The translations under genes were made by a program, and so were the position numbers. From Glutamicibacter protophormiae (GTDB lineage Bacteria > Actinomycetota > Actinomycetes > Actinomycetales > Micrococcaceae): DNA of 64,000 bases. The DNA lies in contig NZ_BMPH01000017.1 in the NCBI RefSeq assembly GCF_014647495.1, forward strand, positions 1 to 64,000, read 5' to 3'. Below the pieces are notes generated by a model. The model saw only the letters and a list, made by a program, of their open reading frames with translations. It was not told where the DNA came from and ran no database searches. Below are positions 1 to 64,000 of this stretch, one piece after another (the first letter of the stretch is position 1; the number at the start of each line of letters is the position of its first letter).

Positions 1-62
1 CCAAACAAAAAATAATTTGGTATCAACAAACTTGGCACACTATTGAGTTCTCAAACAACAAA
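1..62 (-). ncRNA. Leader of an rRNA operon (16S gene just off the left edge)
   Basis: Read on the minus strand, positions 62-31 hold the actinobacterial rrn leader motif (TTTGAGAACTCAATAGTGTG), best known from the mycobacterial pre-16S leader where it takes part in antitermination and processing. It is followed by AT-rich sequence to the window edge. Two good sigma-A promoters lie upstream on the same strand. I infer that a 16S-23S-5S operon begins just left of position 1. The mature 16S itself is not in the window. Confidence 0.75.
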
Positions 63-121
63 CACTTACCGGTTCTCCGCCACCCATTCAAGGAGGCGAT
101 ATCGTCCAGCGTTATATTCAT

Positions 122-151
122 ATTCTATAATCATTGAATTCTGAAAGTCAA
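122..151 (-). promoter_or_regulatory. rrn promoter, proximal
   Basis: The minus strand reads TTGACT (151-146), an 18-bp spacer, then TAGAAT (127-122). This is close to the actinobacterial rRNA promoter type TTGACT-N18-TAGACT. It lies about 60 bp upstream of the conserved leader motif and points toward it. Confidence 0.7.
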
Positions 152-302
152 ATCGATTCTTTGTGATTCGAACCAGTATTCTTTGATTCCCATTCAATTC
201 CGAGTTGTCCACACATGGTGTGGAAAACCTTGATTTTCCGGGGTTTTCGCCGCCTTGTTCCGGTTGGTTGTTGTTCCGTCCGGCTCGTGGCGACAAGGAA
301 AA

Positions 303-331
303 ACTATACACGGGTTGGCGGGGCGGTGCAA
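303..331 (-). promoter_or_regulatory. rrn promoter, distal
   Basis: The minus strand reads TTGCAC (331-326), a 17-bp spacer, and TATAGT (308-303), a near-consensus sigma-A promoter facing the rrn leader. With the proximal promoter it gives the tandem-promoter layout usual for rRNA operons. Between the two, at 205-227, sit two inverted DnaA-box-like 9-mers. The remaining sequence between 332 and 548 shows no gene. Confidence 0.65.
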
Positions 332-548
332 ATCGGAGGGGTGCTGCGCAGCGGTGAGCGTGACCACATAAAACAGAACCACGTTCATTACCGAAAATTT
401 AAGGCCTTAAAGCCCGAGAACATGCGGTTTTTTCCTAGGGCTCCCCGTTACCGCCGGAATATTAAATTCCATTCCGCCGCATCCGGAACCTGAAAAACGT
501 CGAATCCGCGCCGTCACTCTATATTTACGGTGCCGCCCATGGCTCTCA

Positions 549-1313
549 CTACTCTTCGATAACCTCGACGTCGATGATCCGGGGATCATCCAGCTCCAGC
601 TGGTCGGGAGTCAGGGTGGGGATCCCTGCGAAAGCGATGGCTGCAGTTTCAACAACACGCTTGGCCAGGAAACGGTTGCCGGCTCCGCCGATGACCGCGC
701 CGACCCCGAAGGGAACGATTCGGCCGACAACGCTCGCGGCCTGCGTGCCGACGATCTTGCGCATGAACGACTTCTGCATCGTCTTCTGGATCGAGGTATA
801 GAAGCTAGTCGACTTGTTCGCACCGAAGGCCTTGGCCCAGCCCTTGACCGGTCCGCCGCCGCGCCCAGCGGCCTGGCGTGTGAGGCCGGCGATCATCGCA
901 CTGCCTTCCTCGCCCATCAGCACACCCATAACGAGTACTCGTGAACGTTCCGGATCTTCGATGGCAATGCCATGGAGCTCCGCAAGCGTCTGTGCATAAA
1001 GCGCGGACGCTTCGAGAAATCCAAGGGTGGCGGCCACGGACAGGCCCAGCGCGACACCGGTGCCCACCGCAGGGATGGCTGCAGTGCCTCCCACTGCGGC
1101 GCCCGAACCCGTCACGATTTTCAAGTAGTCGCTTTCGGCAATCTTGGAAAGTTCTGCCGCGGTCGCTTCGGGGTGCTTTCGTCGCAACCGTTTCAGGTAG
1201 GCAAGAACCAGCGGACGCTGGACACCGACACCCTTCATGATTGCGTCCTGGATTGCAGTGCGCGGTTTGCCATCGTTGCCGATAACCGTCATCGAAATGG
1301 GATCTTTACTCAT
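549..1313 (-). CDS. EcsC-like protein of unknown function
   Basis: A 254-residue protein. The middle (about 70-120) is rich in Gly, Ala and Val and could associate with a membrane, and a second Gly-rich stretch lies near 200-225. This pattern and length resemble the EcsC family, whose biochemical role is unknown. I chose the start at 1313 (MSKDP) because the longer open frame runs into the divergent aldolase gene. Downstream on the same strand lies the rrn promoter region. It is a single gene with no operon partner. The family assignment is tentative, from general composition and length. Confidence 0.6.
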   Translation of the reverse strand: MSKDPISMTVIGNDGKPRTAIQDAIMKGVGVQRPLVLAYLKRLRRKHPEATAAELSKIAESDYLKIVTGSGAAVGGTAAIPAVGTGVALGLSVAATLGFLEASALYAQTLAELHGIAIEDPERSRVLVMGVLMGEEGSAMIAGLTRQAAGRGGGPVKGWAKAFGANKSTSFYTSIQKTMQKSFMRKIVGTQAASVVGRIVPFGVGAVIGGAGNRFLAKRVVETAAIAFAGIPTLTPDQLELDDPRIIDVEVIEE

Positions 1314-1448
1314 AATGCTGTCAGCATATCGAGCCAAACCTTGAAGTTTCCGGGAACTTGGTGGTTCCAACACCTGAATATCCCCAAATAGCCGGTCATG
1401 TTCGGCCCAGTCCTTGAAACACCCAAATACCGATGGAAGAGTTGGCTT

Positions 1449-2639
1449 ATGAAGAATGCTCAGGCCAAACGGTACAACCACGCCTTGAAACAGGCAGGGA
1501 TCAACGAACGCCCAGTGGCATTGCTGGATTTGGATGCCTTCGATGCGAACGTGATCGCCCTTCGCGAACGAGCCGGAGGACTGCCGATACGTGTTGCATC
1601 CAAATCGCTGCGCATCCGCAAGGCCCTGGAACGGGCACTGGCTGCCGACGGATTCAGCGGAGTGCTGTGCTTTACCCTGAGCGAAGCGCTATGGCTGGCG
1701 AGCCATGGAATGAAAGACCTGGTCGTGGCCTATCCCCAAGCCGATACGGAAGCCATCAGCCGTTGGGCAACCAGCGAACAGGCACGCGCCGAGATCACGG
1801 TCATGGTCGACTCCGTTGCGCAGCTGGATCTCATCGACCGGATCGTTCCGCACCATCATCCGCTGAAGGTCGCCCTTGAGCTTGATGCCGCCTACTACCC
1901 GACCCCGGGACTGCGCATCGGGGCTGCCCGATCGCCGTTGACCGACCCGGCGGATCTGGTTTCATTGGCTGAAGAAGTCCAACGCCGGAAGGGTTTCGAG
2001 CTGGACGGGCTCATGGCCTACGAATCGCAGATCGCCTCGGTACCGGATGGAGGGTTCGCTCCCAAGGCCTGGATCGCCCGAGCCCTTCGGAAACGCAGCG
2101 CCGCCGAGCTTGCCGAGCGGCGTGCCGAAGCCGTGAGCCGCGTGCGCGGTCTCGCGGACCTTCGCTTCGTGAATGCAGGAGGCACCGGTTCATTTGAAAC
2201 GACCACCAAGGAAGCAGCGGTGACAGAGCTGGCCGCAGGCTCCGGGCTCTTCGCTCCGGCCTTGTTCGACTCCTTCCGTTCCTTCTCTCCGTCCCCTGCC
2301 ATGTTCCTGGGCTTCCCGGTAGTCCGAAGGCCGGATCACCAGACGGTCACGATCCTCGGCGGCGGTTGGGCCGCATCCGGTCCCGCCGGAAAAGACCGGT
2401 TGCCGAGCATCGAGCATCCGCGCAAGCTGCGCTACCTGCCGTTGGAAGGAGCCGGCGAGGTGCAGACGCCGCTGACCGGCCCGACCGCGCACCGCCTGAA
2501 CATCGGCGAGACGGTATGGCTGCGCCATGCAAAATCCGGGGAACCGGCAGAACGGGTCAACAAGGTCGCGGTCTTCTCGAAGAACAAGATCAGTGACCAA
2601 TGGCCAACCTATCGAGGCGAGGGGAAGGCCTTCCTGTGA
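1449..2639 (+). CDS. Amino acid deaminase/aldolase, PLP-dependent (alanine racemase-like N domain)
   Basis: A 396-residue fold-type III PLP protein related to D-threonine aldolase and D-amino-acid deaminases. The N-terminal barrel begins with PVALLDLDAFDAN, and Lys52 in VASKS is the likely Schiff-base lysine. The C-terminal beta domain (about 270-390) includes GGGW and the conserved HAKSGE segment. The start at 1449 gives the short lead-in usual for the family and has a GGAAGAG-like ribosome site; an ATG at 1398 is possible but lacks one. It overlaps the lactone oxidase gene by 4 bp, so the two are translationally coupled. This pairing also occurs in Streptomyces. The exact substrate is unknown. 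Confidence 0.85.
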   Translation: MKNAQAKRYNHALKQAGINERPVALLDLDAFDANVIALRERAGGLPIRVASKSLRIRKALERALAADGFSGVLCFTLSEALWLASHGMKDLVVAYPQADTEAISRWATSEQARAEITVMVDSVAQLDLIDRIVPHHHPLKVALELDAAYYPTPGLRIGAARSPLTDPADLVSLAEEVQRRKGFELDGLMAYESQIASVPDGGFAPKAWIARALRKRSAAELAERRAEAVSRVRGLADLRFVNAGGTGSFETTTKEAAVTELAAGSGLFAPALFDSFRSFSPSPAMFLGFPVVRRPDHQTVTILGGGWAASGPAGKDRLPSIEHPRKLRYLPLEGAGEVQTPLTGPTAHRLNIGETVWLRHAKSGEPAERVNKVAVFSKNKISDQWPTYRGEGKAFL

Positions 2640-3937
2640 CCACCTTCCAGAATTTCGCCGGCACAGTGACTGCCGCCCCATCGGTGCGCCAGTCGGTCGC
2701 TTCCCTGGACCAGCTAGGCGGATTGCTCGAGTCGGCGGCGCTGACCGGGCACACCGTGCGCACCGTGGGCGCCGGCCATTCATTCACCCCGCTGGCGAAG
2801 ACCGACGACGTCTTGCTCGATCTCGACGGTTTCCAGGGAATCGAGGAAGTCGATGCGCTCACGCATGACGTGACGTTCCGGGCCGGAACCAGGTTGTGGC
2901 AGGTCCCGGACCTGCTGGAGCCCTTCGGACTGGCGCTTGAGAACATGGGCGACATCGACCGACAGTCCATCGCTGGCGCCATCAGCACCGGCACCCACGG
3001 CACCGGCCTGAAATTCACCGGATTCAGCGGCGCGGTCACCGGACTGCGGATGATGCTGGCCGACGGGACGCAGGTGCGTGCCAGCGCCACGGAGCACCGT
3101 GACCTGTTCCAGGCTGCCCGCGTCGGATTGGGCGCGTTGGGTGTCATCACCCACGTGCGGCTGCGGTGCGTTCCGCACTACATGATGCACGCCGCGGAGA
3201 CCATCGAAGCCATCGAGCCGCTGACCGAGAGCTTTATCGAAAGGGTGGCGCTGGAAGACCATCTGGAGTTCTTCTGGTTCCCGGGCACCGGCAACGCCCA
3301 GGTGAAAACCAATACGCGGTTGCCCGGCGATACGCCGGCGAAAGCGCCTGGCAAGCTCACTGCCTGGGTGAACGACGAGCTGCTGTCCAACGGCGGGCTC
3401 CAGGCCATCTGTTCGGTGGGCGCCGCCATGCCGCGAATGATTCCCCGGCTCAACGGGTTCGCCAGCCGGGTCCTCTCAGACCGCAGCTACACCGCGTCGT
3501 GGAACCAGACCTATATCAGTCCGCGGCGGGTGAAGTTCACCGAGATGGAGTACGCGCTGCCGCTGGAGAACTTCGCCGCGGCGTTTGCGGAACTGCGCCG
3601 CTACTTCACGACTCGGCCCGCACCCGTTGTTTTCCCGTTGGAGGTCCGGACCACTGCCGGCGACGACACCTGGCTGGGGACGGCCAGTGGCCGAAACAGC
3701 GTTTACATTGCGGTGCACCGCTATATCCGCGATCGCGTCCCGCAGTATTTCCCGGAGATGGAGTCGATCCTTCGTTCGCACGGCGGGCGGCCGCACTGGG
3801 GCAAGCAGCACACGCTGCGGGCGCCCGACCTCGCGCAGCTGTATCCGAGATTTGAGGATTTCCGGGCAGTTCGACAGCAGGTCGACCCGCAGGGGCTATT
3901 CGTCAATGACTATCTGCGGGAGCTGCTGGGCGCCTAG
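2636..3937 (+). CDS. FAD-dependent D-arabinono-1,4-lactone oxidase family protein
   Basis: 433 residues with an N-terminal FAD-binding PCMH domain (GAGHSF near 46-50; STGTHGTG near 120-127) and a C-terminal ALO domain ending in the diagnostic HWGKQH and FVNDYLREL motifs. Relatives oxidise aldono-lactones or alditols with O2. I chose GTG at 2636 because it shares GTGA with the upstream stop and follows GGCGAGGGGAAGG; an in-frame ATG at 2600 would overlap the aldolase by 40 bp. The last 4 bp overlap the convergent EEP-like gene. The substrate cannot be deduced. The coupling suggests a shared pathway with the aldolase. Confidence 0.88.
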   Translation: MTTFQNFAGTVTAAPSVRQSVASLDQLGGLLESAALTGHTVRTVGAGHSFTPLAKTDDVLLDLDGFQGIEEVDALTHDVTFRAGTRLWQVPDLLEPFGLALENMGDIDRQSIAGAISTGTHGTGLKFTGFSGAVTGLRMMLADGTQVRASATEHRDLFQAARVGLGALGVITHVRLRCVPHYMMHAAETIEAIEPLTESFIERVALEDHLEFFWFPGTGNAQVKTNTRLPGDTPAKAPGKLTAWVNDELLSNGGLQAICSVGAAMPRMIPRLNGFASRVLSDRSYTASWNQTYISPRRVKFTEMEYALPLENFAAAFAELRRYFTTRPAPVVFPLEVRTTAGDDTWLGTASGRNSVYIAVHRYIRDRVPQYFPEMESILRSHGGRPHWGKQHTLRAPDLAQLYPRFEDFRAVRQQVDPQGLFVNDYLRELLGA

Positions 3938-5019
3938 AACTGGATGTCGGTCCAGATCAAGTCCGAGGTTTCGATAGCCTCGGGTGTCGCGCCCGGGAGC
4001 AGCTGGAAGTCTTCCGGGGCTTCCGCGCCGATGCGGCCCTGGCCCAGCACGTTCCAGCCCTGGTTGGGGATGACGAAGTTCCCGGAATCGTTCAACGCGT
4101 CATCCCGGCCGAGGTCGGCGCCCAGGGCCAGGGCGGCTGCGGTGGATTCGGTGCGCTGAGCCAGCGCGCCGGTCACCACGATGCGGTCCCCGTCGAGGCC
4201 TTCGGCCTTGGCGCCGTCGTCTGCGACGACGTAGTCTTCGCCGGCAATGTAGTCAGCGACAACCTTCAATTCGTCCTTCTGGCGTAGTGCGCCGAAGCCG
4301 TAGCTGCTGTGCGCAGGTTCGGTTTGGGCGGCCAGGATATGGACGCGTTCACCGCGGTACTCGATGGGGATGTCCCACAGCCCGTTGTGCATGACCGGAA
4401 TGGAAGCCGCGACGGCGCCGCTCAGCTCGGAGCTCCCGAGGTTGTTGCCTGCCACCTCGTCCCACTTCAGTGTGGACACCGAAACGACATCCGGCTGGTT
4501 GATCGGATACTTGGACAGCACCACCGTCGAGGCCTGCTCGGCGAATGCACGCTGGCCCCAGGCATCGCCCGGGCCGCCGACGATGCGGTCTGAGTCCAGG
4601 TCCGCGCCGCTCTGCACCCCGCTGGAACCGACGGCAAGATACGAATAGGGGTAGCCGGCATCGGAACGCTCGTCGTCCGGGCTCTTCAGATAGTCCGAGA
4701 TGAAGCTGTTCACTGCATCCTGGTCGGCGTCCATGCCGGTCAGCACCATCACGTCGGGATTGGCGACGCTGATTGCATCGGCCACGCGCAGGGCTTCGGT
4801 GTCGGTTCGGGTCAGCAGGTCCCGATACAGCTCGCCGGGCTCCTCCCCGCTCAGGTTCGTTGCCATCGTGGCCACACGCAGGGAAGTTTCGGAAAGCAGG
4901 GGTGCGCTCACGCCGGCCCCGTCATTCGGGCCGGTAGGTGCGGCGAATGCCGGGGTTGCAGGGAGCATGAACAACGCTCCGATTCCCAGGCCCGCTGTTC
5001 CAACCAAAAACTTGTGCAC
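3934..5019 (-). CDS. Secreted EEP-fold (endonuclease/exonuclease/phosphatase-like) protein, probably catalytically degenerate
   Basis: 361 residues with a Sec signal peptide (hydrophobic 5-25, cleavage near AFA-A). The order of segments follows the exported actinobacterial EEP nuclease/phosphodiesterase family: RVATMATN at the first strand, a PDVMVL strand, and a C-terminal SD..W.DI. The residues that normally act are changed. The NEFD glutamate segment reads TGMD, the HPTPP region reads AQTEPA, the GDFN/GDLN metal and catalytic motif reads TGALA, and the final SDH reads SDL. The fold assignment is an inference. If it is right, the protein is an exported binding protein rather than a nuclease. 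It is monocistronic and convergent with the lactone oxidase. Confidence 0.7.
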   Translation of the reverse strand: MHKFLVGTAGLGIGALFMLPATPAFAAPTGPNDGAGVSAPLLSETSLRVATMATNLSGEEPGELYRDLLTRTDTEALRVADAISVANPDVMVLTGMDADQDAVNSFISDYLKSPDDERSDAGYPYSYLAVGSSGVQSGADLDSDRIVGGPGDAWGQRAFAEQASTVVLSKYPINQPDVVSVSTLKWDEVAGNNLGSSELSGAVAASIPVMHNGLWDIPIEYRGERVHILAAQTEPAHSSYGFGALRQKDELKVVADYIAGEDYVVADDGAKAEGLDGDRIVVTGALAQRTESTAAALALGADLGRDDALNDSGNFVIPNQGWNVLGQGRIGAEAPEDFQLLPGATPEAIETSDLIWTDIQF

Positions 5020-5059
5020 CCTGCAACCCTACGCCGAGAGGCCGGCCCTGACCAGCATC

Positions 5060-6715
5060 TTAATCCGATTGTGATGCTGCAGCCCCGGCGGCCTTGCGGT
5101 TCGCCGCGAGCACTTCCTCCATGTACGGGGCGCGGACATGCGCCGAGATGCGTGCGTCAACCAGGCAGAGGCCCTGCGCACCGGCTTCCACCCATTCACT
5201 GACTTTCCCCAAATCATCCAAGGTTTCCACCTTGATGCCGGTGGCGCCCATGCCCTGGGCCAGGGCCGAGAAGTCTACGGTCGGGATCAGCATCGGATCC
5301 TCATGCAGACCGATCGATCCATACTGGTGCACCTCGGCGCCGTAGGCTGAATCGTTGTAAATGACGATGACACCGCTAGTGACGGTGCGCACGATGGATT
5401 CCAGATCGGCCAGCCCCATGAGGAAGCCGCCGTCGCCGGAGGCCAGCACCACGGTCCGGCCGTCGGCCGCCGCCGCAGCGCCAACCATTGAAGCGATGCC
5501 CAGGCCGATGGACTGGTAGGCGGTGCCAACACAAGTCAGGGATCGGGCACCGCTGGTCGACCAGTACATTGGTCCCCAACCGATGAAGTGCCCGCCGTCC
5601 TGCACCAGAACGCGGTGCGCCGGCAGGATCCGTTCCAGCTCGCTGGCTACGCGGCGCGGATCCAGCAGCCCATCGGCGGCCTTCGCTTCTCCGAGCGGAC
5701 GGGTGCGCAGCGCGGCGAGGTCCAGATCCGCGGCCCACGAGGCAGTGGTCGCGGGCAGCGACTGGAGCAGATGCCCGGCTGCGGTGCTGATATCGGCGGT
5801 GGCGAAGTAGTCCACCCGCGGATTGGTGGCGGCGGCGGCCAAATCGATCTGGATCAGGGTGGCGGATTCATTGACCAGGTCCCCGAAGCGCATGGTGAAC
5901 TGGTTCAGCGATGCGCCGAGCGCCAGCACGACATCCGCCTGGGCAATGATTTCCGCATTCCGCTCGGTGGCGAAGCCTCCGGTGATGCCCAGATCGTGGG
6001 GGTAGTCCAGCAGGTCGCGGGCCAGCAGCGTCCCCGAAGTGGTGGCGCCGATCTTGGTTGCCAGCTCCTTGACCAGCGGTGCGGCATCGATGGCGCCGCG
6101 GCCATAGAGGATGTGCGGTCGCTGGGCGCCGGCCAGCAGCGCGCTGACCTGTTCAAGCTGGGTGGAGTTTAATTCCGGTGCGGGCGGCGTGGAACCGAGG
6201 GCGGCGAAGTCCGGGATTTCGGTTTCAGGCGTCTCGATGGCGGCCAGGTCGTAGGGAATAGCCAAGACCACCGGACATTGTTCGCGCAGCGCATGGGCGG
6301 CGGCCTGCAGGGCGATGGCTCCCGGCGCCGACCGGTCCACCACGTAGCGCGGGGCCCGCACGGCGGCATCGATGGCCGCCTGATCCACGTCCCAGCCGCG
6401 CAAGCCCGAAGTCGGCGCGTCACCGGTAACGAAAAGCAACGGAGTGCGCGCGGCGGCGGCTTCCGCCAACGCGGTCACGGCGTTCGTGTAACCGGCACCG
6501 TAGGTGGTGGAGGCGATGGAGAGCTTGTTGGAGATGCGGAAGTATGCGTCCGCGGCCGCTACCGCGGCCGATTCGTGGCGAACCGCGGTGTAGGTGAAGC
6601 CCTGGCGCACTGCTGCGTCGAGGAAGTGTGCGTTGCCGTTGCCCATCAGACCGAAGATCTGCGGTGCAATTGGCTTGAGGGCATGGGCGATGGCGGCAGA
6701 AACGCTAGACATCAT
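5060..6715 (-). CDS. Thiamine pyrophosphate-dependent enzyme, acetolactate synthase-like
   Basis: About 551 residues with the three-domain TPP fold. The Pyr domain carries the catalytic glutamate in RHESAAVAAADA (Glu48), the central domain follows (about 190-320), and the PP domain has GDGGFLMG followed at the right spacing by YNDSAYG, the Mg/TPP motif. Similar to acetolactate synthase and benzoylformate decarboxylase-like proteins, with no small subunit next door. ATG codons at 6715 and 6712 share an AAAAGAG ribosome site. It lies 200 bp downstream of the HTH/ECF fusion on the same strand. I found no TPP riboswitch in that gap. The reaction is unassigned. Confidence 0.85.
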   Translation of the reverse strand: MMSSVSAAIAHALKPIAPQIFGLMGNGNAHFLDAAVRQGFTYTAVRHESAAVAAADAYFRISNKLSIASTTYGAGYTNAVTALAEAAAARTPLLFVTGDAPTSGLRGWDVDQAAIDAAVRAPRYVVDRSAPGAIALQAAAHALREQCPVVLAIPYDLAAIETPETEIPDFAALGSTPPAPELNSTQLEQVSALLAGAQRPHILYGRGAIDAAPLVKELATKIGATTSGTLLARDLLDYPHDLGITGGFATERNAEIIAQADVVLALGASLNQFTMRFGDLVNESATLIQIDLAAAATNPRVDYFATADISTAAGHLLQSLPATTASWAADLDLAALRTRPLGEAKAADGLLDPRRVASELERILPAHRVLVQDGGHFIGWGPMYWSTSGARSLTCVGTAYQSIGLGIASMVGAAAAADGRTVVLASGDGGFLMGLADLESIVRTVTSGVIVIYNDSAYGAEVHQYGSIGLHEDPMLIPTVDFSALAQGMGATGIKVETLDDLGKVSEWVEAGAQGLCLVDARISAHVRAPYMEEVLAANRKAAGAAASQSD

Positions 6716-6915
6716 GGACTCTTTTCAAAAGTACGGTGCTGAAGAAAATTCCATATATGTCTGCCGCTACCGGTTGCATTTCGGCAACGGGTATCGCCCC
6801 TTTTGAGAGCGCCGGAATCCGCTCAATCGAGGTTCCTGACTCAATGATGATAGGGCAGAACCGCGGTGTTGCGCTAGGCGCCGTTTCTCCAGTGCCCTGG
6901 ACCGAACCGGAAAAT

Positions 6916-7983
6916 CTATCCCAGGGCCCTTCCCCGGCGGTTGCTCCCGGACCCGAATCCGGCGTTCGCCAACCGGTAGGTGCGGTCCAGGGAATCCATT
7001 GCATGCTCCGCAACGTGCCCGTAGACGGGAACATGGATCCAATCCTTGACCATGCCTAGCAGCGCAATCACGATGAATCCGGTCAGCAGCTTGTCCACCA
7101 GTGAATACATCAGGTTGGACTCGAAAACGGCCACCCCGAGCGAGCTGGTGCTGGCCAGGATGGACTGCATCGTCGTTTCGGAGGCGTGGCCGGTGATGCC
7201 CCCGAAAAGGAGAACCAGAATGATGCTCGACACGACCGAACAAGCCACAGCCACCACGACGTTCAGCAGGACGTACTGAGGTAGGGCGGAATTGCGCCTG
7301 ATCAGCTTCGCGCCGTAGCCCCAGACCAGCGCGCCGGTCATGTTCACCAGCCCGAAGGCCGCCGCCGAGGAATCGGTAATCGACAGTCCAATGACGTTGG
7401 TTGCCAGGCCGACAAGCACCCCGGCCCACGGCCCGCAGGCGATGGCGGCCAATGCAGTGCCGACCATGTCCAGATAAAGACGGAGCCCTGCTGCATCCAC
7501 TAGCCAGAAGCCCGCCAAGTTCATCAGCAAGCATGCTGCGAGGAGTATATATATTCGCCGCCGGCTGGCCACGGTGTCTGCCGGCCCGATGGCAGCGACA
7601 ATTTGGACGGGCGGCTCGGTGGGCGCGGGCTGCGGGTTGGCTGGCTCCCGCTGCTTGGCCGCGGACTGGTCGAGACGGGCCTGAAGACACCGGCGTTCCC
7701 ACGTTTCCGCCTCCTCCGGCGAGCAGCCCAAGGCCTGCACGATTTCCCCGACAAGCTTCGCGTTGATACGGGTCCGGCCCAGGCGGAAGGCGTCGTACAC
7801 AGTGGTTCGGGCTGGCCTGGCGGCGGCCGCACCCACTCCGGCGCGTTCTCGAAGCTTCCCGATTCGACGGACGATTTCCGCGTAGGGAACGTCGCCGGCC
7901 TCGATCCGCAACGCCTGGAGATCCCGGGCGATCGCATCGAAGGCTTCGGTCGGAACACCTCGGGATTCCATGTGGTGCGACAT
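6916..7983 (-). CDS. Helix-turn-helix domain fused to an ECF S-component-like membrane domain
   Basis: 355 residues. The N terminus (about 10-105) is an actinobacterial HTH module with the RTTVYDAFRLGR and LVGEIVQALG segments, followed by a Gln/Pro-rich linker. From about 143 to 305 there are five or six membrane segments; the motif LYLDMVGTALAAIACGPWAG is typical of substrate-binding S components of energy-coupling-factor vitamin transporters. The cytoplasmic tail is basic. The start at 7983 has GGAGGA five bases upstream. No EcfA/EcfT genes are nearby, so it would have to share a housekeeping module. A perfect inverted repeat lies 15 bp upstream. The fusion could be a membrane-bound, ligand-responsive regulator; that is inference. 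Confidence 0.75.
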   Translation of the reverse strand: MSHHMESRGVPTEAFDAIARDLQALRIEAGDVPYAEIVRRIGKLRERAGVGAAAARPARTTVYDAFRLGRTRINAKLVGEIVQALGCSPEEAETWERRCLQARLDQSAAKQREPANPQPAPTEPPVQIVAAIGPADTVASRRRIYILLAACLLMNLAGFWLVDAAGLRLYLDMVGTALAAIACGPWAGVLVGLATNVIGLSITDSSAAAFGLVNMTGALVWGYGAKLIRRNSALPQYVLLNVVVAVACSVVSSIILVLLFGGITGHASETTMQSILASTSSLGVAVFESNLMYSLVDKLLTGFIVIALLGMVKDWIHVPVYGHVAEHAMDSLDRTYRLANAGFGSGSNRRGRALG

Positions 7984-7997
7984 GGCCGTCCTCCATA

Positions 7998-8021
7998 CAG
8001 TTGCCGATTCACCGGCAACTG
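7998..8021. promoter_or_regulatory. Perfect inverted repeat upstream of the HTH/ECF gene
   Basis: The arms CAGTTGCCG and CGGCAACTG are perfect, 9 bp each, with a 6-bp spacer. The repeat lies just before the GGAGGA ribosome site of the HTH/ECF gene. It could be an autoregulatory operator or a 5'UTR hairpin. A TAGTAT -10-like box on the minus strand (8064-8059) would put the repeat just downstream of the transcription start. Confidence 0.55.
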
Positions 8022-8342
8022 CCGATGGCCTTCGGCGCTTCGTTCACGCCAAATAAAGATACTAGTCAGATCGTATCCGAAGCGTCGGAGTTGTTCGGAA
8101 TCGTCCGGAAACGCGGTTTTCAGCCCATCATTGCAGCACGCGCGCGATACTTTATGACCTGGGGCGCCGCATGCCGCCTGAACCGTCAGCCGACTCGCAA
8201 ACGGCTGCATCGTTCAGCACCTGCGGCGCATACGACAACTCGCATATGTATTCCAGGAGGGCTTGTGGCACATTTCGTCGCCGATACGGCAAAGCCCCGC
8301 GGCTGACAGCGCACCAGCGGCCGCCCGCAGCGGGGCGGGAGC
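8022..8342. other. Intergenic region without a convincing gene
   Basis: This 321-bp stretch separates the TIGR01777 gene stop from the HTH/ECF upstream repeat. It holds a possible minus-strand -10 (8059-8064) and a 13-codon frame with a strong AGGAGG site at 8265-8306 that I do not accept as a gene. No terminator with a U-tract is evident after the TIGR01777 gene. Confidence 0.5.
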
Positions 8343-9689
8343 CTAGTGCTCCCTACCCAAGCAGTGGGCCAGCGCATCGGGAAGTTCAGCGGAGCGGAAG
8401 GTGTGGCCGCGGGCGGACAGCTTCGCGGGAACGACCCGCTGGCTGGCCAGCGCCAGCAGTTGCGCGCCTTCATCGCCCAGCAGCAGCCGCGGCCCGAAGG
8501 CGGGGACGGGGAAGATCTCCGGGCGGCGCAGCACCTTGGCCAGCACGGCCGAGTACTCGCTGTTGCGCACCGGGGTGGGCGCGGTCGCGTTGACCGGGCC
8601 CTGCAGCTCGCCGTCCCACAGGGCGCGGTGGTAGATGTCCACGAGGTCATCGAGGCCGATCCAGGACTGCCACTGCTGTCCGTCGCCTAGCCTGCCGCCC
8701 AGTCCGGCTTCGTAAAGCGGACGCAGCTGGCGCAGCAGCCCTCCGGTGGGGCTTTGCACCAGGCCGGTGCGGACCTGGACGCGGCGCATGCCGGTGTCCG
8801 GCCCCGCTAGGGCCGCTTGCTCCCAGTCGCGGACAACCTCCGCGAGGAAGTCCCGGCCGTGCGGGGCATCCTCGGCCAGCTCTTCTTCGCCGGCGTCGGC
8901 GCCATACAGGCCGATGGCCGAGGCGCTGACGAAGACCGCGACGCCGGACTGCGCGGCCAGCTGGGCCAGCCGGCGCGTTGGCCCGATGCGGCTGTCGCGG
9001 ATTTTCCTGCGGTGCTCGTTATTGAATCGCCCGGCGATACTCGCCCCGGCCAGATGGACGACTGCGTCGCATCCATCCAGGCAGGATTCGTCGGGGTTCT
9101 CGGGATTCCAAACGCGTTCATTCGGACCTTGGGGGGCCGAACGAACCAAGCGGATGACCCGGTGCCCACCCGATTCGAGAAGAGCACCCAGGGAGGTTCC
9201 CACCATCCCGTGCGAACCGGTCAGCGCAACGGTCAGCGGCGCCATGCCGTGCTGCGCCGCGCGCTGGTGCACCTGCAGGTCTTCGGCCAGCTGCCGGTGC
9301 CGGTAGGCGAGCATGCGCCGTACCAATTTCTGCGGCATGTTGGTGGTGACTTCATCGCGCAGCACGCACTGCTGCGGCCCGTCGGGCAGGATATGGTGCT
9401 CGTGCCGCCAGTGGATCGGCCGCAGCGGCGCCTGGCCGAGCCCCTGGGGCGCCAGCTCGTCCACGAACACGCGGCCCGGGATGTACTCGCTGGAAAGATG
9501 CCTGGCATGCCAGCGCAGTCCGGCAGGCAGCGCCAGCTCGGAGCTGCCGTCGCGAAGGTCCTGAGCCTGGCTCAGCGCGCGCACCGGCTGCCAAGGAGGA
9601 AGCAGCCGATTCATCGCGCCGGGCCGCTCGTGCCACGCAAAGACGTCGTCGGAGGGGAAGGGGATCTTTGTTTCAAGAATGACGGCCAT
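8343..9689 (-). CDS. TIGR01777 family epimerase with N-terminal SRPBCC-like domain
   Basis: 448 residues in two parts. Residues 1-150 resemble a START/SRPBCC ligand-binding domain (ILETKIPFPSDDVFAWHERPGAMN). Residues from about 152 on form an NAD(P)-dependent extended SDR of the SDR39U1/YfcH type: TGSHGMVGTSLGALL is the nucleotide loop, followed by VHLAGASIAGR, the SASAIGLYG strand and the C-terminal GDEG..LL..QRV segment. Relatives act in division-linked or lipid metabolism, but the substrate is unknown. The start at 9689 (MAVIL) has a GGGG site; an ATG 9 bp upstream lacks one. Divergent from the MarR gene with 127 bp between starts. Confidence 0.85.
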   Translation of the reverse strand: MAVILETKIPFPSDDVFAWHERPGAMNRLLPPWQPVRALSQAQDLRDGSSELALPAGLRWHARHLSSEYIPGRVFVDELAPQGLGQAPLRPIHWRHEHHILPDGPQQCVLRDEVTTNMPQKLVRRMLAYRHRQLAEDLQVHQRAAQHGMAPLTVALTGSHGMVGTSLGALLESGGHRVIRLVRSAPQGPNERVWNPENPDESCLDGCDAVVHLAGASIAGRFNNEHRRKIRDSRIGPTRRLAQLAAQSGVAVFVSASAIGLYGADAGEEELAEDAPHGRDFLAEVVRDWEQAALAGPDTGMRRVQVRTGLVQSPTGGLLRQLRPLYEAGLGGRLGDGQQWQSWIGLDDLVDIYHRALWDGELQGPVNATAPTPVRNSEYSAVLAKVLRRPEIFPVPAFGPRLLLGDEGAQLLALASQRVVPAKLSARGHTFRSAELPDALAHCLGREH

Positions 9690-9816
9690 GCCCCACATTC
9701 AACCAGTTTCCACTTCCCGCGGATACTCCTTCAAGCAAGCTTCAAGGAGATCCGGCAGCGCCGCACGCCACCGGCCGCGCCCTGCCTGCCGATGCTCCTG
9801 TGACAAACTGGTTTTC

Positions 9817-10293
9817 ATGGGAACCCAGGACCGGCCGCAGACCTCGGAGCAGGAGCTCGCGGCCTTCGAAACCGCCACGCAGGACCTTGTGGGGCTCGCA
9901 CTGAGCAGCGTGGAGCAGCTGGAGGTATCCCTGCCCCAGTTCCGCCTGCTGCTGACCTTGCAGCGCCGGGGGCGCTCGACGTCCAGCGACTGCGCCAAGG
10001 CCCTGGGCGTGGGCAATTCATCCATCACCCGGCTCGCGGACAGGCTCCATGCCTCCGGCCATCTGGCGCGGGGTTCGGACCCCGCGCACCGCAGCGTTGT
10101 CACCCTGGAGCTGACGGCTGCGGGCCGCCAGGTCGTGCAGCAGGTCACCGAACGCCGGCGCCAGGACCTGAAGGCGGCTCTGGACCTGTTGGAGCCGGCA
10201 GAGCGGGCCGCCTGCGCCGCGGCCCTGGACAAGCTGCACCACGTGGCGGGTCGCAGCATTCCCCGCCCGAACAGCACCCATCTGCCCCTGTAG
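9817..10293 (+). CDS. MarR family transcriptional regulator
   Basis: 158 residues. A winged helix-turn-helix lies in the middle (about 45-110): LTLQRRGRSTSSDCAKALGVGN, then the wing with RGSDPAHRS. Long helices at both ends provide the dimer interface, as in MarR/OhrR proteins. One Cys in the HTH region and one near the C terminus could be redox-active, but the placement is not that of OhrR. I chose ATG 9817 for the normal family length. No ribosome site is evident, so translation may be leaderless. The palindromic promoter 60 bp downstream, ahead of the heme-barrel gene, is the likely target. Confidence 0.88.
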   Translation: MGTQDRPQTSEQELAAFETATQDLVGLALSSVEQLEVSLPQFRLLLTLQRRGRSTSSDCAKALGVGNSSITRLADRLHASGHLARGSDPAHRSVVTLELTAAGRQVVQQVTERRRQDLKAALDLLEPAERAACAAALDKLHHVAGRSIPRPNSTHLPL

Positions 10294-10351
10294 ACCCCCG
10301 CGCATCAGGCATCCCGCCTCATGGCCATGCACACCTAAACTTTTGCCTTCG

Positions 10352-10378
10352 ACAACTCTTGCTTAACGCAAGAGTTGT
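10352..10378. promoter_or_regulatory. Palindromic operator overlapping the -35 box (likely MarR site)
   Basis: Perfect inverted repeat: arms ACAACTCTTGC and GCAAGAGTTGT with 5 bp between. It covers the -35 element of the promoter for the nitrobindin-like gene and lies immediately after the MarR gene. Its length and symmetry fit a MarR dimer. The regulator assignment is from proximity. Confidence 0.7.
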
Positions 10379-10387
10379 GCCTACATT
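10359..10387 (+). promoter_or_regulatory. Promoter of the nitrobindin-like gene
   Basis: TTGCTT (10359-10364), 17-bp spacer, TACATT (10382-10387). The -35 box lies inside the 27-bp palindrome. A second palindrome, GAATTGATCAATTC (10389-10402), directly follows the -10 where transcription would start. The predicted leader is about 120 nt and contains a 25-codon frame (10421-10498). Confidence 0.6.
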
Positions 10388-10388
10388 G

Positions 10389-10402
10389 GAATTGATCAAT
10401 TC
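10389..10402. promoter_or_regulatory. Second perfect palindrome at the predicted start site
   Basis: GAATTGATCAATTC is fully self-complementary over 14 bp and sits at the predicted +1 of the TTGCTT/TACATT promoter. It differs in sequence from the upstream palindrome, so it may bind another regulator or be a second, weaker site. Confidence 0.45.
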
Positions 10403-10513
10403 AATCGCGGGGTGCCGGGGATGCAGGAACTTGAGACCCGGTGGCGTGCGCTGGACCCGTGCACGGCGGCCGCGCCGCGCACCCCCACCACTCACTGATC
10501 GGAGTACCCCGCC

Positions 10514-11125
10514 ATGACCGCATTGGCAAGCATCTCGACCATCCGGGGACCGCAGAAGCTCGGCCCGCTCACGCCGCTGGTCGGCGAATGGGAAGGGGAT
10601 GCCGGAGTAGACCTTTCGTACCACAACCTGACCGATGAAACGAGCGAAACCGGCTACTACGAGCGCGCGGTCTTCAAGCCCATCCCGATCCAGGAAAACG
10701 GCAGGCAGACCTTGTGGGGACTGAACTACTCGATGACCGCCTGGCGCCATGGCGAGGAGGCCATGAACCCGTTCCACGACGAAATCGGCTTCCTGCTCTG
10801 GGACCGCGAGAACAGCCAGGTGATGCGCAACGTGGTCTTCGGCCGCGGCATCGCGGTTCTGGCCGGGAGCACCGCCGGGCCGCGCGACACCACCGTGCAC
10901 TTCAACGCCACCCCGGGAGACCCCTGCTACGGGGTGCTGCAGAACAAGTACCTGTTGGAACGGGCGGAGATCAAGGAGTTCATCAGCTCCTTCACCTTCC
11001 ACGAGGACGACAGCTTCAGCTATGCCTCGGACCTGCTGCTGCGCCTGGCCGCACTGGGCGCGGAAATGCGCCATACCGACGCCAATACCCTGCATCGGGT
11101 CAGGCGCTTCCACCCGGGAGAATAG
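10514..11125 (+). CDS. Nitrobindin-like heme-binding beta-barrel protein (THAP4/FABP-like)
   Basis: 203 residues with the nitrobindin signature: GPLTPLVGEWEG (Gly24-x-Trp26-x-Gly28), internal antiparallel strands, and a C-terminal HRVRRF segment. Family members bind ferric heme in a ten-stranded barrel and handle nitric oxide or peroxynitrite in the cytoplasm. Which His is the proximal heme ligand here is not certain from sequence. It is transcribed from a palindrome-covered promoter next to a MarR gene, suggesting induction by a small molecule or oxidant. Convergent with the dehydrogenase, with a hairpin between. Confidence 0.82.
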   Translation: MTALASISTIRGPQKLGPLTPLVGEWEGDAGVDLSYHNLTDETSETGYYERAVFKPIPIQENGRQTLWGLNYSMTAWRHGEEAMNPFHDEIGFLLWDRENSQVMRNVVFGRGIAVLAGSTAGPRDTTVHFNATPGDPCYGVLQNKYLLERAEIKEFISSFTFHEDDSFSYASDLLLRLAALGAEMRHTDANTLHRVRRFHPGE

Positions 11126-11129
11126 GGAA

Positions 11130-11168
11130 CGGCGGGGCCGGATGCGATGTTCGCCTCCGGCCCCGCCG
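11130..11168. terminator. Intergenic hairpin between convergent genes
   Basis: Perfect 13-bp GC-rich stem (CGGCGGGGCCGGA with its complement) and a 13-nt loop, lying between the nitrobindin-like gene and the convergent dehydrogenase. There is no U-tract on either side, so it is a likely but imperfect bidirectional terminator. Confidence 0.55.
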
Positions 11169-11191
11169 AGGTCCCGGACCGGGCCTAGCGC

Positions 11192-14023
11192 CTAGCGCGC
11201 GACCGCGTCCGCCAGCAGCTCGATGACGTGGCGGTAGTCCTTGCCGGTTGCGCGCGTCATGCCCAGCTCGCAGGTGCGGTTGCAGGAGGCATGGGCCTGG
11301 GCGTCGAGCTCACGCACTTCGGCGGCCTCGGCGGCGGTGGCGGAGGCGGTCAGCTCCGGGTGCAGCATGCCGCGGTCGCCCGCGTAGGCGCAGCAACCCC
11401 AGTTGACCGGCACGTTCACGGTGTCCGCGGCGGCCCGCGCCAGCTTCTCCAGGTCCGGGTTCAGTCCCATCTGCGTGGAGGAGCAGGTCGGATGCAGGGT
11501 CAGCGAGGCGATCTTGCGGCCTTCGGGCAGCTTGTCCAGCAGGTGCTGCGAGGTGAAGGCGAGCAGGTCCACCACGGTGTAGCCGTGCCCTTCCAGCGTG
11601 TGGGCGAAGCCCTCGGTGCAGCTGGAGGCGTCGGAGATGACCGGCAGGTTCTTCCCCGGCAGCGCCGCCGCGACCTCGTCGAGCACCCGCTGCGCCATCA
11701 GGTCGTGCCCGTCCGCGTAGCCCTTGGAGGTCCACGGGGTGCCGCAGCACATCGACTCGATGCCCTGCGGGACGTAGACCGAAACGCCGGCCGCCTGCAG
11801 CAGCTTGGTGAAGGCCGCGGAGACGCCCTCGCCGTCGCTGGCCGGGCCGAACATGGAGTTCACGCAGGCCGGAAGGTAGATGGCCAGCGGTTCGCCGCCC
11901 ACGGCGCCCAGGTTGCCGGCCAGCGGCTTGCGGGCCTTGCCGCCGCCGGGCAGCTCCGCGTCGTAGCGCGGCATGACATCGGTGCTGATCACCTTGCGCG
12001 CCGCGTCGGTGACGCCGCGGACCAGTCCTACGGGGAACTTGTCCGCCACGCTCAGGGCCAGCGAACCGGCGCGGGTGGCCGCGCCCCAGCCCTTGGCGGC
12101 GGTCTTGAACCCGGCGGCCAGGGCGGGGTTCGCGTCTTCGCGGCGCAGGCGCTTGACCAGCAGGCCGGTGTTGATCCCCACCGGGCAGGCGGTGACGCAC
12201 ATGCCGTCCACGGCGCAGGTCTGCACGCCGTTGTACTCGTAGTCCTTCTCCAGCTCCGCGGCCAGCTCCAGGTTGCCTTCCGCCTCGGCCTTGGCGATGG
12301 CGCGGCGCACCACGATGCGCTGGCGCGGGGTGAGGGTCAGGTCCTTGGAAGGGCAGACCGGTTCGCAGTAGCCGCATTCCACGCAGCGGTCGGCCTCCAC
12401 CTCGATGGTGGCGTTCAGCTTGATGTTGCGGATGTGGGCGGCGTGGTCCTCGTCGATGATGACCCCGGGGTTCATCATCAGGCGCGGGTCGCAGGCGGCC
12501 TTGAGCTGAAGGTGCACGTCGTAGAGCTCGTCGCCGTACTGGGCGCGCACGAAGGGGGCCATGGCGCGGCCGGTGCCGTGCTCCGCCTTCAGGTTGCCGC
12601 CCTTGGAGAGGATCAGCTCCACCATCTTGTCGTTGAAGCCGTTGTAGCGGGTCAGCGCCTGCTCGCCCTCGAAGCGGTCGGTGAGCATGAAGTGGATGTT
12701 GCCGTCCTTGGCATGGCCGAAGATCACCGAATCCGCGTAGCCGTATTCGGTGAACAGCTCCTGCAGGCTGCCGCAGGTTTCGGCCAGCGACGGCACCGGC
12801 ACCGCCACGTCCTCGAGCAGCGCGGTGGTGCCCGAGACGCGGGCCCCGGCCACGGAGGCGTACAGCCCCTTGCGGAATTTCCAGGCGGCCTGGCGGTTCT
12901 TCGCATCCGGGGAGAGCACCGCCGGGGCGCGCAGCGCGGCCGTGTCCAGCAGCTTCTGCCCGGCGTCCTGCAGGCCGCGCAGTTCCTCGTCGCTGTCCGC
13001 GTGGTATTCGATGAGCAGCGCCGCCTGATGGTCCACCTCGAAGCCCATGATGGCTTCGGGCACGCCGGGCAGCGACTGGCCCACGCGCAGCGAGGTGGAG
13101 TCCATGAGCTCCAGGGTGGCGGCGCCCGAATCCAGCAGCTCGGGCAGGGCGCGGGTGGCCAGATCCAGGTTGTCGAAGACCGCCAGGGTGGCGATGGCCA
13201 GCTTGCGGATCGGCACGGTGCGGAACACCGCCTCGGCCACGAAGGCCAGCGTGCCTTCGGAGCCGATGATCAAGTGGGCCATCAGCTGCGCCGGGGAGTC
13301 GAAGTCCAGGAACGCGTTGATGCCGTAGCCCATGGTGTTCTTCAGCGCGAAGTGCTTCTCGATCTTCGCCACGGAGTCCGGGTTGGAGCGCACGCGGTCG
13401 CGCAGCTTTTCCAGGGTGGCCACCAGCTGCGGTTCGGCGGCGGCCAGCTGGGCGTCGGCGTCCGGGGCGGCGGTGTCGATCATGGTGCCGCTGGGCAGCA
13501 CGAAGGTCATCGATTCAAGGGTGCGGTAGGTGTTGAACTCGGTGCCGCAGGCCATTCCGGAGGAGTTGTTGGCGATCACCCCGCCCACGGTGCAGGCCGC
13601 CTCGCTGGCCGGGTCCGGGCCCAGCTTGCTGCCGTAGACCCCCAGCCGGGCGTTGACCTGGCGGATCGTGGCACCGGGCTGGACGCGCACACGCTGGCCG
13701 CCATCCAGCACGGTGATGCCGCGGAAATTCTTGCGCACGTCGATCATCAGGCCGTCGCCGCTGGCCTGCCCGGCCAGCGAGGTGCCGCCGGAGCGCAGGG
13801 TCACCGGCTGGTTGTTCCGGTTCGCGGCGGCCAGCAGATCGGAGACCTCGCGGGCGTCCTTGGCCAGCACCACCGCCTGCGGGGTGTACAGGTAGTGCGA
13901 CGCATCCGAGGCGTAGGCCACGCGGTCGATGGATCGGGTCATCACCCGGCCGGGCTCGCCGACCAGGTCGAGGATGCTGGATGAAACCGTGGTTTCGCCG
14001 AGTGCTGGCGTGCTCAATGCCAT
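11192..14023 (-). CDS. FAD- and Fe-S-containing 2-hydroxyacid dehydrogenase (D-lactate/D-2-hydroxyglutarate type)
   Basis: 943 residues joining GlcD-like and GlcF-like parts. FAD_binding_4 with RSGGTSLAGQ and NNSSGM is at about 40-230, the FAD-oxidase C domain with GHAKDGN and GTGR is at 240-520, the first 4Fe-4S cluster CVECGYCEPVCP is near 545, and the second is CAVDGMCVTACP. Two CCG domains (MCCGTPW and NWGCCAYAG) follow. Enzymes of this layout (Dld, YdiJ) pass electrons from D-2-hydroxyacids to the respiratory chain at the inner membrane face. The ATG at 14023 has a GGAG site. The divergent GntR/FCD gene and a TTGG-N5-CCAA operator support a lactate- or hydroxyacid-responsive unit. Substrate not proven. 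Confidence 0.9.
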   Translation of the reverse strand: MALSTPALGETTVSSSILDLVGEPGRVMTRSIDRVAYASDASHYLYTPQAVVLAKDAREVSDLLAAANRNNQPVTLRSGGTSLAGQASGDGLMIDVRKNFRGITVLDGGQRVRVQPGATIRQVNARLGVYGSKLGPDPASEAACTVGGVIANNSSGMACGTEFNTYRTLESMTFVLPSGTMIDTAAPDADAQLAAAEPQLVATLEKLRDRVRSNPDSVAKIEKHFALKNTMGYGINAFLDFDSPAQLMAHLIIGSEGTLAFVAEAVFRTVPIRKLAIATLAVFDNLDLATRALPELLDSGAATLELMDSTSLRVGQSLPGVPEAIMGFEVDHQAALLIEYHADSDEELRGLQDAGQKLLDTAALRAPAVLSPDAKNRQAAWKFRKGLYASVAGARVSGTTALLEDVAVPVPSLAETCGSLQELFTEYGYADSVIFGHAKDGNIHFMLTDRFEGEQALTRYNGFNDKMVELILSKGGNLKAEHGTGRAMAPFVRAQYGDELYDVHLQLKAACDPRLMMNPGVIIDEDHAAHIRNIKLNATIEVEADRCVECGYCEPVCPSKDLTLTPRQRIVVRRAIAKAEAEGNLELAAELEKDYEYNGVQTCAVDGMCVTACPVGINTGLLVKRLRREDANPALAAGFKTAAKGWGAATRAGSLALSVADKFPVGLVRGVTDAARKVISTDVMPRYDAELPGGGKARKPLAGNLGAVGGEPLAIYLPACVNSMFGPASDGEGVSAAFTKLLQAAGVSVYVPQGIESMCCGTPWTSKGYADGHDLMAQRVLDEVAAALPGKNLPVISDASSCTEGFAHTLEGHGYTVVDLLAFTSQHLLDKLPEGRKIASLTLHPTCSSTQMGLNPDLEKLARAAADTVNVPVNWGCCAYAGDRGMLHPELTASATAAEAAEVRELDAQAHASCNRTCELGMTRATGKDYRHVIELLADAVAR

Positions 14024-14070
14024 GGTGCGCTCCTATATGGATCGTAGGCGCGGCCTACCGTCGCGGGAAA

Positions 14071-14099
14071 TTGTCTTACAAGTACACATGCCATAGTAA
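14071..14099 (+). promoter_or_regulatory. Putative promoter of the GntR gene
   Basis: TTGTCT (14071-14076), 17 bp, TAGTAA (14094-14099). The start site would fall about ten bases before the TTGG-N5-CCAA operator, a good position for repression. Confidence 0.4.
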
Positions 14100-14116
14100 T
14101 ACGCGCCGTGGGATAC

Positions 14117-14129
14117 TTGGTAGATCCAA
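14117..14129. promoter_or_regulatory. FadR/LldR-type operator
   Basis: TTGG-TAGAT-CCAA matches the TTGG-N5-CCAA core of the known E. coli LldR operator. It lies between the divergent dehydrogenase and GntR genes, 27 bp before the chosen GntR start. Half-sites AAGTACA (14080) and TGTACTT (14131) flank it. Confidence 0.55.
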
Positions 14130-14155
14130 ATGTACTTCTGCCCGAAAGGACGCAC

Positions 14156-14809
14156 GTGGCTGCCCGTCTAGGAGTGGTTTCGGTAGTGCAGGCCGTCATC
14201 AAGTCGCTGCGCGAACGCATCTTCAGCGGCGAGCTGGCCCCCGGCACCCCGCTGGGCGAGGTCGACGTGGCCGCGCACTACGAGGTCGCCCGCCCTACCG
14301 CCAAGGCCGCCCTGGAGAACCTGGTGGCCAGCGGACTGCTCACGCGCAACGCGCACCAAAGCGCGCGCGTGCGGGTGCTTTCCGCAGCGGACGCCCGCGA
14401 CATCTACCAGACCCGGGCCATCATCGAGGCCGAAGCCGTGCGCCTGCTGGCCGGCACCGGCCAGGTGCCCGAAGCCGCGCTGGAGGCGAACGCCCAGATC
14501 ACCGCGCTGTCCAACGCCTCCCCCATAGAAATCGTGGAACCCGACGTGCGTTTCCACGCGGCCCTGGTGCAGGCGCTGGGCTCGCCGCGAACCAGCGCGA
14601 TCTATGCGCAGCTCACGGACGAAATACGGCTGTGCATGACGCACGTGCAGGATGCCACGCTGCTATCCACCCGGGACATCGCCGCCGAGCACGCGCACCT
14701 GCTCGAGCTGATCTCCGCCGGATCCCGGCAAGAGGCCGCCCAGGCGCTGGCCGACCACCTGCAGACGGCGAGCGCCAAGCTCGCCGCGCACCTGGATACC
14801 CTCACCTAG
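14156..14809 (+). CDS. GntR family regulator with FCD domain
   Basis: 217 residues. The winged helix is at about 10-75 (LRERIFSGELAPGTPLGEVDVAAHYEVARPTAK). An all-helical FCD effector domain follows, with the metal/ligand-type pattern D..FH..L and the later EH..LL. Such regulators sense small carboxylates. I chose GTG 14156 because AAAGGA precedes it by six bases and the operator then lies upstream; a GTG at 14108 would put the operator inside the gene. It is divergent from the FAD/Fe-S dehydrogenase, its likely target, and is followed 20 bp later by a small unknown gene. Confidence 0.88.
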   Translation: MAARLGVVSVVQAVIKSLRERIFSGELAPGTPLGEVDVAAHYEVARPTAKAALENLVASGLLTRNAHQSARVRVLSAADARDIYQTRAIIEAEAVRLLAGTGQVPEAALEANAQITALSNASPIEIVEPDVRFHAALVQALGSPRTSAIYAQLTDEIRLCMTHVQDATLLSTRDIAAEHAHLLELISAGSRQEAAQALADHLQTASAKLAAHLDTLT

Positions 14810-14829
14810 ACGAAAGCAGGATCGACGCC

Positions 14830-15282
14830 ATGGGCTTGTTCGCACGCAAGCAGTCCACTGCTCCCGGGACCGGGGACGACTGGGAACGCAGGCTGGAGGC
14901 CCTGGAGCCCCTGCGGGTGGGCAAGGCAGACTTCCGCGCCCGAGTGCTGGGTGCGGGACGGCGCGGCACGCAGCGGATTCCCGCGGTGGAGCTGGCCGTC
15001 AGCGGGACCGCCGGGCACTTCCGCGCCGATGAGCTGGAGTCCTTCCTGGGCGGCAGGCTCGGGATCCCCGAAACCCTGCACAATTCGCCGAGCCCGCTGT
15101 TCATGGCCACCGGCGCCCACGCCGGGGCGGATTCCCCGGCCGGCGATGCGCTGGCGCACGCCGCGAGGGACGAGGCCGCAGTCCTGCAGCCCGCCACCGA
15201 GGGCCTGCGCTGCCTGGTGTTGTTCAGCCCCGCGGACCAGCAGCGGATCACCCGCTGGCTCGCACTCTTCCCACGCCCCTAG
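14830..15282 (+). CDS. Hypothetical protein
   Basis: 150 residues, soluble, no signal peptide or membrane segment. It opens with MGLFARKQS, then a charged region (WERRLEALEPLRVGKADFRARV) and a central hydrophobic strand, ending LVLFSPADQQRITRWLALF. I recognise no domain. It begins 20 bp after the GntR stop and could be co-transcribed with it. Its last 4 bp overlap the convergent acidic small protein. Codon use is like its neighbours. Confidence 0.65.
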   Translation: MGLFARKQSTAPGTGDDWERRLEALEPLRVGKADFRARVLGAGRRGTQRIPAVELAVSGTAGHFRADELESFLGGRLGIPETLHNSPSPLFMATGAHAGADSPAGDALAHAARDEAAVLQPATEGLRCLVLFSPADQQRITRWLALFPRP

Positions 15283-15461
15283 GCGCGGTCGGGCGCACCG
15301 GCATCGCTGGGCGCCGCAGAGCCTTCCTCGGTGGCGCCTCCCTCGTCGCTCCAATCATGCCCGGTGTCATCCGAGTGCTTCGGGTCAGAGACATGGTCCT
15401 TCGACGCGGCGTCCGCTTCCGGGGCCGGGTGCAATTTTTCGGGAATGTGCTTTTCTCCCAT
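15279..15461 (-). CDS. Small acidic hydrophilic protein
   Basis: 60 residues, strongly hydrophilic (Asp/Glu/His/Lys/Ser) and likely disordered, with no hydrophobic core. A good AGGTAGGAAATC ribosome site precedes ATG 15461, and the frame starts 6 bp after the proline-rich gene, which implies one transcript of two tiny genes. Function unknown. The low complexity means annotation rests on the ribosome site, spacing and codon pattern. Confidence 0.5.
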   Translation of the reverse strand: MGEKHIPEKLHPAPEADAASKDHVSDPKHSDDTGHDWSDEGGATEEGSAAPSDAGAPDRA

Positions 15462-15467
15462 GATTTC

Positions 15468-15668
15468 CTACCTTTCGTTGCGCTGGCGTTCCGGGGCGGT
15501 TTCAGGCTCCGGCGGAATCGGCGGCGCGGTCGGGTCGAATGGCGGGTCGCTCGGACCGGTGGGGTCGATTACCGGGCCGTCCGGGGCCGTCGGGTCGCTG
15601 GGCGGCGCGATGGGACCAGTCGGGTCGGTGGGGTTGATGGGCGGGTCGGTGGGATGGCGGTTGAACAT
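15468..15668 (-). CDS. Small proline-rich tandem-repeat protein
   Basis: 66 residues made of imperfect repeats of the form D-P-T-x-P (DPTDPTGP, SDPTAPDGP, IDPTGPSDPP, FDPTAPP), preceded by MFNRHP. ATG 15668 follows a strong AGGAGAGGA site. It has no signal peptide and no membrane segment. The DNA shows matching tandem GGGTCG units. It runs divergently from the persulfide operon and leads the two-gene unit with the acidic protein. It could be a disordered linker-like or surface protein; I assign no function. A much longer frame through the operon on this strand is a GC-rich shadow. Confidence 0.5.
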   Translation of the reverse strand: MFNRHPTDPPINPTDPTGPIAPPSDPTAPDGPVIDPTGPSDPPFDPTAPPIPPEPETAPERQRNER

Positions 15669-15861
15669 CGTGTCCTCTCCTTGATCTGCATGCCGGCGGC
15701 GCTTGCACCCGCCGGCTGAACGTCCCTTCACGCTACGCACCGTCCGGGCTGGACGGTCGCAATCCCCGGGATTCCAAGGCGATTGCCAGCATTGGCCGCC
15801 CGCCAGGCCCGGCGGGCGGCCGCCTCGGCACCCCGGTCCGCGTATACCCCCACCCCTATTT

Positions 15862-15892
15862 TTGACATACCCCTGGGGGTATGGGTTACGGT
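15862..15892 (+). promoter_or_regulatory. Promoter of the persulfide operon
   Basis: TTGACA (15862-15867), a 19-bp spacer and TACGGT (15887-15892). The spacer holds the CstR-type palindrome, and the -35 overlaps its first base. A promoter with the operator in the spacer is what repression by CsoR/CstR proteins usually looks like. Confidence 0.65.
15867..15882. promoter_or_regulatory. CsoR/CstR-type operator
   Basis: ATACCCC-TG-GGGGTAT, a 7-2-7 perfect inverted repeat matching the ATACC/GGTAT-rich operators of the CsoR/RcnR/CstR family. A degenerate half copy (GTATACCCC) lies 25 bp upstream. The only family member in the window is the CstR-like gene at 19296, the last regulator of this same operon, implying autoregulation. 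Confidence 0.8.
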
Positions 15893-15923
15893 AGATGCAG
15901 ACACCCCAACGAAAGGACGCACC

Positions 15924-17321
15924 ATGCTTCTGGAACGCTTCTACGACGAGGACCTGGCACAGGCCAGCTACTTCATCGGCTGCCAGGCCAAGGGCGAGGC
16001 CATCGTGGTCGATGCCCGTCGCGACATCTCCGACTACCTGGCGCTGGCCGCCAAGCACGGCATGCGCATCGTCGCGGTGACCGAAACCCATATCCACGCC
16101 GACTACCTCTCCGGCACCCGCGAGCTGGCCGCCGCCACCGGCGCGGCCACCTACGTCTCGGGCGAAGGCGGAGCCGACTGGCAGTACGGCTTCGAGGCCG
16201 AGCGCCTGATGGACAAGGACACCATCAAGCTGGGCAACATCACCGTGACCGCCCGCCACACCCCGGGCCACACCCCGGAGCACCTTTCGTTCCTCATCAC
16301 CGACGGCGCCTTCAGCGACCAGCCGGGCTACATGCTCTCCGGCGACTTCATCTTCGCCGGCGACCTGGGCCGCCCGGACCTGCTGGACGAGGCAGCCGGC
16401 GGCGTGGACACCCGCTTCGCCGGAGCCAAGGACCTGTTCACCTCGCTGAAGAACGTCTTCCTTGAACTGCCGGACCACATCCAGGTCTACCCGGGCCACG
16501 GCTCGGGCAGCGCCTGCGGCAAGGCACTGGGCGCCGTTCCTTCCACCACCGTGGGCTACGAGCGCAACTTCGCCTGGTGGGGCCGCTACCTGGCCGCCAA
16601 CGACGAGGAAGGCTTCATCGCCGAGCTGCTCGACGGACAGCCCGATGCGCACGCCTACTTCGCCCGCATGAAGCGCCAGAACCGCGACGGCGCCAAGGTG
16701 CTGGGCACCCTGCCGCAGCTGGTCGAGTTCACCGCAGAGCAGATCATCGAGCAGACCGCGGCCCATGAGGCAGTCTTCGTCGACACCCGCGGACACGTGG
16801 CCGTCGCCGAAGGCACCGTCGCCGGCGCCCTGGCCATCCCGGCCATCGCCAAGATGGCGAACTTCGGCGCCTGGGCCTTCGACCCGGAAGCCGACAACCG
16901 CCAGCTGATCCTGTTCGCCGAGAACCTGGAAGCCGCGCAGGAAATGCGCGACCACCTGATGCGCGTGGGCATCGACGCGGTGTCCGGCTACGCCACCACC
17001 CTCGAAGGCCTGCCGGCCTTCACCCCGCCGAGCATCAAACCGGCCGAGCTGGAGAACTTCGAGCACGCGCTGCTGCTCGACGTCCGGGGCCGCGGCGAGT
17101 TCAATGCCGGAGCCATCCCGAACGCGAAGCACATCTCCGGCGGCCGCGCCCTGTGGACCCTGGACGAGCTGCCCACCGACGGCAAGATCGTCACCTACTG
17201 CCAGAGCGGCCTGCGCAACTCGATCGTTGCCAGCGCCCTGCGCGACGCCGGGTACGACGTGGTCGAACTGGCCGGCAGCTACGCCGGCTGGGATGCCGCC
17301 ATGAACAAGACCAACGCCTAA
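15924..17321 (+). CDS. MBL-fold persulfide dioxygenase-rhodanese fusion (CstB-like)
   Basis: 465 residues. The metallo-beta-lactamase domain (1-250) has THIHADYLSG, HTPGHTPEH, the GDFIFAGDLGRPDL segment and PGHGSGSACG, supplying the iron ligands of the ETHE1/CstB group. A rhodanese-like module without an active Cys follows (about 275-355, DTRGHVAV), then an active rhodanese domain with CQSGLRN (Cys426). This is the CstB layout, which oxidises persulfides and transfers sulfane sulfur to give thiosulfate or sulfite. ATG 15924 has a GAAAGGA site. First gene of the operon behind a CstR-type operator. Confidence 0.9.
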   Translation: MLLERFYDEDLAQASYFIGCQAKGEAIVVDARRDISDYLALAAKHGMRIVAVTETHIHADYLSGTRELAAATGAATYVSGEGGADWQYGFEAERLMDKDTIKLGNITVTARHTPGHTPEHLSFLITDGAFSDQPGYMLSGDFIFAGDLGRPDLLDEAAGGVDTRFAGAKDLFTSLKNVFLELPDHIQVYPGHGSGSACGKALGAVPSTTVGYERNFAWWGRYLAANDEEGFIAELLDGQPDAHAYFARMKRQNRDGAKVLGTLPQLVEFTAEQIIEQTAAHEAVFVDTRGHVAVAEGTVAGALAIPAIAKMANFGAWAFDPEADNRQLILFAENLEAAQEMRDHLMRVGIDAVSGYATTLEGLPAFTPPSIKPAELENFEHALLLDVRGRGEFNAGAIPNAKHISGGRALWTLDELPTDGKIVTYCQSGLRNSIVASALRDAGYDVVELAGSYAGWDAAMNKTNA

Positions 17322-17353
17322 CCCCACCCCCAACGAAGGACACCCCCTCAAGC

Positions 17354-17959
17354 ATGAGCACCCCCATTGATGTCATGGACGCACCGACCCTGAAGAAGCT
17401 GCTGGCTTCCGATGAATCCGGCGTAGCAGTCCTGGATGTGCGCACCCCCGCGGAGTTTGAATCCGTGCACATCCCTGGCTCCTACAACCTGCCGCTGGAC
17501 CTGGTCGCTGAACACGCCCACGACGTGACCCGCAAGCTGGGCAAGCAGATCGTGCTGGTCTGCCAGTCCGGCACCCGCGCCTCCCAGGCGCAGCAGAAGC
17601 TGGTCGACATCCAGATCGACGCCGGCAGCGTGCTCGACGGCGGCATCGCCGCCTACGAGAAGTCCGGCGGCAACGTGGTGCGCGGCACCCAGCGCTGGGC
17701 CATGGACCGCCAGGTCCGCATGACCGCCGGCTCGCTGGTGCTGCTGGGCTTCATCGCCTCGAAGCTGATCCACCCGAAGCTCGGCTACCTGTCGGCGGCG
17801 ATCGGAGCGGGCCTGACCTACTCGGCGGCCAGCAACTCCTGCGCCATGGCCAGCATGCTGTCCAAGATGCCGTGGAACCAGGTCAGCACCGCCGGCAAGG
17901 CCAACCCCCTGGCCCAGATCCCCAACGCCGGGCAGCTGCTGAACCCGAACAGCAAGTAG
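17354..17959 (+). CDS. Rhodanese with C-terminal DUF2892-like membrane domain (YgaP-like)
   Basis: 201 residues. The rhodanese domain (1-105) has LDVRTPAEFESVHIPGS and active loop CQSGTR with Cys70. The C-terminal part (about 120-165) has two hydrophobic helices like the DUF2892 tail of E. coli YgaP, a membrane-anchored sulfurtransferase. A final polar tail follows. It starts 32 bp after the MBL-rhodanese stop. It likely accepts sulfane sulfur at the membrane and passes it on to reductant or exporter. Confidence 0.88.
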   Translation: MSTPIDVMDAPTLKKLLASDESGVAVLDVRTPAEFESVHIPGSYNLPLDLVAEHAHDVTRKLGKQIVLVCQSGTRASQAQQKLVDIQIDAGSVLDGGIAAYEKSGGNVVRGTQRWAMDRQVRMTAGSLVLLGFIASKLIHPKLGYLSAAIGAGLTYSAASNSCAMASMLSKMPWNQVSTAGKANPLAQIPNAGQLLNPNSK

Positions 17960-17969
17960 GAGACTCGAC

Positions 17970-18857
17970 GTGGAACCATTATTGATTCTGGTCCTGGCAC
18001 TGTCGGTCGTCGTCGGCCTGACCCTGGGTCTGCTGGGTGGCGGCGGTTCCATCCTGATGGTTCCACTGCTCACCTATGTTGCGGGCATGGATGCCAAGGA
18101 AGCGATCACCACCTCGCTGTTCGTGGTGGGCGTGACCTCGCTGGCCAGCCTGCTGCCGCATGCGCGGGCCCGCAACGTCCGCTGGGTTCCCGGCCTGGTC
18201 TTTGCGGCCGCGAGCATGAGCGGCGCGTTCCTTGGCGGGCTGGCCAGCGCGGCCATTCCCGGAGCGGTGCTGATGGTGGCTTTCGCCGTCATCATGCTGG
18301 CCAGCGCAAGGAACATGATCCGCGGACGGAAGAAGGGCTCCGAGTCCGCGGCCAAGGGGCGGTCCCTGCTGATGTACATTCCCGTTGGCCTGGTGGTCGG
18401 TCTGGTCACCGGCCTGGTGGGAGCCGGCGGCGGATTCCTCATCGTCCCGGCCCTGGTGCTGCTGGCCGGCCTGCAGATGAAGCTCGCGGTAGGCACCTCC
18501 CTGCTGGTCATCTCGCTGAACTCGGCATCCGGAATGCTGGGGCACCTGAACTCCACCGCCGTCAACTGGCCGCTGACCTTGCTCATTACCGCGGCGGCCA
18601 TCATCGGCTCGCTGATCGGAGCACGGCTGACTTCCAAGGTGCCGGAGAAGAAACTGCGCCGCGGATTCGGCTTCTTCGTCCTGGCCATGGGCGTCTTCGT
18701 CCTGGCCCAGGAGCTGCCGCACCCGGCAGGCCTCATTCTTGCCGTCGCCGCCGTCGCCGCCGCACTGGTCTGGGTGCTCTGCACCAAGATCCCGGCACTG
18801 GCCGCCGTATGCCCCTGGCGCAAGGTCCCTGATCCGCTGGCCCCGGCTGCGGACTAG
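17970..18857 (+). CDS. TauE/SafE family sulfite/organosulfonate exporter
   Basis: 295 residues with about eight membrane helices in two repeats, each with the family glycine motif (GLLGGGGSILMVPLL near 20 and GLVGAGGGFLIVPALVLL near 150). The family exports sulfite, sulfoacetate or related anions. GTG start at 17970, 10 bp after the rhodanese stop and following GGAGAC. Context in a CstR-controlled operon suggests sulfite or thiosulfate efflux. Confidence 0.9.
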   Translation: MEPLLILVLALSVVVGLTLGLLGGGGSILMVPLLTYVAGMDAKEAITTSLFVVGVTSLASLLPHARARNVRWVPGLVFAAASMSGAFLGGLASAAIPGAVLMVAFAVIMLASARNMIRGRKKGSESAAKGRSLLMYIPVGLVVGLVTGLVGAGGGFLIVPALVLLAGLQMKLAVGTSLLVISLNSASGMLGHLNSTAVNWPLTLLITAAAIIGSLIGARLTSKVPEKKLRRGFGFFVLAMGVFVLAQELPHPAGLILAVAAVAAALVWVLCTKIPALAAVCPWRKVPDPLAPAAD

Positions 18858-18881
18858 CTCACATCTACCCAAGGAGTATCC

Positions 18882-19253
18882 ATGAAACCGCTAGAATTGA
18901 CCGAGACGAACTTCGCTGAAACCGTCAAGTCCTCCCCCATGCTGCTGGTCGACTTCTGGGCAGCCTGGTGCGGCCCGTGCCGCAACTTCGCACCCGTCTT
19001 CGACACCGCTGCCGGCCTGCACGAGGACGTGACTTTCGGCAAGGTCAACACCGAGACGCAGCAGAATTTGGCGGCCGCCGCGCAGATCACCTCCATTCCA
19101 ACGCTGATGGCATTCAAGGACGGCGTGCTGGTTTACTCCCAGCCCGGCGCACTGGACTCCCGCGGCTTGGAGGAACTGATCACCTCGCTGAAGAATTTGG
19201 ACATGGACGCCGTGCACGCCGAAATGGCGGCTGCCGACAAGTCCCAGGCATAA
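18882..19253 (+). CDS. Thioredoxin
   Basis: 123 residues with a canonical thioredoxin fold: FWAAWCGPC (Cys30, Cys33), the cis-Pro loop TSIPTL, and a Gly-rich final helix region. The tail beyond residue 105 is slightly longer than standard. An AAGGAG site precedes ATG 18882. In this operon it probably reduces the persulfide intermediates of the rhodanese proteins rather than serving as the general cellular thioredoxin. Confidence 0.92.
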   Translation: MKPLELTETNFAETVKSSPMLLVDFWAAWCGPCRNFAPVFDTAAGLHEDVTFGKVNTETQQNLAAAAQITSIPTLMAFKDGVLVYSQPGALDSRGLEELITSLKNLDMDAVHAEMAAADKSQA

Positions 19254-19295
19254 TCCGGGGGTTCACCCCACGGTCTTTTCGAATAGGAGCACATC

Positions 19296-19574
19296 ATGCG
19301 CAACGCAGATGACGCCACACGCAAGCGAATCCTGAACCGCTTGAAGCGGGCCCGCGGCCAGCTTGACGCCGTGATCAACTCGGTCGAAAACGACGGCAAG
19401 TGCCGCGACGTGGTCACCCAGCTGTCTGCCGTGTCCACCGCGCTGGATCGCGCCGGATTCGCCATCGTGTCCTCGGCCATGCAGCACTGCCTGGTCGATC
19501 CCGAAAAGACCGCCGAAGCAGAAGACGGCTTGACCGTCGAAGAGCTGGAAAAGCTCTTCCTTTCACTTTCCTAA
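19296..19574 (+). CDS. cstR: CstR-like persulfide-sensing repressor (CsoR family)
   Basis: 92 residues, all helical, CsoR/RcnR/CstR family (DUF156). In CsoR the copper ligands are Cys36-His61-Cys65. Here Cys36 (GKCRDV) and Cys65 (QHCLVD) are kept, while position 61 is Ala, so copper binding is unlikely and a dithiol persulfide sensor like CstR is expected. It follows thioredoxin by 42 bp with an AGGAGC site. Together with the ATACCCC/GGGGTAT operator this points to feedback control of the operon by reactive sulfur species. Confidence 0.88.
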   Translation: MRNADDATRKRILNRLKRARGQLDAVINSVENDGKCRDVVTQLSAVSTALDRAGFAIVSSAMQHCLVDPEKTAEAEDGLTVEELEKLFLSLS

Positions 19575-19607
19575 AATTACGGCTAACAAGCCAGAAGGAG
19601 GCATCCT

Positions 19608-19769
19608 ATGTGCCGACAGGTTTCATGCAAGACATGCGGCAAGACCACCTGGGCCGGCTGCGGCCAGCACGTTGACTCGGTCATGCGCGGAGTTCCCGCC
19701 AGGGACCGCTGCCAGGGCCACGAAGCCGAGCCGAAGACCGGCTTCTTCAGCCGCCTCTTCGGCCGCTAG
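19608..19769 (+). CDS. 53-residue Cys-rich small protein (putative zinc-ribbon-like)
   Basis: Too short for usual gene callers. ATG 19608 follows a strong AGAAGGAGG site, 33 bp after the CstR stop. Cysteines occur as MCRQVSC..C, then WAGCGQH, and a late RC, with His in GQH and GH. CxxC and CGxH spacings suggest one metal site. I recall near-identical short proteins (MCR.V.C..CGK.TW.GCG.H...V...VP...RC) in many bacteria, with no known function. The tail FFSRLFGR is basic and amphipathic. Its place at the end of a sulfane-sulfur operon may be meaningful. Confidence 0.8.
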   Translation: MCRQVSCKTCGKTTWAGCGQHVDSVMRGVPARDRCQGHEAEPKTGFFSRLFGR

Positions 19770-19777
19770 CCCCCTGC

Positions 19778-19827
19778 AATCGGCCACGTGCGGACATCCA
19801 GCAAAGATGTCGGCGCGGGGGCCGATT
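19778..19827 (+). terminator. Putative terminator of the persulfide operon
   Basis: Outer stem AATCGGCC with GGCCGATT and inner stem GACATC with GATGTC, starting 9 bp after the small protein stop and followed by CCATTTAAG. There is only a weak U-rich tail. The 180 bp from here to Ddh hold a TTGACA (19859-19864) with TACCCT 15 bp later as a possible promoter for Ddh. Confidence 0.5.
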
Positions 19828-20008
19828 CCATTTAAGCGGTTCCGGGTCCGCCGAATCCTTGACATAGTCGCCGCGCAGTTACCCTGCGTCTGCGTTCTTT
19901 GGAATAATTCGAAGTACTGACCACGTGCGGGCTGCAGGTCGGTTGCCCCGCAGGCGCGCGGGGCGCCACCGCAGATCCCCGGATGCAACCCAAAGGAAAA
20001 CAAGCTCC

Positions 20009-20992
20009 ATGACTTCAAAAATTCGTATTGGCATTGCCGGCTACGGCAACCTCGGCCGTGGCGTGCAGGCGGCGATTGCCAAGAACCCTGACATGGAGCT
20101 GGTCGGCGTCTATACCCGCCGCGATCCGCAGGAACTGCAGCTTGCCAGCCCGGCTCCGCGCTTTGCCATCACCGAGCTGGAGCAGCACACCGGGGATATC
20201 GACGTACTGATCCTGTGCGGCGGATCCAAGTCCGACTTGCCGGAGCAGGGCCCGAAGTACGCCGCGTTGTACAATACCGTGGACAGCTTCGACACCCACG
20301 CACGCGTCCCCGAATACTTCGAGACCGTGGATGCCCCGGCGAAGGCCGCCGGCAAGACCGCGCTGATCTCCGCCGGATGGGACCCGGGGATGTTCTCGAT
20401 CAACCGGGTCTATGGAGAAGCGCTGCTGCCCGACGGCGAAACGTACACCTTCTGGGGCCGCGGCCTGAGCCAGGGGCACTCGGACGCGGTGCGCCGCGTG
20501 CCGGGCGTCGCCGCCGGCGTGCAGTACACGATTCCCAGCCAGGAGGCGATCGACAAGGTCCGCGCCGGCCTGCGCCCCACGCTGGACACCCGCGACAAGC
20601 ACCAGCGCGAATGCTTCGTAGTGCTCGAGGACGGTGCGGACGCCGAGGCCGTGCGCGAAGCCATCGTCACCATGGAGCACTACTTCGACCAGTACGACAC
20701 CACGGTGAACTTCATCGACGCCGAGACCTTGGCCCGCGAGCACGCCGACATGCCGCACGGCGGCTTCGTGATCCGCTCCGGCAACACCAGCGATGAACAG
20801 AAGCAGGTCATCGAGTACTCGTTGGCGCTGGGCTCCAACCCGGAGTTCACCTCCAGCGTGCTCGTGGCCTACGCCCGGGCCGTGCACCGGATGAACCAGG
20901 CAGGCGTCACCGGCGCGCAGACAGTCTTCGACGTCGCCCCCGGGCTACTCTCGCCCAAGTCGGCCGCGCAGCTGCGCGCCGAAATGCTCTAG
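20009..20992 (+). CDS. ddh: meso-Diaminopimelate dehydrogenase
   Basis: 327 residues, close to the 320-residue Corynebacterium enzyme. The N-terminal Rossmann motif GIAGYGNLGRG binds NADPH. The central segment CGGSKSDLPEQGP, then SAGWDPGMFS and FWGRGLSQGHSDA, are hallmark substrate-domain motifs. It converts tetrahydrodipicolinate and ammonia to meso-DAP in one step, bypassing the succinylase route for lysine and cell wall precursor. AAAGGA precedes ATG 20009. Stands alone, with a strong hairpin after it. Confidence 0.92.
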   Translation: MTSKIRIGIAGYGNLGRGVQAAIAKNPDMELVGVYTRRDPQELQLASPAPRFAITELEQHTGDIDVLILCGGSKSDLPEQGPKYAALYNTVDSFDTHARVPEYFETVDAPAKAAGKTALISAGWDPGMFSINRVYGEALLPDGETYTFWGRGLSQGHSDAVRRVPGVAAGVQYTIPSQEAIDKVRAGLRPTLDTRDKHQRECFVVLEDGADAEAVREAIVTMEHYFDQYDTTVNFIDAETLAREHADMPHGGFVIRSGNTSDEQKQVIEYSLALGSNPEFTSSVLVAYARAVHRMNQAGVTGAQTVFDVAPGLLSPKSAAQLRAEML

Positions 20993-21005
20993 AACCGCGC
21001 CAAAA

Positions 21006-21040
21006 GATCACGCCATGCCGGTTTCCGGCATGGCGTGATC
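21006..21040. terminator. Strong bidirectional hairpin terminator
   Basis: Perfect 16-bp stem (GATCACGCCATGCCGG and complement) with a TTT loop between the convergent ddh and DsrE-like genes. On the minus strand it is followed by CTTTTGG, so it best terminates the DsrE/thioesterase transcript. Confidence 0.85.
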
Positions 21041-21062
21041 TGCTTCCACCGCAGACCGCGGC

Positions 21063-21395
21063 TCAGATCCGGATGTAGGCGGCGCCGTCCAGCTGGCCAG
21101 CGGCTAGGGCAACTACCGCCGACGGCACCGTACCCAAGCCCTCCTGCAGGTCTTCGGCCGTGATGCCGTTGCGGCTCATGCCCAGTTCGCAGGCGAAGAC
21201 CTGTGCGCGACTGGCTGGATCAATGGGCTCGGCATCCTTGCGCACCCCGGCCAACGCCTTGCCGTTCACGATGACGCTGATCCGGGCACCGGGCAGGGAT
21301 TCGCCCAGCGTCGCGAGCGCCGCCACGGCCCGGGCGATGTCCTCCGGCGCCTGCGTGGCGTGCAGAAGCACGTGCCGTTCGACGGGGCCGCTCAT
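21063..21395 (-). CDS. DsrE/DsrF-like family protein
   Basis: 110 residues with the DsrE-like alpha/beta fold: LLHATQAPEDIARAVAALATL, a VIVNGKAL strand, then the single Cys in FACELGMSRNGI, and a final VVALAAGQLDGAAYIRI strand. Relatives (DsrE, TusD) carry sulfur on a conserved Cys; whether this Cys does so is not certain. Its ATG shares 4 bp (ATGA) with the thioesterase stop, so the two are coupled. Role unknown. Confidence 0.78.
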   Translation of the reverse strand: MSGPVERHVLLHATQAPEDIARAVAALATLGESLPGARISVIVNGKALAGVRKDAEPIDPASRAQVFACELGMSRNGITAEDLQEGLGTVPSAVVALAAGQLDGAAYIRI

Positions 21396-21850
21396 CGGGC
21401 GGCCTCCTTCGTTTGGAAAAGCCGCTCGCTGAGCCAGCTGCGCTCGTTTTCGTTAAGCGCCCGCGGGGTGAGCTTGTCCTCGGCGAGCGCCACCATGACG
21501 TTGCTGCCGTCGAACACGGGGGTTCCGTCCTGGGACCCGATATGCCGCACCACGAAGGACTTGGTGCCGATGCGCTGGACGCCGACCCGCACCATGACGC
21601 TGGAGGTGTAATAGACCGGTCGCAAGTAGTCCAGATTCATCGAGGCGACCACCAGTCCGTGGGGAAAGAGGTCCGACTGGCCGTGGCGTCCAGACCAGCG
21701 GATCCTGGCTTCTTCCACAAGCGTGACCACGCGCGCGTTGTTCACATGCCCCAGGCTGTCCTGGTCGCTCCACCGCAGGTGGATTTCTACTTCTTCCCCG
21801 CCCTCGGGGAGGTTCTCACTTCGACTCATGTGGCTCATTGCAACAAACAT
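21392..21850 (-). CDS. Acyl-CoA thioesterase, 4HBT hotdog fold
   Basis: 152 residues. RWSDQDSLGHVNNARVV is the YbgC/FcbC-type active-site motif with Asp as nucleophile or base, followed by the central hotdog helix and strands. Expected to hydrolyse short or medium acyl-CoA thioesters in the cytosol. ATG codons at 21850, 21838 and 21829 are all possible; only the first has a GAAAG-like site. Translationally coupled to the DsrE-like gene downstream and 17 bp after the glycosylase gene. Confidence 0.85.
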   Translation of the reverse strand: MFVAMSHMSRSENLPEGGEEVEIHLRWSDQDSLGHVNNARVVTLVEEARIRWSGRHGQSDLFPHGLVVASMNLDYLRPVYYTSSVMVRVGVQRIGTKSFVVRHIGSQDGTPVFDGSNVMVALAEDKLTPRALNENERSWLSERLFQTKEAAR

Positions 21851-21867
21851 TCACTTTCTATGCATCT

Positions 21868-22326
21868 TCAATGACGTACTGCCGCGTCCTTCTCCCAGGC
21901 TTCAATGGGCCCCGGGACCGCGGTGAATAAGGGATGCAGGGGAATCTGCCCGGTGTCCAACGAGTTCAAGTAAGTCGCGCGCGACGGGTCGCGCTGCTGC
22001 AGCTTGCGCAGCAGATGCTCCGCCTCGAATCCGATCTGCCCGGTGCTCACCTGCACCGAGCCTGCATGCTCGGGCAGTGCAGGGTGCACGATTTTTGCCG
22101 CGTCGAAGTTGTAGCCGCGCGTCAGGGCCTCCACGAGCAGGCCTTGGAGGTAGCCGCCGACGGTCTCCAGCGGATCGGATTGCCTGCGCAGCCGGATCAG
22201 CTGCGGATGATTTGCATACCCTTGGGTCTGGCCTGCGAGCACCTTCTGGGCCAGCAGGCTTTCGCGCCAGCAGGCCACCAGGCCCTTGGAATCCAATAGA
22301 GACGGGTGAAGTGACCACAGGCGCAT
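21868..22326 (-). CDS. Pyrimidine dimer DNA glycosylase family protein (T4 endonuclease V-like)
   Basis: 152 residues beginning MRLWSLHPSLLDSKGLVACWRE, with the family pattern LAG.T.GY.NHPQL.R and a following EA..RGYNFD segment. Members resemble T4 endonuclease V, which incises DNA at UV-induced dimers, but most bacterial homologues are untested. The start at 22326 is the only well-placed ATG. First gene of a probable three-gene minus-strand unit with thioesterase and DsrE-like genes. Confidence 0.78.
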   Translation of the reverse strand: MRLWSLHPSLLDSKGLVACWRESLLAQKVLAGQTQGYANHPQLIRLRRQSDPLETVGGYLQGLLVEALTRGYNFDAAKIVHPALPEHAGSVQVSTGQIGFEAEHLLRKLQQRDPSRATYLNSLDTGQIPLHPLFTAVPGPIEAWEKDAAVRH

Positions 22327-22389
22327 GCTTCAAGTGTAGTGTCGGCGCCCCGCGCCGCCGTCTGGCCGATTCAACCGCATTTTCGTCGC

Positions 22390-23586
22390 TCAACTTCTCT
22401 TCGATTGCTCGAAGGCCACCAGGCTCAGGTTGGCAACCGCCTGGGCGAAGGCCCTCAGGTCGCTGGCGAAGATTTCGGGCTGTTCCATCGCGCCGAAGTG
22501 TCCGCCGGCTGCATGTTCGGTCCAGTGCACCAGCGGGAACCGCCGCTCAAACCACGCTCGGGGCGATTTGAGGATTTCCTGGGGGAAAATGCCCGCCCCG
22601 GTGGGGACCTCGACCTTGCCGGCCGCCCCGGTCCCGTTCCGCAGCGCGAGATACTGTTCCCGGTAGAAATGCATGGCCGAGGAAATCGTGTCGGTGAACC
22701 AGTACACGGACAGGTTAGTCAGGAACTTCTCCCAGCTCACCGCATTGCGCACGTCCCTGATGCCGTCGCGTTCGCAGTCGGCCCACTGGTAGAACTTGTC
22801 CAGGACCCAAGCGCACCATCCCACCGGTGAATCGTTCAACGCGAAACCCAGCGTTTCCGGGCGGGTTTTCTGGATCTCGAAGTAGCCGCGTCCGTCCAGC
22901 GCCTTGAATTCGTTGTCCTTGAGCCACTCCCGTTCGTGCTCCTGCACCAGGGCCATCGCATCGGGCACATCGGCCGGCGGGATCGGGTGCGTCAGCGTCA
23001 CATGCAGTCCCAGCACCCGCTGGGGATAGAGCGCAGCAATGTGCGTAGCCAGCAGCGTGCCCCAATCTCCCCCGTGCACGATGAACTGCTCGTAGCCCAG
23101 CTCCTGCATCAGTGCAGCCATTCGATGCGCGATACGGGCCGGGGTCATCCCCGGTTCCCCGATCCCGGGGGACGCCCCGAAACCCTGCAGCGACGGCGCC
23201 ACCACGTGGAATGATTCAAGTTCCGCCGTTTCCGGGGCGGACAGCTTCGGAATGACCTCGAGGAACTCGACGATTGAGCCAGGCCATCCGTGGAGCAGCA
23301 GCACCGGGACGGCGTCCTCCTGCGCCGAGCGGGAGTGCAGGTTGTGGATTGGCAGCCCGTCGATGGGCGTCAGGTAGTTGGGGACCGCGTTGATCCTGCG
23401 TTCGGCGTCCTCGAAGTCGAAGCCGTCGCGCCAGTAATCCACCACGTCGCGCAGGTAGTCCTGGTCAACACCGAAGTCCCAGTTGTGCGCGGCGAAGCGC
23501 TGCGGCCAGCGCGTCAGCGCGATGCGGGTTCTGAGTTCTTCCACCGCGGCGGCATCGAAGCGGAATTGATAGGGGATGCTCGGCAT
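22390..23586 (-). CDS. Epoxide hydrolase with EHN domain
   Basis: 398 residues. The N-terminal epoxide hydrolase N domain (RFDAAAVEELRTRIALTRWP) is followed by an alpha/beta hydrolase core: LLHGWPGS oxyanion loop, HGGDWG with the Asp nucleophile, a cap with the WCAWVLDKF tyrosine/tryptophan region, and the final GGHFGAMEQPE histidine. It opens epoxides to diols in the cytoplasm, perhaps for detoxification. ATG 23586 is preferred to a GTG 9 bp upstream. No regulator next door. The 294 bp upstream show no other gene. Confidence 0.9.
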   Translation of the reverse strand: MPSIPYQFRFDAAAVEELRTRIALTRWPQRFAAHNWDFGVDQDYLRDVVDYWRDGFDFEDAERRINAVPNYLTPIDGLPIHNLHSRSAQEDAVPVLLLHGWPGSIVEFLEVIPKLSAPETAELESFHVVAPSLQGFGASPGIGEPGMTPARIAHRMAALMQELGYEQFIVHGGDWGTLLATHIAALYPQRVLGLHVTLTHPIPPADVPDAMALVQEHEREWLKDNEFKALDGRGYFEIQKTRPETLGFALNDSPVGWCAWVLDKFYQWADCERDGIRDVRNAVSWEKFLTNLSVYWFTDTISSAMHFYREQYLALRNGTGAAGKVEVPTGAGIFPQEILKSPRAWFERRFPLVHWTEHAAGGHFGAMEQPEIFASDLRAFAQAVANLSLVAFEQSKRS

Positions 23587-23880
23587 TCGGTGCACCGCTC
23601 GTGGACTAGCGGGGCGCAGTCCGTGGGGCTGCGTCGTGCCAGCCTAGCCGCTGCCGCCGTTGTGGAGAGCTGGAATACCGGCTATCACGCTTCAAGCCGG
23701 CGCCGGGTTGACGCAGACGCTCGGGCGGGTGCCGGGCATCCCGATACCTGACGAAGAGTCCGGCGCAACTTCTTGATGCAGTTGATGGCCAGCATACCGC
23801 GGGCGCAGACCCGCCGCTGATTGCCCCCGCTGGCTCCCCAAAAAGAGGGAGAATCCGGCCAGGGCTTTTACGTCAGAAGA

Positions 23881-24294
23881 TCAGCTTTGGGGGAATTCGA
23901 TGATCTCGCTGCGGATCAGAAATCGCTTGCCTTCGGGGGCCTCGACGGAGAAACCCGAACCGCGGCCGACCACCACGTCGACGGTGAGCTTGGTGTGTTT
24001 CCAGTATTCGAATTGCTCCTTGGACATCCAGAAATCGATGTCACCCAGCTTGCCGCCGGCGCCGTCGTCGAGGGACAGAACGCCTAACAGGATGTCGGAT
24101 CCTCCGGTGCGGAACTCGCCGGCCGGATAGCACATCGGCGAGGAGCCGTCGCAGCAGCCGCCGGATTGGTGGAACATCAGCGGCCCGTGGATGCCCCAAA
24201 GCTTGCGCAGAAGTTCCAGGGACTCATCAGTGAAGGCAACGCGGGAGAATTCCTCGCCGGCAATCGCCGCACGGGTTTCGGTAATCGTGCTCAT
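23881..24294 (-). CDS. DUF779 protein
   Basis: 137 residues of the DUF779 family: GPLMFHQSGGCCDGSSPMCYP is the conserved Cys-rich motif, then GDIDFWMSKEQFEYWKHT. The family is often encoded beside aldehyde or alcohol dehydrogenases, as here, but its activity is not known; the CC..C cluster suggests metal or redox chemistry. It is the last gene of the alcohol oxidation cluster, after a strong hairpin that may set lower expression. Confidence 0.88.
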   Translation of the reverse strand: MSTITETRAAIAGEEFSRVAFTDESLELLRKLWGIHGPLMFHQSGGCCDGSSPMCYPAGEFRTGGSDILLGVLSLDDGAGGKLGDIDFWMSKEQFEYWKHTKLTVDVVVGRGSGFSVEAPEGKRFLIRSEIIEFPQS

Positions 24295-24373
24295 GACTCG
24301 CTCCTCTGGTCTTTGGGATCACTGGACTTGGCTTTAAGCTCAGTGTCCTCCAAACGTCTCCGGGAGTCCATGC

Positions 24374-24413
24374 CCCTGTGGCCCGGCAGACGATGTCATG
24401 CCGGGCCACAGGG
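24374..24413 (-). terminator. Intercistronic hairpin between adhP and DUF779
   Basis: Perfect 15-bp stem (CCCTGTGGCCCGGCA and complement) with a 10-nt loop in the 161-bp gap between the two genes. No U-tract follows, so it may be a partial terminator or an RNA-stabilising element protecting the upstream adhP message. Confidence 0.6.
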
Positions 24414-24455
24414 ATTTGGGGGAGGTTGGGTTATTCGGTTGGGTTGGGTGTTCGG

Positions 24456-25481
24456 TTACTTGGTGTAGTCGATCACGACACGGCCATCGATCTTCGCATG
24501 GCGCATCTCGTCAAAGACCGCGTTGATGTCTTCCAGCGGGCGGGTGTGGAAAGTGGGCTTGATTTTGCCCGCCGCATAGAAGTCCAGTGCTTCGATCATG
24601 TCCTGGCGGGTTCCGACGATCGAACCGCGGATCGTCAGGCCCTTGAGGACGATGTCGAAAATCGGGGCCGGGAAGTCCCCGGCAGGCAGTCCGTTGAAGA
24701 CGATCGTTCCGCCGCGGCGGGTCATGCCGATGGCCTGGCCAAATGCTGCCGGGTGGACCGCGGTCACGAGCACACCATGGGTGCCGCCGATCTTTTCCTG
24801 AATCACCGCGGCTGGGTCCTGCGCAAAGGCGTTCACCGTGAGTTCAGCTCCGTGCTTGGTGGCCAGCGCCAGCTTGTCATCGGCCACATCGATGGCGACA
24901 ACCCGCATGCCCATGGCAACCGCGTACTGCACCGCAATGTGGCCCAGACCGCCGATGCCGGAGATCGCGACCCACTGGCCGGGGCGTACGCCGGTCATTT
25001 TCAGGCCCTTGTAGACGGTCACTCCGGCGCACAGCACCGGGGCGATTTCGTGCGGATCCGAACCTTCGGGGATGATGGCCGCAAACTTCGCGTCCACCAG
25101 CATGTACTGGCCGAAGGAACCGTCCATCGAATAGCCGCCGTTGGTCTGGGATTCGCACAGCGTTTCCCATCCGGTGCGGCAGTACTCGCAGCGGCCGCAG
25201 GCGCTGGCCAGCCAGGCGTTGCCGACGAGGTCGCCTTCCTTGATCTCGGTGACGCCTTCACCGACCTTGACGACGGTGCCGACGCCCTCGTGGCCCGGAA
25301 TCAGCGGAAGCTTCGGCTTGACCGGCCAGTCGCCTTCGGCGGCGTGCAGGTCGGTGTGGCACACGCCCGAAGCGATGAGCTTGACCAAGGCCTGGCCCGG
25401 GCCCGGCTCGGGGATCGTTGCATCCGCTACTTTGAGTTCTTCGCCGAAGCCTTCAACAATGGCAGCTTTCATGGTGCTCAT
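24456..25481 (-). CDS. adhP: Zinc-dependent alcohol dehydrogenase AdhP
   Basis: 341 residues of the medium-chain dehydrogenase family. Catalytic zinc ligands lie in SGVCHTDLH and GHEGVG. The structural zinc lobe is CGRCEYCRTGWETLC. The NAD motif is GIGGLGHIAVQ. Ends with VIDYTK as in bacterial AdhP/Adh1 enzymes that interconvert ethanol and acetaldehyde. 154 bp separate it from the aldehyde dehydrogenase stop. Together they oxidise short alcohols to acids. Confidence 0.93.
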   Translation of the reverse strand: MSTMKAAIVEGFGEELKVADATIPEPGPGQALVKLIASGVCHTDLHAAEGDWPVKPKLPLIPGHEGVGTVVKVGEGVTEIKEGDLVGNAWLASACGRCEYCRTGWETLCESQTNGGYSMDGSFGQYMLVDAKFAAIIPEGSDPHEIAPVLCAGVTVYKGLKMTGVRPGQWVAISGIGGLGHIAVQYAVAMGMRVVAIDVADDKLALATKHGAELTVNAFAQDPAAVIQEKIGGTHGVLVTAVHPAAFGQAIGMTRRGGTIVFNGLPAGDFPAPIFDIVLKGLTIRGSIVGTRQDMIEALDFYAAGKIKPTFHTRPLEDINAVFDEMRHAKIDGRVVIDYTK

Positions 25482-25635
25482 GGGAATTCCTTTGCGTTGT
25501 TTTCGAAGACCAGGGCCGGGCCCGAAGCTTGCGCTCCGGGTCCGAGCCCGAGCCTTCGGGGTCTGTGAAACTGTCGGTCGTGCGTGGGGGATGGTGACAG
25601 AGGATGGGGGATGTACTGCGTTGGGGTAGTGCAGT

Positions 25636-27159
25636 TTAGAAGAAGCCGAGCTTGTCTTCTGAGTAGGAGACGAGCAGGTTCTTGGTCTGCTGGTAGTGGT
25701 CCAGCATCATCAGGTGGTTTTCGCGGCCGATGCCCGAGGACTTGTATCCGCCGAAAGCCGAGTGCGCCGGGTAGGCGTGGTATTGGTTGACCCAGACACG
25801 TCCTGCCTGGATGTCGCGGCCTGCGCGGTAGGCGGTATTGCCGTTGCGGCTCCATACGCCAGAGCCCAGCCCGTAGAGGGTGTCGTTGGCAATGGACATC
25901 GCGTCGTCGTAGTCCTTGAACTTCGCCACCGAAACGACAGGGCCGAAGATCTCCTCCTGGAAGATGCGCATGTTGTTGGTGCCTTCGAAGATGGTCGGCT
26001 GCACGTAGTAGCCTCCGGACAGCTCTCCGCCCAGGTCCGCGCGCCCGCCGCCAGTGAGCAGCTTGGCGCCTTCGGCCTTGCCGATGTCCATGTAGGAGAG
26101 GATCTTTTCCAGCTGGTCGTTGGAGGCCTGGGCGCCCATCATGGTGTCGGTGTCCAGCGGGTTGCCCTGCTTGATGGCCTTGGTGCGGGCCACGACCTTC
26201 TCCATGAATTCGCCGTAGATGCTTTCCTGGATCAGCGCGCGCGACGGGCAGGTGCAGACCTCACCCTGGTTCAGCGCGAACATCGTGAAGCCTTCCTGGG
26301 CCTTGTCGTAGAAGGCGTCGTCCTTGGCCGCCACGTCCTCGAAGAACACGTTGGGGGACTTGCCGCCGAGCTCCAGGGTGACCGGGATGAGGTTTTCCGA
26401 CGCGTACTGCATGATCAGGCGGCCGGTGGTGGTCTCGCCGGTGAACGCGATCTTGCGGATGCGCTTGTTGGAGGCCAGTGGCTTGCCGCACTCGACACCG
26501 AAGCCGTTGATGACGTTCAGCACGCCGGCCGGGAGCAGGTCGCCGATCAGCTCCATCAGCACCAGGATGCTGACCGGGGTCTGCTCGGCTGGCTTCAGGA
26601 CGATCGCGTTGCCTGCGGCCAAGGCCGGGGCGAGCTTCCAAACGGCCATCAGCAGCGGGAAGTTCCAGGGGATGATCTGTCCGACGACGCCCAGTGGCTC
26701 GTGGAAGTGGTAGGCGGTGGTGTTTTCGTCGAGCTGCGAGAGGCTGCCTTCCTGGGCGCGGATGGCGCCTGCGAAGTAGCGGAAGTGGTCCACCGCCAGC
26801 GGCAGGTCGGCGTTCAGGCATTCGCGGATGGCCTTGCCGTTGTCCCAGGTTTCCGCGACGGACAGCATTTCAAGGTTTTCCTCGATGCGGTCCGCGATGC
26901 GGTTCAGGACCAGGGCGCGGTCCGCCGGGCTGGTCTTGCCCCAGGCCGGCGCCGCCGCGTGCGCCGCGTCCAGAGCGGTTTCGACGTCCTCGGCGGTGGA
27001 TCGTGCGACCTCGCAGAAGGACTTGCCGGTGACCGGGGTGATGTTTTCGAAGTACATTCCCTTGGCCGGAGCAACCCACTGGCCGCCGATGTAGTTCTCG
27101 TACCGCGATTTGAAGTTGACCAATGCTCCATCGGTGTTCGGGTTTGCGTAGATGCTCAT
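25636..27159 (-). CDS. NAD-dependent aldehyde dehydrogenase (acetaldehyde type, ExaC/AldA-like)
   Basis: 507 residues, typical for the acetaldehyde/propionaldehyde group. Motifs: [19 protein letters not shown] (NAD site), [12 protein letters not shown] with catalytic Glu, and [12 protein letters not shown] with the catalytic Cys in the usual actinobacterial VCTC form. C terminus ends DKLGFF. ATG 27159 gives family length; the frame extends 26 codons upstream without support. A CRP-type site lies 65 bp upstream and a 10-bp inverted repeat just beyond. Likely activated by the GAF regulator encoded next. Confidence 0.93.
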
Positions 27160-27223
27160 GGCTGCGTGACTCCTTCGTCTCTTCGCTTCGTGCCGGCGGC
27201 TGAATGCCTCGCCGTCTTGGTAT

Positions 27224-27237
27224 GTGACTCTAGTCAC
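27224..27237. promoter_or_regulatory. CRP/GlxR-type binding site upstream of aldehyde dehydrogenase
   Basis: GTGA-CTCTAG-TCAC matches the core GTGA-N6-TCAC of cAMP-receptor proteins (GlxR in corynebacteria, where ald and adhA are known GlxR targets). It lies 65 bp upstream of the aldehyde dehydrogenase start. Confidence 0.6.
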
Positions 27238-27240
27238 TTA

Positions 27241-27275
27241 AACGTTGCAAGAAGGTTGCACCACTTTGCAACGTT
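27241..27275. promoter_or_regulatory. Inverted repeat, probable GAF-regulator site
   Basis: AACGTTGCAA (27241-27250) and TTGCAACGTT (27266-27275) are perfect complements separated by 15 bp, followed by further GTTGC/GCAAC copies to 27285. Centre-to-centre spacing of 25 bp suits a dimeric activator bound upstream of the ald promoter. Confidence 0.6.
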
Positions 27276-27346
27276 GCGCCGCAACGCCGGGAAACGTGTT
27301 TCCAGCCCATGGCGGGCACAGCACGGCGCGCCGGTTACGGGATCAA

Positions 27347-28570
27347 TCAGGCTTCGAGCGCCTCGATCTCAGCGACAACCAGGGAGCGTGCAGGAGAATC
27401 CAGCGGCAGCTCGCGCAGGGCGGCCATCAGCAGTTGCGAGTCCGCGCTTTGCCGCCCCAGGCGCAGCAGCTGCTGCGCGGTGCCGCGGTCCAGGACCATT
27501 TCCCGCAGGGCAATCTGCGCACGGTAACGCAGCGCCGCAATGCCCGGGGCCTGGGAGCGCACCAGGATCTCGGCGGGGTAAAGCTGCAGCGCCCGCTCCA
27601 GGTCCCCCTCTTCCATGGCGCGCCAGAGCTGAGTCAAGGTCGTTTGAAGCTCCCACTCCAGCCGGTAGGGGCGGGCCGCGATGCGACGGTCGGGAGAATC
27701 AGCCAGGGCCTTGCGCAGGCGGACCAACTCGGAGCGCAGGGTTCCCTCGGAAGCCCCATCAGGCTGCTCGAACAGTTCTTCAACGAGCTGGGCGCTGTTC
27801 AGTCCCCGCGAATGAGCGGCTAGCACGGTCAGGATTTCGGCATGGCGCAGTGATATCGGCTTGCCCGAAAGCCGTGGGCCATCGCTGGCGCACAGATCAA
27901 GGAAATCCTCGTCAGCGCGCTGCACGGCAAGCGCCGGAAGCAGCAGCTGCCCTTCGGCGGCGGCCACGGCGGCTTGGAGCAACGGCAGGGAGTGCACGGC
28001 AATCGCGTCGGCCCCTCCGGTCAGGTCGACCGCGCCGATGATGCGGCCGGTCCGCGGGTTGCGAATCGGAACTGCGGAACAGTTCAAATGGTGCACGTGC
28101 TCGTAGAGGTGCTCGGCGCCGGATACCTGGACGCCGTTTCCCGTCGCAAGCGCCAACCCCGGAGCAGATGTGCCCACCGAGGACTCGCCCCAGTTCGCGC
28201 CCGCACTGAACCCCACATTCTCCGCGCCGTCCATGGCGCCGTGGTTGCCGGCCACCCAGAGCAATGTTCCCTGCGCGTCCGCAAGTGCGACCAGCAGGTT
28301 GGCATCGCTGGCGGCAGGCACCAAGAGCTTCTCGAAAACGGGCCAGATGCGCTGCAATTCGCTGCGCTCCCTGGCCAGGCGGAGGCTGTCGTCGCTGAGC
28401 ATTGCGGGATGGCTGAACTGCGCGGGATTCGACAGGGAACGCCGCCAGGACTCCCGAACGACATTCCTCAATGGAAGCGCGTCAAGGTCAGCCAGATGCG
28501 ACCCCAAAAGCTCATGCGCCTTGCGCGCTTGGCTTGCCGCAGCCGACCAGTCCATGCCTGTTTCGCCCAC
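27347..28570 (-). CDS. GAF-domain transcriptional regulator of alcohol/aldehyde oxidation
   Basis: 407 residues. The N-terminal part begins with the AcoR-like SWRRSLS motif (near 42) and a GAF domain (about 80-215; NWGESSVGTSAPGLAL, then CSAVPIRNPRTGRIIGAVDLTG). The C-terminal half has a winged-helix-like region (SLRHAEILTVLAAHSRGLNSAQL) and helical repeats. It lacks the AAA+ domain of sigma-54 activators, as expected in actinobacteria. GTG 28570 follows GGAG by five bases. Directly upstream of ald on the same strand, so it probably activates ald-adhP on sensing an alcohol or aldehyde. Confidence 0.82.
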   Translation of the reverse strand: MGETGMDWSAAASQARKAHELLGSHLADLDALPLRNVVRESWRRSLSNPAQFSHPAMLSDDSLRLARERSELQRIWPVFEKLLVPAASDANLLVALADAQGTLLWVAGNHGAMDGAENVGFSAGANWGESSVGTSAPGLALATGNGVQVSGAEHLYEHVHHLNCSAVPIRNPRTGRIIGAVDLTGGADAIAVHSLPLLQAAVAAAEGQLLLPALAVQRADEDFLDLCASDGPRLSGKPISLRHAEILTVLAAHSRGLNSAQLVEELFEQPDGASEGTLRSELVRLRKALADSPDRRIAARPYRLEWELQTTLTQLWRAMEEGDLERALQLYPAEILVRSQAPGIAALRYRAQIALREMVLDRGTAQQLLRLGRQSADSQLLMAALRELPLDSPARSLVVAEIEALEA

Positions 28571-28853
28571 CGTGACTCCAGATACCTGTAAAAATTCAGC
28601 GTAACGCAGGTCACTTTCCCATGCGTACCTTACACACTAGGGCATGCGGATGGGGATTTGTAGTGATCATCCTGTTGATACCCCCATGATTCCCTGACTC
28701 CGCACGCCGGGCCGCGACATCATCGCAGGTCGGCCGCTACCAATAGGAGACTTTACATCTTATTAATTAGATGTCTTGTCTATTATTTCGACACCGCCAG
28801 GGTCCGAAGATTTTATTTCCCCCACCCCTTCCACTGCGTGGCCGGTGGGAGTA

Positions 28854-28877
28854 ATATACAACCAAATGGTTGTATAT
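28854..28877. promoter_or_regulatory. ArsR operator overlapping -10 and start codon
   Basis: ATATACAACCA-AA-TGGTTGTATAT, perfect 11-bp arms. It covers part of the -10 TAATAT (28852-28857) and the first four codons of the ArsR gene. The -10 lies 8 bp before ATG, so the mRNA is probably leaderless and binding would block initiation directly. Confidence 0.78.
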
Positions 28878-29204
28878 GAGTTGAGCGATGAACAGGTGAA
28901 CAAGGTCTTCCGCGCCTTGGCAGACGCCACACGACGAGACATCGTGCGGCGGACGTTGAGCGCCGAAGTACGCGTGAGCGACCTGGCCGCGGCCTACGAC
29001 ATGTCGTTTGCCGCAGTGCAGAAGCACGTGGCCGCCCTTGAAGCAGCGGGCCTGGTTACCAAGATCGCACGTGGCCGCGAGCGCATTGTCCGCGGCCAGC
29101 CGGACACCATCCGACACGTCCAGGAACTACTCACCGCCTATGAGGACATCTGGCTCCGGCGCATCGCCCGGCTTGATGACTTCCTCGCAGATGAAGCCGA
29201 CTAA
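28866..29204 (+). CDS. ArsR family transcriptional regulator (SdpR-like)
   Basis: 112 residues with a single winged helix: VFRALADATRRDIVRRTL, then SDLAAAYDMSFAAVQKHVAALEAAGLV and the wing RGRERIV. No Cys or His metal site is visible, so it belongs to the non-metal SdpR/SRPBCC-linked group. The chosen start has no ribosome site but a perfectly spaced -10, indicating a leaderless mRNA. The palindrome at the start predicts autorepression. Followed 10 bp later by the SRPBCC gene, a common ArsR partner. Confidence 0.88.
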   Translation: MVVYELSDEQVNKVFRALADATRRDIVRRTLSAEVRVSDLAAAYDMSFAAVQKHVAALEAAGLVTKIARGRERIVRGQPDTIRHVQELLTAYEDIWLRRIARLDDFLADEAD

Positions 29205-29214
29205 GGATTTCGCC

Positions 29215-30186
29215 ATGCCTGTCACCTCCGTACTCAAGGATCCGGAAACGCTGACCCTCACCGTCCACGCCAACTTCCCGGTCCCCGTTTCCCGGCTCTG
29301 GGACGCCTACCTCGACCCCCGCCAGATCGAGAAATTCTGGGGCCCGGTTGAATACCCGGCCACCTTCACGCGCCACGACGGCGCCGTCGGCGGCCGGAGC
29401 AACTACTACATGACCTCGCCGGAAGGCGAGCAGTTCCATGGATACTGGATTTGGAACGAAGTGGTCGAGCACAAGTTCTTCGAGGTCACCGATGGTTTCG
29501 CCCACGCTGACGGATCCGTGAACGAAGATCTTCCAGCCACCCGCACCGTCTTCAGCTTCGACCCCCACGAAGACGGTTCCAAGCTGACCATCACCGCCAA
29601 CTTCGATTCCGTCGATGAGCTTGAGCAGGTTGTCGCCATGGGCATGATCGACGGCACGCGATCGGCCATGAGCCAGATCGAGCAGGTGCTGATCGACCTG
29701 CGCAACTACGCGCAGACTTTCGCCACCGAAGCCCAGCTGCTCTCCGACACCCAGGTGCGCGTCAGCCGCATCATCCGCGGCACCCAGGAGCAGGTCTGGC
29801 GCGCACACCATGATCCCCAGCTCATGAAGCGCTGGCTGCTGGGCCCCGACGGCTGGCAGATGACCGAATGCCTCCTGCCCAAGGACGTGGGAGACAGCTA
29901 CCGCTACTGGTGGGAGCCGAATTCCGGCGTCGAAGGCCAGGGTTTCGGATTTGCCGGCGTCTGCTTGGCCAGCACCCCGCACAGCTTCGAATCATTCACC
30001 GAGCAGATGATCGACACCGATTACCCTGCGACCGTCAATGAAACGACGTTCACCCCGGTGCAGTCCGGCACCCTGCTCAGCCTGGTCATCACCTACCCCG
30101 ACGCCCAAACCCGCGACATGGTGCTGGCCACCGGAATGACCGACGGAATGGAGGCCAGCTACGCACGCCTTGAATCAATGCTCTGA
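29215..30186 (+). CDS. Tandem SRPBCC (AHSA1-type) domain protein
   Basis: 323 residues containing two SRPBCC/AHSA1 domains. The first is at about 12-165 (FPVPVSRLWDAYLDPRQIEKFWGP) and the second at 175-323 (IIRGTQEQVWRAHHDPQLMKRWLLGP). Each ends with a LATGMTDGMEASYARLE-like helix. Such helix-grip folds bind hydrophobic ligands in the cytosol; two fused domains are less usual than one. Starts 10 bp after ArsR with AAGGAT, thus one operon under the palindromic operator. Ligand unknown. Confidence 0.87.
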   Translation: MPVTSVLKDPETLTLTVHANFPVPVSRLWDAYLDPRQIEKFWGPVEYPATFTRHDGAVGGRSNYYMTSPEGEQFHGYWIWNEVVEHKFFEVTDGFAHADGSVNEDLPATRTVFSFDPHEDGSKLTITANFDSVDELEQVVAMGMIDGTRSAMSQIEQVLIDLRNYAQTFATEAQLLSDTQVRVSRIIRGTQEQVWRAHHDPQLMKRWLLGPDGWQMTECLLPKDVGDSYRYWWEPNSGVEGQGFGFAGVCLASTPHSFESFTEQMIDTDYPATVNETTFTPVQSGTLLSLVITYPDAQTRDMVLATGMTDGMEASYARLESML

Positions 30187-30242
30187 GCGATACGCCCCAC
30201 AATCGCGAAAAGGGCCGGGGCAAATGTGAAACACTTAGTGTC

Positions 30243-30944
30243 ATGAGTACCCACAATGTGCGCGCAGGCCTGGATAAGAAGGCCGATCAGGTTCAGGAAA
30301 TGTTCGACAACCTAGCTCCACGCTATGACTTGCTGAACACGTTGATGACCGGCGGCATTGTGAACTACTGGCGCAAGATCACCACCGAGGCGATCGCCCC
30401 GAAGCCCGGCGAGCGCATCCTGGACCTGGCCGCCGGCACCGGAACCTCTTCCGTGCCGCTGGCCAAGGCAGGCGCCCGCGTCACCGCATGCGACATGTCC
30501 CACGGCATGCTGGCCGAAGGCCGCAAGCGCTACCCGGAGCTGGAATTCGTCTACGGCGACGGCCACGATCTGCCGTTCGAGGACAACACCTTCGATGCGG
30601 TGACCATCTCCTACGGTCTGCGCAACATCTCGGACACCGAGAAGGCGCTCTCGGAGCTGCGCCGCGTCACCAAGCCCGGTGGACGCATTGTTGTCGCCGA
30701 GTTCTCCACCCCGACGGTGACCCCGATCAAGGTCGCCTACCAGCAGTTCCTGCCGCGCGTCATCCCGGCCCTGGGCTACATGGTCTCGCCGAATCCTTCG
30801 GCGTACGCCTACCTTGCAGAGTCCATCGCCGCCTGGCCGGACCAGGAGAAACTGGGGCGCAAGTTCGTCGACGTCGGCTGGAAGAATGTCGAGTACCGCA
30901 ACCTGACCGGCGGCATCGTCGCGGTGCACCGCGCGTGGAAGTAA
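30243..30944 (+). CDS. menG: Demethylmenaquinone methyltransferase
   Basis: 233 residues of the UbiE/MenG/COQ5 family. The SAM-binding motif is LDLAAGTGTSS, with the family motifs YDLLNTLMTGGIVNYWRK near the N terminus and ISYGLRNISD and EFSTP in the middle. It methylates demethylmenaquinone in the last step of menaquinone synthesis. It has a GTGTC ATG start without clear ribosome site. Single gene followed by a strong terminator. Confidence 0.93.
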   Translation: MSTHNVRAGLDKKADQVQEMFDNLAPRYDLLNTLMTGGIVNYWRKITTEAIAPKPGERILDLAAGTGTSSVPLAKAGARVTACDMSHGMLAEGRKRYPELEFVYGDGHDLPFEDNTFDAVTISYGLRNISDTEKALSELRRVTKPGGRIVVAEFSTPTVTPIKVAYQQFLPRVIPALGYMVSPNPSAYAYLAESIAAWPDQEKLGRKFVDVGWKNVEYRNLTGGIVAVHRAWK

Positions 30945-30963
30945 GCTGAACAGCAAGTTGTGA

Positions 30964-30999
30964 ATCGGGGCGTGCCGCCAGGCACGCCCCGATTTTTTT
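30964..30999 (+). terminator. Rho-independent terminator of menG
   Basis: 13-bp stem ATCGGGGCGTGCC with its complement, GCCA loop, then seven T residues. A textbook intrinsic terminator 20 bp after menG. Confidence 0.95.
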
Positions 31000-31005
31000 C
31001 GTCCC

Positions 31006-31034
31006 TCGAACACGGTCGGGGCCCCTGCTACACT
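31006..31034 (+). promoter_or_regulatory. Promoter of the ABC-F gene
   Basis: TCGAAC (31006-31011), 17 bp, TACACT (31029-31034). The next ATG is 7 bp further, so the transcript probably starts at or near that ATG and opens with a six-codon frame. Confidence 0.5.
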
Positions 31035-31041
31035 CGAAACC

Positions 31042-31062
31042 ATGGATCTCATCTGCGCATAG
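31042..31062 (+). CDS. Possible leaderless leader peptide of the ABC-F gene (6 aa)
   Basis: ATG GAT CTC ATC TGC GCA TAG encodes MDLICA. Its ATG is 7 bp after the -10 TACACT, so it would be translated without a leader, followed by about 150 nt of untranslated leader before the ABC-F ribosome site. Genes for antibiotic-resistance ABC-F proteins are often controlled by ribosome stalling on tiny upstream frames. This is inference from position only. Confidence 0.35.
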   Translation: MDLICA

Positions 31063-31212
31063 CCTCGAACAGTCTCGCGCCCCATTTGGCGGCGCACGTT
31101 CATTCCCGGCTTCCGGTGCAGATTTCCGTTTCCCGGTTCCCCGCAGGTGCTGCCGCGAACCATCCAACGACGCCTCTTTCCGGTCGCCTCCTCAGACTTC
31201 ACAGGAGCCACC

Positions 31213-32817
31213 ATGGCCTTGACCCCGCCCATCACCCTGACCGCCCTCAGCTTCTCCTGGCCGGACGGCGGCCAGGTGCTCTCGCAGCTTGAGGGCACCT
31301 TCCCTGCCGGCGCCAGCGGCTTGATCGGCGCCAACGGGAGCGGAAAGTCCACCCTGCTCAAGCTGATCGCGGGACGCCTCGTCCCGAGTTCCGGACAGGT
31401 TTCGGCGGACGGCGACGTCGCCTACCTGGCGCAGAACATCACCCTGCAATCAGACGCAACGCTCGCGGACCTGCTGGGTGTCGCTCCGGCCTACCGTGCG
31501 CTGCAGGCCATCGAAACAGGCAGCGTCGACCCGGCGGATTTCGATTCCGTCGGCTCCGACTGGGATCTGGAAGCCAGGGTCCAGGCCGAGCTGACCCCGC
31601 TGGGTTTCGGCCGTCTGGAGCTGTCGCGAAGGGTCGACGAGCTTTCCGGCGGTGAAACCATGCTGCTGGCGGTACTCGGGCTGCGGCTTGCGCGCAAACC
31701 GATCACGCTGCTCGATGAGCCAACAAACAACCTGGACGGGCAGACCCGGCAGCTGTTGTACGGGCTGCTGCATTCCTGGCCCGGAACACTCGTCGTGGTG
31801 AGCCACGACCTGCAGCTGCTGGAGCAGATGCAGCACACCGTCGAACTGCACGACGGGCACCTGCGCTTCTTCGGCGGCCCCTACAGCCTGTACCGGGAGC
31901 AGCTGGAGACCGAGCAGCAGGCGGCGGTGCAGGCGGCCAAATCCGCGGGGTCGGCGCTGAAGGTGGAAAAGCGGCAGCGGACCGAGGCGGAGACCAAGCT
32001 GGCCCGCGCCAAACGCAAGGGCCGGGCGGAACAGCTCGGCGGTAACATGCCGCGCATCCTGGCCAACTCGCTGAAACAGAAGTCCGAGGCGAACGCCGGC
32101 AAGACCCGCGCCCAGCACGAGGCGAAGATCGAAGCCGCGCAGCAGCACGTCGACCTGGCGCGGGCCCGGATTCGGGAGGTCGAGCACATCAACCTGGAAC
32201 TGCCCGACCCCGGGCTGCCCGCCGGCCGACGGGTGCTGGAGCTGGAGGACGGCGAGCGTTGGCATCTGGTGCAGGGGCCGGAGCGCGTGGCGCTGACCGG
32301 CCCCAACGGCTCTGGCAAGAGCACGTTGCTGCGCCACCTGCTCTTCGGGTCCGAACCTGCGGGCGGGATCTGTGGCACCCTCCACGTGGACCGCGTGGGC
32401 TACCTGCCGCAGCAGCTCACCGGGTTGGACGAGCGGCTCAGCGCCGTGGAGAACGTGCAGCACGCGGCTCCGGACGTCCCCTCCGGAACCATCCGCAACC
32501 TGCTGGCCCGGCTGCTGCTGCGCGGCGCAAGCGCAGACCGCCCGCTGGGCGCCCTCTCCGGCGGCGAACGGCTGCGGGTCCATCTGGCCTGCCTGCTGGC
32601 GGCGGTTCCTGTGAATCAGCTGCTGATCCTGGACGAGCCCACGAACAACCTGGACATCGACGGCGTACGCCAGCTGGCCGAAGCCCTGAACGCCTACCGC
32701 GGGGCCTTGCTGGTAGTCAGCCACGACCAGGACTTCCTCGCACGGCTTGGCCTGGACTACGCCCTCGGCCTTGATTCCGCCGGGAAACTGGCCCGGGGAC
32801 AGGCCCCGGGGACGTGA
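31213..32817 (+). CDS. ABC-F family ATPase
   Basis: 534 residues, two ABC domains and no membrane segment. NBD1: GANGSGKST, ELSGGE, LLDEPTNNLD, SHD. A highly charged coiled linker at about 225-335 follows. NBD2: GPNGSGKST, ALSGGE, ILDEPTNNLD, SHDQDF. ABC-F proteins bind the ribosomal E site; some confer resistance to drugs acting at the peptidyl-transferase centre, others act in translation quality control. ATG 31213 follows CAGGAG. The long leader with a six-codon frame suggests translation-dependent control. Which subgroup it belongs to cannot be told by eye. Confidence 0.92.
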   Translation: MALTPPITLTALSFSWPDGGQVLSQLEGTFPAGASGLIGANGSGKSTLLKLIAGRLVPSSGQVSADGDVAYLAQNITLQSDATLADLLGVAPAYRALQAIETGSVDPADFDSVGSDWDLEARVQAELTPLGFGRLELSRRVDELSGGETMLLAVLGLRLARKPITLLDEPTNNLDGQTRQLLYGLLHSWPGTLVVVSHDLQLLEQMQHTVELHDGHLRFFGGPYSLYREQLETEQQAAVQAAKSAGSALKVEKRQRTEAETKLARAKRKGRAEQLGGNMPRILANSLKQKSEANAGKTRAQHEAKIEAAQQHVDLARARIREVEHINLELPDPGLPAGRRVLELEDGERWHLVQGPERVALTGPNGSGKSTLLRHLLFGSEPAGGICGTLHVDRVGYLPQQLTGLDERLSAVENVQHAAPDVPSGTIRNLLARLLLRGASADRPLGALSGGERLRVHLACLLAAVPVNQLLILDEPTNNLDIDGVRQLAEALNAYRGALLVVSHDQDFLARLGLDYALGLDSAGKLARGQAPGT

Positions 32818-32882
32818 TTCATGCAGGAACCCCGCGTAGACTTGAACAAAGCACAACGCCCAGGACCGAAAGCAGTTCAACC

Positions 32883-33134
32883 ATGTCCTATCCGCAGCGC
32901 ACCGTTGAAGTCGTCGACGCCGGCTTGGTCATCGACCAGTCCGCCACCCTGCTCTGGGAGGATATCCGACGAGCTTTCATCTACGACGCGGGGACGGAAG
33001 CCGAGGAGCTGACCTGCGCAGAGTTCCACCTGGCCGAGGGCTACAGCGTGGAAATCAACAGCCAGATGCCCGGCTGGGACCATGCGATCGAGCACCTGCC
33101 GGGACGCATCGACAACCTGGTCGACGAACGCTGA
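32883..33134 (+). CDS. Conserved-looking small hypothetical protein
   Basis: 83 residues, soluble and acidic, MSYPQRTVEVVDAGLVIDQ then a LLWEDIRRAFIYDAGTEAEELTC segment and a final HLPGRIDNLVDER. I recognise no domain. A -10-like TAGACT (32838-32843) lies 40 bp upstream. Coding is supported by codon pattern and by a compact position between two genes. It could be co-transcribed with the hydrolase that starts 75 bp later. Confidence 0.6.
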   Translation: MSYPQRTVEVVDAGLVIDQSATLLWEDIRRAFIYDAGTEAEELTCAEFHLAEGYSVEINSQMPGWDHAIEHLPGRIDNLVDER

Positions 33135-33209
33135 GCACCCCAGCAGTCCCGCTGGACTGCGGCACCACCGAATTCCGGCTCGAAGCGAGCCAAGTCTAGG
33201 AGTTTTCCC

Positions 33210-33797
33210 ATGGCAACCATTGTTTTGTTCCACCATGTCCAGGGCCTGACCCCGGGAGTCCAGGCAATGGCCGCCGAGCTGCGGGCCGAAGGCCACACCG
33301 TGCACCCCGTGGATCTGTTCGCGGGCAAGCTTCCCAGGGACCTGGAAGCCGGCATCCTGCTGGCCAACAAGGTCGGCGAGGACAAGATCCAGCAGCGTGT
33401 GGACAAGCTGTTCAAGAACCTGCCCGACGAACTGGTGTACATCGGCACGTCCTGGGGCGCGGCCCTGGCCCAGCAGTGCGCACAGCAGCGTCCGGGGGCG
33501 CTCGGCGTGGTCCTGCTGGAGTCCTTTGTGGACTTGGACGCCGAATGGAGCTTCGGCCCCTGGCCGACGGCCGTGCCGGTGCAGATCCACGGCATGGACA
33601 ACGATCCTTTCTTCGCCGGCGAGGGCGATCTGGATGCGGCCGAACGCTTCGTCAACGACCAGGGCGAGGGGCTCGCGGAGCTGTTCACCTACCCCGGCGA
33701 CCAGCACCTGTTCACCGACAGCTCGCTGCCGTCCCATGACCCGCAGGCTCGCGCCCTGGTCATGGAGCGCGTCAAGAAGTTCCTGGCCGACATCTAG
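33210..33797 (+). CDS. Dienelactone hydrolase family protein
   Basis: 195 residues, small alpha/beta hydrolase. VLFHHVQGLTPGVQAMAAELRAEGHTVHPVDLFAGK matches the start of DLH-like proteins. The nucleophile position follows GTSWGA with Ser where dienelactone hydrolase has Cys. Asp lies in IHGMDNDPFF and the final His in PGDQHLF. Its real ester substrate is unknown. TAGGAG precedes ATG 33210. Confidence 0.85.
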   Translation: MATIVLFHHVQGLTPGVQAMAAELRAEGHTVHPVDLFAGKLPRDLEAGILLANKVGEDKIQQRVDKLFKNLPDELVYIGTSWGAALAQQCAQQRPGALGVVLLESFVDLDAEWSFGPWPTAVPVQIHGMDNDPFFAGEGDLDAAERFVNDQGEGLAELFTYPGDQHLFTDSSLPSHDPQARALVMERVKKFLADI

Positions 33798-33843
33798 GGC
33801 CCTCAACCTGCGCGCTAATTCCCGCGCCGACTAGACTCCTGTT

Positions 33844-35580
33844 ATGCGAATCGAGCGCCTGTTCCGTTTCCCCGTCAAGGGTCTTCCCGCCGAGGAAATC
33901 ACGTCCGCAGCGGTCAGCGCCGGCGGCGGGCTCGCCGGGGACCGCGCCGTCGCACTGGGCAACGGCAGTACCCCGGTCGCGGACGGGCAGTGGCAGTCCT
34001 GCGGTTCGTTCACCGCCCTGAAAAACGATACGCGCCTGCAGCAATGGCTGGTCAGTTCCGCTCCCCCGTTCATCACCGTGACCGCTCCAGCGGCCGCGGG
34101 GGCGGCACCCCTCACCTTCGACTCCTCCGACGCCGGCGGGCGCTCGGCGGCGGCGGACTACATGGCTGCGCATATCCCCGCGCAGGGAAGCCATGCTCGA
34201 ACCCTGGTCGCGGCCTCCCACGGGATGTTCGATTCCCGCTTGTCGGGGATCTCGCTGATCAACCCCCGCACCGTCGAGGCGCTTTCGCGGGCCGCCGGAG
34301 TGGAGCTGGATCCGCTGCGCTACCGCGGGAACATCCTGCTGGACGGGGTGCCGGCCTTCGGCGAGTTCGAGCTGATCGGCAAGGTCCTGCGTATCGGGGA
34401 TGCCCGGATCGCCATCACCAAGTCCATCGAGCGCTGCCCGGCGACCTCGGTCAACCCCAGCACCACGCAGGTGGACGTCAACGGTCCACGGCTGCTGGCA
34501 AGCCATTTCGGACACCTGCACTGCGGCATCTACGGCACGGTCCTGGACCCCGGGACGCTGCAGGCCGGAGCGGAAATCCACATCGATTCGAACGACCGGG
34601 ACGCGCTGGAACTGGTGCCGGCCAAGCGCACACCGCGCTACCTGGAGGTCGTCGAACGCCGTCAGCTGGACGGCGGCGCGGTGGAAATTTCGCTGCGCGA
34701 CCCGCACGGCTGGATCGCGGCCCACGACGAGGCGGGCACCCATCTGCGTGTGCACCTGCCCGACCCGCTGTGGCGCAACTACACCATCACCGAGGTAAGA
34801 CAGGACGTCATCAGCATCGCCGTGCGCACCGCCGGCACCGTCTCGCAGGCAATGGCCCGGCTGCAACCCGGAGACCGGCTGCTGGCCTCCGGCCCCCACG
34901 GCAGCATGACCGCAAGCCGCGTGCTGCACGGCAGCACCGCGCTGCTCACCGCCGGCATCGGCATCACCCCGGCTCTGGGGCTGCTGCGCGGGGCGGAACA
35001 GGCGCCGGGACTGCGCGAGCTGCGCCTGTTCCATGTCGAGCGCGGGAGCGGCGGCGAGCTGTTCACCCGGGCCGCCGCCTTGGCCCGCAGCTTGGAACTG
35101 CCCGCCCGGATCAGCCACGTCGATTCCCTGGAAGGCCGGCCAACCGCGGCGCGGATGGCCCAAGCCATCGACTCCTGCGACAGCGTGGTGGTCTGCGGCC
35201 CGGCAGGATTCACGCAGCTGGCGCTCGACGCCTGCCAGCTGGCCGGCATCATCCCGCAGAACATCCACCGGGAAACCTTCGCCTCTCCCGCCGCGGACCT
35301 GGGTGAGCTGCTGGAACAGTACGCCCCGGCACGGATTTCGTGCTCCTCCGGTGCCGCGGGATTCACCTGGCGGCCGCAGGACGGCACCCTGCTTGAAGCG
35401 CTGGAGGCCCAAGGGCTCAACCCGAAAAGCTCCTGCCGGGCCGGTGCCTGCGGCGAATGCGTGCTGACGCTGCGCCGTGGCAGCGTCGGGTACCCCCTGG
35501 AACCCAGCGCCCGCGTGGAAGAGCACCAGATCCTCGCCTGCATGGCGGCGCCGGCCGAGGACCTGGAACTTCAGCTCTGA
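33844..35580 (+). CDS. MOSC domain-ferredoxin reductase-2Fe-2S ferredoxin fusion
   Basis: 578 residues. The MOSC N-terminal barrel (1-120) and MOSC domain (about 120-255) have the ITKSIERCPATSVNP Cys expected to hold molybdenum cofactor sulfur. An FAD/NAD reductase part follows (about 258-480; HLRVHLPDPLWRNYT, GIGITPALGLL, CGPAGF). A C-terminal plant-type 2Fe-2S domain has SSCRAGACGECVL and a later ACM. This fusion could reduce N-hydroxylated compounds, like mARC with its reductase on one chain. -10 TAGACT ends 6 bp before ATG, suggesting a leaderless mRNA. Convergent with the hydrolase, stop codons adjacent. Confidence 0.88.
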   Translation: MRIERLFRFPVKGLPAEEITSAAVSAGGGLAGDRAVALGNGSTPVADGQWQSCGSFTALKNDTRLQQWLVSSAPPFITVTAPAAAGAAPLTFDSSDAGGRSAAADYMAAHIPAQGSHARTLVAASHGMFDSRLSGISLINPRTVEALSRAAGVELDPLRYRGNILLDGVPAFGEFELIGKVLRIGDARIAITKSIERCPATSVNPSTTQVDVNGPRLLASHFGHLHCGIYGTVLDPGTLQAGAEIHIDSNDRDALELVPAKRTPRYLEVVERRQLDGGAVEISLRDPHGWIAAHDEAGTHLRVHLPDPLWRNYTITEVRQDVISIAVRTAGTVSQAMARLQPGDRLLASGPHGSMTASRVLHGSTALLTAGIGITPALGLLRGAEQAPGLRELRLFHVERGSGGELFTRAAALARSLELPARISHVDSLEGRPTAARMAQAIDSCDSVVVCGPAGFTQLALDACQLAGIIPQNIHRETFASPAADLGELLEQYAPARISCSSGAAGFTWRPQDGTLLEALEAQGLNPKSSCRAGACGECVLTLRRGSVGYPLEPSARVEEHQILACMAAPAEDLELQL

Positions 35581-36516
35581 CTATTCATCCCTGTCATCGG
35601 CCGCTTCCGGCTCAAGGGAGGCGAAGAACGCGAGGACTGCGTCCGCCACCGCCGCGGGCTGCTCATCCACCACGAAGTGCCCTGCCTCTTCGATCAACCC
35701 CAGCCGCACATCCGGCCCGTACAGCGTGGTGTCGGCGAAGGCCTTGCCGGTGACGGAGGGCGGGAATCCGGAATCCTCCGTGCCGAAAATGAACAGGGTA
35801 GGCATGGCAAAGCGTGCGGCCCGGTACCTGCCGCCAACGATGCGCGCCAGCTCGGGCAGAACCATGCGGCGGCACAAGGGCACGGCAGCGCGGGCGGAAT
35901 CCTCGTATTGCATCAGTGCCAGGTACTGGTCCAGGACCGCAGGATCCAGCGGGCGGGGAAAAAATACCGGGGAAAAGAAGTGCCGGGGCACCCTGCCCGA
36001 ACGCATGAGCCAGGAACCCACGCCGGGCACCGAAAGCGCTTCCTGATGCCACAGGTGCCGCATGCCCGGAACCATGCCGACATGGAATCTCATCTGCGGC
36101 GGCGGAACTGAAATCATCACGTGGCTGGCGATCCGCTCCGGGTGCGCGAAAGCGAGTTGGAATGCGGATACGGACCCCATGTCGTGGCTGACCACACGTA
36201 CTTTTCCCAAGCCGAGCAGGTCCAGTAACTCCAGGATGTCTTCGGCCCGGCGCGTTCGATCGATCTGCCGGAAAGGAAGCCGGGTCCACCCTTCTCCGCG
36301 CAGGTCCGGAGCGATAGCCCGATAGCCGGCGTCGGACAGCGCAGGCATGATATCCCGCCACTCCCACCACGACTGCCCGAACCCCGACAGCAAGAGGATC
36401 GGATCACCGGTTCCCCTTGAAGCTACGTGCATGCGCCCGCCGGCGACCTCCACGTATTCATGCTCGACACCCTCTACTGCCGGCATTGCCGGCAAGGTTT
36501 GGCTTGCAGTAGTCAT
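35581..36516 (-). CDS. Alpha/beta hydrolase (epoxide hydrolase/haloalkane dehalogenase-like)
   Basis: 311 residues. LLSGFGQSWWEW gives the oxyanion loop, SHDMGS has Asp as nucleophile (epoxide hydrolase or dehalogenase class rather than esterase), FGTEDSGFP the charge relay acid region, and EEAGHFVVDEQP the His. ATG 36516 overlaps a GATGAGGA site. Divergent from a TetR gene, with a palindrome in the predicted shared promoter region, so probably repressed by it. A possible 42-aa gene lies between promoter and hydrolase. Confidence 0.88.
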   Translation of the reverse strand: MTTASQTLPAMPAVEGVEHEYVEVAGGRMHVASRGTGDPILLLSGFGQSWWEWRDIMPALSDAGYRAIAPDLRGEGWTRLPFRQIDRTRRAEDILELLDLLGLGKVRVVSHDMGSVSAFQLAFAHPERIASHVMISVPPPQMRFHVGMVPGMRHLWHQEALSVPGVGSWLMRSGRVPRHFFSPVFFPRPLDPAVLDQYLALMQYEDSARAAVPLCRRMVLPELARIVGGRYRAARFAMPTLFIFGTEDSGFPPSVTGKAFADTTLYGPDVRLGLIEEAGHFVVDEQPAAVADAVLAFFASLEPEAADDRDE

Positions 36517-36620
36517 TCCTCATCCCACCACGGCACATTTTCGGGCTTCCTTCACCGGACCGCCGCCCTGCGCCTGGGCCAGGGGTCCGGCACCGCGGGC
36601 ATCGCCAAAGGAGCCTGGGC

Positions 36621-36749
36621 TTATTCCTCATCCGCCGTGCCGGGCAGCTTCACGATGGAGCCCGGTTGGACGGAAATTTCGCAAGGGCACCCACCGGGTT
36701 TCTTGCCGCCGAATGCCGCCGGCCGGCGGCCGCGCCGCTGGCAGGACAT
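36621..36749 (-). CDS. Possible 42-residue Cys-containing small protein
   Basis: Open frame on the hydrolase strand, 104 bp upstream of it: MSCQRRGRRP, a central GKKPGGCPCEISVQ segment with CPC, ending LPGTADEE. Third-codon GC is as high as in neighbouring genes and the sequence has a gene-like rather than random look. No clear ribosome site is seen, only GAACACGAGA. It would be the first gene after the TetR-controlled promoter. Confidence 0.4.
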   Translation of the reverse strand: MSCQRRGRRPAAFGGKKPGGCPCEISVQPGSIVKLPGTADEE

Positions 36750-36783
36750 TCTCGTGTTCGGGGAGATTCCCCACGCAGACAGA

Positions 36784-36811
36784 ATACTACGTTCATAGTG
36801 ACTTGTCACTA
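36784..36811. promoter_or_regulatory. TetR operator and minus-strand promoter
   Basis: TAGTGAC-TT-GTCACTA (36796-36811), a 7-2-7 perfect palindrome. It lies just upstream of a minus-strand -10 TAGTAT (36789-36784) and 26 bp upstream of the TetR start on the other strand. Its position fits repression of both the hydrolase transcript and the regulator. The rest of the 321-bp gap shows GGGGA-ATC-TCCCC at 36760-36772. Confidence 0.65.
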
Positions 36812-36837
36812 ATTTTATAGTGCTGGAGAATGGGGGC

Positions 36838-37404
36838 ATGGACACTTTGATCCCCCAGGGACCGCCACGCAGTGAACGGGCCCTCGACGCGGCCCTGCAG
36901 ATCCTCGGGGAGCTGGGCCTCAAGGCATTGACCCATGCCCGCGTTGACCGCGCAGCGGAGCTTCCCGCCGGATCGACGTCGAACTACTTCCGCACCCGCC
37001 AGGCACTCGTTGAAGGCGTAACTTCGCACCTCGCCCAACGGGAGCGCGAGGATTTCGGACAGGCCGCGCCGCTGCTCGACCGGGCGGCAGCCCAAGCCGC
37101 CTTCACCCGCCTCCTTGAGAGGCAAAGCGGGCCTTTCCGCACCCGGACACTGGCCCGCTACGCGCTGTTCATCGATCTGGTCCATTCCCCGGAGCTCGTC
37201 GCGCCGCTGAAGGACAACCGGAAAACTTTCGAGAACTGGACCACCGCGACCCTGGCCGCGCTAGGCGCGAAGAACCCGCTGGACTGCACCAGATTCCTCA
37301 TGGCAACCCTCGACGGCGCGCTTCTGCACCGCATCACCGTGGACGAGGCTCTCGATTTTGGGCCGATCGTGCGCCGCGCGCTGGCGGCCTGCCTCGACGG
37401 ATAG
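36838..37404 (+). CDS. TetR family transcriptional regulator
   Basis: 188 residues. The N-terminal HTH spans about 15-60 (ALDAALQILGELGLKALTHARVDRAAELPAGSTSNYF), typical of TetR. The ligand domain is all helical with one Cys near 150. ATG 36838 follows GGAGAATGGGG. A palindrome lies 26 bp upstream, and the divergent Asp-nucleophile hydrolase is its likely target. Ligand unknown. Confidence 0.9.
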   Translation: MDTLIPQGPPRSERALDAALQILGELGLKALTHARVDRAAELPAGSTSNYFRTRQALVEGVTSHLAQREREDFGQAAPLLDRAAAQAAFTRLLERQSGPFRTRTLARYALFIDLVHSPELVAPLKDNRKTFENWTTATLAALGAKNPLDCTRFLMATLDGALLHRITVDEALDFGPIVRRALAACLDG

Positions 37405-37415
37405 CCTGCTGCCGA

Positions 37416-37462
37416 AATGAAAGAAACCCCGCCTCCTCCGGTGAAATCCGGCAGCGGCGGGG
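37416..37462 (-). terminator. Terminator of tRNA-Lys
   Basis: Stem CCCCGCC (37427-37433) with GGCGGGG (37456-37462), plus an inner CCGG/CCGG pairing. On the minus strand the stem is followed by TTTCTTTC, giving an intrinsic terminator just past the tRNA. Confidence 0.75.
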
Positions 37463-37472
37463 TCCTGGCTGG

Positions 37473-37545
37473 TGCGCCCTGCGGGGATCGAACCCGCGAC
37501 CAATGGATTAAAAGTCCAGTGCTCTACCAGCTGAGCTAAAGGCGC
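37473..37545 (-). tRNA. tRNA-Lys (anticodon TTT)
   Basis: 73 nt on the minus strand. The 7-bp acceptor is GCGCCTT paired with GGGCGC plus discriminator A, the D arm is AGCTCAGCTGGTAGAGC, the anticodon loop CTTTTAA has anticodon TTT, and the T arm has GTTCGATC. CCA is encoded directly after. Expected to read AAA and AAG lysine codons. Confidence 0.98.
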
Positions 37546-37658
37546 ACGGCCTACGGCCAGAAACCATAATACCCGAAGTGCCCTCCCATCCTTAATCGAG
37601 TTGGATCGACATCACAGGCGCCGGAAAACGCCAAGGAGAAGGGAGTAACCTTGTCGCC

Positions 37659-38324
37659 ATGAGAGGTGCACGTTCCGGATCGCAAACCGCCCACGAGTCG
37701 GGGTACCGGCATCACAAACCCCGCCCCTTCGCCCCCATCGACTTCGAGCCCTATGAAGGCGGGGCGGATCCCGCGCGGGTTTCGGAGGCCGCCCACCTTT
37801 CCGCGCGCGCCTTTGTCCAGCAGGGACTGGCCAACAACGACCCCGAGGTGACCCGGCGGCTGATTGCCGTCGCCGAGGACGAAGGCATCGAGGTGCTCGC
37901 CGAGCTCTGGAGCGAGGCTCCGGCGCATTCGCTGCCCGGCGCGCTCTGGCGCCTGTACGCGGTCCGCACCGCCACCCTGAACATGCCCGATGTCATGGCG
38001 GCCCGGTTCTCCGCCGGGGCCCACCGCGCGGAAGTCGAACGCATCGTCGCCGGCGCAGCCGAGCCGCCGAGCGCCGAGGAGCTGAAGAAGATGACCAGCT
38101 CGATTCTCTCCGGGGCATTCAACGGGGATTTCGCCCACGCCCTCGAACGCACGGCCGCCTACTGCAGGGTCCTGGCCCTGGGAATGACCGAGCACGCCGA
38201 CGCCGCGGACGCGGCCAGCAGCGAGCGCGGCACCAACCTGACCCTGCGAGCGCGCTCACTGGACAACACCGCCCGGGACCTGGAGACCTGCGCCCGAATG
38301 TGGCGCCAAGGCTCGCTGGACTAG
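37659..38324 (+). CDS. Hypothetical protein
   Basis: 221 residues, mostly helical and soluble. The N terminus is basic and His-rich (about 1-25). The rest has FQPY-like acidic lead, LSARAFVQQGLANNDPEVTRRLIAVAEDEGIEVLAELW, and VERIVAGAAEPPSAEEL segments. I recall similar proteins only in actinobacteria and know of no function. A TAACCT -10 ends 7 bp before ATG 37659, and a GGAG lies 13 bp before, so either a leaderless or poorly spaced start. Stands alone. Confidence 0.75.
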   Translation: MRGARSGSQTAHESGYRHHKPRPFAPIDFEPYEGGADPARVSEAAHLSARAFVQQGLANNDPEVTRRLIAVAEDEGIEVLAELWSEAPAHSLPGALWRLYAVRTATLNMPDVMAARFSAGAHRAEVERIVAGAAEPPSAEELKKMTSSILSGAFNGDFAHALERTAAYCRVLALGMTEHADAADAASSERGTNLTLRARSLDNTARDLETCARMWRQGSLD

Positions 38325-38398
38325 CAACAAAAAACGGCCCCGCCGCCCCTTGGCCTTAGGATTGGGACGGCAGAATTCTTCAAGCGAAGGGCCGGTGC

Positions 38399-39610
38399 GT
38401 GACCGCGAACAACAAGGCAGCATCCTCGGGCACCCTGCGCTGGCTCCTGGCCCTGATCGCCACCGCGCTGCTGTCCCAGACGGCCTTGAACCTGATCCGC
38501 CCGGTCACCACCTACAAGCTCATCGCGCTGGACTCCGGTCCCGTCACCGTCGGCGCGGTCACCGCCGCCTACGCGCTGCTGCCCCTGGCCACCGCGATTT
38601 CGCTGGGCAGGCTCAGCTCCCGCATGCGCCAAATCCGCTACCTGATGCTGGGCGGCATCGGCCTGCTGGCGGTGGGCGGGGCGGGCATCGCGCTGTCCCC
38701 CAACGCGCTGCTGGTTGCCGCGGCAAGCGCCGTGCTGGGCATGGGGCACCTGATGTTCACCATCGGCGGGCAGTCCTCCATCGCGCGGTTCCTCCCGGAC
38801 AAGGACCTGGACAAGGGGTTCGGCTGGTTCACCGCAGCGTATTCGGCCGGCCAGTTCCTCGGCCCGCTGGCCGCGGGCCTGATCCTGGGCACGGGGACCT
38901 CGGCCGATTCCCCCGAACGCATCGCCAGCATCAGCCTGTCCCTGTGGATCGGCGCGGGCTGTTCGCTGCTGGCGGCCCCGCTGCTGCTGGCCAACCTGCA
39001 GCCGGCGACCACCAAGAACACCGCCCCCATAGCCGCGGACCGGCCCAAGACCTCCGCCCTGGCCATCCTGCGGGTGCGCGGCATGACCTCCCACATGTTC
39101 GCGGCCCTGACACTGCTGTCCATGCTGGACATCCTCACGGCCTTCCTGCCGCTGGTGGCCGAGCAACATAACGTCACACCGGTGGCAGTTGGTGTGCTTT
39201 TGGCCATTCGCGGCTGCGCCTCGGTGGCCTCGCGCCTGGTGATCCCGCAGCTTTCCACGCACTTCAGCCGCCCGGCGCTGCTCACGACGAGCCTGTACCT
39301 GGCGGCCGCCACCATCGCCATCGCGCCGTTCTTCATCGAGTCGCTGTGGATCTCGGGCACCGCCATGCTGGTCGGCGGATTCTTCCTGGGCCTGGGCCAG
39401 CCGTTGACGATGACCATGATCTCCACCTCGGTGGAACCGGCAGACCGGGGTGCCGCACTGGCCGTCCGTCTCATGGGAAACCGACTCGGACAAGTAGGTT
39501 TGCCGATTATCGCGAGCACCGTGGCGGCGGGCATGGGCCCGGCCGGCGCGATCTGGTTCTGCTGCGCCCTGCTGGGAATCAGCGGGATCGAGAAGTCGCT
39601 GAGGCGATAA
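38399..39610 (+). CDS. MFS transporter, drug-efflux type
   Basis: 403 residues with about 12 membrane helices. The first helix follows RWLLALIATALLSQTALNLIRP; the loop GRLSSRM after helix 2 is the MFS motif A position. The long central loop (about 195-220) is polar. Likely proton-coupled efflux of small organic molecules in the membrane. GTG 38399 follows AAGGG. Isolated gene. A 220-bp gap with a possible structured RNA follows. Confidence 0.87.
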   Translation: MTANNKAASSGTLRWLLALIATALLSQTALNLIRPVTTYKLIALDSGPVTVGAVTAAYALLPLATAISLGRLSSRMRQIRYLMLGGIGLLAVGGAGIALSPNALLVAAASAVLGMGHLMFTIGGQSSIARFLPDKDLDKGFGWFTAAYSAGQFLGPLAAGLILGTGTSADSPERIASISLSLWIGAGCSLLAAPLLLANLQPATTKNTAPIAADRPKTSALAILRVRGMTSHMFAALTLLSMLDILTAFLPLVAEQHNVTPVAVGVLLAIRGCASVASRLVIPQLSTHFSRPALLTTSLYLAAATIAIAPFFIESLWISGTAMLVGGFFLGLGQPLTMTMISTSVEPADRGAALAVRLMGNRLGQVGLPIIASTVAAGMGPAGAIWFCCALLGISGIEKSLRR

Positions 39611-39678
39611 CGTGAGAAACGGCACGCATTCGAGCAGGCGGTTGACAGCAAGCGCTTGAAGCGAGAAAACTAGGAGTC

Positions 39679-39767
39679 GGTGCCGGGCTGCTGGTAACCC
39701 CGGGCTCCAAAACTCTGCCGCCTAGAGCGGCCTTCCGCCGAGAGGCGTTCCCGGTCCGGCACCACCA
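39679..39767 (+). ncRNA. Candidate structured RNA, tRNA-like closing stem
   Basis: Perfect 8-bp closing stem GGTGCCGG (39679-39686) with CCGGCACC (39756-39763), followed by ACCA. Inside are GCCGC-CTAGA-GCGGC (39717-39731) and CGCC-GAGA-GGCG (39736-39747, GNRA-type loop), plus a possible CCGGG/CCCGG pairing. The 8-bp stem and ACCA end recall tRNA-Sec, but no valid T arm or anticodon arm can be drawn. No protein gene covers 39611-39852. Confidence 0.4.
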
Positions 39768-39777
39768 TTATTCTTGT

Positions 39778-39806
39778 GTTCACTTCAACGACGTAAACTG
39801 TTCTGC
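39778..39806 (+). promoter_or_regulatory. Weak PHO-box-like repeat upstream of DUF47-Pit
   Basis: GTTCACTTCAA (39778-39788) resembles one PHO unit (GTTCACC-N4), and a second GTTC half unit lies two 11-bp periods later (39800). A -10-like TAAACT (39794-39799) sits between. Much weaker than the pst site. Confidence 0.35.
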
Positions 39807-39852
39807 GTTGGTACCTGCTCTCATGCCCTAGTTGAATGGTGCGCCGTACAAA

Positions 39853-40467
39853 GTGAAGTTCCAGATCTTTCCCTCAGCCTCGCGCGGCATTGAACTGCTG
39901 CGCGACCTTGCCGCAACGATTCGACGCTCGGTCGCCAGCGTCTCCGAGATGATCGGCAATCCGGAGGGGCGCCCGCAGCAGCTGCGCGACTTGGCCACGG
40001 CCGAGGCCGAGGCCTCGGACCTGGTCCACGCGGTCCTAACCCACCTGCGGACCAGCTACATCAGCCCGCTGCCCCGCGAGGACATGTACACGCTCTCGAG
40101 GCTGCTGCACGAAACCATGGAGCAGCTGCGCGGCACCGGCGAGCTGATCATGAACATCGGCTCCACTCCGCTCTCGGAGCGCTCCTCGGAGCAGCTCGAG
40201 CTCATCTCGCAGCTGGCCGACTTGGCCTCCGACTCGGTCCAGCGGCTGAACAACCTCGACGACCTGGAAGACAACTGGCTGCAGATGGTGCAGTCCTCCA
40301 AGCGTGCGGCGCGGACCCATCTGGTCTGGGTGGATGAAATCGCGACCTTCTCCAAGGCCAGCACGATCCACCGCCACCAGCGTGTGGCGGACCACCTGAT
40401 GCTCACCGCCAACACCCTGCGCCAGTTCGCCGATCACCTGGGCCGCGTACTGGTCAAGGAGTCTTAA
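39853..40467 (+). CDS. DUF47 family phosphate-transport regulator (PhoU-like)
   Basis: About 204 residues from GTG 39853 (VKFQIFP, the usual family opening); a TTG at 39832 is an alternative, and neither has a strong ribosome site. All-helical PhoU-like protein with paired motifs: LLRDLAATIRRSV, then EAEASDLVHAVLTHLRTSYISPLPREDM, which carries the E/D residues expected to bind metal, and LSRLLHETMEQL. DUF47 proteins accompany Pit transporters and modulate them. It ends 5 bp before pit, so one operon. Confidence 0.88.
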   Translation: MKFQIFPSASRGIELLRDLAATIRRSVASVSEMIGNPEGRPQQLRDLATAEAEASDLVHAVLTHLRTSYISPLPREDMYTLSRLLHETMEQLRGTGELIMNIGSTPLSERSSEQLELISQLADLASDSVQRLNNLDDLEDNWLQMVQSSKRAARTHLVWVDEIATFSKASTIHRHQRVADHLMLTANTLRQFADHLGRVLVKES

Positions 40468-40472
40468 GGCCC

Positions 40473-41492
40473 ATGACCGTTATTTCGTCCCTTACGGCCG
40501 TCGCGGTGGCCCTGACCCTGGGCTACGCCGTGCTCAACGGATTCAGGGACGCTTCCACTGCGGTGGCGGCCGCGGTGCGCACCAGGGCGCTGACCCCGGT
40601 CGTGGCCGTCGTGGTGGCGTCGTTCTTCGCCTTCCTGGGCACCATCGCCACCTCCGGCTTGAGCACTGCGCTGGTCGACGCCCTGAACTTCAACGTGCCG
40701 GACGGCATCGACGGGCTGAAGCTGGTGATCTGCGGCCTGCTGACCGCAGGCGCCTGGGGCCTGTACTGCTGGTGGCGCGGCTTGCCCATGAGCTCGACGC
40801 ACTCGCTGCTCTCCGCCTTGGTGGGCGCCAGCGGCGCCGCGGCGTTCATGGGGGATGCCTCGATGTCCGGCGCCTGGGCGCTGCTAGTGGGCTCGGTCCT
40901 GCTGCCGTTGCTGATCTCCCCGGTCATCGCCTACACGCTGTCCTACCTGGTGGTGATCCCCGCGATGTGGCTGGTGCGGCACAATACCTCGCGTACCGTG
41001 AACGAGGTATCGCGCGCCGGCCAAGCGGTCACCGCCTGCGCCTCGGCCCTCGGGCTGGGCCTGCAGGACGGCCAGCGCACCGGAGCCCTGATTGCGCTGG
41101 TGCTGATCACCGGGGACGCCATGGATCCCGGGCCGGTGACCTGGGCCATCCAGCTGGCCGCCGGCGTCGCCCTGTCCTTCGGCGTGCTGCTGGGCGGCTG
41201 GCGCATCACCCACACGCTGGGGCGCCGCCTGGTGAACTTCGACCCGATGCGCGGCATGATCGCCCAAGGCGTTTCCGCCATCATGCTGTTCATCGGCTCA
41301 CTGGTCTTCCACCTGCCCCTGTCCACCACCCAGACCGTCACCAGCGGCATCGTGGGCGCCGGCAAGAACCAGGCCTTCGAGTCGGTCTTCTGGCGCAATG
41401 TCGCCAGGGTGGCCTGGCACTGGGTGCTGACGCCCGTGGTGTGCGTCTTCGGCGGCGCGGTGCTCACCCTGGCCATCAGCCCGCTCTTCTAG
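40473..41492 (+). CDS. pit: Inorganic phosphate transporter, PiT family
   Basis: 339 residues, about 9-10 membrane helices, with the two PiT signatures: LNGFRDASTAVA in the first and LPLSTTQTVTSGIVGAG in the second half, plus GLPMSSTHSLLSALVGA. The signature Asp is kept, but the usual FHD/FND-A-A/G-N reads FRD-A-S-T, and the usual His after STT is Gln. Low-affinity metal-phosphate:proton symport is expected. Second gene of the DUF47-pit operon. Confidence 0.88.
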   Translation: MTVISSLTAVAVALTLGYAVLNGFRDASTAVAAAVRTRALTPVVAVVVASFFAFLGTIATSGLSTALVDALNFNVPDGIDGLKLVICGLLTAGAWGLYCWWRGLPMSSTHSLLSALVGASGAAAFMGDASMSGAWALLVGSVLLPLLISPVIAYTLSYLVVIPAMWLVRHNTSRTVNEVSRAGQAVTACASALGLGLQDGQRTGALIALVLITGDAMDPGPVTWAIQLAAGVALSFGVLLGGWRITHTLGRRLVNFDPMRGMIAQGVSAIMLFIGSLVFHLPLSTTQTVTSGIVGAGKNQAFESVFWRNVARVAWHWVLTPVVCVFGGAVLTLAISPLF

Positions 41493-41504
41493 CCTCCGGT
41501 CGAC

Positions 41505-41702
41505 CTATTCGGGCTCCGGGGTGAACAATTCCTCGATAGCGCACCCGAACACCGCTGCCAGCTTGAACGCCAGCGGCAGCGAGGGATCGTACCGCCCCTT
41601 CTCCAGCGAGATGATGCTCTGGCGCGAAACACCGAGCTCGTCGGCGAGCGCCTGCTGTGACAGTCCCCTGGCCTTGCGGCGTTCTGCCAATGAGTTCTGC
41701 AC
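41505..41702 (-). CDS. XRE family HTH regulator (YozG-like)
   Basis: 65 residues, one Cro/CI helix-turn-helix: ERRKARGLSQQALADELGVSRQSIISLEKGRYDPSLPLAFKLA, ending FTPEPE. This short type is normally encoded with a small membrane protein, as here: its GTG start shares one base with the membrane protein stop (TAGTG). Expected to regulate its own operon or respond to the membrane partner. Confidence 0.92.
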   Translation of the reverse strand: MQNSLAERRKARGLSQQALADELGVSRQSIISLEKGRYDPSLPLAFKLAAVFGCAIEELFTPEPE

Positions 41703-42178
41703 TAGCTTTCAGCCCTCTTGGCCAGCTGGAACCGGATGCCGAAATCGGCCATCGCCAGGATCAGGACACCTGCGAGCACCAGGCTCAACGGCCACTGCAA
41801 GGCCAGGCCCGTCGTGATCTGGAGAATGCTCAGTACGGCCGCACCAACACCCAAGGCCAGCAGCAGATCCCGGAATACCCCGGCCGCCGCACGCTCGCTC
41901 CAGCGGAATTCAACTGAGTCTTCCACATTCTTCGGGGCGCCTGTCAGGGTGTCCCGGTCGACCAGCAGCAGCCAGAGCAGCGCGCCGAACGGCATCCAGA
42001 AGCTGAATCCGAAGACCAGAAGTGTCGCCAGGAAACGTTCCGAGGGCCCCGCTGCGGCGACGGCAGCCGCAAGGCCGACTGCGGCGGCCAGGCCCCCGCC
42101 AAGGCTCAGCACAACAAGCTTGCGGGCACCGCCGCCCGAACGCATGCGGCCCCAGGCCGACTTCTGGGTCTCAGGCAT
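41702..42178 (-). CDS. Integral membrane protein paired with XRE regulator
   Basis: 158 residues with four predicted membrane helices (about 20-45, 50-75, 100-120, 128-148) and a charged middle loop (DRDTLTGAPKNVEDSVEFRWSER). I chose ATG 42178 because GGAGG lies seven bases before it; a longer frame has no support. It overlaps the XRE gene by one base. No transport motif is seen. Confidence 0.8.
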   Translation of the reverse strand: MPETQKSAWGRMRSGGGARKLVVLSLGGGLAAAVGLAAAVAAAGPSERFLATLLVFGFSFWMPFGALLWLLLVDRDTLTGAPKNVEDSVEFRWSERAAAGVFRDLLLALGVGAAVLSILQITTGLALQWPLSLVLAGVLILAMADFGIRFQLAKRAES

Positions 42179-42285
42179 TGTTTTTCCTCCTGTCGGATCT
42201 TTCTCGTGACACCACCTCATGGTTAAGCTTCCTTTACAGTCAAGGGAGCTTTACAAACTTATTCGGGAGTGCGGCAGCCCTGCGT

Positions 42286-42888
42286 TCAGCGCAGGTCCTG
42301 GTCACGGGCGTGCAAACGCTGCATGGCTTCGTACCGGTCCCGCACCTGAAGCTTGGCAAGGATATTCGACACGTGGTTCCGCACTGTTTTCAGCGCGACG
42401 CCCAATTCCGCGGCAATTGCCGCATTCCCCAAGTCCCTGTCCATCAACCGCAGCACCTGGAGCTCGCGTTCGGTGAGCATCGGCAGCGCCGCCAGCGCGG
42501 GATCCGTTGGCTGGTCGAAATACGCCAGCACCCGCGAGGCGATCTGCGCGTCGAAGATCGCCTCCCCGGCGGCTACCGCGCGCACCGCGCGTTCAATTTG
42601 CACTTCGCCGGCGCCCTTGAGCAGGTAGCCGCGGGCGCCGGCCCGCAGCGCGGCCAGCACGAGGTCCTCGTCGCCGAACATGCTCAACACCAGCACCGCC
42701 GGAGGCGGGGTGCGTGAAACGAGGCGGCCGGTGGCTGCGATGCCGTCGAGCACCGGCATCCGCAGATCCATGATCACCACATCGGGCCGGTGCAGTTCGG
42801 ACAATTCGACGGCCTGCCCTCCGTCCTCCGCGATGGCGCAGACCTGGAAATCCGCGATGCCGCAAAGCACCAATTCCCGGCACGAAAT
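42286..42888 (-). pseudogene. LuxR-type response regulator, N-terminally truncated
   Basis: The intact part reads as a NarL/FixJ response regulator: DFQVCAIAEDGGQAVEL, the phosphorylation site IMDLRMP, LKGAG with the conserved Lys, and a LuxR HTH (LTERELQVLRL ... KTVRNHVSNILAKL). The first strand with the acidic Asp pair and the first helix are missing. Upstream of REL at about 42878 the frame turns into a Pro-rich antisense of the neighbouring gene. Without the acidic pair it cannot bind Mg normally. No sensor kinase is next door. Restart at an internal GTG is possible, so a residual DNA-binding product cannot be excluded. Confidence 0.72.
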
Positions 42889-43304
42889 CGGGGTACTCGG
42901 CGGCCATCCATGCGGGTTGGCTGTTATCGGCGGCGGGCCTGGCGGTGACGGCATGGGCAAACCAGTCGATGCTGGTTGCCGCCGAGAGCGCCGACCAGGC
43001 CGGCGTGGGCGCCTTGGCCTACCTGCAGGTCCACGGCTGGTTCGTGACCCTCACCGGGCTGAGCACTGCGCTGATCGCCATGGGGCTCGGCGCCCGGCGC
43101 ACCGGCCTGCTGCCTTCGTGGTTCGCCTACACCACCGCAGCGCTGGGGATCCTAGGGCTGCTGGGGGCGCTGCACATCCCTCCGGGCGGCTTCCTGTGCT
43201 ACGTGCTCCTGCCGCCGTGGCTTGTGGCCGCCGCAGTGCTGCTGGCCCGGTCATCCCGTGCCGTCGCCGGACAGGCCGGAGCCAGCACGGCGGCCCGCGG
43301 CTGA
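42889..43304 (+). pseudogene. Membrane protein remnant, 5' end missing
   Basis: Reading frame with four hydrophobic segments (AIHAGWLLSAAGLAV, WFVTLTGLSTALIAMGLG, TTAALGILGLLGAL, CYVLLPPWLVAAAVLLA) typical of a small integral membrane protein. The coding look continues upstream of the first usable start (GTG 42945) to GYSAAIHAGW at about 42891 and then stops abruptly where the response regulator begins on the other strand. I infer its N terminus was lost in the same deletion. Family not recognised. Confidence 0.6.
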
Positions 43305-43315
43305 GCACCGATGGT

Positions 43316-43352
43316 TTAAAAACCAGCGGCGCACCTTTCGGTGCGCCGCTGG
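43316..43352 (-). terminator. Terminator of the pst operon
   Basis: Perfect 13-bp stem CCAGCGGCGCACC with complement (43323-43352), TTTC loop, followed on the minus strand by TTTTTAAACC. It lies 84 bp after the pstB stop. Confidence 0.88.
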
Positions 43353-43435
43353 CGGTGATCCCCTCCAGGATCCCCGGAAGACCCCCCTTCCGGTTCATCT
43401 ACCAACCTGCTGACGGCAGGCGGTAGACGAAATCT

Positions 43436-44215
43436 TTATCCGAAGCGTCCTGAGACGTAGTCTTCGGTAGCCTTCTGCTCCGGGTTGGAGAAGATGGTGG
43501 CGGTGTCGTTGAACTCGATGAGCTTGCCCGGCTTGCCGGTGCCCGCAATGTTGAAGAATGCGGTCCTGTCGCTGACGCGGGCGGCCTGCTGCATATTGTG
43601 GGTCACGATCACCACGGTGTAGTCGTTCTTCAGCTCGTTGATCAGGTCCTCGATGGCCAGGGTCGAGATCGGGTCCAGCGCCGAGCACGGTTCGTCCATC
43701 AGGATCACGTCCGGCTTGACCGCGATGGTGCGGGCGATGCACAAGCGCTGCTGCTGGCCGCCGGAGAGGCCCGAGCCCGGCTTGTCCAGGCGGTCCTTGA
43801 CCTCGTTCCACAGGTTCGCGCCGCGCAGCGACTTCTCCACCAGCGCGTCGGCATCGGACTTGGAGATCTTCTTGCCGTTCAGCTTCACTCCGGCCAGCAC
43901 GTTGTCCTTGATGGACATGGTCGGGAACGGGTTCGGGCGCTGGAAGACCATGCCGATCTGGCTGCGCACGGTCACCGGGTCCACGCCCGGGCCGTACAGG
44001 TTGTCGCCGTCCAGCAGGACTTCGCCCTCGACGCGGCCGCCGGGGATGACCTCGTGCATGCGGTTCAGGGTGCGCAGGAAGGTGGACTTGCCGCAGCCGG
44101 ACGGACCGATGAAGGCGGTGACGGACTTCGGCTCGATGTTGATGGACACGCCTTCAACCGCGCGGAACTTGGAGTAGTAGACGTTCAGGTCGTTGACGTC
44201 GATGCGTTTTGCCAT
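43436..44215 (-). CDS. pstB: Phosphate ABC transporter ATP-binding protein
   Basis: 259 residues, canonical ABC ATPase: GPSGCGKST (Walker A), [16 protein letters not shown] signature, [12 protein letters not shown] (Walker B), and THNMQQA H-loop. The family-specific [12 protein letters not shown] opening and DYVSGRFG end identify PstB. Energises high-affinity phosphate import with PstA and PstC. Last gene of pstSCAB, 49 bp after pstA. Confidence 0.97.
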
Positions 44216-44264
44216 GGTGTTTGTCCTTGAAAATTCTTGGGGTTTCGAAGGCCGGAGCGCTAGC

Positions 44265-45407
44265 TCAACGGCCCTTCTTTGGAGCGAAGAGCTTGGCGAT
44301 CAACCGGGCGGCCAGGTTCAGCGCCATGACCATGAGGATCAGCAGCAGGGCCGCGGCCCAGGCGCGCTGGATCGACGGGTCGACGTTGGTCGGGCTGGTC
44401 GGCGTCATGATCTGGTAGTAGATGAACGTGGGCAGCGTGGACATCCAGTTGGCGAACACGTTCAGGTTGATGTTGCTGGCGATGCCGGCGGTGACCAGGA
44501 TCGGGGCGGTTTCGCCGATGACGCGGGCGATCGCCAGGGTCACGCCGGAGGCGATGCCGGAGATTGCGGTCGGGATGACCACCTTCAGGATGGTGCGCCA
44601 GCGGCGCACGCCCAGCGCGTAGGAGGCTTCGCGCAGCTCGTTCGGGACGATCTTGAGCATTTCCTCGGTGGAGCGGACCACGGTCGGGATCATCAGCACG
44701 CTCAGGGCGACCGCCGCGACGATGCCCATGCGGGAGTTCGGGCCCAGGAGCAGGCCGAAGAACGCGGCCGCGAACAGGCCGGCCACGATGGACGGGATGC
44801 CGGTCATCACGTCGACGAAGAAGGTGATGGCGCGGGCCAGCGGGCCGTTCTTGCCGTACTCGACCAGGTAGATGGCGGTCAGCATGCCCACCGGCACCGA
44901 GATCACGGTGGCCCACAGGGTGATCAGCAAGGTGCCCATCAGCGCGTGGTAGGCGCCGCCGAGCACCGGGGTGCCGTTTTCAACGGTCTGGTTGTCGACC
45001 GCCCCGGTGATGCCGTTCATCGAGCTGAACAGGAAGTGCATGTTCATGCCCGGCAGGCCCTTTTCCAGCACCGTGTAGAGCACCGAAGCCAGCGGGATCA
45101 GCGCCAGGATGAAGGATGCGTAGATCAGGTAGGTCCAGGTCGCGTTCTTGCCGCGGCGCTTGCCCTCGACCACGGTGGTGGCCACCGAGGCGGCGACCAG
45201 GAAGATCACCGCGGAGTAGATGGCGAAGGTCGCCACGTTGAAGCCGGTCAGCGTGGAGCCCGCCGCGCCCAGGATGATCGATCCGCCGGCGACGGCCGGG
45301 ACGGCCCACTTGGGCAGCTTGCCCTTGGCCAGCGAGTTGCGCTTGCGGCTCGGGCCGGTCGGCGGCGTTGCGGTATTTCTGCGTTCGGAAGTAGTCATGG
45401 CACTCAT
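44265..45407 (-). CDS. pstA: Phosphate ABC transporter permease
   Basis: 380 residues. A basic 30-residue cytoplasmic start and two or three extra N-terminal helices (about 35-105), then the MetI-like permease core with the EAA loop region [22 protein letters not shown]. Longer than E. coli PstA, as usual in actinobacteria. Its ATG overlaps the pstC stop (TGATG), implying coupled translation. Confidence 0.95.
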
Positions 45408-46342
45408 CAGTTGGCTCCGGAGAATTCCTTGTGGCGGGCGATGATTGCCCGGGCGATCATGTTCACGACCAGGGTGATCAGGAACAGGACCAGGCCGGCG
45501 GCGATGAGCTCGGCCAGGCGCAGCCCGAAGGCCTCGGGGAAGTTCAGCGCGATCTCGGCGGCGATGGTCTGGTTGCCGGACTTGATCAGCGACGGGATGA
45601 GGTTGCCGGTGGACAGGACCAGGGCCACGGCCATGGTCTCGCCCAGTGCGCGGCCCAGGCCGAGCATGGTGGCGGAGATGATGCCGGGGCGGGCGAAGGG
45701 CAGCACCGCGGTGGTGATCATTTCCCAGCGGGTGGCGCCCAGCGCCAGGGCGGCTTCCTCATGCAGTTTCGGGGTCTGCAGGAAGATTTCGCGCGACAGC
45801 GAGGTGATGATCGGCAGCACCATCACGGCCAGCACGATGCCGGCGGTGAGCATGGTCTTGCCGGTCTGGCTGGCGGGGCCTTCGAAAATCGGGATGAAAC
45901 CCAGGTTCCTGGCCAGCCAGTCGTAGCCGGGCACCAGCGCCGGGGCCAGCACCATGTAGCCCCAGGCGCCGTAGATGACCGACGGGATGGCGGCCAGCAG
46001 GTCGATCACGTAGCCCAGCGGGCCGGCGATCCGGCGCGGGGCGAAGTGCGAGATGAACAGCGCCACGCCCAGCCCGACGGGGGTGGCGATCAGCAGTGCG
46101 ATGGCCGCCGCGATGACGGTGCCGACGACGATCGGCCAGATGTAGGAGAGGAAGCCGGCGCCGCCGGAAATATCGGCCGGATCGGCCATGAACGTCGGCA
46201 GGGCCTGGATGAGCAGGAAGACCGCCACCGCGAACAGGGTGATCAGGATCAGTACACCGGCGCCGAGCGCGGCGCCTGAGAAGATCTTGTCCCCGGCGCG
46301 GCCGGAAGTCGATGACTTGCTCGTCAAAGCATTGGTAGTCAT
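45407..46342 (-). CDS. pstC: Phosphate ABC transporter permease
   Basis: 311 residues with six membrane helices and the EAA loop HEEAALALGATRWEMITTAVLPFARPG. Forms the membrane channel with PstA. Separated from pstS by 115 bp that carry a strong stem-loop, and coupled to pstA by a one-base overlap. Confidence 0.95.
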   Translation of the reverse strand: MTTNALTSKSSTSGRAGDKIFSGAALGAGVLILITLFAVAVFLLIQALPTFMADPADISGGAGFLSYIWPIVVGTVIAAAIALLIATPVGLGVALFISHFAPRRIAGPLGYVIDLLAAIPSVIYGAWGYMVLAPALVPGYDWLARNLGFIPIFEGPASQTGKTMLTAGIVLAVMVLPIITSLSREIFLQTPKLHEEAALALGATRWEMITTAVLPFARPGIISATMLGLGRALGETMAVALVLSTGNLIPSLIKSGNQTIAAEIALNFPEAFGLRLAELIAAGLVLFLITLVVNMIARAIIARHKEFSGAN

Positions 46343-46407
46343 TGGCTAAAGCCTTTACGGATATTGGAGGGGTGTTGCAGCTTGCGCTGCGGGGGTGGAG
46401 GGGGTTT

Positions 46408-46433
46408 GGCGCGGGCGGTTGCCCGCCCGCGCC
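46408..46433 (-). promoter_or_regulatory. Stem-loop between pstS and pstC
   Basis: Perfect 11-bp stem GGCGCGGGCGG with CCGCCCGCGCC and a 4-nt loop, 25 bp after the pstS stop, with no U-tract. It probably stabilises or partly terminates the message so that the binding protein is made in excess of the permeases. Confidence 0.65.
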
Positions 46434-46457
46434 GGGTGCCGGTTTCCCGGCGGGGTG

Positions 46458-47579
46458 CTACTTGGCGACGGTGATGGAGTCGATGGCAGCCGCTGCCTTC
46501 TCTTCCATGCTGGCCGACAGCGGGGCGTTGCCGGCCGAGTCCGAAGCGGTCTTCTGGCCCTCGGCCGAGACGGCGTAGTTGCCGAAGGCCTTCACCAGGT
46601 CGACGGTTGCCTGGTCCTTGTAGGTGGTGCAGAAGATGTGGTACGAGAGCAGCACGATCGGGTAGGTGCCGGCCTCGGTGGTGTCGCGCTCCAGGTCCAG
46701 GGCCAGGTCGTTCTCGGCGGCCCCCTCGACCGGGGTGGCGGTTTCCAGGGCCTTGGCCGCGGCCTCGGCGGAAATCTTGGTGTACTCGTCGCCGACCTTG
46801 ACGTTCACGGTGGACAGGTCGCCCACGGCGGAGAAGTCGGCGTAGGTGATGGCGCCGTCGGTCGAGCCGGTGGTGGAGACCACGCCGGAGGTGCCCTTGG
46901 CGTTCTCCGACTGGATGTCCGATGGCCAGTCGCCGGAGACCTCGTAGGTCCAGACGTCGCCCGCGGCGGCCTTCAGGTACTCGACGAAGTTCTCGGTGGT
47001 GCCGGATTCGTCATTGCGGTGCACCACGGTGATGGCGGTGTCCGGCAGAGTGGCTTCCGGGTTCTGCTTGGCGATGGCCTCATCGTTCCAGGTGGTGATC
47101 TCCTTCTTGAAGATCTTGGCGATGGTGCCGGCATCGAGGTTCAGCTCGTCGACGCCGTCCAGGTTGAAGGCCACCGCGATCGGGGAAACGTAGGCCGGGA
47201 CGTTGAAGGCGCCGTCCGGGCCGCAGACCTGCTTGGCTTCTTCTGCTTCTTCGGGCTTCAGGTAGGCATCCGAACCGGCGAACTGCGCGCCGCCGGCCAG
47301 GAACGCCTTGCGGCCGGCACCCGAGCCGTCCGGCGAGTACTGGACGTTGGCCTGCGGGTTTTCGGCCTTGAAGCCGGTGATCCAGGCTTCCATGGCCGAC
47401 TTCTGGCTCGAAGCGCCGATGCCGGTCAGGGTGCCGGAAACCGCGGCGTTGGCCGCCGGGGTTTCGCCCGACGCCGATGCGCCGGCGGCGCCGGTCGGGT
47501 TGTCGGAACCGCAGGCGGTCAGTGCGAGAGCTGCGACAGAAAGAACAGCAGCTGCACTGCCAAGACGATTGAGCTTCAC
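46458..47579 (-). CDS. pstS: Phosphate ABC transporter substrate-binding lipoprotein
   Basis: 373 residues. Lipoprotein signal with lipobox LTAC (Cys23), then a Gly/Ala/Ser linker and the periplasmic-binding fold: GIGASSQKSAMEAW, YSPDGSGAGRKAF, RNDESGTTENFVEYL (phosphate contacts), and the Cys pair near 310. Binds phosphate outside the membrane and delivers it to PstCA. First gene of the operon, preceded by a PHO box about 110 bp upstream. Confidence 0.96.
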   Translation of the reverse strand: MKLNRLGSAAAVLSVAALALTACGSDNPTGAAGASASGETPAANAAVSGTLTGIGASSQKSAMEAWITGFKAENPQANVQYSPDGSGAGRKAFLAGGAQFAGSDAYLKPEEAEEAKQVCGPDGAFNVPAYVSPIAVAFNLDGVDELNLDAGTIAKIFKKEITTWNDEAIAKQNPEATLPDTAITVVHRNDESGTTENFVEYLKAAAGDVWTYEVSGDWPSDIQSENAKGTSGVVSTTGSTDGAITYADFSAVGDLSTVNVKVGDEYTKISAEAAAKALETATPVEGAAENDLALDLERDTTEAGTYPIVLLSYHIFCTTYKDQATVDLVKAFGNYAVSAEGQKTASDSAGNAPLSASMEEKAAAAIDSITVAK

Positions 47580-47687
47580 GAGAGTTACTCCCCATAAGAG
47601 TTGGTAGATAAGAATCTGAACCTTCGAGCGGACATTTGTCCTGCTTCACTTATGAGGCTAAGGAGCCAAAGTAACCAGATCCCCCAG

Positions 47688-47709
47688 CGAAGGTGAACGA
47701 AAGGTTAAC
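47688..47709 (-). promoter_or_regulatory. PHO box (PhoP site) upstream of pstS
   Basis: The minus strand reads GTTAACC-TTTC-GTTCACC-TTCG: two direct 11-bp units of the GTTCACC-N4 type known from Streptomyces PhoP targets. A further GTTACTT lies two units downstream. Strong evidence for phosphate-starvation control of pstSCAB. Confidence 0.85.
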
Positions 47710-47725
47710 AACCCCTGCAACTTTC

Positions 47726-47741
47726 GGTGATCCTGATCACC
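47726..47741. promoter_or_regulatory. CRP/GlxR-type site in the pstS-FUSC divergent region
   Basis: GGTGATC-CT-GATCACC is a perfect palindrome containing GTGA-N6-TCAC, the CRP/GlxR core. It lies 17 bp upstream of the PHO box relative to pstS and 56 bp before the FUSC-like gene start, so it could act on either. Confidence 0.6.
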
Positions 47742-47796
47742 GCGATTGCTGTGTCCCTGCCCCGGGAGCCTGCACAGCTCATGAAAGACTATGCTC

Positions 47797-48939
47797 ATGG
47801 CCATCGCTCGCACCTCCGGCAGCAAGCGCCGAGACCTCACGAACTTCCTGGCCCGGCGCAATGCCGCTGGCCTGGTCCGCGCAAGGAACTCCCTGCCGCG
47901 GATCATCCGCATGACCCTCGGCGCAGTCGGCGCCTACTGGGTGGCCGACACGCTGCTGGGGCACACCCAGCCGATCTTCGCCGCGACCAGCGCGCTGATC
48001 TCGCTGGGTTTCGGCGGCGCGACCACCGTACGCCGCACCGCCGAGGTGGCGCTCGGCTGCACCCTGGGCGTGGCCCTGGGCGATACGCTCATGCACTGGC
48101 TCGGCCAAGGCATTTGGCAGGCGGCCGTGGTGATGTCGTTGAGCCTGGTGGTGGCCCGCTATCTGGATTCCGGTCCGATCTTCTCCACCCAGCTGGGTAT
48201 GCAGTCTGCGCTGGTGGTGCTGCTTCCGATCAGCGTGGACGGGCCCTTCTCAAGGTCCCTGGATGCGCTGACCGGTTCGGTGCTGGCGCTGCTGATCATC
48301 ATCCTGTGGCCCTCGGATCCGCGCCGCACCCCGGTGGCCGCACTCTCGGAGCTGTTCAAGGAACTGTCCGAAGCGATGCTGGAATGCTCTTGGGCGATCC
48401 GCGACGATGACCGCAGGGCTGCGTTCCATGCGTTGATCAAGGCCCGAGCCACCCAAAAGCACCTGGACCAGCTGCCCGGAGCATTCAGGGCGGCCCAGGA
48501 AATCGCGATGCTCTCCCCTGCCGGCCGGCGCCACCGCGAGGAACTCGCCCGGCTTTCGGATCGTTTCAACCACTACGACTGGGCCGCCCGCAACGCCCGC
48601 GTCTTCGCCCGCAGGCTCTCCTCGGTGCTGAGCAACAGCGCACTGACCCCGGAAGGATCGGCCAACCTGGCGCCGTTGCTGCGCGAGGTTTCCGAGGGCA
48701 TCAACGCGCTGGCGCATTCGGTGCGTGAACCTAATCTGGCCGGGCAGAACAAGTTCGAGAAAAACGCCCGCAGCCAGCTGGCCGCCGCCGCCGCGCAGCT
48801 CGACCCGCGGGCGCTGGGCGTCGAGGGCCTGCAGGGCGAAGGCCTGGTGCTGCTGCTGCGCCCGATGCTGGTGGATCTGCTGGAGGCCGCCGGACTCGAC
48901 CACGAGGCAGCCATCGGGGCGCTGCCCAAGTTGTCCTAG
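47797..48939 (+). CDS. FUSC/aromatic acid exporter-like membrane protein
   Basis: 380 residues. The N-terminal half has about five or six membrane helices (from RIIRMTLGAVGAYWVADTLLG to LALLIIILWPSDPRR) of the FUSC/DUF939 type, and the C-terminal half (about 185-380) is a helical cytoplasmic domain. Related proteins export aromatic acids or other weak acids. Start at 47797 (MAIART); an ATG two codons earlier is equally open. Divergent from pstS. Confidence 0.85.
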   Translation: MAIARTSGSKRRDLTNFLARRNAAGLVRARNSLPRIIRMTLGAVGAYWVADTLLGHTQPIFAATSALISLGFGGATTVRRTAEVALGCTLGVALGDTLMHWLGQGIWQAAVVMSLSLVVARYLDSGPIFSTQLGMQSALVVLLPISVDGPFSRSLDALTGSVLALLIIILWPSDPRRTPVAALSELFKELSEAMLECSWAIRDDDRRAAFHALIKARATQKHLDQLPGAFRAAQEIAMLSPAGRRHREELARLSDRFNHYDWAARNARVFARRLSSVLSNSALTPEGSANLAPLLREVSEGINALAHSVREPNLAGQNKFEKNARSQLAAAAAQLDPRALGVEGLQGEGLVLLLRPMLVDLLEAAGLDHEAAIGALPKLS

Positions 48940-48959
48940 CGGGTCGCTAGCATTAAGCC

Positions 48960-50354
48960 ATGGCCAAAACTTCCACACGCAGCAAATCCACCGCGAGCTA
49001 CAAGTGCTCCGAATGCGGCTGGACCACGGTTAAATGGGTGGGCCGCTGCGGCGAATGCCAGGCCTGGGGCACCGTGGAAGAGGTCGGCGTGGTCTCCGCG
49101 CGCACCGCCCCCGCGGCCAAGGTCGCCCATCCGGCCAAGCCCATTGCGCAGATCGACGGCTCCGAAGCCGCATTCCGTCCCAGCGGGGTCTCCGAGCTGG
49201 ACCGCGTGCTGGGCGGCGGCCTCGTGCCGGCCGCGGCCATCCTGCTGGCCGGGGAGCCCGGGGTCGGCAAGTCCACGCTGCTGCTGGATGTGGCCGCCAA
49301 GGCCGCCAACACCGGGCTGAAAGTCCTCTACCTGACCGGCGAGGAATCCGCGGCGCAGGTGAAATCGCGCGCCGAACGCATCAACGCCGTCGCGGACAAC
49401 CTCTACCTGGCGGCCGAAACCGACCTCTCGCTGGCGCTGGGGCAGATCCAGGAGATCAACCCGCAGCTGCTGATCCTCGACTCGGTGCAGACCTTCTCCT
49501 CCGCAGAGGTCGACGGCGCGGCCGGCGGCGTCTCGCAGGTGCGCGAGGTGGCGGCCTCCATCATCAACGCGGCCAAGACCCGCGGCATGACCACCATCAT
49601 GGTCGGGCACGTGACCAAGGAAGGCTCGGTGGCGGGCCCCCGCCTGCTGGAGCACCTGGTGGACGTGGTGTGCCAGTTCGACGGCGAGAAGCATTCCCGC
49701 CTGCGCATACTTCGTGCGCTGAAGAACCGCTACGGGGCAACGGACGAGGTCGGCTGCTTCGACCTGAACGAGGACGGCATTGAATCGCTGACCGACCCCT
49801 CCAAGCTCTTCGTCACCCGCACCCGCAACCCCGTTCCGGGTACCTGCATCACGGTCACGCTTGAAGGCCGAAGGCCGCTGGTGGCCGAGGTGCAGACCCT
49901 GCTCTCACGCGGCAGCGGGCCCGCGCCGCGCCGGGCTACCAGCGGGCTGGACGCCGCGCGCGCCCAGATGGTGGTCGCCGTCCTGCAGGCCCGCGCCCAC
50001 ATGGACCTTTCCTCCATGGACTCCTACATCGCCACCGTCGGCGGGGTGAAGATCAGCGAGCCGGCCGCGGACCTGTCCTGCGCGCTGGCGCTGGCCTCCT
50101 CGCTGAACGAGTTCCCACTGCCGCAGGATTTCGTCGCCTTCGGCGAGGTGGGGCTTGCCGGAGAGGTCCGCCAGGTCCCGGAGATTGCGCGGCGCATCAC
50201 CGAGGCCCAGCGCTTGGGCTTCTCCTTCGCCATGGCTCCGGCAACCCCCGAACCGCTGAAAAACGTGCCCGATGGCATCCGCGTTTTCCAGGTGGAGAAC
50301 ATTGCCCAGGCACTGGATATCGCGTTCAACCAGAGGCAGAAGCCCACACGATAA
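48960..50354 (+). CDS. radA: DNA repair protein RadA
   Basis: 464 residues. N-terminal zinc finger CSEC ... CGEC (Cys14, 17, 28, 31 region), RecA-like core with GEPGVGKST, KNRYG (the RadA KNRFG motif), then a Lon-protease-like C-terminal domain. RadA drives branch migration in recombination repair. TAGCAT ends 6 bp before ATG and no ribosome site is seen, so the mRNA is probably leaderless. 33 bp before disA, the usual partner. Confidence 0.96.
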   Translation: MAKTSTRSKSTASYKCSECGWTTVKWVGRCGECQAWGTVEEVGVVSARTAPAAKVAHPAKPIAQIDGSEAAFRPSGVSELDRVLGGGLVPAAAILLAGEPGVGKSTLLLDVAAKAANTGLKVLYLTGEESAAQVKSRAERINAVADNLYLAAETDLSLALGQIQEINPQLLILDSVQTFSSAEVDGAAGGVSQVREVAASIINAAKTRGMTTIMVGHVTKEGSVAGPRLLEHLVDVVCQFDGEKHSRLRILRALKNRYGATDEVGCFDLNEDGIESLTDPSKLFVTRTRNPVPGTCITVTLEGRRPLVAEVQTLLSRGSGPAPRRATSGLDAARAQMVVAVLQARAHMDLSSMDSYIATVGGVKISEPAADLSCALALASSLNEFPLPQDFVAFGEVGLAGEVRQVPEIARRITEAQRLGFSFAMAPATPEPLKNVPDGIRVFQVENIAQALDIAFNQRQKPTR

Positions 50355-50387
50355 AATGGGAGCTGCTGCCCGCTGAAAGGACGCACG

Positions 50388-51461
50388 TTGAAATCGCATC
50401 CCGCACCCGAACTTCTCTCCACCCTGGCCCGGATCGCCCCGGGCACCGAGCTGGCCCAAGGCCTGGAACGCATCCAGCGCGGACGCACCGGCGCACTGAT
50501 CGTGCTGGGGCACGACAAGGAGGTCGAATCCATCTGTTCGGGCGGTTTCCGGATCAATACGGACTACACCCCCACCCGCCTGCGCGAGCTGGCCAAGATG
50601 GACGGTGCAATCATCCTGGACGCCTCGGCCCGCCAGATCCTGCAGGCCGGAGTGCAGCTGATGCCCGACGCAGGCATCGAGACCCAGGAATCGGGCACCC
50701 GGCACCGCACCGCGGAACGCGTCGCCGTGCAAACCGGATTCCCGGTGATATCGGTGTCGCAGTCCATGCAGACCATCACCCTTTATGCCGCCGGCGAGCG
50801 CCACGTGCTCGAGCCTGCCGAACGGCTGCTGGCCCGCGGAAACCAGGCGATTGCCACCCTTGAACGCTACCGCCACCGGCTTGACCAGGTGACCAGCGCG
50901 CTGTCGGCGGCGGAGATCGAGGACACCGCCACGGTCCGCGAGGTGCTGGCGGTGCTGCAGCGCACCGAGATGCTGCGCCGCACCAGCGAAGAGATTTCGC
51001 GTTCCGTGCTGGAGCTCGGCGCGGACGGCCGCCTGCTGGCCTCCCAGCACACCGAACTGCTGGCCGGCATCCAGATCGACAACCAGCTGCTGCTGCGCGA
51101 CTACTCCCATGCCGAGGGGCAGGAATTGGACATCGAGGCGGCGTTGGAGAAGCTGCACGAGATCTCCGATGCACAGCTGATCGAACCCGAGGCGCTGACA
51201 AGGATCCTGTTCCCGAATTCGACCGCGGACCAGGAGGATACGCTCACTCCGAAGGGCTACCGCCTGTTGTCGCAGATCCGCACGGTCCCCAAGGCCATCG
51301 GCGAACGCCTGGTCGCGTCCTTCGACAACCTGCAGCTGCTCATGGCCGCCACGACCAGCCAGCTGATGGAGATCGAGGGCGTAGGAGAACAGCGTGCCCG
51401 CTCGATCCGCGAGGGCCTCGCCCGCATGGCCGAATCCTCGTTGCTGGACCGCTATATCTAG
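50388..51461 (+). CDS. disA: DNA integrity scanning diadenylate cyclase
   Basis: 357 residues. DAC domain at the N terminus with the catalytic DGA (KMDGAIIL) and RHRTAER motifs, a helical linker, and a C-terminal HhH domain (LMEIEGVGEQRARSIREGL) for branched DNA. It makes c-di-AMP and scans DNA. TTG start at 50388 after GAAAGGA; a TAAAAT -10-like box lies 30 bp upstream, giving it its own possible promoter in addition to radA read-through. Confidence 0.96.
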   Translation: MKSHPAPELLSTLARIAPGTELAQGLERIQRGRTGALIVLGHDKEVESICSGGFRINTDYTPTRLRELAKMDGAIILDASARQILQAGVQLMPDAGIETQESGTRHRTAERVAVQTGFPVISVSQSMQTITLYAAGERHVLEPAERLLARGNQAIATLERYRHRLDQVTSALSAAEIEDTATVREVLAVLQRTEMLRRTSEEISRSVLELGADGRLLASQHTELLAGIQIDNQLLLRDYSHAEGQELDIEAALEKLHEISDAQLIEPEALTRILFPNSTADQEDTLTPKGYRLLSQIRTVPKAIGERLVASFDNLQLLMAATTSQLMEIEGVGEQRARSIREGLARMAESSLLDRYI

Positions 51462-51480
51462 GCCCGCGCGGAAAAATCGG

Positions 51481-52083
51481 CTACTTGAGCACGAACGTCG
51501 CCGGCTCGCTGGTCAGCTCGCCGATCGCCGCGGTGAACTTGTAGGTCCCCGGCAGCGGCTGCACGTTGACCGCCTTGCAGCCCGGTGCGGACCGGGTGCG
51601 GTTCCAGGTGAACTTCGCGCTTTCCTTCTGGCCGGCGGCAAAACCCAGCACGACGTCCTCGCCGTTGCTCAGGCAGTCGACCGTGGAGAAGATCCTGTCG
51701 GAACCGCTGGAGATCAAGAATTCCTGCTGGCTGGTGCCGACGTTCAGCTCGCAGTCCCGCTTGGACGTGTTTTCAATTCCAAGGGTGAGCACCGGGTCTT
51801 CGCCTGATGCGTAGGACTGCTTGTCGGTGGTTGCAGTGATGGCGATTTCCCCGGCTTTGCAGGCGTTGGATGCCGATTCTTCGGAGGGCCCGGAGGTGTT
51901 GGGCGAGGCTTCGACGGGAGCGGGCGTCGATGCCTTGGGATCGTCGCCTGTGCCGAACATCCCGATGACTGCGGTGACACCCCAGGCAATGAGGCCTACA
52001 AGTACGAGAGCCAGAACAGCCACGGTGATGCGCCGGCGCCGGTAGACGCGGGCCGATGGCTGGCCCCCCGATGTGTTGCTCAT
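51481..52083 (-). CDS. Membrane-anchored extracytoplasmic hypothetical protein
   Basis: 200 residues. A short basic cytoplasmic end (RVYRRRR), one membrane helix (about 20-40), a Ser/Pro/Thr-rich linker (45-70), then a beta-rich outer domain with four Cys (likely two disulfides) and DPVLTLGIENTS resembling immunoglobulin-like intracellular-proteinase-inhibitor folds. Function unknown. Convergent with disA, 19 bp apart, and divergent from mutY. Confidence 0.8.
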   Translation of the reverse strand: MSNTSGGQPSARVYRRRRITVAVLALVLVGLIAWGVTAVIGMFGTGDDPKASTPAPVEASPNTSGPSEESASNACKAGEIAITATTDKQSYASGEDPVLTLGIENTSKRDCELNVGTSQQEFLISSGSDRIFSTVDCLSNGEDVVLGFAAGQKESAKFTWNRTRSAPGCKAVNVQPLPGTYKFTAAIGELTSEPATFVLK

Positions 52084-52167
52084 GGCTTAAGGCTAGTTCA
52101 TTGCATGGCCGCACCGTGTGACATCCAGCAGTTCTGCACCGTGAATCCGCTGACTTAGAGTGGAAGT

Positions 52168-53076
52168 GTGCAGCAAATCCACGAGAAGATCAATCATTGG
52201 TATCTGAACAACCAGCGCGACCTGCCTTGGCGTCGTCCCGGGGTCACCGGGTGGGCGGTCATGGTCAGTGAATTCATGCTGCAGCAGACGCCGGTGGTTC
52301 GGGTGCTTCCGGTCTGGGAAGAGTGGATGAAGCGTTGGCCCGCCCCGGAAGATCTGGCGGCAGAACCGTTGTCCGAGGCCTTGAAGGCCTGGGGCAGGCT
52401 CGGATATCCGCGCCGCGCCCAGCGCCTGCATGCGGCGGCAGTGGAAATCACCACCGAATACAACGGACAGGTGCCGCAGACCGAAGCCGAGCTGCGGAGG
52501 CTGCCCGGAGTAGGAGACTACACCGCAGCAGCGATCGCCTGCTTTGCTTTCGGCGAGCCCACCGTGGTGGTTGATACGAATATCCGCCGCGTCCAGGCCA
52601 GGCTGTTCGGAGGCATGGCGCTGCCCGAACCCAGCCCCCGTGCCAGCGAGTTCGCACGGGCCCGCGAGGTGCAGCCGGCCGGCCGCCGGGAGGCAAACCT
52701 CTGGAACATCTCCGTCATGGAGCTCGGTGCCCTGGTCTGCACCGCGCGCAGCCCCAAGTGCGAGTCGTGCCCGGTCTTTGACGACTGCGCCTGGATCGCC
52801 GCGGGCAAGCCCGAACCGCACTACACCCCCAAGGGGCAGGCGTGGCATGGCACCGACCGACAGGTGCGCGGAGCCATCATGGCAATTCTGCGCGAGCACG
52901 AAGATCCGGTGCCGGAAACAACGTTCCTGACGGATCTCTCAACGCAAACCCACGCGATGTACGTGGCTTTGGGCAAGCTGGAATCCCCGCTGGAACAACG
53001 CGAGCGGGCGCTGGCCGGGTTGCTCAAGGACGGCTTGGCTGTTGCCGAACCCGACGGCGTCAGGCTGCCTTCCTGA
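52168..53076 (+). CDS. mutY: A/G-specific adenine glycosylase
   Basis: 302 residues. HhH-GPD core: SEFMLQQTPV, LPGVGDYTAAAIACFAFGEP and catalytic Asp in VVDTNIRRV. 4Fe-4S cluster C-x6-C-x2-C-x5-C (VCTARSPKCESCPVFDDC). The C-terminal MutT-like domain of classic MutY is short, as is common in actinobacteria. Removes A opposite 8-oxoG. TAGAGT ends 6 bp before GTG 52168: leaderless start. Confidence 0.94.
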   Translation: MQQIHEKINHWYLNNQRDLPWRRPGVTGWAVMVSEFMLQQTPVVRVLPVWEEWMKRWPAPEDLAAEPLSEALKAWGRLGYPRRAQRLHAAAVEITTEYNGQVPQTEAELRRLPGVGDYTAAAIACFAFGEPTVVVDTNIRRVQARLFGGMALPEPSPRASEFARAREVQPAGRREANLWNISVMELGALVCTARSPKCESCPVFDDCAWIAAGKPEPHYTPKGQAWHGTDRQVRGAIMAILREHEDPVPETTFLTDLSTQTHAMYVALGKLESPLEQRERALAGLLKDGLAVAEPDGVRLPS

Positions 53077-53128
53077 GCGGCGGCTAAAAGGTACTGCCAA
53101 ATCCCGGATGCGCACCTAAGCTAAGTGC

Positions 53129-53929
53129 ATGGATATCTCTTCCGCTGCCGGCAAGGCGCGCCAGACGGCCCGGAGCCCGTGGTTCCAGCGCGCGGCGCGG
53201 CTCGGCTACGTGGCCAACGCGGTGCTTCACGCGATGCTCGGATTCCTCGCCTTGCTGCTTGCTCGCGGCGATAGCGCAGAGGCAGACCAGAGCGGGGCAT
53301 TGCAGACGTTGGCCGCCCAACCGTGGGGGATCGTGCTGTTGTGGGTTTGCGCGATCGGAGCTGGGCTGCTGGGTTTCTGGTCCCTCGCGCAGGCAGCGCT
53401 CCCCCAGCCCAAGGTACTCAAGAGGCTCAAGCATGCCGGAACCGGGATCGTTTTCCTCGTGCTGGGCGGCGCATTTTTGCAATTCGCGCTCGGCAACCAG
53501 AGCGATTCGGGGCAGGCCACCAGCTCCTTCAGCGCAGCGCTGATGCGCTCCGCCGCTGGCCGTGGAGCCTTGATTGCGCTGGGTCTGGTGCTGATCGGCG
53601 TCGGCGGCTACTTCATTTACCGGGGGATTACCCGCGGATTCCTGAAGGACTTGCAGACCTCCGGCCATCGGGGGCTGCGCAAGGCGATCACCGTTTCGGG
53701 CGTCGTCGGCTACCCGGCCAAGGGCCTGGTGCTGGGTTCGGCGGGGCTGCTCTTCATTGTTTCCACCGTGCAGGGTGATCCAGAGGAATCGACCGGCATC
53801 GACGGGGCGCTGAAAGCGCTGGGCAGCCAGCAGTTCGGCCCGCTTGCCCTGGTGCTCGTTGGCGCGGGTCTGCTGTCCTATGCGGTGTTCCTGGTCTTCC
53901 GTTCCCGCTTCGACACCATGGAGGATTGA
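53129..53929 (+). CDS. DUF1206 membrane protein
   Basis: 266 residues with six membrane helices arranged as three similar pairs, each pair starting with a basic AR.GY..NA or HAGTGIVFLV / SGVVGYPAKGLVLG segment, as in DUF1206. Function of the family is not known. TAAGCT ends 6 bp before ATG 53129, so another leaderless start. Convergent with the GNAT gene, one base apart. Confidence 0.88.
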   Translation: MDISSAAGKARQTARSPWFQRAARLGYVANAVLHAMLGFLALLLARGDSAEADQSGALQTLAAQPWGIVLLWVCAIGAGLLGFWSLAQAALPQPKVLKRLKHAGTGIVFLVLGGAFLQFALGNQSDSGQATSSFSAALMRSAAGRGALIALGLVLIGVGGYFIYRGITRGFLKDLQTSGHRGLRKAITVSGVVGYPAKGLVLGSAGLLFIVSTVQGDPEESTGIDGALKALGSQQFGPLALVLVGAGLLSYAVFLVFRSRFDTMED

Positions 53930-53930
53930 A

Positions 53931-54437
53931 CTATAGGGAAATGATCATTCGGGTGTTGCCCAGCGTATTCGGCTTGACCCTTGCCAGGTCCAGGAATTCG
54001 GCCACGCCTTCGTCGCGGGACAACAGGATTTCCTGGTACACCGCCGGGTCCACGGCGCTCTGGTCCGCCATGACGCTGAAGCCCTGGCGTTCGAAGAACT
54101 TCACCTCGAAGGTCAGGCAGAAGACCCGGTGCACGCCGACCTCGCGCGCCCTCCGAAGCAGCTCGTTGAGCAGCACGTGCCCCACGCCCTTGCCGCGCAG
54201 TTCGTTGGAGGTGGCCAAGGTGCGGATCTCCGCAATGTCTTCCCAGATCACGTGCAGTCCGCCGCAGCCGACCACGTTTCCGTCGGCGTCCTCGGCGACC
54301 ACGAATTCCTGGATGGACTCGTAGTAGGTCACCGCTTCCTTGTCCAGCAGAATGCGTTCCTCGGCCAGTGGCCGCACGAGGTTCCGGATTGCAGGGACAT
54401 CGCTGGTCTTCGCTGAACGGACGGTATAAGTATTCAC
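53931..54437 (-). CDS. Amino-acid N-acetyltransferase (N-acetylglutamate synthase-type GNAT)
   Basis: 168 residues, one GNAT domain: VRSAKTSDVPAIRNLVRPLAEERILLDK, acetyl-CoA loop ATSNELRGKGVGHVLLNELL, and EVKFFERQGF. This short, kinase-free form is the actinobacterial ArgA-type synthase that makes N-acetylglutamate for arginine synthesis. AGGTG precedes ATG 54437. Not near other arg genes, as is usual for this form. Confidence 0.88.
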   Translation of the reverse strand: MNTYTVRSAKTSDVPAIRNLVRPLAEERILLDKEAVTYYESIQEFVVAEDADGNVVGCGGLHVIWEDIAEIRTLATSNELRGKGVGHVLLNELLRRAREVGVHRVFCLTFEVKFFERQGFSVMADQSAVDPAVYQEILLSRDEGVAEFLDLARVKPNTLGNTRMIISL

Positions 54438-54568
54438 CTTTTAAATCCTATGCCTGCAGGGTCGCGGATTCGAGCATCCGGGTCGATATGTCATGGAAGG
54501 CACCGTGCCGCGTGACCTGTGCCAAACTTGGTGTCGGTGATGGCCGCCCGCTGAATCGAAGGATGAAA

Positions 54569-55786
54569 ATGTCGCAGAGCACAGCACGCCCGGGATTGGG
54601 GCTGCTATCCGTCCTTCTTGCCGCGGTAGGCATCGCCCCGCTGCTGAACTACGGGCTCAGCGCCACCAGCGACTTGATCATCCGCGATCTGGGCATCAGC
54701 GAGACGCAGTTCGGGTTGCTCGCCACGGTGTGTTTTGGCTGCGCGGCCATCGGCAACGTGGCTTTCGGCAAATTCGCCGACCGGCAGGCCGACATCAGGT
54801 TGCTCCTGCTGGTCTTCGGCATGGCGGCGCTGGCCATGGGGCTTGCAGCGCTCCCGGCCGGGTATGCATTCCTGCTGCTTGCCTCGGGGATCTCAGGCTT
54901 CGCCCAATCCTTCCCCAATGGCGTCACCAACCGCATTCTCGCCCAGCGGGTGCCGCACGACCAGCGCATCGCCTGGACGGGTGTCAAGCAGTCAGGCGTC
55001 CAGGTGTCGCAGCTGATCGGCAGCGTTGGCTTCCCCATGCTGGCCGCGGTCATCGGCTGGCACGGCGCCTCGCTGGCCGGGGCCGTGGTCGCTGCGCTGC
55101 TGGGAATCCTGGCCGTCAGGGTGGTAGCAGCTGTCCCGCTACTGCCGGTTCCGGCGCCAGCGAAGCCCCGCGCCGGGGCTGGGCGGCCGGCCGGCTCGGA
55201 TGCGGCCTCAACCCGCTTCATCATTTTCGCGCTGACCCTCTTCGGCTTCATCAACGGCATCGGCGTCCAGGCGACGAACGTCTACATCCCCCTTTTTGCG
55301 GTGCGCGAGTTGGATTTCTCGCTGGTTGCCGGTGGCCTCACCGCCGCGGTGGCCGGGGTGGTAGGCATCAGCGCCCGCGTGGGCTGGGGCAGGATGATGT
55401 CGCGCGGTGTTCCCGCACCGAAGTTGCTGCTCCTTCTGGCGGTCCTCGCCACCGCCGGAGGCGTCAGCTTCCTGATGGCCCAGCAGGCGCATTCGGCGAC
55501 CCTGCTGTGGCTTGCGGTGGTGCTTCACGGTGCATCGGCGCTGGGCGTTTCGGTGGTGTTGATGGCCGCGCTGCTGCGCGCCATCCCGATCAGTCGGATG
55601 GGCAGCGCCAGCGGCATCGTCTCGGCGGGGCAGTTCGGCGGTTTCACCGTCGGCCCACTGGCCATGGGCCTGCTGATCAGTTCGCCGGGCGGCTTCACCG
55701 CCGGCTGGATCGCCGTGGTCTGCATCTACCTCAGTTGCACCCTGCTCGGCCTTTTCCTGGTGTTCCGACGTCGCAGGAGTTCCTAG
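54569..55786 (+). CDS. MFS transporter
   Basis: 405 residues, 12 predicted membrane helices. GKFADRQADIR matches the loop 2-3 motif A, and GWGRMMSRG the equivalent in the second half. A Pro/Gly-rich central loop (about 200-215). Resembles CynX/nitrate-sugar type transporters in overall pattern, substrate unknown. ATG 54569 follows GAAGGA by six bases; an ATG 6 bp earlier is less well placed. 3 bp before AraC. Confidence 0.85.
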   Translation: MSQSTARPGLGLLSVLLAAVGIAPLLNYGLSATSDLIIRDLGISETQFGLLATVCFGCAAIGNVAFGKFADRQADIRLLLLVFGMAALAMGLAALPAGYAFLLLASGISGFAQSFPNGVTNRILAQRVPHDQRIAWTGVKQSGVQVSQLIGSVGFPMLAAVIGWHGASLAGAVVAALLGILAVRVVAAVPLLPVPAPAKPRAGAGRPAGSDAASTRFIIFALTLFGFINGIGVQATNVYIPLFAVRELDFSLVAGGLTAAVAGVVGISARVGWGRMMSRGVPAPKLLLLLAVLATAGGVSFLMAQQAHSATLLWLAVVLHGASALGVSVVLMAALLRAIPISRMGSASGIVSAGQFGGFTVGPLAMGLLISSPGGFTAGWIAVVCIYLSCTLLGLFLVFRRRRSS

Positions 55787-55789
55787 CCC

Positions 55790-56188
55790 ATGGACGCCAA
55801 GATGCTGGAAACACTGGCCCACCTGCGCCGCGCCAGGGATTTGATGGACCGGCACTATGCTGAACCGCTGGATGTGCCCGCGATGGCGCAACGCGCACTC
55901 ATGTCTCCCGCGCATTTTTCGCGCGAGTTCAAGCGGGCCTACGGCGAGACTCCGCATTCCTATCTGCTGACCCGCCGCATCGAACGGGCCATGCATCTGC
56001 TGCGTGCCGGGGTCGGTGTCACCGATGCCTGCATGCAGGTGGGATGGACGTCGCTGGGATCCTTCAGCACCCGCTTCACCGAAGTCGTCGGCGAATCCCC
56101 TTCGTCCTACAGGGCACGCGAGCATTCGCAGACCGAACAGATCCCGTCGTGCATTGCCAAGGTTCTTCTGCGGCCCGAAAGATTCTGA
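55790..56188 (+). CDS. AraC family regulator, DNA-binding domain only
   Basis: 132 residues: two HTH motifs (AEPLDVPAMAQRALMSPAHFSREFKRAYGETPHSYL and AGVGVTDACMQVGWTSLGSFSTRFTEVVGESPSSYR). It lacks an effector domain, so ligand control would need another protein. It follows the MFS gene by 3 bp and precedes a VOC gene, a combination often seen with small-molecule resistance proteins. Confidence 0.9.
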   Translation: MDAKMLETLAHLRRARDLMDRHYAEPLDVPAMAQRALMSPAHFSREFKRAYGETPHSYLLTRRIERAMHLLRAGVGVTDACMQVGWTSLGSFSTRFTEVVGESPSSYRAREHSQTEQIPSCIAKVLLRPERF

Positions 56189-56236
56189 GCAGTTTTGAAG
56201 AAGCGGGGCGGCGGCAAGCTCCCCTAGTCTGAAATC

Positions 56237-56659
56237 ATGACAAACATTTCAGTTCAATTCGTTCCGGTCACCGTGCTGGATGTAGACGAAGCCCTGGCCT
56301 TCTACCGTGACGGCTTGGGGCTGGAGGTGGTCTCCGACGTGTCCAACGCCGGGTTCCGCTGGGTCTCGCTGTCCGTCCCGGCCCAAGGCGGGCTGAACCT
56401 CGTGCTTTCCGCACCCGGCGCGGGACGCTCCGACGAGGATGCGCAGGCGCTCGGAGAATTGGTGGCCAAGGGCGCCATGGGCGGGCTGGTTCTCACCGTG
56501 CCGGATCTCGATTCGCTGTTCGAATCCTTGTCGGCAAGCGGAGCCGAAGTACTTCAGGAACCCATGAAGCAGCCATGGGGGCCCCGCGACTGCGCGTTCC
56601 GGGATCCATCCGGCAACATGGTCCGCATCAACCAAGCAGCTGAGGAGCAAATATCATGA
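56237..56659 (+). CDS. VOC (glyoxalase/bleomycin-resistance-like) protein
   Basis: 140 residues, two beta-alpha-beta-beta-beta modules: VTVLDVDEALAFYRDGLGLEVV opens the first and VPDLDSLFESLSASGAEVLQEP the second, ending FRDPSGNMVRINQ. Metal ligands are partly visible (Asp/Glu and His positions are not complete), so it may bind rather than transform a ligand. TAGTCT ends 6 bp before ATG. ATGA overlap with the next gene. Confidence 0.88.
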   Translation: MTNISVQFVPVTVLDVDEALAFYRDGLGLEVVSDVSNAGFRWVSLSVPAQGGLNLVLSAPGAGRSDEDAQALGELVAKGAMGGLVLTVPDLDSLFESLSASGAEVLQEPMKQPWGPRDCAFRDPSGNMVRINQAAEEQIS

Positions 56660-57102
56660 CCACCACGGATCAGGAAGGTTTCAGCGCCGCCGAGAAGGCG
56701 GCGATGAAGGAGCGCGCAGCGGAAGTCCGCGCACCGAAGAAGCGCATGACCAAGGCCGAAAAAGCGGCCCAGGCCCGCAAAGACGTCGAAGAAAAGATCG
56801 CCTCCTACACCGGCAGCGACAAGGAAATTGCGCAGCGGCTGCACCACATCATCACCACAACCGCGCCCCAGCTTGAGCCCAAGACCTGGTACGGGATGCC
56901 CGCCTACGCGTTGGACGGCCAGATCCTGTGCTTCATCCAGGACGCAGCGAAGTTCGGGGCCCGTTACCTGACTCTCGGTTTCAACGATGCGGCCCAGCTG
57001 GATCACGGAACGCTGTGGCCCACCGCCTACGCCATCACCGCGCTGGACGACCAGCTCGAGGCGCAGGTCATCGCGCTGGTCGGCAAGGCCGTCGGTAACT
57101 AG
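56656..57102 (+). CDS. DUF1801-like protein
   Basis: 148 residues. A charged Lys/Ala-rich N-terminal helix (1-55) and a C-terminal YdhG/DUF1801-like domain (LHHIITTTAPQLEPKTWYGMPAYALDGQILCFIQDAAKFGARYLTLGF). Such proteins resemble frataxin-like iron chaperones, but function is unsettled. Coupled to the VOC gene by a 4-bp overlap, forming an AraC-VOC-DUF1801 cassette. Convergent with the next gene by 4 bp. Confidence 0.85.
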   Translation: MTTTDQEGFSAAEKAAMKERAAEVRAPKKRMTKAEKAAQARKDVEEKIASYTGSDKEIAQRLHHIITTTAPQLEPKTWYGMPAYALDGQILCFIQDAAKFGARYLTLGFNDAAQLDHGTLWPTAYAITALDDQLEAQVIALVGKAVGN

Positions 57103-57563
57103 CCCAGGGTCTCCCGCTGCGCTTCGGGCAGCTTCCGGCTCAGCACCGCGGCCGCGGCGCTGAAACCCAGGAGCAGCGCAAGCAGGCTGTAACCGATCGT
57201 GTCTGCCCCGTGGTCCCGGGTTCCGGGAACGCTGGCGGCCAGCATCATGCCCAGCCCCAAGGCCAGGACCCCGTAGCCTGCGGCCAGGAAGCACACGACA
57301 ATCGCTTTGGGGCCCGCGTACCAGTGCCCCAACGCGGTGAAGTCGTTGCAGGTCCACGCCCCGATGCCGAAAGCCGCCACAGCTATGCAAGCAGCAACAC
57401 CCAGCACCAGGGGTGTCGAACCGTAGCCTGCTCCATCCGGCCCAAGATGACGGACGATCTGTTCGGGAAGTCCCGCCCGCAGCAGCAGATAGGACCCGGC
57501 ATAGAGCAGCAACGCTGCACCGGGCCCGATCAGCAGGAAAGAATATTTGCGGACGGCAGACAT
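57099..57563 (-). CDS. Four-helix integral membrane protein of unknown function
   Basis: 154 residues with four membrane helices (about 8-28, 48-68, 82-105, 120-142). The first loop is polar and includes GLPEQIVRHLGPDGAGYGS. No family recognised. Compact 3' overlap with the DUF1801-like gene and codon use support it as real. No ribosome site of note. Confidence 0.7.
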   Translation of the reverse strand: MSAVRKYSFLLIGPGAALLLYAGSYLLLRAGLPEQIVRHLGPDGAGYGSTPLVLGVAACIAVAAFGIGAWTCNDFTALGHWYAGPKAIVVCFLAAGYGVLALGLGMMLAASVPGTRDHGADTIGYSLLALLLGFSAAAAVLSRKLPEAQRETLG

Positions 57564-57606
57564 ATCCCGAGCCTACCGGCTCGATGTCGACGGCTCAATC
57601 ACCGTT

Positions 57607-57664
57607 AAACAGCCCGCGGGGCGCTGACTTGGATTTCTCCAGGTCCGCGCCCCGCGGGTTGTTT
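57607..57664 (-). terminator. Terminator of clpC
   Basis: Long stem AAACAGCCCGCGGGGCGC with its near-perfect complement (one G-T), enclosing a second hairpin TTGGA-TTTC-TCCAG. On the minus strand it ends CTGTTTAACGG. It lies 10 bp after the clpC stop. Confidence 0.8.
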
Positions 57665-57674
57665 CGTGCTTGGT

Positions 57675-60197
57675 CTAGCTTTCCAGCGCGGCCGGTGCCG
57701 GTTCGCCTTCAAGTTCGCCGGTGCCGCCTTCGGCGTGGAAGCTGAACTTCCGGTTCTCGCCTTCGCCTTCGACGTCCACGGTGATCTTCTGGCCGGTAAC
57801 GATCTGGCCGAAGAGGATCTTCTCGGAAAGCTGGTCCTCGATGTCGCGCTGGATCGTGCGGCGCAGCGGGCGGGCGCCCATGGCCGGGTCGTAGCCGCGC
57901 TGTGCCAGCAGGCTGCGGGCCGCAGCGGTCAGCTCGATGGTCATGCCACGCTCGTCCAGGCGCTTGCGCAGACGGCCGATGAACAGGTCGACGATCTCTT
58001 CGATCTCTTCCTGGCTCAGCTGCGGGAAGACGACGATGTCGTCAACGCGGTTCAAGAACTCAGGGCGGAAATGCTGGCGCAACTCCTCCTGGACCTTGGC
58101 CTGCATGCGCTCGTAGCCGGTTCGGGTATCGCCCGAAGCCTGGAAACCTGTCATGACACCCTTGGAGATGTCACGGGTACCCAGGTTCGTGGTCATGATG
58201 ATGATGGTGTTCTTGAAGTCCACCACGCGACCCTGCGAGTCGGTCAAACGGCCGTCTTCCAAGATCTGCAACAGCGAGTTGAACAGGTCCGCGTGGGCCT
58301 TCTCAACCTCGTCGAACAGCACCACGGAGAACGGACGGCGGCGGACCTTCTCGGTCAGCTGACCGCCCTCTTCGTAGCCGACGTAGCCTGGAGGCGCGCC
58401 GAAGAGCCGGGAAACCGTATGCTTCTCCGAGTACTCGGACATGTCCAAGGTGATCAACGCGTCTTCCTCACCGAAGAGGAACTCCGCCAGCGCCTTGGCC
58501 AGCTCGGTTTTGCCCACGCCGGTCGGGCCGGCGAAGATGAACGAGCCGCCCGGGCGGTTCGGATCCTTCAGGCCAGCACGGGTGCGTCGGATCGCCTGGG
58601 AGATGGCCTTGATGGCCGAATCCTGGCCGATGACGCGCTTGTGCAGTTCATCTTCCATGTTCAGCAGGCGCGTGGACTCTTCCTCGGTCAGCTTCACTAC
58701 CGGGATGCCGGTCGAGTTGGCCAGAACCTCGGCGACGAGCTCCTCGGTGACCTCGGAAATTTCGTCCAGGTCGCCGTTGCGCCAGGCCTTTTCCTTGTCG
58801 TTGCGGGCCTCGATGAGCTTGGACTCCTTGTCGCGCAGCGATGCCGCACCCTCGAAGTCCTGTGCGTCGATGGCCGCTTCCTTCTCGAGGCGGACGGTGG
58901 CAATTTCCTCGTCCATCTCCTTCAAAGCAGGAGGCGCTGTCATGCGCTGGATCCGCAGACGTGCGCCGGCCTCGTCGATCAGGTCGACTGCCTTATCCGG
59001 AAGGAAGCGGTCCGAGATGTAGCGGTGCGCCAGCTGGGCGGCGGCCTGCAGCGCGCCGTCGGTGATGGTCACGCGGTGGTGCGCCTCGTAGCGGTCGCGC
59101 AGGCCGCGCAGGATCTGCGTGGTCAGCTCAACGGAAGGCTCCTTGACCTGAATCGGCTGGAAGCGGCGCTCGAGGGCGGCATCCTTCTCGATGTTCTTGC
59201 GGTACTCGTCCAAGGTCGTGGCACCGATGGTCTGCAGCTCGCCGCGGGCCAGCATCGGCTTGAGGATCGAGGCTGCGTCGATGGCGCCTTCGGCGGCACC
59301 GGCACCGACCAGGGTGTGGATTTCGTCGATGAAGAGGATGATGTCACCGCGGGTGCGGATTTCCTTCAGGACCTTCTTCAGACGTTCCTCGAAGTCGCCG
59401 CGGTAGCGGGAGCCGGCCACCAGCGAACCGAGGTCAAGCGTGTACAGCTGCTTGTCCTTGATGGTCTCCGGGACGTCGCCTCGCACGATCGACTGGGCCA
59501 GGCCCTCGACGACCGCGGTCTTGCCGACACCCGGCTCGCCAATCAGGACCGGGTTGTTCTTGGTGCGACGGGACAGAACCTGCATGACGCGTTCCATCTC
59601 GTGCTCACGGCCGATGACCGGGTCCAGCTTGCCTTCGCGGGCAGCAGCGGTCAGGTTGCGGCCGAACTGGTCCAGCACGGCCGAGCCTGCCGGCACGCCT
59701 TCCTGCTGGCCGCCCGAGCTGACGCCGGCCGAGGCGGTTTCCTTGCCGCCCTGGTATCCGGAGAGCAGCTGGATGACCTGCTGGCGGACGCGACCGAGGT
59801 CGGCGCCGAGCTTGACCAGCACCTGGGCAGCGACGCCCTCGCCTTCGCGGATCAGGCCGAGCAGGATGTGCTCGGTCCCGATGTAGTTATGTCCCAGCTG
59901 CAGCGCTTCGCGCAGCGAGAGCTCCAAAACCTTCTTGGCGCGAGGAGTGAACGGGATGTGACCGGAAGGCGCCTGCTGGCCCTTGCCGATAATCTCCTGA
60001 ACCTGCTCGCGGACGGCACCCAGCGAAATATTCAGCGACTCGAGCGCCTTGGCGGCCACCCCGTCGCCTTCGTGGATTAGACCGAGCAGCAGGTGCTCGG
60101 TGCCGATGTAGTTGTGGTTGAGCATGCGCGCCTCTTCCTGGGCGAGCACGACAACTCGGCGGGCACGGTCGGTAAATCTCTCAAACATCTTCGGCAC
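57675..60197 (-). CDS. clpC: ATP-dependent Clp protease ATPase subunit ClpC
   Basis: 840 residues. Two N-domain repeats ([20 protein letters not shown] and [15 protein letters not shown]), NBD1 with GEPGVGKT, a UVR-type middle region ([13 protein letters not shown]), NBD2 with GPTGVGKT, and the ClpP-binding loop region after. Unfolds substrates for ClpP in the cytosol. The 194 bp upstream to the next hairpin are AT-rich with TAGCAT as a possible -10; I do not see a clear ClgR or HspR site. Confidence 0.97.
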
Positions 60198-60391
60198 ACT
60201 CCTTGCTTACCAATAGTTCGATGCTACGCACCCTCGGCCAGCAATTCTCCCTTGTTCGCCACGGGGATAACCCGCACCGCTACTTCACGCTCGATTCAGT
60301 TCGAAGCGATTACCGATAGTAGATAGAATTTCATTTATTTGTACACCAAGTAAATATCGAGAGAAATTATCTTCGGTTAGTGATTAAAACA

Positions 60392-60422
60392 GGAAGCCCG
60401 TACTTAAAAAGTACGGGCTTCC
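60392..60422 (-). terminator. Terminator of lsr2
   Basis: Perfect 14-bp stem GGAAGCCCGTACTT with its complement and an AAA loop, followed on the minus strand by TGTTTTAATC. It lies 30 bp after the lsr2 stop. Confidence 0.92.
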
Positions 60423-60452
60423 TAAAATAGAGGCTTATTCCCAGCGCTCGAA

Positions 60453-60773
60453 TTACTTGGCGCGGTTGCGACCACCCTTGCGCATTGCCGCATTGTAGGC
60501 GTCGACAACATCGGCGTTAAGGCGCCCGCGGGCGTTTACCTTGATGTTGTTTTCCTTGGCCCAAGCACGAATTGCCGGGGCTTCACTTGCCGCGGTTTGC
60601 TTCGACGAGCGCGCTGCCTCAATATAAGGCTCCAGGGCCGCATGGAATTGCGCAGCGTGCTCATCGTTCAAATCGATCTCAAAATGCTGGCCGGCGATAC
60701 TGAAGGCAATAGACTCTGTTGCCTCGCTGCCATCAATATCGTCAATCAGCGCAATTTGAACCTGACGTGCCAT
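60453..60773 (-). CDS. lsr2: Nucleoid-associated protein Lsr2
   Basis: 106 residues. N-terminal oligomerisation domain (VQIALIDDIDGSEATESIAFSIAGQHFEIDL) and C-terminal DNA-binding domain (IRAWAKENNIKVNARGRLNADVV) with the RGR minor-groove hook. A bridging protein that silences AT-rich DNA. GGAGGG precedes ATG 60773. Its own upstream region (60774-60909) is AT-rich, which suggests self-binding. Followed by a strong terminator. Confidence 0.97.
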   Translation of the reverse strand: MARQVQIALIDDIDGSEATESIAFSIAGQHFEIDLNDEHAAQFHAALEPYIEAARSSKQTAASEAPAIRAWAKENNIKVNARGRLNADVVDAYNAAMRKGGRNRAK

Positions 60774-60842
60774 TTGAGAATTCCCTCCGGCTCTAATTTC
60801 GTTGAGTAGGGCTAGTAAGCGTTACTCCAATTTCGTAGCTCA

Positions 60843-60848
60843 AGTATA
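60843..60848 (-). promoter_or_regulatory. -10 element of lsr2
   Basis: The minus strand reads TATACT, about 70 bp upstream of lsr2 in AT-rich sequence. The matching -35 (TCGGAA at 17 bp) is weak. Confidence 0.45.
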
Positions 60849-60909
60849 GACATTAATACGAAACATTCCGAATTAGAAGGTCAATTCACAAGGAATTATC
60901 AGGAATAGC

Positions 60910-61077
60910 TTATTCGAGAGTTGAACGAGTATCCGATTCGGTGCGGTTCTCAAATTGTGCATCGGCTTCTGATTCTGCCTGCCGCTCTTTGCGATCAGCA
61001 TTGGTAAGTGCTTTCATTACGTACCAAAAAAGCAGGCCAAGCGCGATGCTGGGAACGAACGCCTCTACAAATGGCAT
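60910..61077 (-). CDS. 55-residue small membrane protein
   Basis: One N-terminal membrane helix (MPFVEAFVPSIALGLLFWYVM), then a hydrophilic, highly charged tail (NADRKERQAESEADAQFENR). ATG 61077 is 5 bp after the lysS stop, and a GGAGG site overlaps the lysS end, so it is co-transcribed with lysS. Too short for usual callers. Function unknown. Single-pass topology with the tail in the cytoplasm is predicted. Confidence 0.75.
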   Translation of the reverse strand: MPFVEAFVPSIALGLLFWYVMKALTNADRKERQAESEADAQFENRTESDTRSTLE

Positions 61078-61082
61078 GGTAA

Positions 61083-62597
61083 TTACGCCTCCGGCTTGAG
61101 AAGTGGGAACAAAATGGTCTCGCGAATACCTACATCGGTAAACAGCATGACCAGACGGTCGATGCCCAGGCCGATACCTCCCATTGGAGGGGCGCCGTAT
61201 TCCAGTGCACGCAGGAAGTCCTCATCCAGCTGCATGGCTTCCGGGTCTCCGCCGGCTGCCATGAGCGACTGCTCGGTCAGGCGCTCGCGCTGGATGACCG
61301 GGTCGATCAGCTCGGAAAACGCGGTGCCGCGCTCCATGCCTCCGATGATCAGGTCCCAGGCTTCGATGACACCTGGCTTGGAGCGGTGCGGGCGTGCCAG
61401 CGGCTGGGCCAGCGGCGGGTAGTCGCAGACGAAGGTGGGGTCGATCAGGGTCGGTTCAACGATCTCCCCGAACAGCTCGATGACCAGCTTCTGGGCGCCC
61501 CAGGCCGGGTCGAACTTCACCTCGTGCTTCTGCGCGATTTCGCGGAGCACCGAGGCCTCGGTTTCCGGGGTGATCTCCACGCCGACGGCTTCGGAAAGGC
61601 CCGGGTAGACGCTCAGCCAGCGCCATTCGCCATCGAGGTTGATGGTGCCCTTGGCGGTCTCGATGGTACGGCCGGCGCCGATGGCATCCGCCGCGTTCAA
61701 GATGATCTCCTTGATGCGGTCCGCCATGACGTACTGGTCGGCGTAGGCCTCGTAGCATTCGAGGGTGGTGAACTCCGGCGAGTGGGTCGAGTCGACGCCC
61801 TCGTTGCGGAAGATGCGTCCCACTTCGAAGACGCGGTCCACTCCGCCCACGACGCAGCGCTTGAGGTACAGCTCGGTGGCGATGCGCAGGGTCATTTCCT
61901 GGTCGAACGCGTTCAGGTGGGTCTTGAACGGGCGAGCCGAGGCGCCGCCGTGCACCAGCTGCAGCATCGGAGTTTCAACCTCGACGTAGTCGCGGTTCTC
62001 CAGGGTGTTGCGCACCGCGCGGACAATGGCGGCCCGCTTGTAGACCATCTCGCGGGCTTCGTTGCGCACGATCAGGTCGGCGTAGCGCTGGCGGACGCGG
62101 GTTTCCTCGTTCAGGTCGGCGTGCAGCACCGGAAGCGGGCGCAGCGCCTTGGACGCCATCTGGAAGGAGTCGGCCATGATGGACAGCTCGCCGCGGCGCG
62201 AGGAGATGACCTTGCCGGAAACGAAAACGTGGTCGCCCAGGTCGACGAGCGACTTCCACTGGGCCAGGCGCTCTTCGCCGACATTCGCCATCGAGAGCAT
62301 GACCTGCAGCCGGACTCCGACGCCCTGCGGTCCACCCTCCTGGAGGGTGGCGAAGCACAGCTTGCCGGTGTTGCGCATGAAGACGATGCGCCCGGCAATG
62401 CCGACGATGTCCTCGGTCTCTTCGCCCGCTTCCAGATGCGCGTACTTTTCGCGCACCTCCTGCAGGGAATGGGTGCGGGCAACGCCAACTGGGTAGGCTT
62501 CCTCACCAAGCGCCTGCAGCTGGTTGCGCTTATCGGTGCGGACCTGACGCTGGTCGTTCGGATCAGGGGCCTGTGCGGAATTAATTTCGGAAGTCAC
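61083..62597 (-). CDS. lysS: Lysyl-tRNA synthetase, class II
   Basis: 504 residues. N-terminal OB-fold anticodon-binding domain (about 60-165), class II motif 1 (VETPMLQLVHGGASARPF), motif 2 (GRIFRNEGVDSTHSPEFTTLE), and motif 3 (GGIGLGIDRLVMLFT). The GTG at 62597 is 8 bp after a TAGAAT box and lacks a ribosome site, so the mRNA is probably leaderless. Longer frames upstream have no support. Charges tRNA-Lys. Confidence 0.96.
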   Translation of the reverse strand: MTSEINSAQAPDPNDQRQVRTDKRNQLQALGEEAYPVGVARTHSLQEVREKYAHLEAGEETEDIVGIAGRIVFMRNTGKLCFATLQEGGPQGVGVRLQVMLSMANVGEERLAQWKSLVDLGDHVFVSGKVISSRRGELSIMADSFQMASKALRPLPVLHADLNEETRVRQRYADLIVRNEAREMVYKRAAIVRAVRNTLENRDYVEVETPMLQLVHGGASARPFKTHLNAFDQEMTLRIATELYLKRCVVGGVDRVFEVGRIFRNEGVDSTHSPEFTTLECYEAYADQYVMADRIKEIILNAADAIGAGRTIETAKGTINLDGEWRWLSVYPGLSEAVGVEITPETEASVLREIAQKHEVKFDPAWGAQKLVIELFGEIVEPTLIDPTFVCDYPPLAQPLARPHRSKPGVIEAWDLIIGGMERGTAFSELIDPVIQRERLTEQSLMAAGGDPEAMQLDEDFLRALEYGAPPMGGIGLGIDRLVMLFTDVGIRETILFPLLKPEA

Positions 62598-62605
62598 AAT
62601 ATCCC

Positions 62606-62611
62606 ATTCTA
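62606..62611 (-). promoter_or_regulatory. -10 element of lysS (leaderless)
   Basis: The minus strand reads TAGAAT, then eight bases, then the GTG start. The spacing places the transcription start at the GTG. The -35 region is poor. Confidence 0.6.
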
Positions 62612-62677
62612 CGCGTGATTCCGGGGCTGTTGGCCTGATCATGACCAGACTTACACCCCGCACCCCGGTTAACCAGC

Positions 62678-62711
62678 CGGGGCGCGGAAGGCCTGTGCCT
62701 TCCGCGCCCCG
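62678..62711 (-). terminator. Terminator hairpin of the M13 peptidase gene
   Basis: Perfect 15-bp stem CGGGGCGCGGAAGGC with complement and a CTGT loop, 8 bp after the peptidase stop. No U-run follows, but the stem is very stable. Confidence 0.7.
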
Positions 62712-62718
62712 AATCGGT

Positions 62719-64000
62719 CTACCAGATCACTACGCGCTCTTCCGGGTCGAGCCACATGCCGTCCCCCGGCTTGGTCCCGAAGGCCTTGTGGAATGCGTCC
62801 AGGTTCTTCGGCACCTGGTTGCAGCGGAACTCCCCGGGAGCGTGCGGATCGGTGGTCACGCGGATGATCGCGGTCTCCGGGCGGATCAGCGTGCGCCAGC
62901 ACTCGGCCCACGAGTAGAAGAAGCGCTGGTCGCCGGTGACTCCGTCGATGACTTCGTCCTCGACAATGCCGTTGGCCGCGAGCTCGAGCTTGTAGGCCTT
63001 GTAGGCGATGCCCACGCCGCCCAGGTCGCCGATGTTCTCTCCCAGCGTCAGCGCGCCGTTGACCTGGTGGTCCGGCGCTTCGGTCGGGCTCAGCGCGTTG
63101 TACTGCTCGACCAGCTTGCCGGTCAGTTTCTCGAAGGCTTCGCGGTCGGCATCGGTCCACCAGTTGGTCAGCTGGCCGCTGCCGTCGTACTGCGAGCCCT
63201 GGTCGTCGAAGCCGTGCCCGATCTCGTGGCCGATCACCGCGCCGATGGCGCCGAAGTTGGAGGCGATGTCGCGGTCCACGTCGAAGAACGGCAGGCGCAG
63301 GATCGCGGCCGGGAAGGCGATCTCGTTGAGCAGCGGGTGGTAGTAGGCGTTGACGGTCTGCGGGTACATGAACCACAGTTCGCGGTCCACCCCGTCATCG
63401 ATCTTCTTCAGCTCGCGCCTGAACTCGAACTCGTTGGCGGCCGCGCGGTTGGCGATCACGTCCAGCTCGTCGGTTTCGATCGAGGAGTAGTCGATCCACT
63501 GGTCCGGGTAGCCGATCTTCGGGCGGAACTTGGAAAGCTTGTCCAGCGCCTTCTGCACGGTGTCTGCGCCCATCCACGGCAGGTTGCTGATGGAGATGCG
63601 GTAGGCCTCGATCAGGCGCTGCACCAGCGCGTCCATGGCGGTCTTGGCCTCCGGAGGGAAGTTCCCGGCCACGTAGAGCTGGCCCAGGTCCTCGCCGACG
63701 GCGCCCTCGGTGAAGGCCACCCCGCGCTTCCAGCGGTCCTTGAGCTTCTCCACGCCGCCGAGCTTGGCCGAGTAGAAGGAGAAGTTCTCGTTCACGAAGG
63801 CGCTGGACAGGTATGGCGCGAACGAGCGCAGCACCTGCACGGTCAGCCAGTTCTTCCAGGCTTCCAGCGGATGCTCTTCCAGCAGCCCGGAGAGCGCCTC
63901 GATATAGCTCGGCTGCCAGACCACCACCTCGCTGAAATACTTCTCTTCGATGCCGGCGCCGCCCAGCCAGCTACGCAGGCCCGGCATGAGACCGAATAGC
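62719..64000 (-). CDS. M13 family zinc metallopeptidase (neprilysin/PepO-like), 5' partial
   Basis: At least 427 residues, open to the right edge; the true start is outside. Zinc motif HEIGH in IGHEIGHGFDDQG, third ligand Glu in ENIGDLGG, substrate-binding NAYY, and the C-terminal GMWLDPEERVVIW ending. M13 enzymes cleave oligopeptides; actinobacterial relatives have no clear signal peptide or are membrane-linked, which cannot be checked here. Single gene with its own terminator, upstream of lysS on the same strand. Confidence 0.93.
   Translation of the reverse strand, partial: LFGLMPGLRSWLGGAGIEEKYFSEVVVWQPSYIEALSGLLEEHPLEAWKNWLTVQVLRSFAPYLSSAFVNENFSFYSAKLGGVEKLKDRWKRGVAFTEGAVGEDLGQLYVAGNFPPEAKTAMDALVQRLIEAYRISISNLPWMGADTVQKALDKLSKFRPKIGYPDQWIDYSSIETDELDVIANRAAANEFEFRRELKKIDDGVDRELWFMYPQTVNAYYHPLLNEIAFPAAILRLPFFDVDRDIASNFGAIGAVIGHEIGHGFDDQGSQYDGSGQLTNWWTDADREAFEKLTGKLVEQYNALSPTEAPDHQVNGALTLGENIGDLGGVGIAYKAYKLELAANGIVEDEVIDGVTGDQRFFYSWAECWRTLIRPETAIIRVTTDPHAPGEFRCNQVPKNLDAFHKAFGTKPGDGMWLDPEERVVIW

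Follow-up and report, generated by a model that had tools for sequence, protein, structure and literature searches.

An HTH-type domain fused to an ECF S-component domain in Glutamicibacter and its relatives: a probable membrane-anchored regulator of its own gene

Introduction

Within the S-component fold, an AXXXA motif in helix 1 accompanies coupling to the ECF module, and receptors with this fold lack it, according to the accessible part of Partipilo and Slotboom (2024, PMC11109136). The same part describes the 5TMR (LytS-type) sensor kinases, in which the S-component fold serves as receptor and the ECF docking motif is lacking; the main text of that paper contains none of the terms ‘DNA-binding’, ‘helix-turn-helix’, and ‘transcription’. 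A DNA-binding-type domain and a membrane part are combined in one chain in ToxR, CadC, and BcrR, and the accessible part of the survey that covers them (PMC10269533) names no sensor with the S-component fold. A transporter domain is fused to a signaling output in the transceptor CbrA, which joins a histidine-recognizing transporter domain to a histidine kinase (PMC13022988, accessible part).

The window considered here, i.e., the whole analyzed stretch of 64,000 nucleotides from Glutamicibacter protophormiae, carries a gene whose product shares features with all of these systems. It resembles the 5TMR kinases in having an S-component fold without the docking motif, although its output would be an N-terminal HTH, whereas that of the 5TMR kinases consists of C-terminal kinase-type domains. 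It resembles ToxR, CadC, and BcrR in its one-chain design, with an S-component fold as the putative sensor, and CbrA in its pairing of a transporter-type domain (here an S component) with an output (here an HTH). No published fusion of an HTH to an S component was among the matches listed in our literature search, outside of which most subscription literature lies.

Architecture of the fusion gene

The gene is a single uninterrupted frame of 355 codons that begins with an ATG at 7983:

6916..7983, minus strand: gene for the HTH–S-component fusion, 355 aa (open reading frame and homologues)
7990..7994, minus strand: ribosome binding site GGAGG (from the sequence; rated good)
7675..7944, minus strand: N-terminal HTH-type domain, residues 14–103, five predicted helices (HTH_31 in relatives, identity, model)
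7555..7674, minus strand: variable linker, residues 104–143 (mean pairwise identity 0.25)
7048..7554, minus strand: S-component-type membrane domain, residues 144–312 (profile and structure matches)

The presence of an HTH-type head and an ECF S-component domain in one chain, as put forward in the original prediction, is confirmed, with the two parts in frame across genera. Among 13 fusions, conservation of the head equals or exceeds that of the membrane domain (mean pairwise identity 0.70 for residues 16–103 and 0.66 for the membrane domain), whereas the linker is not conserved (0.25); the head has thus been kept together with the membrane domain. Neither Pfam nor NCBIfam identified a kinase, GGDEF, or similar output domain in the protein, and the stretch after the S domain is only 43 residues long.

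Distribution and descent

The fusion gene is single copy in the window’s genome (E up to 0.001). It occurs in 5 of the 18 genomes of the genus and in 15 of the 295 family genomes, the other ten all belonging to one further genus (g23); no second match was found in these 15 genomes, with at most seven candidates scored per genome. Among 396 genomes of the order, seven further fusions were found at E up to 1e-8 (G485, G545, G611, G321, G561, G463, and G615, in which the S domain is incomplete), and 396 genomes drawn from the phylum yielded only the window’s own fusion. The genus also includes G. soli, whose strain NHPC-3 has an 83% identical protein. Matches to the S domain alone occur in about 77 of the 295 family genomes, by reading of the search listing. 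Four scans of viral contigs returned no relatives, and among plasmids only five Enterococcus records matched, in the S part only.

Decayed copies were recognized in G097 (frameshift), G132 (remnant), and G510 (pieces). The copy in G132 (L050:6356-7893) stands after a phosphomethylpyrimidine kinase-type gene (PF08543).

In a phylogenetic tree, a branch with support of 94/94 sets the ECF S components apart. A single origin of the fusions is likely rather than shown, because the support for the fusion group is only 41/48. Neither the tree nor the residue comparison below includes L007 and L010, which nearly duplicate L006 and L009; the frameshifted L016 is counted among the 21 fusions compared.

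The membrane half is related to ECF S components

The S-component relationship of the membrane half, which the original prediction had proposed from its appearance, is borne out by profile searches. Residues 148–312 match the CD3073 ECF S-component family (NF045596) with E=8.3e-24 (84.2 bits, under the cut-off of 180), and all 28 relatives examined match this family too. PF12822 is matched with E=4.1e-5 (24.1 bits, under the gathering score of 30.7). A profile of the 13 fusions retrieved the folate S component FolT from the PDB at 0.0011, and a profile of 28 relatives, of which 16 are ECF S components, did so at 2.9e-9. The 5TMR family (PF07694) is matched less well by the window protein than are ECF S components, remaining below its cut-off (E=0.063, 13.3 bits against 24.6); weak matches to it occur in 12 of the 13 fusions (E up to 1, best 8.8e-7).

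Structure comparison placed ECF S components first: all of the top 17 rows belong to this class (RibU, FolT, BioY, ThiT, PanT, and others; Z 8.3–12.3 over 145–169 residues), and unrelated structures rank behind them, from Z 7.9 downwards. The comparison rests on a poor full-length model (five-sequence alignment, pLDDT 47), and the tool itself warns that helical bundles with Z below about 13 can reflect a common arrangement. Foldseek with the whole-protein model gave nothing at E <= 0.001, with RibU and FolT at the top of the list. A hydropathy scan found clear segments for part of the six helices only and did not resolve all six cleanly. Positive residues precede helix 1 and follow helix 6, a pattern compatible with both ends lying inside.

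S-component-like domains were also encountered in other multidomain proteins. In G793 (L139:3980-6490), one open reading frame of 836 aa combines an ion-channel domain (PF00520/PF07885) with a ROK kinase (PF00480) and a domain resembling S components, and the same architecture occurs in L089 (G919), Pfam having been run on G793 only. Three Elusimicrobia proteins of about 670 aa (L032, L033, and L034) carry an N-terminal relative of the fusion’s S domain that shares its GALVWG motif; their C-termini appear kinase-like from motifs recognized by eye, and Pfam assigned no family to L032 at 1e-3.

Residues and genes associated with transport

Over about 165 residues, the fusions and the CD3073-type ECF S components form one sequence family, and they share N155, D172, G175, G222, G262, D297, and K298. 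In the alignment with FolT, P149 and A/G153 of CD3073-type proteins occupy the positions of the AXXXA motif. A PxxxA/G motif is present at this place in helix 1 of 15 of 16 ECF relatives, whereas none of 21 fusions has a small-xxx-small motif there. Position 294 is Ser in 21/21 fusions and in 1/16 ECF relatives, the other 15 having Asp, Asn, or Glu; Asn290 is found in 21/21 fusions and 0/16 ECF relatives; and Trp221 is found in 21/21 fusions, in 3/3 of the Elusimicrobia kinase-like proteins, and in 0/16 ECF relatives. These altered residues leave room for a ligand different from that of the ECF relatives.

No EcfT gene neighbors the fusion in any of 22 contexts, whereas one is present at 13 of 13 ECF relatives with fetched surroundings (contexts of 10–20 kb, with the queries taken from ECF loci). 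The fusions thus do not show the group I arrangement, in which an S component is encoded together with EcfT and EcfA. EcfA-type matches lie near 11 fusions, and in L039 the match is the ATPase of an adjoining ABC operon. Positions 1–20000 of the window contain no match to EcfT, an EcfA-like protein, or nucleoside hydrolase, in agreement with the original statement that no ATPase or T component is nearby. With both docking motif and EcfT neighbors absent, the fusion does not look like part of a transporter. EcfT genes are nevertheless encoded elsewhere in every one of the 25 genomes searched, of which 21 carry the fusion and 4 do not; the window’s genome has three, located on C1, C2, and C9, whereas C17 is the contig of the window.

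The N-terminal head

In the window protein HTH_31 is matched weakly, at residues 38–94 (profile positions 3–63 of 64; E=0.25, 12.1 bits against a cut-off of 27). Among 18 aligned head segments, eight match this family at E up to 1, the best at 7.2e-6. The head was modeled from a two-sequence alignment as five helices (pLDDT 77), and no HTH was among the PDB matches listed for this model, so that the HTH fold is putative. Four arginines (R59, R67, R70, and R72) close to the predicted recognition helix are invariant in the 13 fusions.

Heads of this type also occur apart from the fusions, at the start of long actinobacterial proteins of the HTH–NB-ARC (STAND) kind, and eight that were aligned are 26–42% identical to that of the window. 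Pfam identified NB-ARC with AAA or TPR domains in the two such proteins scanned, others being assigned by eye; in the fusion, a membrane domain takes the place of these parts.

Tandem repeats upstream form a candidate operator

Two elements upstream of the gene were considered for a regulatory role:

8083..8110, minus strand: candidate operator of tandem 10-bp repeats, TTCCGGACGA/TTCCGAACAA/CTCCGACG, 100–127 bp upstream of the ATG (conserved array)
7998..8021, minus strand: inverted repeat CAGTTGCCG-N6-CGGCAACTG just upstream of the ribosome binding site (perfect 9-bp arms)

The repeat unit TCCGAACAA occurs in tandem before all 15 fusion genes of the two genera. A two-unit pattern of 18 positions scores 15–17 in each of these promoters, and none of 200 shuffles of each scored as high. 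Since the pattern was derived from the same 15 promoters, these scores are not an independent test; neither are they 15 independent cases, because the two genera may share promoter ancestry. Across 216 upstream regions from the window and ten other loci, a score of 15 was reached only by the six fusion genes called there, the next best being 14. For the window promoter, the tandem-unit score is significant, whereas the count of CGAAC pentamers alone is not. Tandem direct repeats are also used by ToxR.

Independent evidence comes from genes that share only the head and from a distant fusion. Among 15 distinct head-only genes (identical copies counted once), the motif precedes two (L020, 16 of 18; L200, 14 of 18; 0 of 300 shuffles as high for each), and the other 13 have no clear array. 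The fusion of G545, from another family, is preceded by CCGCACAA repeats scoring 15 of 18 (1 of 200 shuffles as high, then 0 of 300), and the other six of the seven distant fusions have no clear array (L059 is borderline, at 13 of 18). The array is tied to the fusion gene and partly to the HTH type. The G545 fusion with the variant array (L122) sits among genes that, by eye, resemble site-specific recombinases.

With up to two mismatches allowed, sites in G000, G009, and G016 were confined to the fusion arrays; because these three genomes have no second strong site, a regulon beyond the fusion’s own gene is not seen. Additional sites with 1–2 mismatches occur in G012 and G002. The pattern CGAACAAYNCCGA has 41 sites in 9 genomes; of the 30 inspected by eye, five are the fusions’ own promoters and most others look like coding or chance matches. 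A three-unit pattern has exact matches in 4 of 7 genomes, all of them at fusion promoters, and one mismatch adds 21 sites, three of them own promoters, compared with 12 matches for a reversed control pattern. One CGAACAAYNCCGA site in G002 and G012 directly precedes a small open reading frame.

In g23, a TANNAT element lies 72–75 bp after the start of the array in 10 of 10 genomes. At this spacing the array would fall upstream of the -35 region, as for an activator, and its position well upstream of the -10-like element suggests activation. In the window the array is closer than in g23 to a -10-like element (34 or 45 bp, for two candidate elements). The spacing is inconstant within the window’s genus: besides 34/45 bp, it is 24/35 bp (again two candidates) or 156 bp (G012 and G002), and no such element was found in G016.

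The perfect inverted repeat at 7998–8021, which the original prediction had proposed to check for binding by the HTH, does exist, and it falls between the array and the ribosome binding site. Its role as an operator was rejected, as none of the other 14 promoters shows it (arms of at least 7 bp, within about 200 bp). By the same measure, G. soli carries another repeat close by and G233 one further up, and the rest have none. Folded as RNA, the window stretch is more stable than most of its shuffles (z -2.7; 3 of 200 as low), whereas the G. soli stretch is not (z -0.7; 47 of 200); the repeat may form an RNA hairpin.

Gene neighborhood and candidate ligands

One neighbor had given rise to the suggestion of thiamine as ligand:

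5060..6715, minus strand: TPP-dependent enzyme, a core gene judged unrelated (Pfam; genus comparison)

This enzyme is a genuine neighbor by Pfam. It is encoded in all 18 genomes of the genus, as against 5 for the fusion, and the two are adjacent in four of these five; in 5 of the 13 fusion-free genomes it lies within 1.5 kb of a TIGR01777 gene (1.5 kb flanks only). As a core gene, it is uninformative about the ligand, and the proposal of thiamine or a precursor was dropped. Nucleosides are the better guess, because the loci of 11 of 13 ECF relatives carry either an inosine-uridine nucleoside hydrolase (10/13) or an adenosine deaminase (1/13), eight of these proteins having been confirmed by Pfam. 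These loci point to nucleosides as ligands of the CD3073-type family.

In 8 of the 10 g23 genomes, urease genes lie on one side of the fusion and a family-5 (peptide/nickel-type) ABC operon on the other (Pfam on one genome). From this neighborhood nickel would be a guess as ligand. The link to urease or metals was not retained: it is missing in G197 and, within about 8 kb, in the window’s genus. In G233 the contig begins just before the fusion gene. No metabolic neighbor gene kept across both genera was found. In G012 (L037:1375-3477), a family-5 solute-binding protein and a small regulator, as seen beside g23 fusions, lie about 4 kb from the fusion.

Discussion

Two conserved halves, a lost docking motif, and an array of its own make a membrane-anchored one-component regulator the simplest account of the fusion. 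We consider it probable that the protein is a membrane-anchored, autoregulating transcription factor with an S-component sensor, which would respond at the membrane to a nutrient, possibly a nucleoside, by controlling its own gene; DNA binding, ligand, topology, oligomeric state, and direction of control are aspects that we infer. The S-component fold in the membrane would be the sensor, with a pocket for some small nutrient, of which a nucleoside or a derivative is the most likely. The HTH head, ahead of helix 1, would be cytoplasmic and bind the tandem 10-bp sites upstream of the promoter, with two or more copies side by side. Ligand binding would alter the arrangement of the heads and thereby transcription of the fusion gene, possibly also of genes with weaker sites beyond those found. 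In a more specific form, put forward only tentatively, an S component that once served a nucleoside transporter would read extracellular nucleoside in its pocket and control its own promoter through the 10-bp tandem sites, without kinase, motor, or partner. The first interpretation of this gene as a one-component membrane sensor therefore stands in its S-component relationship, in the co-conservation of head and membrane domain, and in the lack of a local EcfT, and it gains a good candidate operator; thiamine and the 7998–8021 operator do not stand.

The remaining ECF-type features could instead reflect transport. Coupling in trans is conceivable because all 21 fusion genomes searched have EcfT genes at other loci, so that the S domain might pair with an ECF module encoded there while the HTH head signals uptake to the promoter. 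The residues D172, G175, G222, G262, D297, and K298, common to the ECF relatives, would suit such a moonlighting subunit, yet the helix-1 docking motif is found in none of the 21 fusions and EcfT in none of the 22 contexts, and an N-terminal cytoplasmic head could impede toppling; on balance this seems unlikely. Some BioY and BtuM proteins have been reported to transport without an ECF module. Solitary S components exist (PMC11109136, accessible part), and a solitary transporter with an accessory HTH would agree with the lack of adjoining ECF genes and the retention of several ECF-type residues. It would leave the retention of the HTH and the array unexplained, however, and no metabolic neighbor is kept across genera, which together make it very improbable.

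A further possibility concerns the head, whose HTH fold might serve contacts with proteins rather than DNA, the whole being a scaffold comparable to RodZ or MreD. RodZ consists of an HTH plus a membrane helix. The S-component fold is also present in MreD, by the accessible part of PMC11109136, and the weak HTH match of the window protein and the lack of a visible regulon would fit a scaffold. Four invariant arginines in 13 fusions, and an array that precedes both the fusion gene and two other genes with the same head type, argue instead for DNA; furthermore, the S domain is closest to CD3073, and no MreD family was among the Pfam matches listed. We therefore regard a protein-contact head as improbable.

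If the fusion is a membrane-anchored one-component regulator, the idea proposed in 2024, of an S-component fold common to transporters and receptors, would be extended to direct gene control within a single chain, and, should the ligand be a nucleoside, the path from this fold to gene control would be a very short one. This small system, for which a candidate operator is defined and the class of ligands can be tested, may also offer a chassis for membrane biosensors of scarce nutrients.
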